Of a DNA stretch of 64,000 nucleotides, positions 1 through 64,000 are shown piece by piece (the first letter of the stretch is position 1; each line of letters starts with the position of its first letter). A program made the translations under genes and the position numbers. Under the pieces are notes generated by a model. It searched no databases and was not told the origin of the DNA. It was given only the letters and a program-made list of their open reading frames with translations. The stretch is taken from contig JAOTON010001031.1 of the NCBI GenBank assembly GCA_034440635.1, positions 372,001 to 436,000 on the forward strand, in the 5' to 3' direction. This stretch comes from Lepas anatifera. Taxonomy: Eukaryota > Arthropoda > Thecostraca > Lepadidae.

Positions 1-931
1 GTTGGTTGACTTGTTGAAGATAGCTGATTCTGCGGAATGTTTCTTTTACCTTTTTAATATGATCATTGGATGAAAGATAAAGGTTCCTGAGACTTAATTG
101 ACTTAAGACATTCATTTTACATGACACATATTTCCTTTATATTGTCATCCCAAATCTAGTTTGTGGTACCCGGCCTGCCCGGGCTTACTGAGAATTTTTT
201 TAAAAGCCGTGCTTGTAACTGTCTCCTGAAAACAGCATCAGACCGGGCACAGGTCCGGACCTGCGAAATTGTCTGAAACTCCCACCTCTAGTACCGAGAC
301 AGTTTGGATGTATTATTCAGAGAGCGTGACTCAGGTAACAAGAGAAACCTTGAATCTTAGAATGATTTGTTAGGGTAACCTGACTTCTGTAGTCTTTGGA
401 TAGAGTTTTGTATGTTGTGAAAGTAGAGTTGCTTCGGGTAATGGTGAACATGTACTGCATCATGATTTTCAATTTTTTGAGCTGATGGTTTCGGGCATAA
501 CTTCGTCACTCCAAGAAGATGGCGTAGACAGAAAATTGTAGAGTATTGAATACAATAAGGAAGCAAATTAATGTTTGTGCGGAAAATAGAGTTTATAGTT
601 ATTTTATCTTAGTTAAAAAAACTTCTGAAAACTGGGAAAGGAAACGGTTTTTCTCGTCTGTAAATGTTTACTTTCTCCCGACAGCACTTTGCTAAGCATA
701 TGCTCGCGCTACAATGGTTATAAGGAGTAAAAAATAAAACTGTGGTGTCAATTTTTTCACAATAATTTTCATATTAAGTGCATCTTTTCTCCAAAAGACA
801 AGACACATGCTATCGAAGTGGAGCTTTCGGCCAAAAGGAGGGTTGGAAAAGTTTTTGTGTTATACAGAATCGGGAAGAAGTCAGAAGCCTTCATCCTAAG
901 GACCAATGTGGAAATATTCGTTTGTTAAGTC
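1..931. other. No gene recognised upstream of the 5'-nucleotidase
   Basis: I see no ORF with a recognisable domain, no RNA gene and no clear repeat. The last 200 bases would hold the promoter and 5' leader of the gene starting at 932. A TATAAG string near 719 is noted, but nothing supports it as a core promoter. Confidence 0.4.
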
Positions 932-3067
932 ATGTTGTGGTGCATATGTCTTGTAGGTTTGTTTTATGGCTACTGTTTTTCTGCTCCGTTTTTTCTCACC
1001 ATAGTTCATCAAAATGATATACATGGCAACTTTGAACCCGTCACAAGTATGGGTGCGTATTGCAACAAAGATACCTTGGACACCATTGCAAACGGAGAGA
1101 AGGAATCTTGTTTTGGTGGATTTCCTCGTGCTGTATGGATGACACGGTACATTTGCCAAAACACCATGAACTGCTTAGTTCTGAATGCCGGTGACTTTTT
1201 TCAAGGCACAGCACTTTTTTCCGTTTTTGGATGGGAAGTAGTTGTTAACGTAACAAAGCATATCGAATACGACGCTTTGTCAATTGGCAATGCGGAATTC
1301 AAGAAGGGTTTTGATGGATTTAAGCCCTTCCTTCAGGCTGCAAATAAATTCGTATGTAGTAACGTTTTCTTCTCAAGGTATTCAAAATCACTTAATGAGC
1401 TCATAGAAATGAATAACAAAAAGGGCACGCTGTGTCCTACTTACCGGATTGTAAATTTTCCAAAAAACAGCACATCTACCCATAGGAGGGTCGGAATAAT
1501 TGGCTACACAACTCGGGATTTCCCGCAACGGAAAAGTTTGAGAGATGTGCAGATTTTAGACGAAATCAACGCATTAACAGCGGCGGCGCAAGCTTTGGTT
1601 GCGAAAGGAATTAAGATCATCATTGCCTTGGGACATTCTGGTTATGATCGTGACTTAGAGATTGCTGAAAAAGTTCCACATTTAGATATTGTGGTAGGTG
1701 GTCATTCGCATACGCTGAATTGGCCACATGGCGTAGATCCAAAACTAGCCGGAACACCTGCAGATCAACAGGACAAGTCGATCGCACATGGTGTTTACCC
1801 CACAACTGTCATCCAGAAAAATGGGAGAAAAGTTCTTGTAGTACAAATGTACAAGCATGGCAAATACCTAGGAGTGCTGAACGTGACGTTCAACGAGGAT
1901 GGTGAGGTAACTCAACAGTGGAGCAGTCCACGGCTCTTACGTATGTCCATACCAGAGGACGCCGCAACAAGAACCACGCTTAACATCTACAACCGAAAGC
2001 TACAAGCCCTGGGTGACAATGTCATTGGAAGCTCTCTGGTTCCCCTCAAAGCCACAAAAGAGTCGGGGTGCCACCGCGGTGAGTGTACACTTGGCAACTT
2101 GTTCGTGGACGCCGTGGTACATTGGCTGCAGACGTTTCAGCAGCGGTGTACAATAGCCGTCGTGAACAGCGGGGCACTCAGGCGTGATCTTCCCGCCGGC
2201 AACATCACGCTGGGACACCTGATCTCCGCTTTTCCCTACCAGAACATCATCGACTTGGTTACGATCACAGGCCGAAGGCTGCTGATGGCGTTGGAGAATA
2301 GTGTCAGCTCGATCGATCAGCAGAGAGGACGCTATTTACACCTGTCTGGCATACGCGTAATCTATGATATAGCCAGACCCGTCGGACATCGTGTGGTCGA
2401 CGCTCTTGCCGTCTGTTCCGCATGTGCTATCGCCGAGTACCAACAGGTTGAAGAGAACTCCAGCTACGTGGTGGCCATACCGACGTACTTGAGCAAGGGA
2501 GGTGACGGCTACTACGACTCCTTTGTCAGTGAGCGTATCCTCCACACGGAACTGCAGGAGCTGGACCTCGACATCATGATGAAGTACTTGATGAAGACGT
2601 CGCCGGTGTACCCCCAGATCGACGGCAGGATCACCTTTATTGAACATTCCACCGCCAGTAACGGCAACAGCAGCGTCACCAGTGCCAGTTCACGTCCGGC
2701 ACTGGATGCCGCACATTTGGCACTGTCTCTGTTGGCAGTGCTGGTGTACTCGACACTGCCTCTGTTGGCAGTGCTGATGCACTCGGCCCTGCCTCTGTTG
2801 GCAGTGCTGGTGCACTCGACACTGCCTCTGCTGGCAGTGCTGGTGCACTCGACACTGCCTCTGCTGGCAGTGCTGGTGCGCTCGGCACTGCCTCTGTTGG
2901 CAGTGCTGGTGCACTCGACACTGCCTCTGCTGGCAGTGCTGGTGCGCTCGGCACTGCCTCTGTTGGCAGTGCTGGTGCACTCGACACTGCCTCTGCTGGC
3001 AGTGCTGGTGCGCTCGGCACTGCCTCTGTTGGCAATTCTGGTGCACGATGTGAATTCTTGGCGGTGA
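932..3067 (+). CDS. Secreted or GPI-anchored ecto-5'-nucleotidase/apyrase family protein, probably catalytically altered
   Basis: Single-exon ORF of 711 residues. Residues 1-18 form a hydrophobic signal peptide, which supports the ATG at 932. An N-terminal metallophosphoesterase domain follows: NDIHG (D29, H31), NAGDFFQG (D88), GN at 119-120, LGHSGYD (H235) and GGHSH (H258, H260), so the two-metal ligands of the family are present. The C-terminal nucleotide-binding domain has GECTLGNL, NSGALRRDLPAGNIT (412-426), AFPYQN and GGDGYY (523-528). Family members hydrolyse extracellular nucleotides (AMP to adenosine, or ATP/ADP as apyrases). The normal GNHEFD catalytic motif reads GNAEFK here, so the catalytic His (position 121) and Asp (124) are Ala and Lys; activity is doubtful. 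From about residue 599 the tail is tandem hydrophobic repeats where a GPI-anchor signal is expected. Having no introns is unusual and may point to retrocopy origin. Domain assignment is firm; activity is inferred to be low or lost. Confidence 0.85.
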   Translation: MLWCICLVGLFYGYCFSAPFFLTIVHQNDIHGNFEPVTSMGAYCNKDTLDTIANGEKESCFGGFPRAVWMTRYICQNTMNCLVLNAGDFFQGTALFSVFGWEVVVNVTKHIEYDALSIGNAEFKKGFDGFKPFLQAANKFVCSNVFFSRYSKSLNELIEMNNKKGTLCPTYRIVNFPKNSTSTHRRVGIIGYTTRDFPQRKSLRDVQILDEINALTAAAQALVAKGIKIIIALGHSGYDRDLEIAEKVPHLDIVVGGHSHTLNWPHGVDPKLAGTPADQQDKSIAHGVYPTTVIQKNGRKVLVVQMYKHGKYLGVLNVTFNEDGEVTQQWSSPRLLRMSIPEDAATRTTLNIYNRKLQALGDNVIGSSLVPLKATKESGCHRGECTLGNLFVDAVVHWLQTFQQRCTIAVVNSGALRRDLPAGNITLGHLISAFPYQNIIDLVTITGRRLLMALENSVSSIDQQRGRYLHLSGIRVIYDIARPVGHRVVDALAVCSACAIAEYQQVEENSSYVVAIPTYLSKGGDGYYDSFVSERILHTELQELDLDIMMKYLMKTSPVYPQIDGRITFIEHSTASNGNSSVTSASSRPALDAAHLALSLLAVLVYSTLPLLAVLMHSALPLLAVLVHSTLPLLAVLVHSTLPLLAVLVRSALPLLAVLVHSTLPLLAVLVRSALPLLAVLVHSTLPLLAVLVRSALPLLAILVHDVNSWR
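2722..3043 (+). repeat. 33-bp coding minisatellite (about 10 units) in the 3' end of the 5'-nucleotidase gene
   Basis: The unit encodes LPLLAVLVHST or LPLLAVLVRSA, with the HST and RSA forms alternating in the later units, giving a 66-bp higher-order period. The array lies exactly where a GPI-anchor signal would supply one hydrophobic segment, and it stays in frame to the stop codon. The opposite strand is also open (Ala/Pro-rich), a by-product of repeat composition. Confidence 0.9.
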
Positions 3068-3219
3068 AGAGATGTTTTACTCCTTACAGTTTATAGACAT
3101 ACGACCTGCACTACGATACGTGAAATGTCACTGATATGACAAGAGGATGTTGCAGAGCTTATCATCGATGCAACAAGAGAATATCCCAGAGCTTTTCATT
3201 AGTCTGACAAGGGAATACG

Positions 3220-3594
3220 GCAAACTTGTTTGTGTTTTATTGAATTTGCGATGTTTGTGTTGGATGTTTGTTCGAGGATTTGTGTTATATTGTATATGAA
3301 TCGTTACGCCCAGGAAAAATTTGACCGCAAGTAATGCATCTGAAAAATGTGCTGCAAGTGTTGCATGTTTCGTTGATTGTTGTTTCCTATTCAAGATATA
3401 GGAAACAGCAAACCTGTTTGTGTCTTATTGAATTTGCGATGTTTGTGTTGGATGTTTGTTCGAGGATTTGTGTTATATTGTATATGCATCGTTACGCCCA
3501 GGAAAAATGTAACCGCAAGTAATGTATCTGACAAAAGTGCTGCAAGTGTTGCATGCTTCGTTGATTGTTGTTTCCTATTCAATATATATTTGTA
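3220..3594. repeat. 188-bp tandem duplication downstream of the 5'-nucleotidase gene
   Basis: Bases 3220-3407 and 3408-3594 align nearly throughout, starting gcaaac and ending near a shared tgtttcctattcaa. Small ORFs here are duplicated by the same event and are not supported as genes. Confidence 0.85.
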
Positions 3595-3645
3595 ACATGT
3601 TGAGACTTAACAATACATCGTGTTTAATCATCCCTGTGTCTGAGG

Positions 3646-3790
3646 CAGTGGTGGATCCAGGACTTCATTGGGGAGAGGGGACTCAGTCTCCACCGCCCTT
3701 GCCTCGAAACAGACTCCGGCTATGCACTTACTGTAGACATTTTGACTTTCCGGGAAGGGGGGGGTTAAGCCTCCCTTGTGTCGGCCACTG
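3646..3790. mobile_element. hAT-type MITE (145 bp), CAGTGGTGGATCC family
   Basis: The element starts CAGTGGTGGATCCAGG and ends TCGGCCACTG, imperfect terminal inverted repeats. It is flanked on both sides by the same 8 bases, GTCTGAGG (3638-3645 and 3791-3798), the duplication size typical of hAT. The interior is a G-run/C-run hairpin without coding capacity. Confidence 0.85.
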
Positions 3791-3798
3791 GTCTGAGG

Positions 3799-5087
3799 CA
3801 TACAGAATAGGGTGAAATAACGGGTACCAGTATTGTGCTTTCGTACTTTCCTTACACGGGAAACCCTTATTATTTCCCTCTTTTAGCATGCCACGTCGAT
3901 TTCACACGTGCTGAAATATGCAACTTGTTTCATGCTGCTACATACCTGAATCTTTCTAAAAGTAATGACACTGTTTTAAACAGGGATCACAGATACGAAC
4001 ACCTTAGACATTCATAGCAAAACTAAATCCCTGTGAATGTTCAGGTTTCTGTGACTTTGTAATCACAAAAATTCCCTTTATCTGGTCCCATCAACATAGT
4101 GGGATCGTTTTGACAACGATATGTATGGAAAATGAATTCCCAAGGAAGTCACATCCCTAAGCCGGCAACAAAGGCACAATGAGGAAAATTAGACGGAATT
4201 ATTGGGTAAGTGTCCTCTTTACTTGGGTGAAATCATTAGTCGGCACCAGATGACCGAAACAAGTTATGACCGTTTTAGTGATTGTGTGTCCTGCCGATTG
4301 TTGGCCGTTGAGGCTATGCCCCGGCCGCCGGCGGCACCGACATAGCATGAAGCAGAAATTCGACAATGCAGGTATGATATAGAATAAACAGGAACGTAAT
4401 TACAAGAATGGGGGGCCAGGGACCGAAATTACACTGATTTAAGTAACCAAAATTAACTCTGGAAGAGGAACGTTTCAGTTGTATCGATGGTATAAACCAA
4501 GGATAGTGAAGAGGCCTAAATCCGGTTATTATTTCCTAAATCCTGTCGGCGAAAGTTTAAAGATACACTGCTCCTTCTTCACGGAGATCACTGGCCCACT
4601 GTTCGGAGCCGATGTGATCGCCAGCTTAGAACTGCCGACTGGCACCTAAAGCGAAGAGACGAACGAGGCTCGCAACAAGCACTGCCATCAGTACAGAGAG
4701 CACTACGCGGGTAAGATGTCCTGAAGGGAACTTCAACGATTGCACAATATCATCTGCTAATGATAGGTGATCCCGTTATCAGCAGTCTTGCCAAAAACCT
4801 CAGCAAGGCTCAGGTTTGTAGCTGGAAAAAAGTGGAATTGCAAAGTCAAAGCGTCGGCATAAGTATTATCCTGAAGGGGAAATGTGAGAAAGAAAGAGAC
4901 GGAGATTAGTAGGCTAAAATAAGACATGGCGACGTAAAAAAGTTATCCATATCATCTGCGTTTCTCGTAATTTGTATAATATCTGTGGTAAAAGCAGGTG
5001 ATTGTGGACTTTTCTTGTGACATTTCACATCTCTGCTTATCTGCAAACGTGATAAAACTGGCAATTAAACACATGTGTGTACGTAAT
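3799..5087. other. No gene or recognised repeat
   Basis: No supported ORF, RNA gene or repeat was seen. The short ORFs here have no recognisable domain. Confidence 0.4.
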
Positions 5088-5245
5088 ATGGTGGATTGAG
5101 GATTTCATTTCGAGGGGGGGTTAGATGGCTTGACCCTCCCCTGCCATAGTCTCGGAACAGCCTCCGCCTATGTATTAACTATAAACACTCAGCATTTTGG
5201 GGTGGGGGGAGGGCTTGAGCCCCCTAACTCTCTTGTATCCGCCAC
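5088..5245. mobile_element. Diverged copy of the CAGTGGTGGATCC hAT MITE
   Basis: It shares with 3646-3790 the order GGTGGAT, G-run, TCGGAACAG, CCTCCGCCTATG, a second G-run and TTGTATCCGCCAC. The termini have decayed and no target duplication remains. Confidence 0.7.
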
Positions 5246-6689
5246 GGCAATCGTGTTAGCTGTTTACCAATTTCTTGATTCCACGTGTTAAGCGTTCTTT
5301 GGAACATTTTTAGCACCGCAGAATGGCTCTGTGACCTAAAATGGGGTCACGCCCCTCTATCGTTCTAACCTTTCAATCAGCCAGGCGGATACAGAAGCCA
5401 TGCAAGTCACATGCCTCAGAAGCCATGCACAGGGCGCCTCAGTAACTGTACAGCGAGTCTATTCAATATCGTTTTCCGACTTTGGTCACTCGGCTCACGG
5501 GTCGGTCACCCCTGCCACTGCTGGGGTGACCGACCAACATTTTTTGACAGCCAGTAGGATTTCAAATATGCGGATATTTTGTCCGATGCATCCCTCAATC
5601 GAGCTGCGGGCAAATTTATCATTATGATTTTTAGCTTCCGTAGGCTGAAGAGCCGTGCTATTCCGCCCATGTTTTTCTGTCGGATAAATTTGCTGTTTTC
5701 CATCATCCTTTGTCCTTTTTTACAGCGATCTCAGGCCAAGTAGTCACCCCACATGGCTCCGGCTACCGCATGCTCCTAAGGCAGCCGCTTCCTTTGTAAT
5801 GATGGAGTAATGACCCTTACTGACAGCCCGTTGGTCGCTGGCCGACCAAATCACTGCTTCCACATCAATTACCCAATCAGATATCACGGGCGGAGACAAA
5901 CACCAGCATTAGAATCAATCAGTCTAATTTGGCAAAACAGCACCAGCGCTCGCTAACGGCGTTTTAATTCTATACCGGCTGTCCGGGGCACCAATTGTAT
6001 TCGCATTTGTCTTTTTCTCTATTGACGGATGGGGAGTGTTGACATTGGCAGCTATTACCGACCAATGAATGTCCGGGAATACCGGAAACGGTAGGGTTTC
6101 ATTTCAATTTGGACCATTTGGCAGATCCGGCGAAAGCAAATGTTCAGAAAAACAACATTATAAACTGTTAGATGATATAGTCTGGGCACAATCAGGACAC
6201 CTGGAAAGTCAAGTACAGAAGGTGGCACTGGCGGATCCAGTGGGGGTGGGGGGCAAAGGGGCCGCGGCCTTCTCCAAAGCCTGAAATATTATATTTGATC
6301 TCATCCCAAAGGACCAAATTTTAGGCGTTTTTTCTTTACAATTACTAGGTTTTCGCGATTTTTCTCAATTTATCCCCCTCAAAACTCAATTCATCCCCTC
6401 GAATCTTCGCGTTTAATCTTACCTTTTATCTTAGTATTTAATAATTCTTTCTAGTATCATTAGTATTTATAGTATTGTTCTAGATTCCCCAGATGTGGGA
6501 CAGAAAAAGCTTAAGGTATATCTAGTAGTTTTTTCAGTTTGTACGTATGAATCTTAGACAGGACGTCGTTGCCTTATCAAGCGTTGGTCGTTCGGGGTTG
6601 CCATAACTGTATTTTCAATTCTGATAAAACTGAACACCAAACAAAGCTATATACACACAGCGATACATTGACAGGTGCAAGCCAAGACC
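5246..6689. other. No gene recognised; one MITE-like end near 6228-6290
   Basis: There is no supported coding region. CACTGGCGGATCCAGTGG followed by G-runs near 6228 resembles one end of the hAT-type MITEs, without a partner end. The AT-rich stretch from about 6290 may be leader of the LINE that follows. Confidence 0.35.
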
Positions 6690-6704
6690 TAGAAGATATC
6701 TGTC

Positions 6705-7978
6705 GTGATGTTCTCTGAAATGTTTGTGAATCCTTTTAAAGATATAGTACTTGAAGATACTTCTGATTTAAACCAGCAATTTATTGAAATAACAAATAAA
6801 TGTGAATACTATGTACCTCCCATTAAAATGAATATATCAAATAGTTTTCAAATTATCCATATAAATGCGCGATCAATCAAAAACAAGTTTGATGAAATCA
6901 AAACCTTTCTATCACAATCTGGCATAACTTGGTCTATTATTTGCATCGCGGAGACATGGCTGAAAAAGAAATCGAAAAATATTTTGATATAGATGAATAT
7001 TACCTATATTCATCGAGTCGGGAGAATAATCAGGGGGAGGAACAGCAATATATGTGAACAAAAATATACCTCTAGAAGAAGGGCAGATCTAGAGTTTGAA
7101 CAAATAGAATCCACTTTTGTAGAAGTAGAGAACGCAGGAGATAAACATGGGAAACATTTCGTGGTTGGTGAGGTTTATAAACCTCCAAACCAGGATAGCA
7201 ATAGCTTTCTGGAACATTTTGAAAAGGTTTTGGACTCAATAAATCCGTGTAAAAATGACTATGTATTGGCAGGGGACTTCAACTATGATTTATTAAAGAC
7301 TAAAGATGACAAAAACGCACATAAGTTTCTAACCCTGATGTTATCATACAACCTTTTGCCTCTGGTCTCAAGGGCAACTAGGTTTGCATCAAATTCTCAT
7401 ACCTTATTGGATAACTTTTTTGTCAGTAATACAGATCAAGTTGCACATTCAGGTATAATTGTAACTGATATATCTGATCATTTACCTATATATATAACTT
7501 TAAAAAAAGATTAGTTAATACAAAAACGGCAATTATGATAAAGACTTTAGACTGGTCCAAAGAAAAAGAACTCAATGATTATATTGTTTCGGAATTAGCC
7601 AATTTTCAAAACATCAATGATCCTGATGAGGCTTGTGAAGTTCTTATAAATACTTATAAAACTGGAATTGATAAATTTTCGAAATCATTTAAACCATGTA
7701 GAAGGAAAACCCCAATTAAACCGTGGATTTCTCCAGGGATACTAGCGTCTATAAATTATAAGAACAAACTGTATCATAGGTATATTTCACACAAAAATAG
7801 GAAAAAAACAAATAGTGAAAATGATCCTGTGCTGAGACAACATGAAAATAAATATAAACTTTATAGAAACTACCTGACTAAAATTATTAAGGAAAGTAAG
7901 AGGAAATACTATATGGCTGAGTTTGAAGCTCATAAGGGGGATGGAAAAAAACGTGGAAACTTTTGGATGAAATTATGA
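6705..7978 (+). pseudogene. LINE endonuclease domain and linker, frameshifted
   Basis: An apurinic-type endonuclease is recognisable from IIHINARSIKNKFDEI, then IICIAETWL (catalytic Glu), VLAGDFNYDLL and DISDHLPIYI (Asp-His near the C-terminus). A frameshift near 6985 takes a GGGTAIYVNK-containing stretch out of frame and the frame is restored near 7080. A separate frame from 7535 carries the basic linker to the reverse transcriptase. Not functional as read. Confidence 0.85.
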
Positions 7979-8014
7979 ATCGAAACACTGTGAAAAGTAC
8001 ATCATATCCCTCTG

Positions 8015-9702
8015 TGTTTTTTGATAATAGTTCCGGGAGCACAAAGATGATGACATAGCGAATGGATTTAACGATTTTTTGCTACAATTGGATCAACACT
8101 TGAAAAAGACATTCCTGTTTCGAACATAAATCCTATAGAATATCTCGAAGATTACTCACACCCACCATTTACGGCTGAACTTTCAACAAACCAACAACAG
8201 ATAGAAAATATCATCAAATCACTAAAACAAGTGGGTGGTGGCATTGATGGAATTAGCACAAAGATTCTACATCGTACATATAAAAGTTGTCTTTGTAATT
8301 TGACATATTTTTCCAACCTATGTCTTAAGAAAGGTATATTCCCAAAGATGTTAAAAGAAGCAATAGTGGTCCCTATATTTAAATCAGGTGAAAAGATAGA
8401 TTTACGAACTATAGACCCATTTCATTGTTACCCATCTTCTCCAAAATTTTGGAACGGGTACTATACCAATATATATCTGATTATTTGATCGAAAATAACA
8501 TCTTATATTCATTTCAGTTCGGCTTTAGAAAAAGCATAGTACGTACATGCCTCTGGTACATCTTTACGAGAGCGTAACAAAATCTTTAGAAAAGGGTAAC
8601 ACATCATGTGGAATTTATTTAGACTTGAAAAAAGCATTCGATACGGTTAGTCTAGGCATACTATTGCAAAATTAAATCACATTGGTATTAAGGGTAAATT
8701 GTATAATATTATTTCTTCATATCTAACTAACAGATTTCAGAGGACTAAAATTAAGGGGGTCATCTCTCATGCAAAACAATTAAGGACGGGAGTACCACAG
8801 GGATCAATACTAGGACCACTATTATTTATTATATACATTAATGATCTGTATCAGTGTCCATTGGAACTAGATTTTACTTATTTGCAGATGATACTGCTAT
8901 TATAATCTCGGGGGATGATGTGAGAAGTGTACAGTCAAAAATCCATAAAGTTCTTCCAGAAGTGTCAAAATGGTTTCAGTCCAATCGTTTGTCTCTAAAT
9001 GCTTCAAAATCTCATTATCAGCTTTATTCTAGCGCTAACATTAGAAATTTTGATGTAAGACTAAATGGAATGCAGCTTAAACGTGAAGAAACTGTAAAGT
9101 ATCTTGGCGTTTATATTGACGAAAAGCTTAAGTGGAATTCGCACATCCTTCATGTGTCTTCGATTATAAGTAGAAATTTAGGGATCATGAGCAGAGCCAA
9201 GTATTTCCTATCATCGCACGAACTCACTCATTTGTATAACGCCTTTATATTGCCCCATCTAAATTATTGTGCAATGGTTTGGGGTAGTAATTACGAATCC
9301 ACTCTCGATAAGATCATCAAATTACAGAAACGTGCTATTCGAATCATCGACAAAAAACCCTATTATTACCACACAAATGAATTGTTTCTAAAATTAAAAA
9401 TACTTAAATTCCCTGAACTAGTCTCAGAACAAAAAGTTATTATATTGTCGAAAGTATTGGATGGTACAATGCCAGATGTGATATCGTCTCTTTTTCAGAA
9501 ATACAGAACAACTAATACGAGATTGATTAGACACTTTGAAATACCTCAGGCTACAACAAATTATAGGAAATTTGCTCTGGCATGCTCTGCACCTGAAATT
9601 TGGAACAAAACTATATGTCCAACCTTTAAATGTATAACGGAAGTTCCTCTAAACAAACATGTGCTTAAAAATATATCGAGAAGTATTCTTTTGCAATTAT
9701 AG
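8015..9702 (+). pseudogene. LINE reverse transcriptase domain, frameshifted
   Basis: Across shifting frames the family motifs occur in order: RPISLLPIFSKILERVL near 8420-8470, LDLKKAFDTV near 8620, GVPQGSILGPLLFIIYINDL near 8790-8850, and FADDTA (catalytic Asp pair) near 8880. A long intact C-terminal stretch of 282 residues ends at 9702 and contains the usual LNYCAMVWGS thumb-region motif. At least three frameshifts precede it, so it is a dead copy, or its indels are sequencing errors. Confidence 0.9.
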
Positions 9703-9954
9703 AATTCTTAATAATGAGCCTCGATGACCGGCGCTGATGGTGGTGATGATGCACCGGAGCACAATGTGTGTGGGTGTGGGCGTGCGTGTATGTGAGTGGG
9801 ATAGTGTGCTTGTAGGTGGGCGAGAGCGAGTACTTGTGGGTGGGAAGGTGGATGTCTGCCGTGCGTGGGTGGGTGACTGCGGTACTCGGTGTGTGTGGGT
9901 GTGTACGTGCGCGTGTGTGTGGATGTTTAGGCAGGCGTGCGTGCGTGGATTCGG

Positions 9955-10171
<217 letters not shown>

Positions 10172-10531
10172 CGTGCGTGGTGCGTGCGTGCGTGCGTGCG
10201 TGTGTCTGACTCCCTGCTGCGCTTGCTTGCTAATTTGCCTGCTTGTTTGCTTGCTTGCCTATGCCTGCATGTCTGCCTAATTTGCTTTCTGTCTTCCGAG
10301 TTCTCTGGCGAATGTTACTAGGCCTCTATCTTTTCGCCAGAATCTCGGAGGGCTAACACGAATCTCCAGTTTTGGGTAGTCCCGTTTGGAAAAAGAGTAA
10401 CAATCTAACCGGTAATGAGCTAAATTATTGTGCATTTAACCTAAATAGACCTGTATTCCTGCTCCCTGTATATTTACAGGGAGCTACTACTGGCAGTTTT
10501 TACTAATAGTATGATATTTATTATGCTTTCT

Positions 10532-11560
10532 TTAACCCTCGCCCCACCGGGGGGCCATCGATGGCCCCCTAAGGTTTTTCCGGGATAGCAGAAAAACGAC
10601 GAGGCGCAGCACCGCGGTTGAGGGCTCTACCTCTCACTGCAACATTTTCCCATCATCCCTGAAATTTTTACCCCGGGTCACCCAAGGTCAGGTCACCAGA
10701 CGAGGTCAACCAAGGTCACCTCACTTCACCTTTAGAGCTCTGTAAGGCTACATTTCAAACTCGATCGATTTGAAACTTCCTACACTTCATGACCCCTCCA
10801 GGGTCTACAAGGTGTATATCCGGGATTTTTCGATTTCGTGCCCTGAGGTCAGGTCACGAGGCGACCTCTCCCATTGGAAAAGCATGGGGAAAAGCTATTT
10901 CATGATATAAAACCCACAAAAATGATTGCAAATACTCAGACTGCTCAGAACAACGTTTTTGGACACCCTTTCACGGATCCCAGGGGTCATATTTGCCCTT
11001 TGACTTTTCCAAGGTCATCCAAGGTCACCAGAGGTCAAAAACAGTATTTTGACAATAACTTTTGACCTAATTGAGCTAGAGCGGTGAAACAAACACCATC
11101 GTGTTTGTCTTGTCACTGGCTTTCATTTGATATACGGCAAGGTCACTTTTTGACCTTTCGTGACCTCAGGTCATATTAGGTCACGAGGTGACCTCTGGCG
11201 GTCAAACCACTGGCGGGAGGTCTTTACGTTCCACATAGCGGAAAAGTACTGGCAATTTGCTATCAAATGTACTTTACCAGGCCTCAATAGCTCTAATGAC
11301 ATAAGAGTTATGCCCAGTTTGCTTAATCATTGCATATTTGAGTGAAAATAGCCGATCTTGACCTAATTTGACCTCTGGAGGTCAAACCATTGACCTGAGC
11401 ACTAAAACATGCGAAGTAATTTCTTACTGAATTCACGCGAGCTTTCTATTGCACTTTGCAGATTTGCGCTAACGCCCATATTTTCGGAGTTAGAGGGGGG
11501 CCATCGATGGCCCCCGGTGGGGCGAAGGTGGCGCCGGACCCCCGGTGGGGCGCGGGTTAA
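10532..11560. mobile_element. TTAA-flanked, AGGTCA-rich non-autonomous element (subfamily 1)
   Basis: The left end is TTAACCCTCGCCCCACCGGG and the right end is its inverse with one mismatch in 22 bases; TTAA is present at both sides, as for piggyBac-like insertions. Just inside each end lies the same perfect palindrome, GGGGGCCATCGATGGCCCCC. The interior has no coding potential and many GGTCA/TGACC half-sites. Confidence 0.8.
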
Positions 11561-12130
11561 GTTACTTTCTTTTTCCAGCAGGGCGTGCCGCGACTTGTAA
11601 TATTTTATGTTCTGGTGGTGTTAACGTAAGGGTACTGTTGTCGTTGGGATCGCGGAGGGGCACGCCTGGCTACCCGTTTAAATGGATGGCGGACTTTTTC
11701 TAGCAATAGAATTGCATGAAAAAAAAAACGTTGGCTCGGCCTCCTCCAAAGATTGTTCCTGGATCCGTTCAGGATTATATAAAGTTTGGGTACGCTCTGT
11801 TCAGACACCTGGAAACTTTAGCATCGAAGGTGGTCCTTAACGGCTAGTGCATCGTGGCCCCTTTTAAACGCATGAAACTCCTGGCACAGAAACTCGGGGA
11901 TATTGCGCCTGTTTAACAACTCACTTAGTATATATGTTTACGCGTTCCGATCTCTCGATACGAATAGGCGTATCCCACTACTGTCAACAGGTGTTCAGAC
12001 AGTAAATTCTGCTCTGTGCTGTCTTCTCCTCTAGTGACGGCAAGCGAAGCTCTCTCTCCCTCTGTTTTCTCCGGTCCACCTTAGGGTTGCCGTGTCTAAC
12101 TCGACATATCCTGTTTTGGGCATGTGTTGA
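11561..12130. other. No gene recognised
   Basis: Ordinary mixed sequence. From about 12030 it becomes the shared 3' flank of the tRNA-Phe copies. Confidence 0.4.
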
Positions 12131-12243
12131 TCCATGGACAGAAACAGCTGGTAAGGTATGTTGTGAGGTCTCGTGGTTAGGATTGAGTAGTAATAAGGTG
12201 ATGATAGCAAATGCGAAAAGCTTATATAGCGCGGCTACACCTC

Positions 12244-12316
12244 TGCCGAAATCCGGGATCGCACCGGGGGCCTTTAGATCTTCAGTCAAACGCTCTCCCA
12301 ACTGAGCTATTTCGGC
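12244..12316 (-). pseudogene. Decayed tRNA-Phe(GAA) copy
   Basis: Full-length 73-base match to the intact tRNA-Phe genes of this window, with several changes, including in the T arm (gcaccggggg for gaaccgggga) and the anticodon stem (one base lost, one gained). The GAA anticodon remains. The lower-coordinate flank is shared with 12.8-13.0, 20.97-21.05 and 51.07-51.27 kb. Confidence 0.85.
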
Positions 12317-12330
12317 TATGGGTGCGAGCA

Positions 12331-12534
<204 letters not shown>

Positions 12535-12542
12535 ATGTTGTC

Positions 12543-12655
12543 TTAAGCTGTAAAAATGATCAGAGAAAAGGTATAGCAAGTACGGCGGCACTACGCGCCG
12601 CCTTTTTTATTATATCTCCAAAAACCCGGAGGAGTGGGTCCCTCCCCCGTCATTT
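12543..12655. mobile_element. Terminal fragment of a TTAA/AGGTCA element (subfamily 3/4)
   Basis: It starts at TTAA and matches, inverted, the subterminal 100 bp of the 23,564 element: GTAAAAATGATC, the AAGTACGGCGGC hairpin GC-box and a TCTCC-AAAAACCCG stretch. The rest of the element is missing. Confidence 0.6.
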
Positions 12656-12992
12656 GATAGCCATGACCATGCCATTTTATCTCCAAATAATTAACAACTA
12701 TGTGTGAGTTGACACCTTTGACCTAGTGGCAGCTGCAGAGCCGGGAGTAAGTTTTGCTGGTGCGCCGCTTTCCTCTAACTGACGGCGAACGAGTCTCTCT
12801 CTCCCTCTGCTGTGTCCGGCTCACCGTGAGGATGTAGTGGTAACTCAACTTATCCTATTTTGGGCATGGATTGTCTATAGGGGAAACGGGTAGTAACTAG
12901 GAAGGTATGTACTGGGGTCTCGTGGTTAGGCTGGGGTAGTGAAAAGGTGACGATAGCAAATGTGAAAAGAGCATTCGAGGCTGCTACACCTC

Positions 12993-13065
12993 TTCCGAAA
13001 CCCGCGATCGAACCGGGGACCTTTAGATCTTCAGTCTAAACCTCTCCCAACTGAGCTATTTCGGC
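12993..13065 (-). pseudogene. Decayed tRNA-Phe(GAA) copy
   Basis: A 73-base tRNA-Phe copy with substitutions in the acceptor stem (ttccg for tgccg), T stem (cccgcg) and anticodon stem (ctaaacctc). Its 200-bp lower flank (12780-12992) repeats that of the 12,244 copy, and a GA-rich tract again lies on the 5' side. Confidence 0.85.
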
Positions 13066-15195
13066 CTGGGAATGATTGAGGAGAGAGGGGGAGCGGCGAT
13101 AAGAGAGAGAGAGGGGGAGGGGTGGAATTGAAAACATTATTTTCACGAGGTCAGAAAAACTCAGAAGCCCTGGCCTCTACGACTCGCTGCTGAGTTGATC
13201 ACTAGAGGTGGGACTTTTTAGAGCTTGTCTCGGTCCCGTTCCCGACCCCAGCGAATATTATCTTGTCCCATCCTGGTCCCGGCAGGGCAAGAATCCGTTC
13301 CGGCCCCTTCTCGCGGTCTTTTTTCTCTCTTTTACTGGTATTGTAATTGTTTTTTCCGCATAAAAACTTTTCACATGAGGCAGCGTTATAATACAAATTC
13401 AGTAAAAATAATTAGCAACAAAATCTTGATTGATCTCTTTGGAAAATGAGTTTAATTGGATCAAGTTATGAAACTCATGAGCGAAGACCAAAACACACAA
13501 TTAAGAAACATACATACATTCTATTTATCAGTAACGGTCAGAGCGCAAAAATGTAGAGGTTCCTTATTTTGAAATCAAAGAGACACACAAATGCATTTGG
13601 CAACTATGCCTTCCCCACTTAATTTGACTTTATTCACCGCTTATAAAGAATGATATTAAGTGCCAATTTGTGAGTGAGATAAAGCGCTGAAGGGCTTTTT
13701 ATTTTGAATAGTTTTCTGCTTGATATTTATCAATACCTAAGTCATAGAGCAAATCAAAATGGAGGGGATAATTCGGCTTCAACTACGAAAATTTACCTCA
13801 AAGTGTAACCTAACATTAAAATCAATATTTCTCAAAACAAGTGACATTTTAAGTGGGTATTTTAAGTTAAATATACTAGACAACACGTTTCCGCCTTCTG
13901 AGATATTACGATCTAGACGGCCTGCCCGGCCCAGCAGGGCTTCTCTTGCACGTGACATTCACAAGCTACCCGCTTTGTTGTCTGGATGGCTAGGCTGGAG
14001 TCTCGAGAGGGCTCAGAACTGTCATCTCTCCCTTCCAAACCCATCAAGTCCTCCCCGCCCATCAAGTCCAAACCCGAACGATGATGAGTTCCCGAAAGAC
14101 TAAGGCCAGCTCTTCTCCGCTCGCTTTGGTTTTCTGTTATGACATAAACGAACTTTACATAACATAATCTCAATGCGACCAGAAGGCCTGCGGCGCACCT
14201 AACCTGCGGTGCACGTTTCGCCTTCGTCGGTCGCGGCTTCCGGGATTGAAAACAAGCCTAAGGAATGTACTCTTGTCTTCAATCCCGGACTACTGCGACT
14301 CCGCCGTAGAGTGCTGCGAGTCCGGACAGTAGCCGTGCCGTGGTCTTCTTTTACGCAGCGAAAGTTAATTATAATACATGAGTGGTCCAATCACAAAGCA
14401 GACTTCGTTAATGTGTACTCTCCGTGAATGTCGTACTCAGAACGTGCCTGAGCAACGGACCACGGGGAAGTGGTGCTGCTGCCATACAACCCATCGGTGC
14501 CCAAAGCAGACGATGCATTTCATCGTTGCACCATTCTGACCCTTTTCGGCAGGTTTTTCTGTACTTCTTCAAGCAATCAAACTGCGATCCTGATATCTGG
14601 AAAAAATCATGAAAATACATGTTACGTAAGGCAATACCGGAGAAATCAACAGCTTAGAACAATACAAAACAAACCAAACGGCTGGTGTCCAAATGGTAGC
14701 ATAACGTGGGAAATTTGTGTCGAATATCGGTGTTGTCGGGACATGGAATGCTGGAAATTTGTGCTGGAACCTCCGCAGTTTTGGAGACCGATACGATTTG
14801 ATCTCAAATATTTCATTCCTTGAAATATGTCTGATACAAATGGACTTGTACCCGTCATGCATATTTCACTCCAATTCCCGCCTTAGCCCTCGGTCATAGA
14901 TGCAGAAACAGGGCGGGATGGGTTAGGCCCCTCCAATGCTCAAGATCTTAACCATTCATTCAAAATATCTTTTAATTTACCAAGAAAAATAGCAGAAATC
15001 GATAAATTGTATTTTGGTTCGTAATGGTTGACGCTTTTAACTAAAAACGTGTAATTTGTACTTGTATTCACTGTTGACGCAAATCCGACAGGTTCAACTT
15101 GACACAAAGCATTGCTACCCCATGTGCTAATTCGACTTCACGCTAATTTGCAATTTTTGTGTTTGAAATAGAGGAAATTTGAATAAAGCGAAATA
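13066..15195. other. No gene recognised
   Basis: After a short GA-rich stretch there is no supported coding region. ORFs of 60-117 codons at 13.7-14.9 kb overlap each other on both strands and carry no domain I know. Confidence 0.4.
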
Positions 15196-16844
15196 TTAAC
15201 CCTTGCCCCGGTGGCGGGTACGAGCCACCTTCGCCCTGGTGGGGAGGGGGGGGCTGAAAAAGACCCCCATGATCCAAAAACTAAGAGAGCTAGAAAAAGC
15301 GCAAAACGGTAATCGAAAGCTCTTCAAAAATGATATCGAAAATGTTTGGTCATTTTTCCTTGTCAGGTCCAGGGGCGGACATGAGATACTTCTCTGAATT
15401 CTGGGGGTTTTGAAGGTTCCACTTCTGGTTCTAACAGTTTTTGGCAGCAAAATTTAACATGTAATTCCAATGGGACGGTTTGCGGGGTTTGGGGCACGGG
15501 CCAGTGGGAAAATTTAAGTGTTGTTAAGGGTATTTTTTATTTTTGGTATGTAAAATTGATCAGGCTATCTTCTGGGTGCAGTTTTTAGTCTCTAAGCGCT
15601 TTTATAACGAGGAAAATCCTCGATGAACTTCATGCTAATTCCTTCAGAATTCTGTTTCAAACGTTTCAATTACTGATTCAAACACTGCATTCTACCTTTT
15701 GCTAGCAAAATTAGAGTTATCTTGAACAAAACCCTTCAAAATACTGCCATATCTCAATGTGTGCCAAATCGGCGTCAGCTGGTGTCATGTCGAACGTATC
15801 TATAGGAACCGTGGTCAAGGTCAATATCAGAGGTCAAAATAGGTCAAAATCGCCAATATGAGGTGTACTAAGAGTACCTTATATATCTCAGAAACTATGA
15901 TAGCTAGAAACATTTTTTTAACACCAATGGAAAGCTCTTGAGTTCTTCTTTCATCGTAGTGGCGTTCATTTTCGTGTCAGGTCAACGCCTAGGGAGCTAC
16001 AGGTCACTGAATATTGGTCATATTCTTGGGAATGTCCATAGCCACCCATGCATAAGGGCGTTTCCTTTTTTGGCTAATAACTTCCAAATCAAACAAGATA
16101 TAGCCATAGTTAATGCACCATTGCAATTCTCTCGTCAACACGAATCGAATGATATATAATATTGATATGCCAGGTCAAATTTAAGAGTTTGACCTGACCC
16201 AGGTCAACAGTCTGACCCAACTTGGCCTGGTATAGCCATGGTGTATATAATTTGACTTGCAGTGACTATACAAACACTTTGGTGACAAAATAAAAGTTCT
16301 ATCCTAGCTTATTCAAAATGTATAGAGTAAAACACCAAAAAATGCTTATTTGACCTAAGGTGACCTTTTAAAGGTCACAAGTCAAAATGTTTGGCATCAA
16401 ATTCAGAAATGGGCTAAGAGCAAGTCGTAACCGATGTTTGAAGTTGATTCCATCCATACTTACTGAGAAAAGCTCATTTCGTGATTTTCCCCATGTATTT
16501 ACAATGGGGAGGTCATGCTCTGCACATGACCTTAGGTCACCAATATAAAAATCCCGGAACAAATGTTGTAGCTCCTGGTGGGCCCAATATGTGGTATGAG
16601 TTTCAACTTCATCGATTAACCCTTCTTTTAGTTATGCGGTCCTAAACATTTTTGAGGTGAGGTCACTTCACCTGGACTGGTGACCTGACCTGATATGACC
16701 TTGAGTTAAAATTTTTTGGAAAGATGTAAAAATGATGAAGGAACAGCTAGACTAAGTTTGGCGGCGCTGCGCGCCGCCGTTTTTGGTCACTTTGGAAAAA
16801 CCCGATGGGGGTCTAAAAAGACCCCCCACCCGGGCGAAGGTTAA
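15196..16844 (+). mobile_element. TTAA-flanked, AGGTCA-rich element (subfamily 2, long copy)
   Basis: The ends are TTAACCCTTGCCCCGGTGGC and, inverted, TTAACCTTCGCCCGGGTGGG. The interior carries dozens of GGTCA/TGACC motifs, a GGTCTAAAAAGACC palindrome and a GGCGGCGCTGCGCGCCGCC hairpin near the right end. A shorter copy lies in the opposite direction at 56,766-57,963. No transposase ORF. Confidence 0.8.
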
Positions 16845-17545
16845 GCTCATTAGCCACTTTGCGGCAGAAATAAAGCCAAATCCATGGAGCCAGATCAGCG
16901 TAGATTACGCTTAAAACCACCACAGCTTAAAATGTCACCAAGGTGCCACATTCCCTATGAAGAAAAGGTGTTTATGTTAAGCTGTTGCCGTGAATATCAC
17001 AAACCACCTGTAGCCTGGAGTTACGTCCGTACGCGTATATTGCCGGTAAGAAACAGTTACATAAAACATACACGATGACGCAGTTTAGAAACACTGCAGT
17101 CAGTCTCAGCATACACATCTCCCTCCCTCAGGTGCAGAGGTCCCTCGATAAAATCATTCAGCAAATCTGAGAGCATTATGTTTCATATCTTCAGCAGAGA
17201 CCCTCTTCAGCAGAAACTCTCGTGATCTAAGAAACCATAGAGAGTTCCCTGCATAACCGCGCGGCGCTTGAAAGCACTCTTTGTTCATAAAAGTTGACAC
17301 ATCAAAACTTGAGAGCTTAGAGTAACCCATCCTATCAAAACTACTTATACATACTGATATTATGCTTATTATATATACATATTATGCTTCTTATACATAC
17401 TTATATATGCATACATACATACAAGAGCACATTATACAAGTTTTCTATCAAAAGTACTTATACATCTAATTTCCCCTATCATGGGTTACCTGTCAGTTAA
17501 AATTATTCTAGAACGGATCTAGATATACTTATGTAAGCTCTGTGC
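16845..17545. other. No gene recognised; short TATACATA-type repeats
   Basis: A run of imperfect tacttatacatac repeats near 17340-17470 is the only structure seen. A 64-codon ORF at 16884 has no recognisable domain. Confidence 0.4.
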
Positions 17546-18339
17546 TTACACGCGCATTGACGGGGGCGGACCCGCCCCTCGGGTTTTTGGAGATAAGAAA
17601 CGGGGCTACGCGCCGCCGTACTTGGTATACCTTTTCCTCATCATTTTTACAACTTCTGTGAAAATTTTAGGTTAGGTCATCTCGGTCAGGTCACCGTACG
17701 GTCAAGTGACCCGACCTCAAAAAAGTTTAAGATAGCATAAGTCGGAGCAGGGTGAACTTATCCGATTGAAACTCATATCACATAATGGCCCCACCGAGTT
17801 CTCTAAATATGTTCCGGTATTTTTGATATCGATGACCTAAGGTCAGGTACGACGCATGACCTCTCCATAGGAAATACATTGAAAAATGGTTTTACGGAAT
17901 AACTCGTAACGGATCGTGATACAGCATTTATTTTAGCTGCATTAGACTCGCCTGGGCTTTGCGGTTCTAATGATATGCATTTTATATAATTTGACCCTGA
18001 CCTGACCTCAGGTAGGTCAATCTTTGATTTGACCTAGCAAGGTCAATTATATATCATTCGATTCGGCTTGCTAAGAAGATTCTATAGTTAGTCTTTTGTC
18101 TATCTTTACTTGTTCGATGTAATGCCCGAAAACTGAATTTTACATGTTATCCTATGACGGGCATGTTTGACCTCTCGTGACCTTAAATGTGACCTGACAA
18201 AAAATGGTTCAATGTTTTCGATGGAGAATTGATACAGCCCAACGCCGTTTACCGTTTTCGCTACCTACCGTGGTTCTCAGATCTTAGGGGGGTACCCCCC
18301 CCCGTAATGCGAGGTGGCTCAGACCCCGTATGCTGTTAA
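17546..18339 (+). mobile_element. TTAA-flanked, AGGTCA-rich element (subfamily 3, degraded copy of the 23,564 element)
   Basis: It parallels 23,564-24,408 almost base for base, with scattered single-base losses. The left end reads TTACACGCGCATTGACGGGG (one A lost from TTAA); the right end is CCCCGTATGCTGTTAA. Confidence 0.8.
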
Positions 18340-18465
18340 CAACACGAGCTCTGTATCTTTGCGACATTCAGTTTTCTGGAAAACGCAGAACTCTCATTCC
18401 TCCTTAGTTCCACGTGGCACAGACTTGGGGGCCACAGAGCACGTCAAGGCATGACCGCAACCAGC

Positions 18466-18615
18466 CAGTGGCGGATAGAAGGGGGAGTGGTGGGGAGCTC
18501 AGCGCCCCCGCGATGTCAGTGCCTGTTGTTAATGCATAGCCAGAGGCTGTTACAAGGTAATGGCGGGGGAGGCTGGAGCCCCCTCCCCCGAAATTTTGTC
18601 CTGAACCCGCCATTG
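18466..18615. mobile_element. hAT-type MITE, CAGTGGCGGAT family
   Basis: The ends CAGTGGCGGAT and CCCGCCATTG form inverted termini of a 150-bp non-coding unit with GGGGAG/CCCCTCCCCC arms. No clean target duplication. Confidence 0.65.
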
Positions 18616-18914
18616 CCACCAACTATTCTCATTATCTCGGAAAACACTCAATTTTTAGCACAATTGTCAATTTTTGAATTTAAATATGCATGGGTTTCAA
18701 GACAAGGGTCAATTGTCCCCCCCTCCTTAACTCCGATCCAACATGGGTGCCCTTAGACCGTGCCCTGGTGGCAGCTGAGAAGCACTCCGTTTCTGTTTGG
18801 TCATCGCTGTCCATTCCCCCTCAGTTGAAATGTTTCGCACCGGTATGGTTCAGCTCGTTACCTGGCCTGAACTTTGCGACAGACTTATCTGGGCACTGCC
18901 CCGTTCCTTTGAAA

Positions 18915-19065
18915 CGCACTGTCCTGTAGTTATGCTGCACCGCAACGCGTTTCCTGTATGCAAACTGCGCCGCACTACTTATCCCTGTAGCTATGCTGTG
19001 CCGCACTACACACCCTGTAGCAATGCTGTGCCGCACTACTTATCCTGTAGCCATGCTGTGCCGCT
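18915..19065. repeat. Short tandem repeat, about 32-bp unit, four to five copies
   Basis: The unit contains CTATGCTGTGCCGCACTAC followed by a variable CCTGTAG segment, repeated with drift. ORFs across it are repeat artefacts. Confidence 0.75.
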
Positions 19066-19189
19066 GAGCACACTGGCTCCAGGAGACCGCAGCTGTTTCA
19101 TCTTTGTCAGAGCTTCGCGCCCGAGAATGTCTGCTCTTATCCTGATGAGATATTATATATGCCTTGAAATTATATTTAAGTATATAGGG

Positions 19190-19660
19190 GAAGTCCGTGC
19201 AAGAGTACGCACCTAACTTTCTAAAGGCTTTCACTTTTCTCCTATAAGTCTAACAGCTAAAATCTTTAGGTGGTTATTTAGCCTGAAGAATTGTCTATGT
19301 ATGGTCCATGTTTCAACTCGATGTCTCTAGAAAGGAACTCGCCACGAGCCCATCAAAAATAAAAAGTCACGTGCGCACTCTTGCCAGAGTGGGTCGGCAA
19401 GAGTACGCAAGAGAGGAGGCTGGAGTACGCACTGATGCCCCGCTGTGCTTTAGGTGCATAGGCCATGTCGCGAAGTATATTTTCGCCAAACTAGGCGATT
19501 GTATGATGTTATATCGTTCTGAACATACCAGAACTATGTTGCAACGTTTGGTTTTCCAAATATAAGTTACGGACTCTGTCCGAGTGAAAATTAAATTTTC
19601 CTATCTCTTAAGCATGCGCACTCTTGCCCAATGGTCTACTGCGTACTCTTGCCGGACATG
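19190..19660. repeat. Dispersed inverted 13-mers GCGYACTCTTGCC
   Basis: GCGCACTCTTGCC and its inverse GGCAAGAGTACGC recur at about 19197, 19374, 19399, 19617 and 19641, two of them forming a hairpin at 19374-19411. Related strings recur near 20830-20860. Probably remains of a small inverted-repeat element. Confidence 0.5.
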
Positions 19661-20863
19661 CTCCCCTGGGAAGTGTCGTGAAAATGTTTCACTCGGCTGT
19701 GATTAAGTTGAAGTGGTAAGACCTCGTCGCGCCATTATATGATGAAAAGATGTTGGTTCCTCTTTCTTCTGTATTGCCTCGCGTTGTGTAAAGGCAGGTT
19801 ATAGCAGCGATGAATATGAGTCCAACAGGTATTAAAGCAGTCGGTCTTCACTCGGAATGGCAGCGCCAATTAATATACGTAGAGGTGTCGAATAAGAATA
19901 CGCGTCGCTACAGATCACTCACTCTCTGTCAAACTATCTTCTACAAGCGTGATTAACGGTGACCTAGCCTAATCCAGCGTGACCTGGCGTGGTCTGATGC
20001 TGTCTGACGCGATGCCGACCGTTGCCGGCGCCTGACTGCAGAGGTCCGCTGGTGAAGACGGTTCTAAGCGCACTCCCCCGAGACAACAGCGGGTAGCCAG
20101 TTACATATGTCCATCTCACCGAAACAACAGGGCAGTGGACGCCCACCACACACGCCAATGAAATCACTGGATTTGTGAAAAAGATAGACGTCACAGCAAC
20201 GTCAGAAACTGATGAAAGTTTTCATCAGGCAACTGTAGAAGCACCGGGTTACAGAAGTCATACGCATGACATCACCTGCCTGGGCCGTCGCTCGCTGTGC
20301 CAGAGCACTGGACACCGGATGCAAAGTCATCAAAACGGGGCGCGGCCGACGTCTCGGGCCAGCTCTGGGCCGTGGCAGCAGGGGTGGCTCGCCACACCAT
20401 GCATTCATGACTACATGCTATGAATATTGAAGTAGAGTAGTAAGTTAAAACTATAACAGTAAAATATGGTATGCAAATTAGCATAATCAGGTGTCATTAT
20501 TAATTTTTGTTACAGGAAGAAAGTCTTCATAAATATGCTGGCAGGCGTTTTAGCGTGAGCTTCGGTCCTGGAGCACACTCTTTGCTTAGCTTTCTGACTG
20601 ATGACAGACCGTAATACAATTTGTTTTGATATTAGAAGCATGGTCTACAAGTGTACCCAGTTAAGAAATATTACTTCAACGGTGCCCAGAAACTTATTTT
20701 GCTCGGTACTCTCGTAGAAAGAACAGGAGCACGTTGAATTTTGGTGTGCAGCCTAGGCACTGACCTTGCTTTTTTATACCAGGGTATCCACCATCTCAGT
20801 GGTTACTAAGTAACCAAAACAGCTGCTGCGCACTCTTATCTCCTGCGTACTCTTACCCGCCCT

Positions 20864-20870
<7 letters not shown>
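19661..20870. other. No gene recognised
   Basis: No ORF with a known domain. Overlapping ORFs on both strands at 20.0-20.5 kb are not supported. Confidence 0.4.

Positions 20871-20871
<1 letters not shown>

Positions 20872-20929
<58 letters not shown>
20872..20929. repeat. (TA)n microsatellite
   Basis: About 58 bp of perfect TA dinucleotides, followed by a short TG run. Confidence 0.97.
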
Positions 20930-20942
<13 letters not shown>

Positions 20943-21054
20943 ATACATATATACATAGGTGCATACATACGAACTGAGGTCTCGGGGTCAGGCTGGGAGA
21001 GTAAAAAGGTGATGATAGCAAATTTGAACATATTATGTGAGGCGACTTGACCTC

Positions 21055-21127
21055 TGCCGAAACCCGGGATCGAACCGGGGACCTTTAGATCTTCAGTCTA
21101 ACGCTCTCCCAACTGAGCTATTTCGGC
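21055..21127 (-). tRNA. tRNA-Phe (anticodon GAA)
   Basis: The 73-base gene reads GCCGAAATAGCTCAGTTGGG at its 5' end, with anticodon loop ACTGAAGAT (GAA), T arm GGTTCGATCCC and a fully paired 7-bp acceptor stem with discriminator A. It is intronless, does not encode CCA, and has intact A and B boxes. It is identical to the copies at 27,669, 51,274 and 51,891. Its 3' flank belongs to one repeat (R3) and its 5' flank to another (R1), so the gene sits at a junction of two repeat types. The nearest downstream T run is about 50 bases away. Confidence 0.95.
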
Positions 21128-22271
21128 TGATAGTGGTTCCGGAGTTCGGTGACAGAGTTGCAGTTTGCAGGCGGTATCTACACCGGTGGGGGGGTGTCCT
21201 TGCCGTCAGGTGCACCAGCTTCGCCTTTGTTGCTGTGGGTTATACCAGAGCAATGGTATTGGCATGGTGCTTTCTGACATTAGAAGCGTTTTTCTGACTT
21301 TTAGGGGTAAGCGAACACTCTTAAAAGTGCATATTTAACTGTAGGTACACGCCCAATAAAAAAGTACCGGATCGGTTTCCGTGAAAGCGGCATTGCTTGA
21401 AATATAACCACAATTACATCCAAAACCTGTGTTAGCTTGTCCTTATCAGAAAACCAAACAACACTTCAGAAACCGAAACAGCCCGGCATCAGGGCCTTGG
21501 CATTAGTTTCATCAACTATGTGCAGAGTTCCACTGTCAAGCCTATTGACAGACCAACACATACGCAGATCCAGGGGCGCAAGGGAGGGAGGTGCCCCTCA
21601 TCGAGCCTCTGCGCCCCCTGAGAGATCGATGACTGAAATTCCGAGGCGACACCTCTGATATATTCCTATAACTCATACTTTATTTGAAATGTTTTTCCTA
21701 ACCTTTAAATTGAGCTCTACATCCAACACTGCATATTTGTTGTCGCTGCAATATCTAGTTTTCCTTAAAACCATTCTCACGGCTTCCTGTCCGAGAACAC
21801 GGCTTTAGGCTGCTGCAGGCTTTAGGCTGCAGCACTTTTTTGAACGTCTTAATTGATCTCTACGTCTAACACTGCAGATTTTGTTTGTCGCTGTATTATC
21901 TAGTTCTCTATAAACCATTCTCACCACTCCCCTGTTCCGCAGAACACAGTCTTAGGCAGTTCCACGGTGGCAGTGTACCCACTTTGGCATCCACCGTGAC
22001 ATCACCAACACTGATGTGGGCCCCAAAAAATGAGAAAGTTCGAAATCTAAATTCTACGGTAAAACCTAAGCATTAAAAAAATAGTTCGCCATTGAAATCC
22101 GAAAATTTACTCGTTTACTGGTAGAAGGTGTGTGACCCATTTTAAGGAGCTGCACACGATGGATTAAAAACAAAAAGACGCTGTAACCACGTGGAAGAGA
22201 AGAGAAGGATAACGTGTTAATTTGAGCAATCGTGTGACCTGTTTACAAGAGACCTGCGGGGCACCTTTGAG

Positions 22272-22550
22272 CAGGGGCGTAGCCAGGATTTCGCTCAGGG
22301 AGGGGGCGGCGCCCCAAAAAGGGCCCCTGAGACAGCGCAAAAAGGGCCCTGATGGGTAAAAAGGGCCCTGCTTGTTACAGAATAGAGTGCTGAAGAGGGC
22401 TTAAAAGGGCCTGTCTGGTATAAAATGCCAAATTTGACCACAGAGCATAGATTGGACGAGCCGCGCTTCGCGCGGCTCGTGTCTCAGGGGGCCCTTCGGG
22501 CCCTCAGGGAGGGGCGGCTGTCCCTGTCGCCCCCCTTGGCTACGCCCCTG
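22272..22550. mobile_element. hAT-type MITE (279 bp), CAGGGGCGTAGCC family
   Basis: The inverted ends are CAGGGGCGTAGCCAGG and TTGGCTACGCCCCTG. The 8-bp target duplication CCTTTGAG lies at 22264-22271 and 22551-22558; R1 copies A and B carry a single CCTTCGAG there, the empty site. Internal GAGCCGCGCTTCGCGCGGCTC hairpin arms and GGGCCC-rich repeats are shared with 36,822. Confidence 0.93.
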
Positions 22551-23563
22551 CCTTTGAGTTACTTAACAAGCGTCCCGCTGGGGTCCCTGGCATGACCCGC
22601 CCCGCTGGGGGAGGTGTTTTTCGCCCCCCTCCGTATCTCATTCCCCACGAAAGCTAAAGGAAAATTACGGACGGTGGTCGAAAGCTCTTGACAAGACGAA
22701 GAGATTTTATACGGATAATTTTTATGTCAGGTCGATATTGAGGTCAGCATAGGTCACAGAAGGTTCCATTGGCTTACAACAGAGCAGTGTACGTTTCTCT
22801 CTCTAGATCTGCCCTCAGGGGAACTAGAGCAAATCTTTATGCATCATTGGATTCCTCTCATTGCAGCGAATCAAATGATGTATAATATGACCTTGCTAGG
22901 TTAAATAGTGAAAATGACCCGACCTCGAGCTAGGTCAGGGTCACAGAGTGACCTGGTATGTTCATATTGCATATCAATCGACTCCCTGTGACAATATAAG
23001 TACAATTCAAGTAAAATGGGAGCTTTATCTCAATTCAGTGAGAAGATATTGGCAAAACAATCACTCTAAGCTTCCGTGACCTGACATGACCTTTGAGAGG
23101 TCAGGTGCTCAAAAACTCAACTTGATGGTCAAGACCGTGGTAAGAATAGAGGTTTTGAGGATTTTCAGCTTCATTTATTTATTTATTTGTTTGACATACA
23201 CAGCATCTCCACTATTCATGTGGCTATTCTGACGCCGGTCGTAATGAAGATGGGGGACATAAATGACAACTTAAGCAAAAACACACTGTATGATAAGGAT
23301 AAGGATAGGATGGTTGATGGGGAAGGACAAGGATTACCCACGGAGAGGGTCGCCACAGGCACCGCGCCGCGCTCAACCCATGGAGTGAGGTAGTGGGACT
23401 TGATGAAGGGATCCGGTGAAAAAAACATGGAAAACGACAAACAAACAAGGCGTGACGATGACGGTAATGATGAATCATTCTCGTTCTCTTTCGGCTGGTC
23501 TCTCTTTTCGTTCTTCGCTTTTGTCGTCGTGATTCTTCGTTTTCGTTTTTCAGGTCTTATATC

Positions 23564-24408
23564 TTAACACGCGCATTGACGGGGGGCGGGTACCCGCCCC
23601 CTCGGGTTTTTCGGAGATAGCAGAAAAACGGCGGCGCGTAGCGCCACCGTACTTGGTATACCTTTTCCCTCATCATTTTTACAACCTCTGTGAAAATCTT
23701 AAGGTTAGGTCATCCAAGGTCAGGTCACCAGTACAGGTCAAGTGACCCGACCTCAAAAAAAGTTTAAGATAGCATAAGTCGGAGCAGGGTGAACTTATCC
23801 GATTGAAACTCATATCACATAATGGCCCCACCAAGTTCTCTAAAATATGTTCTGGTATTTTTGATATCGATGACCTAAGGTCAGGTACGAGGCATGACCT
23901 CTCCATTGGAAATACATGGGAAAATGGTTTTTACGGAATAACTCAGTAACGGATGGTGATAGAGCATTTATTTTGGCTGCGTTAGACTCGTCTGGGCTTT
24001 GCAGTTCTAATGATATGCATTTTATATAATTTGACCCTGACCTGACCTCAGGTCAGGTCAAATCCTTGATTTGACCTAGCTAGGTCAAATTATATATCAT
24101 TGGATTCGGCTTGCTGAGAGGATTCATATGCTTTAAGTCTTTTTGCTTTATCTGTACTTGTTCAGATGTAATGGCCGAAAAACTGAATTTACATGTTATC
24201 CCTATGACGGCATGTTTTGACCTCTCGTGACCTTAAATGTGACCTGACAAAAAAATGGTTGAAATGTTTTCGATGGAGAAGTGGATGAGCAACCCAACGC
24301 CTTTTACCGTTTTTTTCGCTACCTACCGTGGTTCTCGAGATCTTAGGGGGCGGGTACCCGCCCCCGTCAATGCGAAGGTGGCTCAGACCCCGTCAATGCG
24401 CGTGTTAA
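23564..24408 (+). mobile_element. TTAA-flanked, AGGTCA-rich element (subfamily 4), intact ends
   Basis: Perfect 21-bp terminal inverted repeats beginning TTAACACGCGCATTGACGGG (23564-23584 and 24388-24408). The palindrome GGGGCGGGTACCCGCCCC lies just inside both ends. About 845 bp, no ORF, dense GGTCA/TGACC sites. It is nested in the 22,563-26,178 element. Confidence 0.88.
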
Positions 24409-24599
24409 AAGTGTATTCGTAATTTCTTTTCTCTTCAGTCCTCCTCACTCACTTATTAGGCCGGTTGATTAGAGGGTTTTTCAGGATACATTTGGGATAC
24501 ATTTGTGATTTTCTTCCTTTCTTAACTGATATTATTTCATTGAGTTTTTCACTTTTTCACAGAAGCGTTCTCCAGGAGGTCACCCTTATAATAATGCCT

Positions 24600-25140
24600 C
24601 GCGCGGTAGGACAGGAAATCAAACAATATCATAAAAAAATTACACGTTGAGTTGCTAAGATGTTCCCTTGCCTCTCCCCTCGAATCCGGAAATGTAAAAA
24701 AACACTGAAGATTATATATTCGGGCACAGCCCTTCATCAGAATCATGGAGTAAATATCAATAATTCTCAATCCTAGTATAGCCAGACCTCGAATTGAGCT
24801 TCACACAAATGTCTTTTAGAATGAATGGTTAAAAATAAGATCGGATGTCGTGACAACAACGATATTGGTACCTCTAACCTAAAAGCAATGCCGACAATAC
24901 AACAAACCTAGACCAGTATTTGTGTGACATACTTTTCTATTGTTAGCTTTTGATTAACAATGAAAAACTCGCTGAAGTATCTTAATAGGTTATCTGAATA
25001 TTTCTGTACTTATTATTTACTTTTTCCGTTGATCGCAGGTTAAATGCTAACAAAAACTACCTATTTAGCACTAGTAGACGTGATACTAGATCGGTGCAAA
25101 GACTGCAAGCTTTCCCCTTTAACATGATGCTATATTTTTA
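24600..25140. repeat. Penelope-associated-type repeat with hammerhead-like core (copy 1)
   Basis: About 530 bp align with 61,050-61,570, which adjoins a Penelope-like element. On the minus strand at 24740-24719, CTGATGA is followed by a GGGC-TGT-GCCC hairpin and GAA, the layout of a hammerhead ribozyme core up to stem II. The canonical GAAA reads GAAT here. The ribozyme reading is speculative; the repeat is clear. Confidence 0.6.
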
Positions 25141-25889
25141 CAATAAAAGCCTCCCTCGAATTACTTAGTTAAGATTGTACCTAGTGGTCAGGGTCAACTT
25201 ATCCCTAAACTCAATCCATTGCATAATATATGGTTTGTAATTGATAAACCTTTTTTCACAGCCTGCACCTCTGGCCCAACGTTAAGCGTCGAAAGAGTAT
25301 ACGCCTGGCTGCAAAAAAACATTATCAATTCAACAACCCTTGCCCATAGTATGCACCTCTTAAAAAAATACATCTTTTATAGCTAGTTAATGTGATCAAT
25401 CATTGGCAAATACTTTTCCTCGGCCTGTAACTCTAGCCCAACGTTAAGTGTCGAATGAGTATACCTCTAGCTGCAGAAAAGTATTATCAATAATCGCAGG
25501 TTATTATTTATTGTACTATATTATATTTACTATTTTTATTATATTTATTATATATACTATGTTTATTATACTTCAAAACTTATAAAAAATTACACGTTGA
25601 TAAAATGTCTGGATTCTCAAACTTGTTTCCAAATCTTCAAACTTCTTTCATCTTATTCTTTACGATATTCTGATTAAATCAGCATAAATTAGGATTGTTA
25701 GAAAGAGAATTAAATTCCCTCACTGCAGTGCCCACTTTTGACCAGTGAAACTCCGTTATAAGCGGAAAATTAATATCTTTTCAGGAGCCTGAAAAAATAC
25801 GTCTTACCCCTACAAAGCATTGACACAGCTTTATCTATTCAGTATTTACTGAAACGAGCCCATTATATTTTTCACCATATACTTATAAT
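25141..25889. other. AT-rich sequence without recognised gene
   Basis: Low-complexity AT-rich sequence. A CCCAACGTTAAG-containing stretch of about 60 bp occurs twice (near 25276 and 25439). Confidence 0.4.
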
Positions 25890-26379
25890 GGGTTGACCAA
25901 AAAATTGACCTCACCTTAGGTCAACAGTATCATACTTCCGAGATAGCAGATTTGTAGACCCCAATGACCTTATCGTATTGTGGAAGTTTCAAACTGATCG
26001 GTTGGCTGATGTTCCCTGCCCTGAGATGACCTCAACTAAAAATTTTGTTCAAAACTGTAAAATTGATCAGGGATAAGGTACTGTAAGTTTCATTGTCCTG
26101 CCTCTCCTCGTTTTTGAGCTATCTGGGGAAAACCAGGAGGGGGGTGCCAATTCCGCCCCCCAGTGGGGCGCGTGTTAAGCTCTTATTGAATGAATATTTG
26201 CGTTCTCCTACCACAATTCATTTTTTTAGATTTGAGGGATAATTTCACGGTCAGTCAGTCTCAAGCCTTCGAAAAAAGCATATCTGCCCACATCCATAGA
26301 ATTTTGGTACTCCTGTTCCCGTCTGTTAACAGGCACTTATAAACCACCACCACATTCAGCACCACACTCGTAAGTTTTA

Positions 26380-27244
26380 CAATTCGCCTCACGACCCCTC
26401 CCCACCGGCGTTTCAACTCGGCGTCGGCGGTCGCCAGCGTGACCCCGCTCACCTCTGTAGCCCGCAGGCATACGGTGCCGGCGAACAGCGGCCGCTGATT
26501 GGTGGAGGCGCGTTCACTTGCACTGTGAGAAATTCATCGGACATTTCTTAATGAAAATGATACTGTCTTAAAGCATGCACCAGAAAATATATGTTAAGAG
26601 TCATTTTCAGACATTCATAGCGATACGTTTTTATCTGTCGGTTTTATTATCTGCTATAGTATCCAAGGCTGCCGTTCGGCACAGGCGAGACGGCGGCGGA
26701 GTCGTCACAGGCCAGCCGGCGGCCGAGTTCGCTGAAGTCAGGAGCGTCGAAATGGGATTCTGCTGAGTGGAGAGGAACTGGGCCCGGCCCGAAGGTAACC
26801 GAAAGAGGAAGGACGGGGGGGCGTTTGTGATATAGAACTAATAACCGCCTGGCACCCTCAAACCTGGCAGCTCTGCCCTGAACCCGTGGCTCAGGAGAAA
26901 TGCTATCCACTGTACCATGCACCCCCTCACAAGCCATGCGTGCACAGTGTTTTGAGGATCGAGGTTGATTAAGGAGGATATTTGTGTCACACGGCGCGGG
27001 CCAATGGGGGAGTTGATGCCAGGGTCAAGTTCCGGTGGGGTACAATGCACCCCTGAGCCGCAGGACGAATAACCGGTGTTTTATTGCGCACACAACCTCT
27101 GACAACAGCTATTCGTTCTGGGGATCGGAGTTCCATTTTTCTCCATCAAAACCCGATTCTTGTGTCGTTATCCCCGTCTCTGCGTGCTGTTTGGCACAAA
27201 CACTAAACTTCAAAACCCTGGGTAGACTTGGCTTCTTGACGTCT
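26380..27244 (-). repeat. R2 repeat copy 1, including a tRNA-like SINE head
   Basis: It aligns with 43,442-43,992 and then with 49,645-49,960, making it the uninterrupted version of that locus. On the minus strand at about 26935-26860, GGTGCATGGTACAGTGGATA (A-box-like) and GGTTTGAGGGTGCC (B-box-like) suggest a tRNA-derived pol III promoter; the second copy keeps the better A box, TGGCTCAGAGGG. No coding region. Confidence 0.7.
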
Positions 27245-28929
27245 TACATGAGCCAACCAAAACATGGCAAGACCCGGACGGAATATGGTGACACAAAATA
27301 AACCAAATGGTTCATTTTTGTCAATGTTGTAAAAGCAAATGAATGACCAATGATTTAATTTGAATGAAACATTTATGCAAGCCCATAAACTCTTATTCCT
27401 TGTTGTTTAAGTAAAGAGCTGATAATCAGGAAAATATTGCATTTCGTACAAAATATAACGATGTTATGCCACAATTTCTTTACTAACTACTGGGACAGAT
27501 CAAGTAGATGGTCCGAAACCGCATGGCAAAGGCGCGCTAGACACCCGGATACATGAGTCCATTAGAGTCGATTCCCTGGTCGGTACGGAGATAGCACACA
27601 CTGAGACTGGCCATGTCTTCGGGGTGAATGAAACTAACAATCACGATTACAAAATTGTGGCTTTCCACTGCCGAAACCCGGGATCGAACCGGGGACCTTT
27701 AGATCTTCAGTCTAACGCTCTCCCAACTGAGCTATTTCGGCTGACAACGGTTCCGGAGTTCGGTGACAGAGCTGCAGTTTGCAGGCGGTATCTACACCGG
27801 TGGGGGGGGGTGTCCTTGCTGCTAGGTGTCACTAACGTCGCCTTTTTCCTGTGGGTCATACCAGTGCTATGGTATTGGCATGGTGCTTTCTGATATAAAA
27901 TATGCTTTTCTGACTTAGGGGTGTACAAGCACTCCTAAAAGTACGCAACCTTACACACCTAGTGGAAAAGACTACCTTATCGATTTCGTTGAAAACAGCT
28001 TTGCTTAACTATTAAAACATCCTAACCTTGTGTTAGCACGTCCTAATCAGAAAACCGACCAACATTCCAGAAATCAAAACAGCCTGGTATCAGGGCCTTG
28101 GCGTTAATTTCATTAACAGTGTGCAGAGTTCCACTGCCACACCTATGGTCCGATCAACACATACGCGGGTCCAGGGTAGAGGGCAAGGGGGAGGCTAGTG
28201 CCCCCCATCGGCACCATCGGCGCCCCCTGAAAGATGGATGGCTGAAATTCAGTGGCGACGCCTCTGATACATTTGCATAACTTATACCTTCCTTTTACAA
28301 TTTTTTTCCGAATGTTTAGATTGAGCACTACATCCAACAGTGCAAGATTTTCTGTCAGTGTGACATTTAGTTTTCCCTAAAACCATTCTCACGACTCCTC
28401 TATTCTGCAAAACACTGTTTTAGGCAGCTGCATGATATGTGTGCACCCACTACGGTATCCACTCTGTAGCAATCACTAATGTGAAAACGTCCGCCCCCAA
28501 CAGTGAAAAAGTTTGAAATTTAAGTTCTCTGGTGAAACTTAACCTTACAAAAATCATTTGGTCATTGAAATCTGTAGATATACTCGTTTACTGGTAGAAA
28601 GTGTGTGACCCATTTTAAGGATCTGCACAGGGTGCATTAAGGACGAAAATGACGCTTTATCCACGTGGTAGAGAGCATAATAATGACGTGTCGATTTGGG
28701 CAATCGTGTGGCTTATGTACAAGAGAACTGCGAAGCACCTTCGAGTTACTATAGAGTTTTAACTACTAATTGGGTGAATATTTCCCTTCTTTTACTATGA
28801 GGCACTTCTTAGATTTGAGCGATATTTTTCAGTCAGTTTCACAGCTTTTAATGCTTTGGAATTTGATTTATTGTTTGAGTACCGATAGTATTTTGGCACC
28901 TTATTATGTCCTTAGACTGTGGTAGTTTT
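27245..28929. repeat. R1 repeat copy B, left part
   Basis: It aligns with copy A (51,488-53,110) throughout, including the embedded tRNA-Phe. It ends at GTAGTTTT, where the gypsy LTR begins, and resumes at 42,536. Confidence 0.88.
27669..27741 (-). tRNA. tRNA-Phe (anticodon GAA)
   Basis: Identical over 73 bases to the gene at 21,055. A T run (TTTT on the minus strand, from ACAAAATT on the plus) lies about 20 bases beyond the 3' end and could end pol III transcription. Both flanks are R1 sequence. Confidence 0.95.
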
Positions 28930-29110
28930 TGCTCCGAGCTCGCTTCAGCTGACGACCCAAACCCGGCGAGTGTCTGTGAGCTACTGTATTGGGCGACTGA
29001 CCCGGCACACGGCGGTGGCGGCCGCACCGCCTGAGGCAGTGACCGACCGGGCGGGCGGTAGTGGTGCCAAACAACATCACTGTACAAGTGGTTCTAAATA
29101 TCACCGTACA
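28930..29110 (-). repeat. 3' LTR of the gypsy element
   Basis: 181 bp. On the element strand it begins TGTACGGTGATATTT and is preceded by the polypurine tract GGGGGAGG (plus-strand 29111-29118). The target duplication GTTTT lies at 28925-28929. Confidence 0.9.
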
Positions 29111-29195
29111 CCTCCCCCAAACATCAAGTATCAAATATCGGACACCACCGTACACCTTCCCCGTCGAACATGTTTCCACTCAAAGTATACGTATT

Positions 29196-30198
29196 TCACG
29201 TGCCGTAAGCGGCCCCACTGCGGGTCTTCTTAGGAGAAACTGACAGCTCCGTGTAGGCTGAGGGGTACGACGCCGGCGCCGGCGGTGACGGCGATAATGG
29301 CGGCGGCGGATCCTCCAGCGACTGAGGGCGCGACTCCAGCCGCGAGCACAGCGCCGACGGTGGGCGCCGCACCGGCTGCGGGTGCGCCGTCGGTGAAGAG
29401 CGCGCCGACGGGTGCGGCGGCCCCGGCTGAGGGCGCTGAGGTGTCTGGTGACTCTGGGGTAAGTACGGCTCCAGCAACCGGTGCACCCCTCCCTGGCGAC
29501 GAGGTTTGGGGGCATGTCAGCAGGCGGCACAGACATCAGATGCACGCGATTTCGTCTCAGCACACCCGATTGTGTCCCTATGACGTAGCTTCGGTCCCTA
29601 CACCGTCGCTGAACAACTCCCTCTTTTGTCCAATCATTTTCCAGAGAAGTGCGAATTCTGACTCTGTCTCCCGGTCTCAATGGTTTAAGACTTTTTGCAC
29701 GATAACGTCGATCGAAATTCCTCTTCATTACCTGTTTGGAGACCATGTCCTTCCCACGCGCCTCTGCTGTGGCCCCACGAGTCAGCTGTGGCGCCATCGG
29801 CGGCGGCAGTCTCGTAGGCAGAGGACGTCCCATGAGAAGCTCTCCCGGCGAGTTAGGAGTCCCGTTGGCTGAGTCGGCGTTGACCTGTAGGCCAACAGTG
29901 CCAGCTGAGGATCTGGCTGCCTCAGCAACCACTTGGCCTGGCTGACGGCACGCTCTGCTGCTCCGTTGCTCTGTGGAAAATGCGGGTCTGTCACTCGATG
30001 AACAAATCCATAAACTGCGGAGAATTCCTGAAACTGGAACGACGTGAACTGGCTTCCTCCGTCCGTAGTCAAAATGTTCGGAATTCCAAAACGTGCGAAT
30101 GACTCCTTTAATCGACTTATAACTGCGCTGCTTGTGGTAGTGGTCAGCTGTTGAATCTCCAAGTACCGACTGAATGTATCAACTGTGACGAGGTACAT
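29196..30198 (-). pseudogene. Gypsy integrase core and C-terminus, frameshifted
   Basis: The segment from 30198 has VTVDTFSRY (first Asp), TTDGGSQFTS (second Asp) and NGAAERAVSQAK (Glu), the DDE triad of LTR integrases. After a shift near 29800-29930 comes a chromodomain/GPY-type module (RPGDRVRIRT, KEGVVQRRCRDRSYVIGT). A further shift near 29480 gives a Pro/Ser-rich tail ending RSGAAYGT at 29196. Catalytic residues are present but the frame is broken at least twice. Confidence 0.9.
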
Positions 30199-30919
30199 AC
30201 GTCTTGGAATCTAACTGACAAATATCAGCAGCTACATGTAGCCATGGTTGTTCAGGAAGTGGTGTTGGCTGCAATGGTTCTTTATGTTGAACTGGTGCAT
30301 TTATCTGGCAAAAGTTGCACCTCTGGATGAACAGTCTTAGATCCTCATTGAAGCCTGGCCACCAAACAAATGTTGCAGAGCGCTCACGACACTTTTTAAT
30401 GCCCATGTGCCCATCGCCATGAATGCGACCCAAAATGATGCCTCTCAGCTCCGGTGGAATAATGAGCCGGCTGCCATACAGCAGTAGTCCGCTGACAACA
30501 CTGAGCTGATCCCTTACCGCATAATAAGGATGACAGACTTCTCCGGCAGGCCTCCCAGTGAGCGTGTAGTGAGCTGCCGCACTTATCTCGTCGTTCGCTT
30601 CCTGCGCCATGCGGATCTCCTCTATCCGACTGTCGGATGCGGGCAGGTAGCTGATCACAGCATCCACGTGATCCTGGATGTCCCGCTCCATCTGTTGTGC
30701 GATGACGTCAGCACGTGACAGGCAATCAGGCGCACAATGCAGATGACCAGGGACGTAGACAGCAGTGGCGTTGAAAGACATCATGCGCATCAGCGTACGT
30801 TGACAACGGACAGGAGCATCTGCGAGTGATTTGGTGTTCAACAAAGGGCACCAACGGCTTGTGGTCGATGTGCACATGGAAATTAGGGAGGCCATTAAGG
30901 AAAACACGGAACTTCTCAC
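30179..30919 (-). pseudogene. Gypsy RNase H end and integrase zinc-binding domain
   Basis: It reads VPGHLHCAPDCLSR (linker after RNase H), then the HHCC zinc module around HGDGHMGIKKC and RCNFCQ. The frame is lost near 30190, just before the integrase core. Its first part overlaps the end of the RT-RNase H frame, marking another frameshift near 30750-30850. Confidence 0.88.
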
Positions 30920-31925
30920 ATACCCAGGTTACACCGAGGAGCTCCTTTTCGATCGTTGCGTAGCGCTGTTCGGTAGGAGTGAGCGTCCGGCTGCAGTAGG
31001 CCACCGGCTTGAGCTGCTGACCGTGTCGTTGGAGCAAGCATCCGCCGATGCCGTAGCTTGATGAGTCTGCGCCGACGACCGTCTCCTTTGTGCTGTCATA
31101 GAAGGCCAAGACTGGAGGATTCAACAGCAGCCGCTTTGCTCCTTTAAGCGCGGCCTCCTGGGATGACGTCCATTGCCAGACAGTGTCTTTTTTCAACAAG
31201 TCGGTGAGCGGCTTCAGAACTGTCTGGATTCCGGCGACAAACTTGCACATGTGGTTGATTAATCCTAGCTGTTGTCTGAGCTCCTTGATGTTTTGAGGTG
31301 GCTGAAGCTGCTGTACTGCGGCAATCTTCTCCGGATCTGCTGCGATTTCTTCAGCACTGATGATGCTTCCCAGGAACTTCACACTTTTCTGTTTGATTTC
31401 ACACTTGTTCTTGTTGAGCTTCAGGCCGGACCTTTCTATCCTGTTCAGGACCGCTTCCAGCCGTTTGTCGTGTGTCTTCTCGTCGCCATACACGATTGTG
31501 TCATCCATGTAACAGATGGTACCTTCGAGTCCCTGCAGCATCTCTTCCATCTTCCTCTGGAACACTTCCGGCGCAAGGTTGATTCCCATGGGAAGGCGTC
31601 GAAACATCCATCTGCCGAAAGGACTAAGAAAAGTGGTGAGAATCTTCGAATCGTCGCTTAGGGGCAGTTGGTAGAAACCAGATGACGCATCTAACTTCGT
31701 GAAGTAAGTAGCTCCCTTGAGCTGAGACGTCAGCTGATCGAAAGTAGGTATGGGAAAGATTTCCCGCTTTACAGACCTGTTCAGCTTAGTGTAGTCGACA
31801 CAGATTCGAACACCAGAGGTCTTCGGTACAACAACCAAGGGCCCGCACCAGGCTGTGGGCTGAGTCACTTTCTCGATGATGCCGCTGTCCTCCATCCGCT
31901 GCAGCTCCTTCTGCACGTCCTTCAT
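30726..31925 (-). pseudogene. Gypsy reverse transcriptase and RNase H
   Basis: About 370 in-frame residues. RT motifs are VPKTSGVRICVDYTKLN, TKLDASSGFYQ (Asp), LPMGINLAPEVFQ, CYMDDTIVYG (Asp pair) and KFLGSIIS. RNase H follows with VVGADSSSYGIGG (Asp), TIEKELLG (Glu) and HIDHKPL (Asp), in the standard gypsy order. The protein tail past DHKPL is garbled by a frameshift. This is the best preserved part of the element. Confidence 0.93.
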
Positions 31926-32281
31926 CCGTGGCAGCGGACGTTCCTCGCTGTGTGAACGGCGAAAGGGGTCACTCCCTCTTCAAGTGTGATGCTGACAGGC
32001 GCCGTGTCCATTCGGCCGGTGTCACCAAAAACGTCTGGAAGAGGCGCCTGCGAAACACTGTTGACAAAAGTTATCAGGCCGAGCTCACAACTGGTTGCTC
32101 GCAATAGCAAGTTGTCAGGAAATGCCGTTTCGACGACAAAAAAGGTCGCTGGCTGCGTCTTGTCCCCGTGTGGGAGAGTTGCCTGAAAGATTGGATCCAC
32201 TGAGCCACCGCACTCCATCTTCCTGTCACTCTTCATGTCCACCAAGTAGATTTCCTTCATCTTGCCCATGCTCACCCCCAC
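31922..32281 (-). pseudogene. Gypsy protease, C-terminal half, and linker to RT
   Basis: The stretch FFVVETAFPDNLLLRATSCE, then LGLITFV, matches the C-terminal half of retropepsins before the RT linker. The DTG active-site half is not visible upstream, where unrelated sequence begins near 32290. It overlaps the RT frame by a few bases. Confidence 0.7.
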
Positions 32282-32823
32282 TCCTGCTGCTTCTCCTTCC
32301 TCTTTGTCTCGTCCTCCTCGATAATGTCGTAGAGTTTATCCTTCTCCGAAACAAGCTCCTTGTATTGCTCCACGCTCTGCCCGTTTTTTTCGTCCGTCCT
32401 TCTCATGTCTCGACTACTGAGGAGGACCTCCTGGTACAGCTTCACCAGCCAGTAAACCAGGGTCTCGAAGCTGACGCAGGGAAGCGTGTCATGGTACCAC
32501 TTTGCGGTTAAAATGTTTTCCACCTCCTTAGAAGCCTGATCTGACCGGACTCCTTTCCTGGTTTGCCTCTGGCTGCTGTAGTATCGTAGCATCCCAACCG
32601 TGCTAGACAGAGTGGGCAGCTTTTTGGCGGGGTGGAACATGTGCATAGACGGGAAGGCGACACCCAGGTCATACTCATTCTTAGCCACGGGGACAGCCGC
32701 TCTTAAAGCGGGCTTGCTGGACTTAAGAGGCTTCTGACTCGGAGTCGGAGGTGCCCTACTGGGCGGTGGCGGCTCAGCCTGCCTCCCACTCCTAAGCCCC
32801 ATCTGAAGATCAGCGTCACTCAA
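32272..32823 (-). pseudogene. N-terminal domain fragment of the CRHH (hAT-like) protein family
   Basis: 183 codons. It starts with a short LRSG(R/K) motif and a Pro/Ser-rich stretch. A domain with spacing LPTLSSTVGMLRYY, then VENILTAKWYHDTLPC, then a Lys/Glu-rich region ending KLYDI follows. The ORF at 47,490-47,981 has the same order: LPTNRQVFQYFLHLR, DVVLPFWNMARIKTL, then EKLFDI. I infer the two are paralogues. Only the N-terminal part is present; it stops where the gypsy protease begins. It may be a fragment carried into the gypsy element between gag and pol. Confidence 0.55.
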
Positions 32824-33418
32824 GCTTATTTGAAGTCGTTATGTCCACTTATCGAAAATTGTTCATGCTCAAAATGACCTCATAATTGCTTAACCTTGAA
32901 AATTGTGTGTCATTCGTTTAAAACGTGTCGGAATTCAAAGATTATTGTCGGTATGAGGAGTTTGTCAGGAGCGTAACGTTGTACACGTAACCCATTTACT
33001 ACCTACCGTAGATATTGGCCGTAAAAGAGAAATCACCACTCCCTTCTTGAAGCTTCCATCAATGACTGACGATCGATTCTGGAAATATGTTGGTCTCATC
33101 GGTCTCATGTCTCGTGCGCAACAATGGGGCGTGCGTTGGCTCGTGCTAGATTGTTTATCCGGAAGTCACTCCCGCTCCGTGAACACCAAGTATACCAAGG
33201 CATGTTTTTGTTGCAAGAACGCAACGACAGCCGTACATAGGTTAAGGAAATGCAAAGTTTTGCACCCCCAACCATGTGCTTGCATTCCCACGTTTTCTCT
33301 CGTAGGGCATCTGAACCGTGCCAGGCGCCCTTTGAAAAGTGTTTCCTCTCCCGCCCCGCCCCCTGTGTCCCAGCATGCGAGTAGCGACACTCCCAGGATG
33401 GGATCTGGGGCTCTTAAG

Positions 33419-33622
33419 CAGGGCGTCCGTCCCCACCGGGGGCCTGGGGGGTCGGGCCCCCACTCTTGGAAAGTGGAGGCCGGCCCCCCACTTTTGGCCG
33501 AAAATACCATTGAAAATGCCGAAGCGGACGTAGGGGGTTTTCAAGGGTTTCACCACTGGTCCTGCCTCCCCCTACTTAGGCTTCGCCCTCCCCCCACTCG
33601 AAAATCCGTGGCGACGCCCGTG
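33419..33622. mobile_element. hAT-type MITE (204 bp), CAGGGCGTCCG family
   Basis: The ends are CAGGGCGTCCGTCCCC and GTGGCGACGCCCGTG. The 8-bp target duplication CTCTTAAG lies at 33411-33418 and 33623-33630. It lies inside the gypsy element, between gag and pol. Confidence 0.92.
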
Positions 33623-33899
33623 CTCTTAAGCGTACGAAACAAGGCTCATTCTCAAAAGTTGCATCCTCAGTGCTATTTCCAAAGTTACATCCCTCAGTTT
33701 GTCCCGATGGTGTCCTGAACTGCACTGGTCTGGAGGACAAAAAAGGTAAAAACTTCCAGCCAAGGTGCCAGGGTTTTAAATAAATATTAGAGCTTAGGTT
33801 AATTAGAGTTTTCCTTCCCAAATATACCATAGAATCAGCACCCAGGTTTGAGAAATGCTAGTCTGGTTTTTGCCATTTTGACGTCATTATCACCCCACC

Positions 33900-34499
33900 C
33901 TACACCTGCTGAACTGATGGTGAACGGCAGCGGCTGTCGCTGCGGGAGGCAGCAGCCACTCTGTCGACAGTATGCGGGGAACACTCATCTACCAAGTCCG
34001 AACTGCGCATCATAGCTACAACCTTGTCCATGGAAATGTCCTGATCAAGCGCTTGTATTTGAATCTTTCTCGACATCTTCTTATCCAACATGCCGGAAAT
34101 CAGTATATCGCGAATGCGTTCGGACTTGGTCTGTCCGAAGCCGCACTTCTCTGCCTAGGCCATAACAGCTCGGATGTACATCTCACTGCTTTCGCATTCC
34201 TTTTGGTTATTTGATTCGAAAACTTGCCTTTCAGCAATTACGTTCGACTTTGGCATAAAATACTCATTCATTTTCGCTATGACGATATCGTATGATTTCG
34301 CATCAGCTGCAGCCAAGTTGAATGATGTCAGCAGATGCTCTGCCTCTGGCCCCATCGAATAAATGAGGGCACTGACCTGCACCTCACCAGCATCCTTCGA
34401 TAACTTACTTGCGATGCGGAATCGTTCCCACCGGTCTCTCCATGTTGGCCACGATGATGGAGAAGCGAAGTCAAAAGCTTCCGGCGTCTTGTATGCCAT
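33900..34499 (-). pseudogene. Gypsy Gag, interrupted by an in-frame TAG
   Basis: From the ATG at 34499 it reads MAYKTPEAFDF, then SWPTWRDRWERFRIASKL, a Gag capsid-like opening common in gypsy elements, followed by the EYFMPKSNVIAERQVF motif. A single TAG codon (34155-34157) stops the frame. The same frame continues open to 33900 with KSERIRDILISGM and a QALDQDISMDKVV stretch, as in related Gags. The zinc-knuckle region is missing; unrelated sequence begins at about 33895. Confidence 0.8.
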
Positions 34500-35351
34500 G
34501 CTTAAGGGTGCGTTATCAATGTTAACCCTATGGGAGCATATTTCGTGAAATATCTCGTAAAGTAAGGTGGCCATCGTCTTGATTTTTTCACCAAAAGTAG
34601 ACAATATGTGTATCTTTACGGCAGTTGATATTTCAAGCCTGACGCATTTCTAATTTTTGTACAATTTGACGTTCTTTTTCCAAATTTCTCAAACTTGAAG
34701 TTTGAATAACTTTTTCCATATTATAATCATTGAAACAGTGTGGATGGGCGTATGTTCTTAGAGCCAGTCTCCACAACTCTGTTGTTTCACTTTTTCGAAA
34801 TTTCGTCTGATAAGAAAGATATAGGAAGCTGAATTTTGAAAGCATTTTCCAAAAATTAAGGGTAAAAATCGGGAAAACGGAAACAACAAAGTTTTGCGGC
34901 TATCTCTTCTGTACCATTCCCATACAAAATAAAATAACAAAAAAGGCTGGGCGAAAAAGTTATTTCAAGTTTTATCAAACTTACCCAATAGATGGCGCTG
35001 GCAGTACCGGATTCGCATGAGTCGCCGCCGAGGCAGGTCTGTTCATTCATGCTTTGGTGAATGGGACAGGAGCAGTGGTATTACCAGAAATACTTAAAGG
35101 TGGTTGATAGCAGAGAAACTGCAGTTAGAAGCAAAAGTGAATATATAAAAAAATGTGGATAGGAAATATTGAGCAAAAGGAGAGCATATAGCCTGATCTC
35201 CCCTTGGCTACGCCACTGGCACACGGACACCTGTTTACCGGCGTGACCGGTGCCTCTGCGCCTCGGGCGCGCGCCAGTCACGTGACAGCCGACTGAGGAC
35301 GGGATCCGGCTGCTGAGGCCCTGCTGAGTGGATAAAGACGTCTCCATTGAG
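34500..35351. other. Insert between gypsy 5' LTR and gag; no gene, one dispersed 130-bp repeat
   Basis: About 34855-34985 matches 35988-36115 (shared GGAAACGGAAACAACAAAGT and ACCATTCCCATACAAAA). On the minus strand both keep a phrase LYGNG, Glu-Glu, IAAKLCCFRF, but no larger ORF contains it. Confidence 0.5.
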
Positions 35352-35752
35352 CAGTGCCGGATCTAACCGGTCGGTTGGGGAGGGGGGCAAGGCAAAGTCG
35401 CAACAAACAAAAAAACGTCACACGGTGAAAAATGTTGCCGCAATATAATTTGACCCTAGCTTTTGGGGATGCCCAAGACGAAAGGCAAAAAACCATCACG
35501 GGATGAAAAATATGCGCACAATATGCTTGTTTTTGCTATCCACAGCCCAATGCTTACACTGAAGTTGACTGGTTCTGTTTGAAGTTTAGAGCTAAGGGAA
35601 CAAAAATCTCGGTTATGAACACAAGAGGAGTCGGGGCAAAAAGGAGGTCGATGACTTTGTGGGGGAAGGGGAAGGCAAAACATAGTTCTACCCCGAACTT
35701 GTCCGTTTGGGGGGGGTAAATATTTTTGCCCTCCCCTCTGGATCCGCCACAG
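35352..35752. mobile_element. hAT-type MITE (401 bp), CAGTGSCGGATCTA family
   Basis: The ends are CAGTGCCGGATCTAACCGG and TCTGGATCCGCCACAG. The flanks CCATTGAG (35344-35351) and CCATAGAG (35753-35760) agree at 7 of 8 bases. A truncated relative starts at 50,449. Confidence 0.8.
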
Positions 35753-36821
35753 CCATAGAGTATGCATGAACTTTGACTACCGTGTTGTCAAATCAAATAT
35801 TTGAAATGGGGGATATGAAGGCATTGTAAAAAAAACAATGGGATTCACCCTAACTAATATTACATCATCCCGGTCATCAAAACTGGTTCGGTTTTTACCA
35901 CCCCAACATTCAGTAATCTCCGCAAGGTGTTTTCTTATTGGATCGATGGTCTAGACGAGCGAGAGGTGAGCTACAATGATGTGTCCAGGGTAAAAATCGA
36001 GGAAACGGAAACAACAAAGTTTTGCGGCTATCTCTTCCATACCATTCCCATACAAAACAAAAATTAAAAAAGGTTCGGCGAAAACGTTTTTTTCAAGTTC
36101 TATAAAACAGTTTTCAAGTTTTATAATGAAATCTGTACTTCTGTCTTTGAAAAACTTCGAAGAATCTATAATGGTGCACCGCACCTGCTCGTACCCGGAA
36201 GTGAAATCTAGCAGCTGATGTTTCATCATTTTAAGTCAGCCTAACAATTTGTTGTCTCTCAAAAACCAGCCAAAACCATGATCTCAAAAACCATGATCTC
36301 AAAAACCATGTCACCAAAAACATGTCTTACAATTTCCAAACTGAGACGAAAGCATCAGACTTCACCCGACCGATTATCCATTCATGATTGACGATATTTC
36401 GGTAACTTCTGTATTCCATTACCGAGAGAAATAGCTACTTGTCTTATTAAATGATATCGTGGTAATTAGACGAAAATGGCTACTTCGGGCTTGCAAACGT
36501 CCCCCCAGAAAAAATACTCGGGAATTTTAGAATGACTAACCAACCGAGGAGAGAGAGGGGGACAAAAGCTCCGACGGGAGCGTTTATCTCTACAGGGGAG
36601 CATCGCTCAGGGGGTGATGTTTTCGTCGAAAGCAGCCGAAGTGTAGCCTTTAACAAAATTCGAATATTTAAGTGGGACTGATGTTTTAAATCAAAGCAAC
36701 CATGTATTATTTTTGTGCTCTAAAACACAAAATGAATAAAATAAAGCAATTTTAAATAAGTCAGGAGGAAGAAATTGGAGCAACACTATTCAGTTATCAC
36801 ACATTTGTATTTACTAAGAGG
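35753..36821. other. No gene; second copy of the 130-bp repeat at 35988-36115
   Basis: Apart from that repeat and AAAAACCATG(A/T) short repeats near 36260-36310, nothing is recognised. Confidence 0.4.
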
Positions 36822-37106
36822 CAGGGGCGTAGCCAGGATTTCGCTCGGGAGGGGGGGGCGGGCGGTGCCCCGAAAAGGGCCCCTGCGACAGCGCCAAAAG
36901 GGCCCTGATGGGTAAAAAGGGCCCTGCGTGTTACAGAATAGAGTGCTGAAGAGGGCTTGAGAGGGCCCTGTCTGGTATGAAATTTCAAATTTGGCCACAG
37001 AGCATAGTGGGGGCGAGCCGCGCTTCGCGCGGTCCGTGCCCTCAGGGGGCCCTTGGGCCCTAAGGGGGCGGCTGTCCCTGCCGCCTCCTCCTTGGCTACG
37101 CCCGTG
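36822..37106. mobile_element. hAT-type MITE (285 bp), CAGGGGCGTAGCC family
   Basis: Same family as 22,272-22,550. The 8-bp target duplication CTAAGAGG lies at 36814-36821 and 37107-37114. The inverted ends are CAGGGGCGTAGCCAGG and TTGGCTACGCCCGTG. Confidence 0.93.
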
Positions 37107-40100
37107 CTAAGAGGTCTCATTAAAACATGAATGGGGCTTTGCGAATTCTACCTATATTTTTACATTACGATTGCTGTAATATCCCAATTATATGACTGAC
37201 TAATAAAGAATACATAGCATGATCAGGGGGACTGAGCATCATACTAAGCCGATGGCTACCACAGGATTTGGACCCTAAAACAGTCAATTATGTGCAGACC
37301 CTACATTGTCACAGTCATGGATGCAGTTTTTTGCCTATGCAACAATACCGGAAATCATGGATCTGCCGATGTGATCCTTGCTCCAATTGGTCCCATTGAT
37401 CCGACGGAGTGAAGATAATTCTTCATGACATACGAAGAAGATTCAACACAAAGTCGTCATTTGTGAAATGCATTCCTGTGTTCACTTCCTTGCTATCGCT
37501 CGCAAGCTCACTCTGTCTGATGACCACATTTCAAGCACGTCCTTTCTTTCAAGTCTTGCCTTCTCTTGTGGACCAGTGAGGGTTACTAACAGGCTGCAAT
37601 CACAAACAGAGTCTCAGGTGAGACCAGGACATTTCACTTCCAGCAAAAATGTCTATTTCGTTTTTAATGGATTTGTGGGCACATTAAATTTTCTAGTGTG
37701 ATTAACTCGCAGCAAAAATAGGCCAGAATCTGGTTAGCTTTCAGTTTTGCAGTGGGAAATGTAGTGCCAGAGTTGGAGGCTGAAGGTCTATGGCCCCCTC
37801 ACTTCCTGGCTTGTTGCGACCTGCCTGGCCGAAGCGGGATGGCGCACATTGTTCTGCAACTGGACAATATGAGCCTTCATGAGTCTACTCACATATGAAA
37901 TGTTGCTGCGTTGGTGTTTTTTTAATCAATGTGGCTTCATATTTTTCACATGTTTGTTTAAAAATGAGCGCCCCGCAAATTTTCCATGATATAGTTTATT
38001 TTGGACATCCGTTCAAAATTTCGTCGCAATCAGGTCACTGTCTGCGGTCAAGAAATCAGCTGAAAAAATTTCATAGTCGCAGCTCAACAAAATCGTACCG
38101 GAAGCTACGTGGGCGTGTTTTCGAAATAATATTGACAGAATAGACCATTTTTAACACATTTAAAGTACAAATGAAGAATAGGCGGAGCTACTTGTACCTG
38201 ATTTGTGTCTAATGGCCTAGTTGACCCAAGACGGCGTTTTTACCGACGTGAGCTGTGTGCAAGGTCTAAAATACAACCTTACCAGCAGCCGGAAGATCCG
38301 CACTTTTATGGAGATACCACTGTTACCAGCGCAAGTGTAAATGTGAAATGATTTTGATCCATGGCGTCCGCGGAATACACTACAAGGGGAACTTGCGACG
38401 GCTGCTGGAGGGAAGACCTTTGCTGACAAAGAACAGAGTGGGAAGGTGACACTCAGAAAAAAGACGCGTTCAGTATGTGGATAATCTTTCAGATTTCACA
38501 GCACTCCACTCCGCAGTGTCTCAAAACTGGTTTTGCATTGGGATACTGAGTGTAAAATTCACGCTTGAAAATATGGAAGGCGAGTAGAAAGTCCAAACGC
38601 TATAATATTGTGGGAGTTAGTTGAAACTCGATTACAGCCCTTACTTATATTTGGCGCGTTTTTCATCAAATTTGTTCTTCCTTCCACACTAGATGATTTT
38701 ATATATACTAGGATTATTGAACTATGCTAAAAAAATCCCCAGGAAAAGTGTTTGGAAAAGTGAGTTAGAAAAAATGAAGGGAAAAAGTGAAGGGGAAATT
38801 CAGGGCGCCTGGGTGTCACACTCTACTAAGCATTCTAGGATTGAGATCATTGTGCCTCCATCGCCATTATCAAGGATGACACTCTCCGTTCAGCGGAATA
38901 CAAACGGCAGAGCGCCAGGCTCTACCAATATCAGTAAGACCCATTTCTGGCCACCACGAGCTGGAGTGACAAGATCTTTCAGGGGAAAAGAAAGCAGTGA
39001 TTGTCCTGTGAGCAGAGTGCTAGCGACCACGACTTCAGGGCAGAAATTAACTCAACTAGTGTGTCCCCGTAGAACACTCCTCATAAGGAAAGGCAAGCAA
39101 TCGTGCGAGTCAGATTTCTGTATCATATTCTGCCAGCACCTGTTATCACCGAGGCTGGTGACTAGGGTGTCCTCCCCGTAGGTGGATCCAGGATTGCCGA
39201 TCAGGGGGGGGGGCAGTTTCCCGAGGGGCGCCATTTGGACCAGGGGTTGCCACTTTTGACCGACAAAACCCATCAGTTGGGCGCAAAATCCTATCGGTTG
39301 GCACCGATTTTTGCATCCTGGGGGGATGGAAAGCGACATTTCAGCGGGAGTCTTACTAAAGACGTCACGTTTTTCTTGCAATGAAAATGGAAGGACTGAG
39401 GTCAGTTTTGATTCAATTGTCGAGTTTGTCGCACCTGTTTTAGATTTGTCTCTGCCAAGAATTTTTATGATGGGCAAAATATCGGCAAAATATTTTTTAT
39501 GATACTCCCGTCATGGAACCTCCCTGAAGCTGGTTTCTAAACATATTGCTATTTTTGGTATTTGTGCATATCTCGTACATACCGGGTGGAGATAATTTAT
39601 TCATCGCGCAATACTTAGAAAAAATGTCACACTACAATATCATAAGAAGATAATGATAGCCACTAATTCGTACCCGCAAGATCTAGCTACTTGTATAAAA
39701 AACAGGACCAACAGACTCACGGAAACATCTCCACTCAGCCGACCAAACCGACTACCGAAAAGACTGGGCTGACGGCCAACGCCTATGCCTTGGATCACCC
39801 AAGCTGATCGAGGCTGCAATTCGGGTATCCAAGCCCGGGAAATCATCACAAAAACGGTCCCGAAGACAGCCACCTCCGGTCCCGAGAGGGGGCCAGGTGG
39901 GACCTGGACGGCGGGGACGGCGCAACGGCGTGGGTCCTCGCCACAAATCGGCTGTCATCCAAACCGGAATCGCCAGAGCTTCCTTCGGTGATTGGAGCGA
40001 CTTTAACGAAGCGCCTCCCAGATGGATATCTTTATTCGACGGCCGGAACAATCATCATCATCATCACATTTCAGAGGGCGCCATCAACCTTTCAGGGGGC

Positions 40101-42344
40101 GCCATGACCATTTCAGGGGGCTCCGAGGGTTGATAGAGGGGGAACGTGCCCCTCTTTGCCCCCTGGATCTGCGTATGATCCTCCCACTTTGGGGCAGCCA
40201 TGTGAGAACTTGGGGGTCTCGTTTCTTAGTCCATCAGCTTTATCTTATTCAATGTTCCGAATTTTCGACCGGTAAACCCTCTTCACCCTCGGGGCTTGAA
40301 GCTCAAGCCCGATGCAATTATTTGCTGCTGATGTTGCCACTTTGCAGTTTGTTAGCAAAATATCAGTTTATTCTGCTTTTTGCTGTGATGTATACATATA
40401 TTTTGGTCCCCTGACAAAGTAACGTGTTTTCTGTATCCTTTAGACTCCATAAAAGTCATTTTTGGACCTGTAAATTTCCAGAAAGAGGGTACTTTCTCGC
40501 CCAATTGAACTACGGCTTTCCCTGAAATGATCACGATACTCCTTGAAATGGCTAATGACGCCCCACTGAAATTTTTCAGGGGAGGTGGTGTTGCATCACC
40601 CACTAATGCTTGCCGAATATTTCAGGATCGTCGTTCAGGTCTTGAAAATCTATACGGACTATAGAACATTTATTGTGCGTGTTTTGCACGAACATACCTT
40701 TAGCTCCTAACATCAGGGAACTATTGCCTCATGACTGGAGGCATGTGAGGGTTATTTGGACGTCAGGACACGTTTTCACACGAATCTCTCACGGTTCCTC
40801 TCCTCATAAAAAGGTCACACAAACAATTCAAAAATCCAATGATAATGGTGTGTGGACTCCAATGAATCACATCAGTCTTAATCCATTAGTCAGAGCTGAG
40901 GGCTTATCCATAAATTACGTTACATGTATTCTTATAATTCTAACCCCCCCTCATGGTAATACTTTCTTACGCCCTGTTGTAACGTCTAACAAAACGGTTG
41001 CTGACTTCCCGCTCCCCCTTGTTTTTCCTTCTGTACTTTATGGACGGTCTCTTATATGTTTCGGAGACCATCTTTCGATACTGTCCTAGGTCAGGGCCTA
41101 TACCTAAAGAAACTGCTTCCAATACATTACAAAGGCTTTGGTTTATATCGAACTGATGTGGTCAGAAAGGGTCTGGTTGGGATTGAGACCGTACACGTGT
41201 TTTGTCGATTACAACACAAGCTATCCTATGATCAGAAACACCTCTCGATCACAGTGAGGAAAACTCCGCACATGATCGAGGGATACAACGCCACCCCCCC
41301 ATCTCCGAGCATCAGAACAATTTTCCACAATAAATACCTTGGTAAACACATGGAGCTGCGCGCCTCAGGGTTCGGTGGGTGAGCAAGTCAGTGAGTCCCG
41401 TACGAACGCACGTCCCTTTCCGTGACCGCCATGGGGCGGGGAATCACTAAGAAAACCCCAAGGCGATCACAAATGCGGGCACCCGGCTCATGTGTCATGT
41501 GTATGTGCGTGTGTGTGTTTACACGCGCACGGAAAATGACAAACCACCGGTGCAAGGCGGGCTGAGCAATAATGCTAAGAAACGATAGCCTTCAAAAGAA
41601 GAGACTATAAATTTACAAAGTTAGGACCCTCCGCATAGAGAGGGGATGTAATGTGACGGGGTAGGACGACGTTTTTTATATTTTTTCGGGATGGAAGAAG
41701 TCGTTACATTTCCCTGAGGTTGTCACGGGAAAAGTAAACAAGGATGTTACGGAAATATTTGATATATTTACCAGGATGGAAAAGGACTAGCTTAGTTTGG
41801 GAGGAAGAAAGTGGGTCCACAAGGTTTGGTCACAAAAGTGGACGAAGTGGGAAGTGGTCGAGGATCCTACAGCTGACTAGCTGCTAACTGACGCAAAGAG
41901 CGTAGCCAATCCACAGCCATGCTTGAACTGTCATTTGGCTAGCTTTGGTCCATCCCAGGTGACAGTTGTGCGAGCTGCAACCTCTTTCTTATCTAGAGAA
42001 ATCAAGACATTTGCCCAATAGCAGTCTGCTCTCGGAGAACTACTGGGCCCGCCCCTGCAAGAGCACCTGTTACTGCGACCAGTCTGACCTTGCCCGCAGC
42101 GGTTCTTGGTGACCTGAAGGGTCGTAAAGCGTGGAATGCGGAAGCGTACTACGGTTTACAACCAACGCGTCACGTGGGTGGTCTGTGTATCGAAATGAAT
42201 GAACGAATGACCTGACATCTGATGTTGGGGAAACAGGGTATAAGTTCTGACGGGTCATGTCGTGTGGTGCATGTGTCGAGGGTAACGCACCCTAAAACTC
42301 TAGATTTCTACGACAGAAAAATCACTCTTCACAAGGATTCTGCA
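37107..42344. other. Inside the gypsy span; no gene recognised, MITE-like pieces
   Basis: Five kilobases without a supported gene. A MITE end (TAGGTGGATCCAGGATTGCC) starts near 39179 and a MITE-like end (GGGGGCGCCATGACC to CCCCTGGATCTGCG) lies at about 40070-40175. These may be the two ends of one insert. ORFs of up to 162 codons (38.7-39.2, 39.8-40.4, 41.1-41.4 kb) carry no domain I recognise. Confidence 0.4.
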
Positions 42345-42354
42345 GGCTGCGCCA
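42345..42354 (-). promoter_or_regulatory. Gypsy primer-binding site
   Basis: The element strand reads TGGCGCAGCC immediately after the CA that ends the 5' LTR. TGG is the complement of a tRNA CCA end, as expected. The priming tRNA is not identified. Confidence 0.7.
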
Positions 42355-42535
42355 TGTTCCGAGCTCGCTTCAGCTGACGACCCAAACCCGGCGAGTGTCT
42401 GTGAGCTACTGTATTGGGCGACTGACCCGGCACACGGCGGTGGCGGCCGCACCGCCTGAGGCAGTGACCGACCGGGCGAGCGGTAGTGGTGCCAAACAAC
42501 ATCACTGTACAAGTGGTTCCAAATATCACCGTACA
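42355..42535 (-). repeat. 5' LTR of the gypsy element
   Basis: 181 bp, 178 identical to the 3' LTR. TSD GTTTT at 42536-42540. Right flank GCCCTTAAAATAAGC continues R1 copy B. Confidence 0.9.
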
Positions 42536-42866
42536 GTTTTGCCCTTAAAATAAGCAGCTCAAGATAGCGTCGGACAATTAAAACTTGTAAAACTGTTGTC
42601 GTTGGCACCTTTTGGTCCGGAGTCGTCAAAAGTAATTCGTTTTGACGGAATCCTGTAACTGCGGCTAACAGTTTTCTCATTGCGCCCACCTAAAGGGAAT
42701 AACACATTTGTTACAGAACGGAGCAATTGCAAATCATGTTAGTTAGTTAGTTAGTTAGGGTTTTAAGGCGTTTTGAACTTCCCGCCTCTAAATCTTATGG
42801 TCTAATGCATGGTCTAACATCTGTCAAGTTAAGAAAGCCATAACAGCTGCCCTCATCGTCAGCGAA
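42536..42866. repeat. R1 repeat copy B, right part
   Basis: It resumes the alignment with copy A at about 53,111 (AAAATAAGC, then GACAATTAAAACTT, then GGAGCAATTGCAAATC). A TTAG microrepeat and about 30 bp of unmatched sequence lie inside. Confidence 0.85.
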
Positions 42867-43441
42867 GTTCACATTTCATTAGAGTCCTCTCTCAAACTCT
42901 CCCGTTCTAGAGGCAACCCTTAGTACGGGGGATACATTTTGGCCTAGATCATCAACAAGAACCAATTCCTTTGTAAGGATTCAAAAGTTGCACTTTGCAC
43001 CGCTTGGTCCGGCATGTGATATCAGTAACTACCACAGTTCCAGTAAATTGGAAATCATTCTCTACTAAGATTAAATCGACGACCATTGACCTTTAATAAT
43101 AACTTTAACAATGAACACGTCACCCTGGCTCATGATATAGAAAACAAAAAAACACTGTAGCCTGCAAACAATTTTTTACCGAAAATTAAAAGCTTTGACA
43201 TTCTCCAAAATGTGTTTACCCTGGAGTAGAAAAACTCTGCAGACTGGAAATCAGCGACAGCAACTTTTCTGACCCAGCATATCCACAAATCGAGCTTATT
43301 TAATAAACTCGTTTCCAGGGATATCAACTCCACACGGTGCAGACACCTTACTCATATATCCACCCACATAAATAGAATGTCTCTGTCACCCTGCCCTGCC
43401 GACTATCGCAAACATCCCTCCCACTGCACATGGGAGTTATA
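42867..43441. other. No gene recognised
   Basis: Mixed sequence between R1 copy B and R2 copy 2. Confidence 0.4.
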
Positions 43442-43992
43442 ATCCGTCTCGCGACCCCTCCCCACCGGCGTTTCAACTCGGCGTCGGCGGTCGCCAGCGT
43501 GACCCCGCTCACCTCTGTAGCCCGCAGGCATACGTTGCCGGCGGACAGCGGCCGCTGATTGGTGGAGGCGCGTTCACTTGCACTGCGAGAAATTTAGCGG
43601 ACATATATGAATGAAAATGGCAGCGTCTTAAAGCATGCACCAGGAAATCTATGTTAAGTGTCATTTTCAGACATTCATTACTAATACTTTTCCTCTATTG
43701 GCTTGATTATTTGCTTTGTTATCCAACGCTGCTTTTCGGTACAGGCAAGACGGCGGCGGAGTCGGCACAGGCCAGCCGGCAGCCGAGTTCGCTGAAGTCA
43801 GGAGCGTCGCAGTGGGTTTCTACTGAGTGGAGAGGAACGGGGCCCGGCCCGAAGGTAACCGAAAGAGGAAGGACGGGGAACGTTTGTGACTTAGAACTAA
43901 TAATCACCTGGCACCCTCAAACCTGGCAGCTCTACCCTGGACCCATGGCTCAGAAGACAGGAACGCTACCCTCTGAGCCATGCAGCCCCACT
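43442..43992 (-). repeat. R2 repeat copy 2, left part, with SINE-like head
   Basis: It aligns closely with 26,390-26,930, including the tRNA-like segment on the minus strand (43,990-43,908: TGGCTCAGAGGGTAGCG, then GGTTTGAGGGTGCC). It stops at GCCCCACT, where the 5.65-kb insertion begins. Confidence 0.85.
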
Positions 43993-43993
43993 C

Positions 43994-44810
43994 GACCTGT
44001 TCATATTAGACCTTTGTCTTCAAAAGTGTTCAAACTGATACTTTTCCCGTTCTTCAAGGTCTCAATGAACGGAATATAGCCTTTATTTTGCTCTTGGACC
44101 TTTGCTATGCCTGCCTCAAAAGCCATATAGTTTATTTGTTGAAGTTTAAAAAAACACTGCTAAATTCGGGATATTTAGTCATTGTTTGAATTATACCTTC
44201 CTAGAGGATGATGCTATAGCGTAAAAAATGCTGCCAAATGAAAGCTAATGCATCTTTTCTCATTCTACCCAAGTCTTAATTTTTTCTGTCGGGTCATCTC
44301 AGGTCACAGAGATATTTAAGGTCACGTGACCCGACCTCAAAACCCGAAATCACGAGTTTAATGCGGTGCCAAGGGATTAAGTGTCAACCGATTAGTTTGA
44401 AACTGCTTCAGCAGCACGCAGACATCATGGGCTACACATCTGCACATAATAATAATCATTTTTTGCCTAAGATGGGGTCAATTTTGAGGTCACCCCATTA
44501 TAAGGATATGAATAAAAATGCAACAGGCCGGTTTTTAAGCCAAATATGGCATGAACAAGTTCTTACTGCTTCTGCCGTATAGTCTTGATACGTGTATGGC
44601 TCTCAAGTTGTTATTTTAAGTGTTTGACCTTTCAGAGGTCATCTAAGGTCACCTCGAGGTAATATATTCAAAGGACAATAACTCATCACCAAATTGAGAT
44701 AGAGCGGCCATTTTTATTTCATACTGCGCTTGTCTTGTCACGGGGATTTGATTGAAATAACATATGAGCATACCAGGTCACGGTGTAAGCTTGACTTAGG
44801 TCAAGGTCAG
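43994..44810. repeat. Left long inverted repeat of the CRHH unit
   Basis: It matches the complement of 48,826-49,636. The outer half is AT-rich; the inner half (from 44,290) is AGGTCA-rich and resembles the inside of the TTAA element at 10,532 (for example GAGMTAGAGCGG, then CTTGTCAC). AGGTCA-rich sequence continues to about 45,010. Confidence 0.85.
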
Positions 44811-45371
44811 GTCACTTTTACTAATTGACCTTTGAAAGTCATTTTATGCATTATTCCATTGGCCACGACGAGGGGAATTCAATTATACCAAAATATATTT
44901 TCTAGCTCATTCAGTCAGAATGTATCGGGGGAAAACTAAAAATACCCATTGTAAGCCTTTTTGGCGGTCTGTGACCTCTGTTGACCTCAATATTGACCTA
45001 AACCAGAAATTTCTCTCCGCCATGTCAACACGGTTCGTACGCCACGCAGTCATGCAATGTTTTCACACAATTTTGTAGAAAGGAGTGGGTAAGGCTCAGA
45101 GAGCGCACTTTGCCCCTCAAAAGGCGATCTTTATCACCCAAGGCCGCTTAGTGTCGTTGAGGGGGATGCAGATTCTTGGCTTGCAGACCTAGTATAAACT
45201 CATTTTTTAGAGGTGCCCCCGCCCCCTTGAACCCGTCTCTGATCCACGTTAAACTTACTAAAGGTAAAGATAATGGTACAATGAGCCATTCATATATTTG
45301 ATTTCTTTCTACTTGACACGACAATGGTGTACATTAGCTGTACACGAATCTTTGCATATTTACTATTAGGT

Positions 45372-45584
45372 GCATAGGCGGATCCGGATTGCCGATGGGG
45401 GCACCTTCGGGGGCCAACCGGACGGGGGCGCCATCCGGACCAGGGGCGCCACTTTGCCGAAAAGCTATCGGTGGGCGCCAATCCATCGGTGGGCGCCGAC
45501 TTTGGCATCCTGGGGGGGGAGCGACATTTCGGGGCGCATGACCTTTCGGGCGCGGGTCGATCGGGGCCCCCCGATCCTTGATTA
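45372..45584. mobile_element. MITE, CATAGGCGGATCC family, inside the CRHH unit
   Basis: It starts CATAGGCGGATCCGGATTGCC and ends GGGGCCCCCCGATCCTTGA. The flanks TTAGGTGC and TTAGGTGT suggest an 8-bp duplication with one mismatch. Related starts occur at 39,179 and 60,944. Confidence 0.65.
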
Positions 45585-45697
45585 GGTGTGTGTCTTTAGA
45601 TGGGACACGACAAAAATGACATAGAAGTATGATAACACTACTAACACCATCATTGTGTAAGAAACTGTCACATAGGATGACACTCAACCATGCATTG

Positions 45698-48064
45698 TTA
45701 CTTGTTCAATGTGGCTTTACGGAAACTGTCAAATTTCTTTCTGTGGTACTCTACGACTTGAAGCAAACAGCTTCTCTGTTCTCGGTTGGTGGTGATGTGA
45801 GTCGCAAAGTCACTCATGAGTTTGACTCCTCTCTCAGCCACATCATTCGTCACTTTACTGACTTCACAAACTGCTGTGCCTTCTTGTAGCTGTCATTTTC
45901 TCCCCAGGAGTCTGCAGGGGCAGTGAGCCAGTCACACTTCACCCCAAGAGCGTCAAACATGAAGTGAGACTCTGGGCCTACCAAGTCTGTGAGAAGTGTA
46001 GCCTCGTTGATGACAGGAAATACTGGCTTTCCTCTCCTGTAACTGTCAGGTTTCTCTGTCTCTGACAGCTTGACAGCGAGCTCCTCCTTTGAGACTTGGT
46101 CATGATGTCATTCGAGCTGAATAAGGTGAATGTTACCAGCTCCTGGGTCAGATACCAGCGGTGGTTCGTCAATTTCTTCAGAACAGATGTCGCTAGTTCA
46201 TGATCATGCTGTTTGTATTGCAGCATGTCCTGCATCAGCTGGAGGTCATGGATCGGTGCGTCAGCAGCAGATGTTGCCGTCACCCAATGTCTTGTGTAGA
46301 ACAATGCCAGGAACCTATTTATCCTCGCCAGCTGGAAGATAGTGTCATTGTTGTACCTCAGTTCCTTGGAGAACAGGAACATTTTCATGGAGTAAATATT
46401 CCTGGCCATCCACCGGGCTTGGTGAATGGCACCTGGCTTGGCCCAGTGGATGCCTTCTGCTGGTTTCTCACCGGGGAGGATCAGACAAAGTTCTGCGACC
46501 TCTCTATAATCTGCTCTCGGGCTTGCTTCCTCGAGGAAACTGTTCACAATTTCAACTGTTGTTGCCTTCTTCTGTTCTAGGTCTTGCTCGACTGGGTCCA
46601 GAACTCTTGGACATCCCTTATCCAACATGTCCCACTTCTCTTTCACATTGTTGAACATTGGGTTGTCAGGACTCTTGACCTTGCTGAAGACAGCCTCCCA
46701 GGCACCTCCAACTATTACCTCAGATATGTGATGGCGACAGGCGAAGTAGAATACCTTTTTGTCCAGCTTTTCTTCAATCAACTTTGCCGCACCCTTGTTG
46801 ACGCCACTGTTGCTTGCTGTGGTATCAAAAACCAAGCCTACAACCTTGTCTGCGAGACCCCATGTTTCAATTAGCTCCAATGATGCATTGCACTGCTGGA
46901 TCCCTGTGGAACTGTCTATGAAGGGCACACCAAGCAACTTCCCTTCTTCATAATGTGGAGCGCCAGAGACGAGCACCGCAAGACTTTCAACTGGGTATGT
47001 TTCACCAAGAACATCCCTCACGAGTTTGCCATCCCAGTGTAGTGTGCAGTAATCTGGCGGACTTTCCATGAAGTCATTCATGTAACTTTGACTCAAGTTT
47101 TGGCGAATGTTTATCCTGTTTCGTCTTGTAGTGGAGGTTGATATAAAAAAGTCATCAAGATCCGCGCCTCCTGCCTTCAGCAGAGCAGAGACCATGGCGG
47201 TAGTCTGGTTATCAGAGAGTGATAACCGATCTGCAGCGCTGCAAATTTCTTCACTAGTCATAACTGACCGTGACAAGTGTAAGGTTAAGGTTTTTGTAAG
47301 TACTGGGTTTTGATGAACAGCCTGGTGTTGGCTCAGCAAATTCTGAATCCTCACTAGTTCCAGTGCCTTGGCTGTTTTCTGGGTCTTCATCAAGTTGAAA
47401 TTTCCCCAACTCCTGCTGCTTCAGCAGTCACTGGTGACAGCATTCTCTCTTCTCTTTCTTCCCGGAAGCTTTTCTGTCTTGACTTCTTCTCAAACTTTGT
47501 CATGGCCTGACATATATGCAAGTCGAGTGGTTTGTTGGTCTAAGTAGAAGTTGACGTCTTCTTCTTTGGTCTCCTTTGTAAGCAGCCTGTCAGTTTTTAT
47601 CTCCTCCACAGCATCTTTTGATCCAATGTCAAACAACTTTTCCAGCTCGTTCAGAAAGTCAGTTCGTTTCTCCTCCTCAGGTTTGCTGTCTCTTCCCTTG
47701 TTTCTGATTATTTTTCTGTACTTTTCATGAAGGATCAGGAAGTGGTTGACTGCATTTGGTCCTGTCAGTGTTTTAATCCTTGCCATATTCCAGAATGGCA
47801 ACACGACATCCACCGTATCACTGGCCAGAGACCTTGTATCACTGTTGGGATTCTTGTTTCTCAAATGCAGGAAATATTGGAACACCTGGCGATTAGTAGG
47901 AAGCTGATAGCCACTGATACTGGAGCTGGCTTGCCCAATGAGAAACACATCACTTGACGACCTAGTGACGGGCGTTGCCACCTTTCTTCTTTTTGCGTTG
48001 GTTCATGCTCTTTGCTTATATCGCTGACCACTTTCCCGCTGCGTAGTTTTCTTCCAGATTCCAT
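45698..48064 (-). pseudogene. CRHH-family protein with hAT-like RNase H fold features, frameshifted
   Basis: It starts MESGRKLRSGK at 48064. An N-terminal alpha-helical-looking domain occupies 47,981-47,490 (LPTNRQVFQYF, DVVLPFWNMAR, EKLFDIGSKDAVEEI, LAYMSGHD). The main body is a 471-codon ORF at 47,393-45,978: LHWDGKLV (Asp 121), VGLVFDTTASN (Asp 190) and YFACRHH (219-222). An Asp followed by a C-x-x-H-type motif is the pattern of hAT transposases. Past 45,978 the same protein continues in another frame (LVGPESHFMFDALGVKCDWL), then, after one more shift, NDVAERGVKLMSDF, to a stop at 45,698; the Glu there may complete the acidic triad. At least four frameshifts exist. I know the family as uncharacterised, multi-copy proteins in many invertebrates; a transposase role is inferred from the fold pattern and the surrounding inverted repeats. 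Confidence 0.7.
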
Positions 48065-48825
48065 GTCAGCACCTCTCATTCAACCTGAAATGAAGAAATA
48101 AACATAACTCTTTTTAACCTATTGCTCGATTGCATAAAGAGAAACGTTTTGCAATCAATTCATTTGTTATATAACATCATTCATTCTGAGCATCACAATA
48201 TGTGTGTATGCTTGTGCGTTAAGATCAATACAATTTACACACGTTTTCACAGTGGCAGGCACTCGCTAACTTCAGCCCAAATTCCAGAACGATAATTCGA
48301 TCACTTTGCGTACCTAAGGACGCCCATTTCGCTAACGAAAACGATACATTTTTTTAGCTGTTGAGTGAGTAAGAAGACCAAAACCTTTTAAATGATGTTC
48401 CGAATGTATCATAAGCGAAACGTAAAACACGAAATAACCTTTGAAATAAAAACAAAGTATTTTAAACTGGAAATCTATATTGGTGCCCACAATCCACATA
48501 CAGCAAATGCAAAAGTAAGCAATATTCACAACACAAACCTTTTACCACACGCTTGTAGATCCTTGCTGAACGACCTCCACACAGTGTCTGATGCGACTGA
48601 ACAGTGCCCGGCATCATGTTCACTAGCTGGGCGCCGAGAGGAGTCAAATGCTCAACAAGAACCTGAGCTGGCCATCGGAAATGTGATCATCGCGGTGCGG
48701 GGAACGAGCTTGGCTGTAGCCGAGTCTTTGTTTTGGAAATCACAGTCAGGCATGCCTCTGTCGACTATCGATGTGTGAAATGAGCGGTCACAAAATACAC
48801 TCCTATAAAAAAGGGTTCCAAGGAT
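48065..48825. other. Leader region of the CRHH gene; no other gene
   Basis: TTTCAG directly upstream of the start region (minus strand, near 48,085) could be a splice acceptor, so a 5' non-coding exon may lie further right. Short ORFs here are unsupported. Confidence 0.35.
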
Positions 48826-49636
48826 AATGACCTAGGTCAAGCTTACGCCATGACCCGGTATGGTCATATTTTATTTTAATCAAATTCCCGTGACAAGACA
48901 AGCACCGTGAAATAAAAATGAGAGCTCTATCTCAATTTGGTGATTATTTATTGTCCTTTGAATATATAACTTATAGGTGACCTTAGATGACCCCTGAAAG
49001 GTCAAATACTTAAATGAACAACTTGAGAGCAATAAACGTATTAAGACTATACGGCAGAAGCAGTTAGAACTTATTCATGCCATATTTGCTTAAAAAACCG
49101 GCCTGTTGCCTTTTTATTCATATCCTTATAATGGGGTGACCTCAAAATTGACCCCATCTTAGGTAAAAAATAATAATTATTATGTGCAGATGTGTAGCCC
49201 ATGATGTCTGCGTGCTGCTGAAGCAGTTTCAAACTAATCGGTTGACACTTAATCCCTTGGCACCGCATCAAACTCGTGATTTCGGGTTTTGAGGTCGGGT
49301 CACGTGACCTTAGATATCTCCATGACCTGAGATGACCCGACAGAAAAAATTAAGACTTGGGTAGAATGGGGAAAGATGCATTAGCTTTCATTTGGCAGCA
49401 TTTTTCACGCTATAGCATCATTCTCTAAGAAGCTATAATTCAAACAATGACCAAATATCCCGAATTTAGCAGTGTTTTTTTAAAACTTCAACAAAAAAAC
49501 TATATGGCTTTTGAGGCAGGCATAGCAAAGGTCCAAGATCAAAATAAAGGCTATATTCCGTTCATTGAGACCTTGGAGAACGGGAAAAGTATCAGTTTGA
49601 ACACTTTTGAACACAAAGGTCTAATATGAACAGGTC
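48826..49636. repeat. Right long inverted repeat of the CRHH unit
   Basis: It is the complement of 43,994-44,810 with scattered differences; identity looks close to nine bases in ten over most of the length by eye. It ends in a doubled GGTCTAAT motif at the outer edge. Confidence 0.85.
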
Positions 49637-49644
49637 TAATGTCT

Positions 49645-49960
49645 GCCCCACACAAGCCCCGCGCACACGGTGTTTTGAGGATCGAGGTTGGTTAAGAAGA
49701 ATCTTTGTCCCACACGGCGCGGGCGAATGGGGAAGGCGATGCCAGGGTCGAGTTCCGGTGGGGTAAAATGTAACCCTGGGCTGCAGTACGAATAACCGGT
49801 GTTTTATTCCGCGCACAACCTCTGACAACAGTTGCTTGTCCCGCAGGATTTAGTTGATTTAGTTGTATTTTGCTCCACCGGAACTCAATCCTGGTATCAT
49901 TATCCTTGCGCGAGCTGTTTTGGACAAACTCTTAACCTCAAAACCCCGTGCAAACTGGGA
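49645..49960. repeat. R2 repeat copy 2, right part
   Basis: It continues R2 copy 1 from about 26,930 (GTGTTTTGAGGATCGAGGTT, then CGAATAACCGGTGTTTTATT, then ACAACCTCTGACAACAG). Confidence 0.85.
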
Positions 49961-50105
49961 TTCTAATAAGGGTTCTAAACGGGTAGTGTGTCGTGAGCCA
50001 CTTCTGAGTCGAACTCCCAACATGGAAACTCTGGATATTTTTATAATTAAACACTGTAGATGTATTTTCCCTTCACTTAGTATACATTCGTTTGTACGTT
50101 GGTGC

Positions 50106-50256
50106 CAGTGGTAGACCCAGGGTTCAGTGGGCAGGAGACTGGGGGCGCAAGCCTCCCCTGTCATTGCCTCGAAACAGTATCCGGCTGTGTATTACCCATA
50201 GGCGCTGACATTTAGGGGGGACTTGAGCCCTCACCCCCACCCCTTGTATCTGGCTC
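50106..50256. mobile_element. hAT-type MITE, CAGTGGTGGATCC family
   Basis: It shares start CAGTGGTAGACCCAGGGTTC, TTGCCTCGAAACAG, a G-run and CTTGTATCTGGCTC with 3,646-3,790. The right end has decayed and no duplication is seen. Confidence 0.75.
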
Positions 50257-50380
50257 ATATTTATCAGTTTACGCATTCTCATTTTTCGATAAGAATGGGA
50301 GTTTCCCGTCCCCCTAACCAGGTGGCATCCGCAAAGCCAGATAGTAAGCTCTGATTGGTGCTCTGTTTTCCTCTGATGAC

Positions 50381-50385
<5 letters not shown>

Positions 50386-50428
<43 letters not shown>
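50386..50428. repeat. (GA)n microsatellite
   Basis: About 40 bp of GA dinucleotides. The Leu-Ser and Arg-Glu ORFs across it are artefacts. Confidence 0.95.
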
Positions 50429-50431
<3 letters not shown>

Positions 50432-50448
50432 TAAACTGGTCAACTCGG

Positions 50449-50730
50449 TCAGTGGCGGATCTAGCGGTTGGTTTGAGGGGCAAACCAAAGTCGAAAGAAA
50501 AACCGTCGCGCGGAAAATTGCGCTAATATGCCTTTCGTAGGATTTTGGGAACTGAGACGAAAGCAAAAACGTCAGGGGTGAAAATATGGGCTCAGATACA
50601 TTTTTCCTATCAAGCAATATTTCCACTGAACTCTCTAATTCTGTTTAGTTAGAGTTAACCAAAATTTTGTTAAAGCTAAAATAAGTCGGGAAAGAGGATG
50701 CTTGGCAAAAATTTTTCCCCGTTTCCTTTG
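50449..50730. mobile_element. Truncated hAT-type MITE, CAGTGGCGGATCTA family
   Basis: It begins CAGTGGCGGATCTAGCGG and follows the 35,352 element for about 280 bp (AAACCGTCGCG, AAATATG, CTGTTT), then loses similarity; no right terminus. Confidence 0.6.
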
Positions 50731-51069
50731 GGGCATGCTTCCAGAACTCGGTTACTGAGATGAGTGACACATTTACGTTATTGCAATGGGTATGGCTGTG
50801 AGAAAATAGAGAAAATAGATCGATTTAATACTTTTCTAACTCATCATTCAATATTGCACTAGGACAATCACATTGGTAGTTTTCGTAGCTTCAATTTAGG
50901 GGTCCCTAGTACTCTGAATTGGCCCATGAATATAATATTACGTCAACGACCGAGGTGGTTTTTCACATTTTATTCCTTTTACTGATTTCTGCGACAGCAG
51001 GTAGGCTTCAAAAATATTGTGACAGAGCAGGCATATGGCACGTGAAGTTTGTGACATTTAGCCAACTTT

Positions 51070-51273
51070 CGTCACCTCTGGTGAGCGGGGTTCTCCCTCT
51101 GTAGTCTCCTGTCCACCACGAGCCTGTATTGTCTAACTCGACATGTCCTATTGTGGGCAGGTGTTGATTTATGAACGGAGACTAAGGTGTGTACTGGGGT
51201 GTCGTAGTGAGCCTGGAGTAGTGTAAAGTGATGCCAGTGAACGTGAAAACCCCTCGTGAGGCGGCTACACCTC
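51070..51273. repeat. R3: 3' flank shared by tRNA-Phe copies
   Basis: Matches 12,040-12,243, 12,780-12,992 and 20,970-21,054 (CTAACTCGACATRTCCTRTT, GTACTGGGGTSTCGT, GGCGGCTACACCTC). It is the sequence next to the 3' end of four of the six tRNA-Phe copies. Confidence 0.8.
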
Positions 51274-51346
51274 TGCCGAAACCCGGGATCGAACCGGGGA
51301 CCTTTAGATCTTCAGTCTAACGCTCTCCCAACTGAGCTATTTCGGC
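51274..51346 (-). tRNA. tRNA-Phe (anticodon GAA)
   Basis: Identical over 73 bases to the gene at 21,055, with intact acceptor stem, GAA anticodon and A/B boxes. It has an R3 3' flank with TTTT about 25 bases downstream, and a GA tract (TC in tRNA orientation) at 51,361-51,396 on its 5' side, as with the two decayed copies. Confidence 0.95.
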
Positions 51347-51361
51347 TTGAGCTTTAGGAAG

Positions 51362-51398
<37 letters not shown>

Positions 51399-51487
51399 CT
51401 AAAGGTTTTAGGCGCACAGATAAACAATAATTACCCGGAATTCGTGAGCAGCCTCGACATCTAGGCCCGCGGTAGGCACGCGCTACT

Positions 51488-53380
51488 GCCTCTTACACGA
51501 GCCATACAAATTATGTCCGGACCTAGGCGGAGCATGGCGACACAAAATCAACCGATGTAAAAAACCAATGAATGGTAAATCATGTATCTAAATGAAACAT
51601 TTATGTAAGCCAATAATCCCTTATTCTCCGTTGGTTTTTAAGTAAAATAATGAGAGAAAATCATTTTATTCAAAAACATAACGATGCTACGCCACAATTC
51701 CTTCACTTACTACTAGTTCTCCCTAACTGGAGGGTCAGAAACCGACTGACAAAAGGGCGCCAGATACCCGGATACATGAGTCGATTGGTTCGTTTTCACG
51801 GTTGGTACGAAGATAGTGTACACTGAAGGTGTCCATGTACCCGGGGTAAGTGAGACTAACAATGACGATTACAAAACCGTGGTTTTCCACTGCCGAAACC
51901 CGGGATCGAACCGGGGACCTTTAGATCTTCAGTCTAACGCTCTCCCAACTGAGCTATTTCGGCTGCAAGCAGTTCCGGAGTTCGGTGACAGAGTTGCAGT
52001 TTGCAGGCGGTATCTACACCGGTGGGGGGGTGGGTGTCCTTGCCGTTAGGTGCACCAGCTTCGCCTTTTTTGCTGTGGGTTATACCAGAGCAATGGTATT
52101 GGCATGGTGCTTTCTGACATTAGCGGTGCTTTTCTGACTTTTAGGGGTGAGCGAGCACCCCTAAAAGTACACTACTTTACACACCTGGTGGAAGATCTAC
52201 CTTATCGATTTCGTTGAAAACAGCTTTGCTAAAACTATTGAAATATCCCAAACTTGTGTTAGCTTGTCCTTATCAGAAAACCGAACAACACTCCGGAAAC
52301 CGAAACAGCCTGACATCAGGGCCTTGGCAGAGTTACACTGCCACACCTATGGACAGACCATTAAATACGCGGATCCAGGGAGGGGGCAAGGGAGGGAGGT
52401 GCCCCCATCGACCCTCGGCGCCCCCTGAAAAATGGATGGCTGAAATTCAGTGGCGACACCCTGATATATTTGCATAACTCATACCTTCTTTCAAAAACTT
52501 TTCTACCTCCAACACTGCATATTTGGCGCCAATGTCATGTCTAGTTTTCTCTAAAACAATCCTCACGACTCCCCTGTTCCGCAGAACACGGTCTCAGGGC
52601 AGCTGCATGGTAAGAGTGCAACCACTTCGGCATCCACCGTGTAGAAATCACTAATGTGAAAACGTCAGCCCTGAACAGTGAAAAGGTTCGAAATGTGAAT
52701 GCTGCAACGAAATAAGCTAAATTTAGAAAACCATTTAGTCATTGAAATCGGCGAATTTACTCGTTAACTGGTAGAAAATGTGTGACCCATTTCAAGGAGC
52801 TACACAGGGCGGATTAAAGACAAAAAGAGGCTTTAACCATGTGGTAGAGAAGAGAAGAATAACGTGTTGATTTGAGAAATATTGTGACGTATTTACTAGA
52901 AGACCACGGAGCACCTTCGAGTTGCTACAGTTTTAACTTGGTAAATATTTCCGTTCTTTTACCATAACTCTTTTATTTGAGCGATATTGTTTCAGTCATT
53001 TTAACAGCTTTGAATGTTTTAGCGAATGAGAAGCATTGCAGTAGATTTACTTTTGTGAGCTGATGGTATATTTGTATCTTAGTATGTCCTAAGACTGCCA
53101 TAGTTATGCCCTAAAATAAGCTGCTGAAGACAGCGGCGGACAATTAAAACTTATAAAACTATTGTCTTTGATACCTTTTGGTCAGCAATCATCACAAGCT
53201 ATACCTTTTGACGGATTCTCGTAACTGTAGGGGAAAGTTTTCTACTACCGCACACCTAACGGGAATTTCACATTTATTACAGTACGGAGCAATTGCAAAT
53301 CGTGCATTTGGAATCCCATGGCTTAATGCATTGTCTAACATCTGTCAGGCTTAGAAAGCCATACCAGCTGCCCGGTAGGC
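51488..53380. repeat. R1 repeat copy A (uninterrupted)
   Basis: It aligns with copy B over the whole length and with copy C from the tRNA rightward. It holds a tRNA-Phe gene, a shared GGATCCAGGGAGGGGGCAAG, then GGCGCCCCCTGAAAAATGG segment, the single CCTTCGAG and TTTTAACT sites where copy C carries insertions, and the GTTATGCCCT site where copy B carries the gypsy element. No protein-coding gene. Confidence 0.88.
51891..51963 (-). tRNA. tRNA-Phe (anticodon GAA)
   Basis: Identical over 73 bases to the gene at 21,055. R1 flanks on both sides. An AAAA (TTTT on the tRNA strand) lies about 20 bases downstream. It lies 545 bases from its neighbour at 51,274, same strand. Confidence 0.95.
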
Positions 53381-53382
53381 GG

Positions 53383-53612
53383 AACATGACCTAGGCGGAC
53401 CTAGGCGGAACATGGCGACAAAAAATCAAGCAATGTAAAAAAACCAATGAATGATAGATCATGTAATCTAAATGAAACATTGATATAAGCCTATAAACCC
53501 TTATTCTCTGTTGGTTTTTAAGTAATTAGGTGATAATAAGGGAAAAATCATTTTATTCAAGAACATAACGATGCTACGCCACAATGCCTTCACTTACTAC
53601 CAGAGACGGCGG
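53383..53612. repeat. R1 repeat copy D, first 230 bp only
   Basis: Starting at CCTAGGCGGAACATGGCGAC it repeats 51,520-51,715, directly after copy A ends. It breaks off into a MITE-like G/C-rich stretch (GGCGGATTCCATTTTGGAG) also seen near 60,620. Confidence 0.8.
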
Positions 53613-54009
53613 ATTCCATTTTGGAGAAGTGGTGCAAGATTTTCTGGAGGGGGCACCATCATCCCTTGGGGGGCGCCTTTGCTATCCAAGGGCATTCTGC
53701 AGAAACTCTTTGGACTCGGCGTGCGAGGCCACTTGGGGTGGCTTATTTCTAATATTCAGATAAATAGGTATCTTAGATTTCGCGTAAACTAAGTCGTATC
53801 GGATTGGTATCAGCAACAAAGTGGCATAGCCCAGGATTCTGTGATTTTCATAGCCTTGTTTGCAGTTATTATTTTTTATATAAATTTTGTCCAAGTTGTT
53901 CTCAGTTCCACTGCTGGAGTCGGAGTCTCACTAAAGTCCTCAAGGGACTTGTCACGGAGACCCCGACCCCACCACCCGAACGAGCAACTCCTTCGATGAA
54001 GGGTTGATT
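53613..54009. other. No gene recognised; MITE-like start
   Basis: GGCGGATTCCATTTTGGAG, then GGGGGCACC and GGGGGGCGCC resemble one side of a hAT-type MITE. The rest is unassigned. Confidence 0.4.
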
Positions 54010-54227
54010 TAGAAGCCAAAATTTAACGTCCCACAAAGCACAGGGACGGCCGCCCCGCTCAGGTCAACCTCTCACCAGTCAGTTGCCAGCCGACCTGTAC
54101 GTCGGGTAAACTATTGAGCGCCGGAGCGTCTCAGGGGAACCGATCCCAAGCCTGGACATGCACTGCCACTGCATGCTTCTGAGCAGCGGACCGGAGCCCA
54201 ACGCTCTACCAACTGAGCTACCGGGGC
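54010..54227 (-). repeat. tRNA-derived SINE-like sequence
   Basis: The minus strand opens GCCCCGGTAGCTCAGTTGGT, a textbook A box, and continues as a tRNA 5' half (AGAGCGTTGGGCTCCGGTCC). A B-box-like GGGATCGGTTCCCC follows about 70 bases further on, beyond normal tRNA spacing. It is therefore not a working tRNA gene. The 3' end is not well defined. Confidence 0.5.
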
Positions 54228-54241
54228 GGTTCTTATGATCA

Positions 54242-56040
54242 ATGATATTGCAGACACTTCCCGCCAACATACGTCATGTGCTTTTTGTTGAAGACTTCAC
54301 AATATGGGTGACAGCGTCTACTACAGCAGCTGCGCAGAGGTGGCTGCAGCTCAGCCTTGACACATTGCAGCAATGGATCATACACAATGGACTGAAATTT
54401 TCAAGTTCAAAGACAAACTGCATGCACTTCTATAATAGACATTGAGACTGAATACCCGATGTTGTAAATTCGCGGAAATCGGAGCGACGTTGTAGCAGAA
54501 ACTAGATTTATCGGGCTCACACTCGATAAACTTTCATATGTGCCACACCTGAAGGATTTTCGCAAAAAAGTTTCGATGCGCTGAAAATACTGGAAAGTGT
54601 TGACGAGGATGAGATACGGTGCGAATAGAGAAATGTTTCTCATGCTATACACGTTATACGCTTATCGCCTATATATACGTTATACGCACGTTATACGCTC
54701 ATCCTTATACGCTACGTTATAAGCTTCTTATGTTATATAGATCACTTATTCGTTCGAAGATCGAGTTCGGCTGTGTTGTGTATGAGGCCGCTCCTTAGTC
54801 CGCGAAAAAGATTATCGATATGTCCATCGTCACGCTATCAGAATAGTAACAGGGGCGTTCCAAGCTTCACCCATAATAAGCATGCTAGTGGAAATTAGTG
54901 AAATACCGCTACAAATGCGCAGTAAGACACTCGCTTTGCATCAAGCCATTAAAGGGAATGTGGCACCTTTAGAACGTGATTTTAACTGAGAAAGCCAAGT
55001 TGTAAAGCAAGTCGGAAAACCAGGTGCTCTACATATGATTTGTCTTGGAACTTGATATTTCCGTAGAAAAAAGCTAAAACCTACCCGAAATGTACCTCTC
55101 ATGTACCTCTCGCCAGGCGGCCATTGTTGTGAGCTGCTGGTGTGACGACATATGCTGACATCACGATGAGCATCAGCCAATCGAAGCCCTTGAAGTTTTT
55201 CGAGCATGGTAGTGGTTGCCAGATCATGATATCATCCACAGGCAGATATGTATTTCTTTTCCTAGAGGAGTATTTTAAAAAATCAAAGTATTGAGCTTGT
55301 TGTATATTTCTCAGAGAAATCATGAGTGGTTTCATTATTTTCGGCTAAAAGTGCGCCTAATTACACAAAATTCCAGGATTTTACCAAGGTATCACGTTCC
55401 CTTTAAAACCAGTCACCAACACGCCACACATACCAAACATTTTTCTGGCGACGCCTACCGCTGTCAGATAGACAGTGGCTCGCGCGTTGCAACCCGTCAC
55501 CCGGGAGTGAGAGTCTGTGCCTGGCTGGCACAGGCTGGTATCGACAGCAGCCTCGTAGAACCACATGAAGCAGCTGTTATTGAACCATAGCGCATCTCGA
55601 GAGTTAACATGAACACAGATCTACTCCAACAAAGCAAAAGTTTGCCTCCTGAACCGACGCGCCAGTAGTTTATGAACTTGCGTGCGGAGCCGTTCGAAAC
55701 CCACGTCTGTTTCTATACAGACGGTTGCAAAAGAAAGTGACAATGGCACAGGGCGGGGATTTGTTGGTGACGATGTTGAGAAGTTTTCTAGTTTGCCTTA
55801 CGAAGGATCCATATTTACTTCAGAGCTGTACGCCATTTTTTGCTGTTTGGACCAGGTGTCTAAGCTGATGGCGAGGAAGTTTGCGATTTTTACCGATTCG
55901 CTGTATTATCTACATACATTGAAGCCATTGTATTTCCATAATGCGTCATCACCTTGGCGGGCCATGCTGAAGATGACTGGATCTTCTGTGTGCACTGATT
56001 GGTTCAGTAGGAAGACACAGGTAGTTTGGAGGGCTACCAT
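54242..56040 (+). mobile_element. Decayed I-type LINE: reverse transcriptase and RNase H remains
   Basis: Plus-strand frames read VLFVEDFTIWVTAS (the catalytic pair VDD is VED), LQQWIIHNGLKFSSSKTNCM, then in other frames a thumb region (LDKLSYVPHLKDF, ASPIISMLVEISEIPL). After an insertion, an RNase H domain follows at about 55,690-56,000 (YTDG-like start, GSIFTSELYAI, KFAIFTDSLYYL). The domain order fits I-clade LINEs. It is full of stops and shifts, and both ends are missing. Confidence 0.75.
54949..55406. mobile_element. TTAA MITE inserted in the I-type LINE
   Basis: TTAA at 54949-54952 and 55403-55406. The inverted ends are AGGGAATGTGGCACCTTT and, complemented, AGGGAACGTGATACCTTGG. The host LINE reading continues on both sides. 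It is non-coding and unrelated to the AGGTCA-rich family. Confidence 0.75.
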
Positions 56041-56765
56041 CTCAGCCTAAAAACTCGATCAGAGCGAGCCTGCTGGTCGCCTGAGCTTATTCTGGGCTCC
56101 GTCTGGTGACTCGATGAAGATCCAGCTCCCCGCTCGTGACCCCTCCGTGCACTGACCCGTCGGTCCACACCCATGTGGCACATTGAGTCAGGGAAGCGAG
56201 GTGGAGGAGAGCTACTCGCTTCTTCCGGACAGGTGGCGCTTCTGATGTCAGTGGGCCCACGTCTAGTTGAAATGTGACTCACTCTCCTGATACCCACGGC
56301 GGAAGACGTCGAGGAAGGAGAGACTCGATGGGGAGGGAGAAGCCTGCTTGATCCCACATCTCTCTGCCCACCTGCCGCCACCCGGTCACCGAGGAGAGTC
56401 GAGAGGGCGCTGTCGCCTCCGCACGTCTTCACAGAGGGTCTTCAGGCGGCAGCGCATGGACTTTCACCAGCAGTCGGGTCGCGAGTACCCTCCTTCTGGC
56501 CGCTACGGGGGAGTCTTACCTCGGCTGGGGGTGGGGCGGGTGCATCCTGTGATGATACGCGCCGACGCTCTCCTTTGCGTTCCAGCAGCTCGACATGAAA
56601 TGGCGGTGTGGCGTGGAGCCACGCTGCGTGGAGCCAGGGAGTGCTTGGACACTTTGAAACTGTTTTCTTTTTATTCTAGTGGGTCCTATTTATGTCACAA
56701 ATCACACATGCCTATTCCTGCCATGATCTATTTCAACATTCAATCACATGGCTACCAAAATTATA
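56041..56765. other. GC-rich sequence without recognised gene
   Basis: Overlapping ORFs on both strands (to 149 codons) reflect composition; no domain is recognised. Confidence 0.4.
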
Positions 56766-57963
56766 TTAACCTTCGCCCGGGTGGGGGGTCTTTTTAGACC
56801 CCCTCGGGTTTTTCCGAAGTGACCAAAAAAACTGCGGCGCGCAGCTGCCAAACTTAATCTAGCTGTTCCTTCATAATTTTTACATCTTTCCCAAAAATTT
56901 TAGCTCAAGGTCATATCAGGCCAGGTCACCAGGCCAGGTGAAGTGACCTCACCTAAAAAATGCTTAGGACCGCATAACTAAAAGAAGAGTTAATCGATCA
57001 AGTTGAAACTCATACCACATATTGGGCCCACCAGGAGCTAGAACATTTGTTCAGTGATTTTTTTTATTGGTGACCTAAGGTCATGTGCAGAGCATGACCT
57101 CCCCATTGTAAATATATGGGGAAAATCACGAAATAAGCTTTTCTCAGTAAGCATGGATGGAATCAACTTCAAACATCGGTTACGACTTGCTCTTAGCGAA
57201 TTTCTGAAGTTGATGCCAAACATTTTGACTTGTGACATTTAAAAGGTCACCTTAGGTCAAATAAGCATTTTTGGTGTTTTTCTCTATACATTTTGAATGA
57301 AATAAGATAGAGCTTTTATTTTGTCACCAAAGTGTTTGTATAATTACTGCAAGTCAAATGATATACATCATGACGATACCAGGTTAAGTTGGGTCAGACC
57401 GTTGACCTGGGTCAGGTCAAATCCTTAAATTTGACCTGGCATAGCAATATTATATATCATTCGATTCGTATTGACGAGAAGATTGCAATGGTGTATCAAC
57501 TATGGCTGTATCTTGTTTGGTTTGGAAGTTGTTAGCGAAAAAGGAAACGCCCTTATGCATGGGTGGCTATGGACATTCCCAAGAATATTCCCAATATTCA
57601 GTGACCTGTAGCTCCCTAGGCTTTGACCTGACACGAGAATGAATGCCACTGCAATAAAAGAGCAACTCAAGAGCTTTCGAATGGTGTTAGAAAAATGTTT
57701 CTAGCTATCATAGTTTCTGAGATATATGAGGTTTTTTTAGTACACCTCATAATAGCGATTTTGACCTATTTTGACCTCTAGTGACCTTGATATTGACCTG
57801 ACAAGAAAAATGACCGAAGTATTTTCGATATAATTTTTAAAGAGCTTTCGATTGCCATTTTGCGGTTTTTTCTAGCTCTCTTAGTTTTTTAGATCGTGAG
57901 GGTCTTTTTAACCCCCCCACCAGGGCGAAGGTGGCTCGTACCCGCCACCGGGGCAAGGGTTAA
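56766..57963 (-). mobile_element. TTAA-flanked, AGGTCA-rich element (subfamily 2, short copy)
   Basis: Inverted copy of 15,196-16,844, about 450 bp shorter inside. TTAA at both ends; termini TTAACCTTCGCCCGGGTGGG and, complemented, TTAACCCTTGCCCCGGTGGC. GGTCTTTTTAGACC palindrome near the left end. Confidence 0.85.
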
Positions 57964-58342
57964 CACCTCTCGAAATTTCACGCACAAGAGCAATTCTCCC
58001 ATGCTGATGAATTGAAGAATATAGCTAAAGGTCGATGGAAAATGCCCACATACTTCGTTCTGTGTTTATCTTAACGTTTCAACTTTCCTTATATCTCCTT
58101 GAGTCTGCCATCGGGTTCAAACATTATTTTTTAGGAGCATTAATAATGTGGGTTAAAGTCCGGTTTGTATTGCCTAAAATGTAAAAGCTTTTCCGCTGAG
58201 ATAATTTTCTGGGGCAGCGCACAGGCCAGGTCCACACTCGCTTCGATTATTTTCAATGTCCTTTTACCATTATCTTACGAATCTTGGCCACGTGGAAAGG
58301 CAAAATGATGCTTATCATATTTGATATTAAAATAACCTTAAC

Positions 58343-59340
58343 CAGGGGTGTAATTTTCTATCTCTTTGGGTGTGCCTGAGCACCCCCAATCCTAATTTGA
58401 GCACCCCTAATCATGTGTTGAGCACCCCCAATACATGTGCCGCCCCTGGCTTATCACCGCTGCTCTGAACAGTGCCATCCCTATCTCATCACTTCTGCCA
58501 TGATTTGTGCCGCCACTGCCACCAACAGTTAATCACTGCCGCCCCCCCGGATGATTACTGCTGCCTTTGGCTCATCACTGATCAGATTGCTGGTCACTGC
58601 CGCCCCTGGTCACACTGCCGCCCCCGGCTGATCTCTGCCGCCCATGGTTCGTCACAGTCGCCCCTTGGCTAATCGCTGTCGCACGTGGTTCATTAAATTC
58701 CGCCCCCTGGCTGATTACCGCCGTCATCTGACTTATAACTGCCGCCCCCTGACTGATAACTGCCGGCCCCTGGCTGATAACTGCCGACCCTGCCTGATCA
58801 CTGCCGCCCCTGACGGATAAGTACCGCCCCCTGACTGCTAAATGCCGCCCCTAGCTTATCACGGGCGCCCCCTGGCTGATCGTTTCCGCCCCCTGACTGA
58901 TAACTGCCGCCCCCTGGTTGATTACTGCCGCCCCCTGGCTGATCGCTGCCGTCCCCTGACTGATACTGCCGCTCCCTAACTGGTAACTGCGACCCCCTGG
59001 CTGAACACTGCCGCTCCTGGCTGATCAGTGCCGCCCCCTGACTGATAACTGCCGCCCACTGGCTGATAAATACCACCCCCTGGCTGATAACTGCCGCCCT
59101 TGCCTAAGCACTGCCGCACCTGGCTGATAACTGCCGCCACCTAACTGATATTGCCGCCCCCTGGCTGATCACTGCCGCCCCGTGACGGATAACTTCCCCC
59201 TGACTGATAACTACCCCTGGCCGATCACTGCCGCCCCCTGACGGATGACTGCCGCCCCCTGACTGATAGCTGCCGCCCTTGGCTAATCACTGTCACCCCT
59301 GGTTCGTCACTGCCGTCTCCCGGGGCAGTGAGCATCCTGG
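58343..59340. repeat. GC-rich minisatellite, about 20-22-bp unit
   Basis: Preceded by CCAGGGGTGTAATTTTCTATC. The unit is close to CTGATCACTGCCGCCCCCTGG, repeated over 40 times with heavy drift in length and sequence. ORFs across it are artefacts. Confidence 0.88.
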
Positions 59341-59744
59341 GGATATCTGGACTGTGAGCGTTGTGGGGGAGCATGCTTCTGTGAATATCACTAGCATCAT
59401 GTCATATCTGAGGCGCGTTAGTTTTAATGTCATATATTCATTCTAATATTATTTCAGTTTTTACATCACGTCAATTTTCATTTTACCTAGTCGGTGACCT
59501 TAGTATGTCTTGTAAAAGTGCTGAAGTAATTCTTTCAGTATTTATATTGTATTTTATGTATTTAATTAATTTCTTTTTATATAATCTTCTGATACAATAT
59601 TCACAACCTGACCTGTTTTACCACCTGACTTGTGGAAGCTCGTGCGGAAATGTCCTATTTACGTATTTGATTTAGTGCTATGGGCGCCGTAGGACTCTAG
59701 ATATCGGTGCACCCTAAAACACCAATATGATGGTGGACCTTCTC
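59341..59744. other. AT-rich spacer between minisatellite blocks
   Basis: No recognised gene. An 82-codon ORF at 59,427 is AT-rich and hydrophobic and has no domain. Confidence 0.4.
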
Positions 59745-60560
59745 CCGGCTGATCACTGCCACCCCTGGTTCATCACTCCTGCCCACTGGCTGATCAGTGT
59801 CTCCCCTGGTTCATCACTGCCGCCCTGATTAATCACTACTGCCCTGATTTATGCCGCCCCTGGCTAATCAATACAGTCCCCGTTTTTTTATCAACCCATA
59901 TATTATGAGCCGGCTCTGGATAGACACTTCCTCCCTCGAATCCTCGCTGCTCTCTCCCCCCTCCCTGCTGATCACTGCGGTCCCTGGTTTTCACTGCCGA
60001 GGAGACCATGGCCCTCCAAAACCAGCCAAACTTAAGTCCTGCTGTCAGCACAGTTTTGTCAGCAGGAATCTGTAACACCATTCCAGAAAGCAAACAGCAG
60101 CCAAATATTGTCTAATCGTCTGTTTGCCTATTGGAGGAATTCTCCAAACCGAGTAAATGGTAGACTGCTGCTTCCGTGCTTTTACTGTTTTAGTGTCAGC
60201 CAGGGGTAAAATGTTCTATCTTTTTGGGGTGAGCGAGCACACCCAATCATAATAACTACCCCTAATTCGTGCGTCGCCCCCCCGGCCCAGCATTGCTGCC
60301 CTGATTCATGCCGCCCCCGGTTCACTACTAGCACCCTGATTTATGCCGCCTTGGTTAATCACTGCCGCCTCCTGCCTATCACTGCCACCCTAATTCATGC
60401 CAGCCCTGACTTATCACTGCCGTCCTGATTCAAACATAACCTGGCTCATCACTGCTGACAGTGGCCCACCAGTAATATCCTCGAATTATCACTGTCACCC
60501 TGTTCCATGACGCCTCCAACTCATCGCTACCGCCTCGGCTATTGAATACCGCCCCCTGGG
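59745..60560. repeat. Second block of the GC-rich minisatellite
   Basis: The same unit as the first block, interrupted near 59,880-60,200. The motif CCAGGGGTAAAATGTTCTATC at about 60,200 repeats the one at 58,343, so two related units may be present side by side. Confidence 0.8.
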
Positions 60561-61049
60561 TTATCACTTTCGCTCCAATTCGTGCCGCCTGGGCTCACGA
60601 CTGCCGTTCCCAGCTCAGGGACAGCAGATTCCATTTTCGGACCGGTGTGCAAGATTTTCGGGAGAAGCGCCTTCCTCCCGAAAATCAGTGTATGTACATT
60701 TCTCTCTCTACGATGTCGGGGTTGCGCCGGGTACGAAGGGCCAGTAGTGTCTCTACTAACCGTGGAGCCAGTCAACCAGACTCGACATTGGAGGTAAGGT
60801 CTTAATTCGTCCACCTCTCCCTGCCGGTGCCTCGGACCCTCCGAGTACCATTCTTCGTTACCGACGGTGCCTCGGACCATCCAAGCGCCACTCCTCGCTA
60901 GTGTCGGTGGAGCGCCATTCGTCGTTACCGCCGGTCATAGGCGGATCCAGGATTGTCGATCGGGGGGGGTGGGTTGTTTGTTTTAATCAGTCAGCTTTTT
61001 TCAAACGGTGATAGGTTTTGGAGTGCTGCGGCGAGGAGTATAATGATAA
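60561..61049. other. No gene; MITE-like start at 60,944
   Basis: CATAGGCGGATCCAGGATTG at 60,944 opens a copy of the 45,372 MITE family; its other end was not found. A CTCGGACC-containing stretch of about 40 bp is repeated near 60,830-60,890. Confidence 0.45.
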
Positions 61050-61570
61050 ATTGATAAGGTGTTCACTGGCCTATCCCCTCGAAAGCAAATGTAAAAAGCA
61101 CTGAAGATTGTATATTCGGGCACAGCCCTTCATCAGAATCATGTAGTTAATATAAAAAAATTCTGTCATTGTGTAGCCAGACCTCGATTTGAGCTTCACA
61201 AAAACGCCTTTTAAAGTGAATTATTAAAGAAGGATGTCGTAACGACAACGATCCTGCTACCTCTAACTTAAGAGTAATGCCGACAGTGCAACAAAACCAG
61301 ACCAGTAATTCTGTAACAGACTTTTCTATTATAGCCAAACACTAGCTTCTCGTTAAAAGCAGAAAATTTGCTGATGTATCTTAATCGCTTATTTGTATAT
61401 TTATGTTTTTATTTTGTTTTTTGCTTGACTGCAGCTAAAATGCTAACGATAATAACTTATTTAGCACTGGTACACGTGTTACTAGATCGGTGTAATGACT
61501 CAAAAATGTTCTATTTAACTCAGCCCGATGTTATCTTACTATAAATGCCTCGCTCGAATTATGTAATGGA
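61050..61570. repeat. Penelope-associated-type repeat with hammerhead-like core (copy 2)
   Basis: It aligns with 24,600-25,140. The minus strand at 61136-61115 holds the same CTGATGA, GGGC-TGT-GCCC hairpin and GAA. It lies about 200 bp from the Penelope-like ORF start at 61,965. Confidence 0.6.
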
Positions 61571-61589
61571 GATATATGTACAATAATAT

Positions 61590-61659
61590 AATATAATATA
61601 ATAATAGTATAAACACACACACATACACACACGTATATATACATATAAATATAAATATA

Positions 61660-61703
<44 letters not shown>

Positions 61704-61705
61704 TT

Positions 61706-61757
<52 letters not shown>
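61590..61757. repeat. AT/AC microsatellite
   Basis: A compound ACAC, ATAT tract of about 165 bp. It cuts off the Penelope-like reading frame on its right. Confidence 0.95.
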
Positions 61758-61758
<1 letters not shown>

Positions 61759-61774
61759 TTATATATTAGTAAAG

Positions 61775-61965
61775 TATGGGAGCAGGTTTTGGTTCACACA
61801 TTCTTGATTAAAGATGACAGCGTGTTTGGCATTTGTCAGTTTTCTATTCAGTGTTTCGATTTTCCTTATTAGTTTTCTCTGCTCGTTGGATGGAAACTCA
61901 GATAATAGTTTACCAAATGATAAATTTCGCGACGTTCCGTCAATCACATTAACATCTTCGGGCAT
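61775..61965 (-). pseudogene. Penelope-like element ORF, N-terminal start, truncated
   Basis: From the ATG at 61965 it reads MPEDVNVIDGTSRNLSFGKL and on to QNLLPYFTN, the same protein start as at 63,448 on the other strand. It is cut by the AT tract after about 63 residues. A possible start further upstream (MYFVCIYVF) exists only in this copy; the other has GTG there. Confidence 0.75.
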
Positions 61966-62228
61966 ATCAATTGGTACAAATACATAAATGCATACAAAAT
62001 ACACTCATCTACTTTCGGATCGTCTCGATATAACTAGCTCTTAATTCTTAAACAGCATGGACAAATCTTAGTTTAAAATTACATGCCGATAGCTCAGGAG
62101 GGCACCATCAAGAAAAAGACACGATACTGGTTTTTAAAATTAAACTTACATACATATTCTAACATATTTCTAAACACTTTTATTTAGGGCAATCCTTTGT
62201 CACTTATGCTACCTAACTTTACGCACAC

Positions 62229-62747
62229 TTATCTTAACCTAGGCCCCAGGGGGGCGCCATCGAATAATGATAATGTGGATATTTGATTCATCTGCCGATT
62301 GATGGTCGGGCTGAGATCGCGGATGAATACGGACTCCAGAACCTGCAGCTTCTTTTTGTCTTGGCAGCGAGTGAGGATGTCTGTATTATCGACGAGGATG
62401 GTTCTTGTCAGGGTCTTGTCGTGGTCTTGTCTTAGATGTTTCTGTGGAGCGCCTTCTTGCAAGTGCATAGTCATCCTCCTTGAGAAGCTCGTCGTTGTGT
62501 AACCAACATAGCTACGCTCTGGACGGTGCGCGCAGTCACCAAATGGGCATTTAAATTGGTAGACTATGTTGATGGCTTTTAATTTCGAGTTCTTCTCGGA
62601 CAGGTTGTTCTTCATGACTAGACTTGAGATTTTTGGGCTTTTATAAAATATTACCTGGCTGATCTTGTGCTCTGGGTTTTTGGGTTTGCAGTTTTTGATG
62701 ACGATATCCTGCAGGGTCTTCTCTTCTTTTTTATATTGGGTTGTCAT
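62229..62747 (-). pseudogene. Penelope-like element C-terminus with GIY-YIG endonuclease
   Basis: 172 residues. A linker (KISQVIFYKSPKISSLV) is followed by NIVYQFKCPFGDC and ERSYVGYTTTSFSRRMTMH, the IVYQF/YVGYT pair and nearby Arg of GIY-YIG nucleases in Penelope-like retroelements. The reverse-transcriptase part upstream is absent. On the same strand it is followed, after about 260 bp, by the N-terminal start at 61,965, the partial tandem order typical of these elements. Confidence 0.85.
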
Positions 62748-62880
62748 AATGTTTTGGTAGAAAATCCTGATGTCGTTTCCTTTGTTGGTTTCATTATCTG
62801 GTTTTTGCTGATGGTACTTGTTAAGTTGTCTAATTATTTCTTCTATGTTGGCTTTTCATAGTTGTTTGAAGCTAGAACAC

Positions 62881-63179
62881 TTTGGTGACTGCGCGCACCG
62901 TCAGAGCGTAGCTATGTTGGTTACACAACGACGAGCTTCTCAAGGAGGATGACTATGCACTTGCAGAAGGCGCTCCACAGAAACATCTAAGACAAGACCA
63001 CGACAAGACCCTGACAAGAACCATCCTCGTCGATAATACAGACATCCTCACTCGCTGCCAAGACAAAAGAAGCTGCAGGTTCTGGAGTCCGTATTCATCC
63101 GCGATCTCAGCCCGACCATCAATCGGCAGATGAATCAAATATCCACATTATCATTATTCGATGGCCCCTGGCTAGGTTA
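62881..63179 (+). pseudogene. Inverted copy of the Penelope-like GIY-YIG C-terminus, frameshifted
   Basis: Complementary to 62,543-62,240 nearly base for base. A base missing after CGCACCGTC and another in the AAAAGAAG run break the frame. It starts at TTTGGTGACTG, inside the endonuclease domain. Confidence 0.85.
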
Positions 63180-63447
63180 AGATAAGTGTGCGTAAAGTTA
63201 GGTAGCATAAGTGACAAAGGTTGCCCTAAATAAAAGTGTTTAGAAATATGTTAGAATATGTATGTAAGTTTAATTTTAAAAACCAGTATCGTGTCTTTTT
63301 CTTGATGGTGCCCTCCTGAGCTATCAGCATGAAATTTTAAACTAAGATTTGTCCATGCTGTTTAAGAATTAAGAGCTAGTTATATCGAGACGATCCGAAA
63401 GTAGATGAGTGTATTTTGTATGCATTTATGTATTTGTACCAATTGAT

Positions 63448-64000
63448 ATGCCCGAAGATGTTAATGTGATTGACGAAACGTCGCGAAATTTATCATTTGG
63501 TAAACTATTATCTGAGTTTCCATCCAACGAGCAGAGAAAACTAATAAGGAAAATCGAAACACTGAATAGAAAACTGACAAATGCCAAACACGCTGTCATC
63601 TTTAATCAAGAATGTGTGAACCAAAACCTGCTCCCATACTATACTAATCTTAAGCTATATGACCGAGCAGTACAGCGCAGGAAGACAACTCTCGATTTCA
63701 GAAGGAAGCTCCTTGAAGAAGAACTCAAAAGGAAGAAAAAGCTTGTAAATGAAATAGAGCGTGAGTATTCATCAGTGTTTACCCGTTTCCGTGACTTAGA
63801 TTTGACGACTTCACTACGTGAGAGAACAGAGAAACATTTAGATTGCCTTAGCGTTGTATATGAGGAGACTGTGAAGACCACCATCGAAAAGAAACTTTTG
63901 AGGCTCAGAGCTGGCCGTACTGATTCTATCAATCGAACTGATGCATTTGTAAACTTGTCCAAACACGAACTGACAGATAGTCAGCAAGAACTCCTAAACT
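63448..64000 (+). CDS. Penelope-like retroelement ORF, N-terminal part, running off the window
   Basis: Open for 184 codons from the ATG at 63448 to the edge. It has MPEDVNVIDETSRNLSFGKL, a Lys/Glu-rich helical region around residues 75-115 (RRKLLEEELKRKKKL) that looks coiled-coil, and FVNLSKHELTDSQQELLN at the edge. The 'NLS..LT..Q..LL' phrase is the usual lead-in to the reverse transcriptase in Penelope/Neptune-type elements. It may be the intact main copy; the RT and endonuclease would lie beyond 64,000. Confidence 0.8.
   Translation, partial: MPEDVNVIDETSRNLSFGKLLSEFPSNEQRKLIRKIETLNRKLTNAKHAVIFNQECVNQNLLPYYTNLKLYDRAVQRRKTTLDFRRKLLEEELKRKKKLVNEIEREYSSVFTRFRDLDLTTSLRERTEKHLDCLSVVYEETVKTTIEKKLLRLRAGRTDSINRTDAFVNLSKHELTDSQQELLN

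Follow-up and report, generated by a model that had tools for sequence, protein, structure and literature searches.

The question raised by this locus is whether a long inverted-repeat structure enclosing a broken gene is a DNA transposon and, if so, to which lineage it belongs. The structure lies in a 64,000-nucleotide stretch of a Lepas anatifera contig (JAOTON010001031.1, positions 372,001 to 436,000), hereafter the window, and the original prediction described it as a transposon whose gene encodes a protein with a CRHH motif. It is very probably a dead, decayed copy of a DNA transposon that moved by cut-and-paste and belongs to a hAT-like lineage.

The proposed inverted repeats of about 810 bp were recovered as 812 aligned bp at 93.6% identity (43994-44803 against 48828-49636), and the insertion itself is real, since the empty site at 26377-27150 is colinear with the joined flanks 43437-43991 and 49645-49831, with 87% identity in both ungapped blocks listed. 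The features of the insertion are as follows.

43992..49638, minus strand: whole transposon copy, 5647 bp, ends set from 30 other copies
43985..43991, unstranded: target duplication, left copy, GCCCCAC, 7 bp exact, from the junction and the empty-site comparison
43994..44803, plus strand: left terminal inverted repeat, about 810 bp, 93.6% identical to the right arm
45373..45580, unstranded: nested GC-rich insert of 208 bp with ATTAGGTG on either side (one copy counted in)
48828..49636, minus strand: right terminal inverted repeat, about 810 bp, from self-alignment with the left arm
49639..49644, unstranded: ATGTCT, 6 bp, separating the right end from the flank, absent from copies whose duplications are exact
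49645..49651, unstranded: target duplication, right copy, GCCCCAC, from the junction and the empty-site comparison
26377..27150, plus strand: uninterrupted paralogous site (R2 repeat), for the empty-site comparison

The existence of defined ends was upheld, and their exact letters were amended from other copies to TAGACCTG...CAGGTCTA; by the same comparison, the window copy reads TC at its left end, where TA stands elsewhere, and TA at its right end. A target duplication of 8 bp had been predicted; a duplication is present, with 7 exact bp (43985-43991 and 49645-49651), and the proposed eighth bases, T and A, belong to a mutated element end and to the flank. GCCCCAC is probably a decayed duplication of 8-9 bp. 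By itself it is only modest evidence, because 103 of 20,000 random flank pairs of the window have a common 7-mer within 15 nt, and it is the other copies that decide. None of the 33 other copies whose sequence spans its junction has the nested insert (L042 and L043 do not span it), which is probably a separate small mobile element; a similar piece lies at 39225-39342 of the window. Two further segments of the window, 22843-23051 and 25867-25924, match the inner part of the end repeats at 74-83% and carry no trace of the gene; they are perhaps an older relative of the transposon.

A search of the 1.04-Gb genome (2126 contigs) yielded 5526 first-look candidates, only 36 of which were scored, so that all copy counts given here are lower bounds. 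Among the 35 places examined besides the window, both ends were present in 30, and one end fell within the stretch for L026, L028, L033, L042 and L043. The family ends in TAGACCTGTTCATATTAGACC and its complement; in 29 of the 30 copies, TA stands at either end. Exact duplications surround 27 of these two-ended copies (9 bp in 17, 8 bp in 10), and L009, L022 and L029 lack one; L029 and L031 share one site and thus represent a single insertion in a duplicated locus. The flanks of L022, TACCCCTC and GAGGGGTA, are reverse complements of each other, which could be the outcome of inversion or hairpin joining. Mismatched flank pairings, used as a control, gave no 8- or 9-bp match in 870. Five further copies taken from the list of termini (L045-L049) added four exact duplications (8, 9, 9 and 9 bp) and one, in L046, matching at 7 of 9 bases, for an overall count of exact 8-9 bp duplications in 31 of 35 copies. 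The target approximates a palindrome, NTGNN(N)CAN. Read in element orientation, the ten 8-mers carry G at position 3 and C at position 6 in nine cases each, A at position 7 in all 10 and T at position 2 in only 3; among the 17 9-mers, 13 have T at position 2, 11 have G at position 3, 14 have C at position 7 and 9 have A at position 8. With at most 2 mismatches allowed, the genome contains the 21-bp terminus 172 times and its reversed control not at all. These many copies with fixed ends, bordered by 8-9 bp duplications at a palindromic NTG..CAN site, record a history of transposition. A segmental or inverted duplication that merely encloses a host gene, an explanation suggested by the richness of the window in repeats and inverted repeats, is already refuted by the number of termini, the exact duplications and the near-identity of the copies.

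An internal deletion with breakpoints at 3444 and 4827-4829 of the element is common to 30 of the 35 copies and produces a 4.1-kb form (the right breakpoint lies outside the stretch examined in L028 and L033); the N-terminal coding region is partly kept only in L009, L010 and L011. This form, to which the majority of the copies examined belong, is a non-autonomous deletion derivative, and it would have been moved in trans, because the N-terminal part of the coding region is lost. Pairwise identity among the 27 complete short copies is 97.3-99.95%, and they differ by 0.76-1.47% from their majority sequence; they have therefore spread recently on an evolutionary scale.

The original prediction held that protein and termini belong together; of the three observations that it named as refuting it, two concern this link. 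The first, copies of the protein lacking these termini, was not borne out: on contigs covered by the list of termini, 42 of 43 protein-match places have an exact terminus within 4.5 kb (either orientation counted; on both sides in 23), and at the 43rd (contig C631, L033) the terminus differs at one base. The second, the same termini around unrelated genes, was not encountered in L045, L046 and L047, three of the terminus pairs that are absent from the list of protein matches (others lie, for example, on C393, C868, C971, C1026 and C1397); all three contain pieces of the same gene. In L045, 1.2 kb of other sequence takes the place of the remainder of the gene; it has an endonuclease match below threshold and is probably part of a LINE.

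The gene of the window copy contains two minus-strand open reading frames, 45978-47393 and 47490-47981, and the following features.

45701..48064, minus strand: disrupted gene of the CRHH transposase; its pieces align to P0001, a relative of 786 aa, in three frames and have internal stops
47490..47981, minus strand: piece of the N-terminal domain, all-helical, 163 aa, model pLDDT 94.1
47031..47033, minus strand: codon of the first catalytic Asp (LHWDGK), read from the sequence and conserved in relatives
46824..46826, minus strand: codon of the second catalytic Asp (FDTTASN), likewise read and conserved
46728..46739, minus strand: CRHH (CxxH motif), likewise read and conserved
46410..46415, minus strand: RW pair (ARWM), proposed counterpart of the hAT TRW, likewise read and conserved
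45833..45835, minus strand: proposed catalytic Glu codon (NDVAERGVK), in a frame other than that of the CRHH reading frame

The predicted Asp-(68)-Asp-(28)-CRHH spacing is exact, with D342, D411 and C440 in P0001, and the order D, D, C..H, R, E is kept in 121 of 122 CRHH relatives. Its position and the ER motif suggest that E742 may be the catalytic Glu. Two CRHH queries gave 178 and 237 database protein matches, and the nearest named relatives are proteins of crabs (Portunus, Chionoecetes). The expected RNase H fold appears in the predicted structure, with Hermes as the best match: the model scores 19.0 against it over 361 aligned residues spanning the catalytic and insertion parts, and shows, as a model, the RNase H catalytic fold with a large helical insertion that characterises hAT enzymes. 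Across the gene family, the residues D, D, CxxH, RW and E are conserved, and the fold predicted to carry them resembles that of Hermes. Together, the fixed termini in many copies and this predicted fold support the interpretation of the element as a hAT-like transposon.

The hAT C-terminal profile PF05699, which has 150 matches in the same genome, is absent from complete Pfam listings for 16 proteins, as are the MULE profile PF10551 and any KDZ/Zisupton transposase profile; across 65 CRHH members at E 1, no Pfam family occurs in more than 2, and PF05699 is not among 25 of 53 listed. A sequence search of the PDB found no match to a transposase. A true hAT element of the same genome (L044), which matches PF05699 and zf-BED, carries DIWTSR, SDNASN, CNNH, ETRWDS and SERVFS in the same order as the CRHH proteins. 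When 122 CRHH and 13 hAT proteins were compared profile to profile, the ASN and CxxH motifs of the RNase H core fell in register and the score was 34.9 (P 0.0055, probability 6.6%); the highest score among 30 block-shuffled controls was 29.4, and the reversed control reached 20.2. This comparison is suggestive of a link to hAT and falls short of proof.

Four sister families in the same genome (X, Y, Z and W) extend the comparison. TAGGG ends with 8-bp duplications were found in three of the four, and with the window's family included, TAGGG ends occur in 3 of 5 families and 8-bp duplications in 4 of 5. The duplications measure 8 bp in X, Z and W and 9 bp in Y; those of X, Z and W, counted by eye, have T at position 2 in 5 of 6 and A at position 7 in 5 of 6, and the preference of Hermes is given as nTnnnnAn in a passage of PMC10368747. 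The terminal repeats of X, Y and Z, also measured by eye, are 12-14 bp long. In hAT elements, they are usually 10-25 bp according to an extract of PMC3942097; the 812-bp ends of the window's family are far longer.

The CRHH elements resemble hAT elements (Hermes, Ac, hobo, Kat1) in their predicted RNase H fold with a large helical insertion, their D/D/CxxH/RW/E order, the presence of 8-bp duplications among those seen, their TAG-starting ends and their single transposase gene. The distance between the first two Asp residues is 69 in the CRHH protein, compared with 68 in Hermes. An N-terminal BED zinc finger is usual, although not universal, in hAT transposases, whereas in the CRHH relatives no Cys or His ahead of residue 340 reaches 70% conservation and such a finger is absent. 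The CRHH elements also differ from hAT in escaping its Pfam profiles and, in the window's family, in having more 9-bp than 8-bp duplications (17 of 27) and long end repeats. The argument from the RW pair is soft, because the Kat1 counterpart of Hermes W319 is described as not essential in the portion of PMC4763223 that treats it. Fold and residues thus agree with hAT, duplication length and target pattern agree in part, and Pfam profile, BED finger and, in the window's family, end length do not; the element is therefore assigned to a "hAT-like lineage", which may be either a deep hAT clade or a sister superfamily.

That the element is instead a divergent Mutator-like (MULE) element is improbable. 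Long end repeats, 8-9 bp duplications, the CxxH motif and a helical insertion are all found in the Mutator-like/IS256 group, and Foldseek alone placed the MULE-like enzyme ISCth4 first, at E 0.014, with nothing under 0.001. The duplication of about 9 bp and the long terminal repeats of the window's family are of MULE type and are not specific to MULEs. The insertion of ISCth4 is much smaller, with 107 residues from D241 to E348 in the section of PMC7780238 that reports them, compared with 331 from the second Asp to the proposed Glu in the CRHH protein; its fold score is lower than that of Hermes, the MULE profile goes unmatched, and three of the four sister families have the TAGGG ends and 8-bp duplications noted above. 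Less improbable, while still doubtful, is a superfamily wholly of its own within the CxxH group, outside both hAT and MULE, whose likeness to hAT reflects convergence or very old ancestry: no searched catalogue detects the CRHH proteins, structure comparison found no known fold for the 163-aa model of the N-terminal domain, and the best hAT profile match has the low probability given above. Against it stands the joint agreement with hAT of residue order, Asp spacing and insertion size, together with that of the TAGGG ends and 8-bp duplications across the five families and of the target pattern in the sisters.

Several features of the surroundings were recorded. Six minus-strand tRNA-Phe genes (GAA) lie in repeated units (12244-13065, 21055-21127, 27669-27741 and 51274-51963), and both R2 repeat copies are near such genes. 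A near-perfect inverted repeat at 61753-63660, whose arms of about 760-770 bp are 98-100% identical in blocks and enclose a loop of about 380 nt, is either a young foldback element or an assembly feature. A stretch of about 1.5 kb at 15294-16833 recurs in inverted orientation some 40 kb away, at 56776-57870, with 83-95% identity in blocks. Retroelement pieces occur at 29180-31979 (minus strand; reverse transcriptase, RNase H and Integrase_H2C2) and at 6993-9702 (plus strand; endonuclease and a sub-threshold reverse transcriptase match), and a long reading frame at 929-3067 with 5'-nucleotidase and metallophosphatase domains was the sole host-gene-like match among ten reading frames scanned.

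Two other known systems were considered. Kolobok elements duplicate TTAA, which the varied 8-9 bp duplications do not match. Dada elements likewise encode a DDE transposase, in which a DxxH motif follows the second Asp, and tRNA repeat units lie near the window insertion; they make duplications of 6-7 bp inside small RNA genes, as stated in an excerpt of PMC3706591, whereas the duplications here are of 8-9 bp and the insertion lies outside the tRNA-Phe genes.

For the hAT-like transposon, a mechanism may be proposed by analogy with hAT enzymes. The CRHH transposase, acting as a dimer or higher oligomer, would bind the end repeats through the helical N-terminal domain and nick at the TAG ends, with hairpins then forming on the flanking DNA; the His of the CxxH motif would lie at the scissile phosphate, and the aromatic residue of the RW pair might assist a flipped base. 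The excised element would have its 3' ends joined across 8 or 9 bp of target, and the same enzyme could mobilise the deletion form in trans.

A search of the full-text literature, with Repbase and Dfam outside its scope, found no description of the CRHH family, and its status as "undescribed" is unproven. Tentatively, and with somewhat less than even confidence, the CRHH proteins are viewed as the transposases of a separate, widespread animal cut-and-paste superfamily sister to hAT, with their own helical DNA-binding domain replacing the BED finger, which has stayed unclassified because profiles do not detect it; on this tentative view, the genome still holds young CRHH families with uninterrupted genes. 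Activity is directly testable, because families X, Y and Z carry uninterrupted single reading frames in compact elements, and an N-terminal domain of another kind than the BED finger would be informative about end recognition by hAT-type enzymes. Many invertebrate proteins now labelled "uncharacterized" gain a probable transposase function and, in this genome, defined ends and duplication lengths, which could improve repeat annotation in the genomes of crustaceans, aphids, wasps, snails and leeches.
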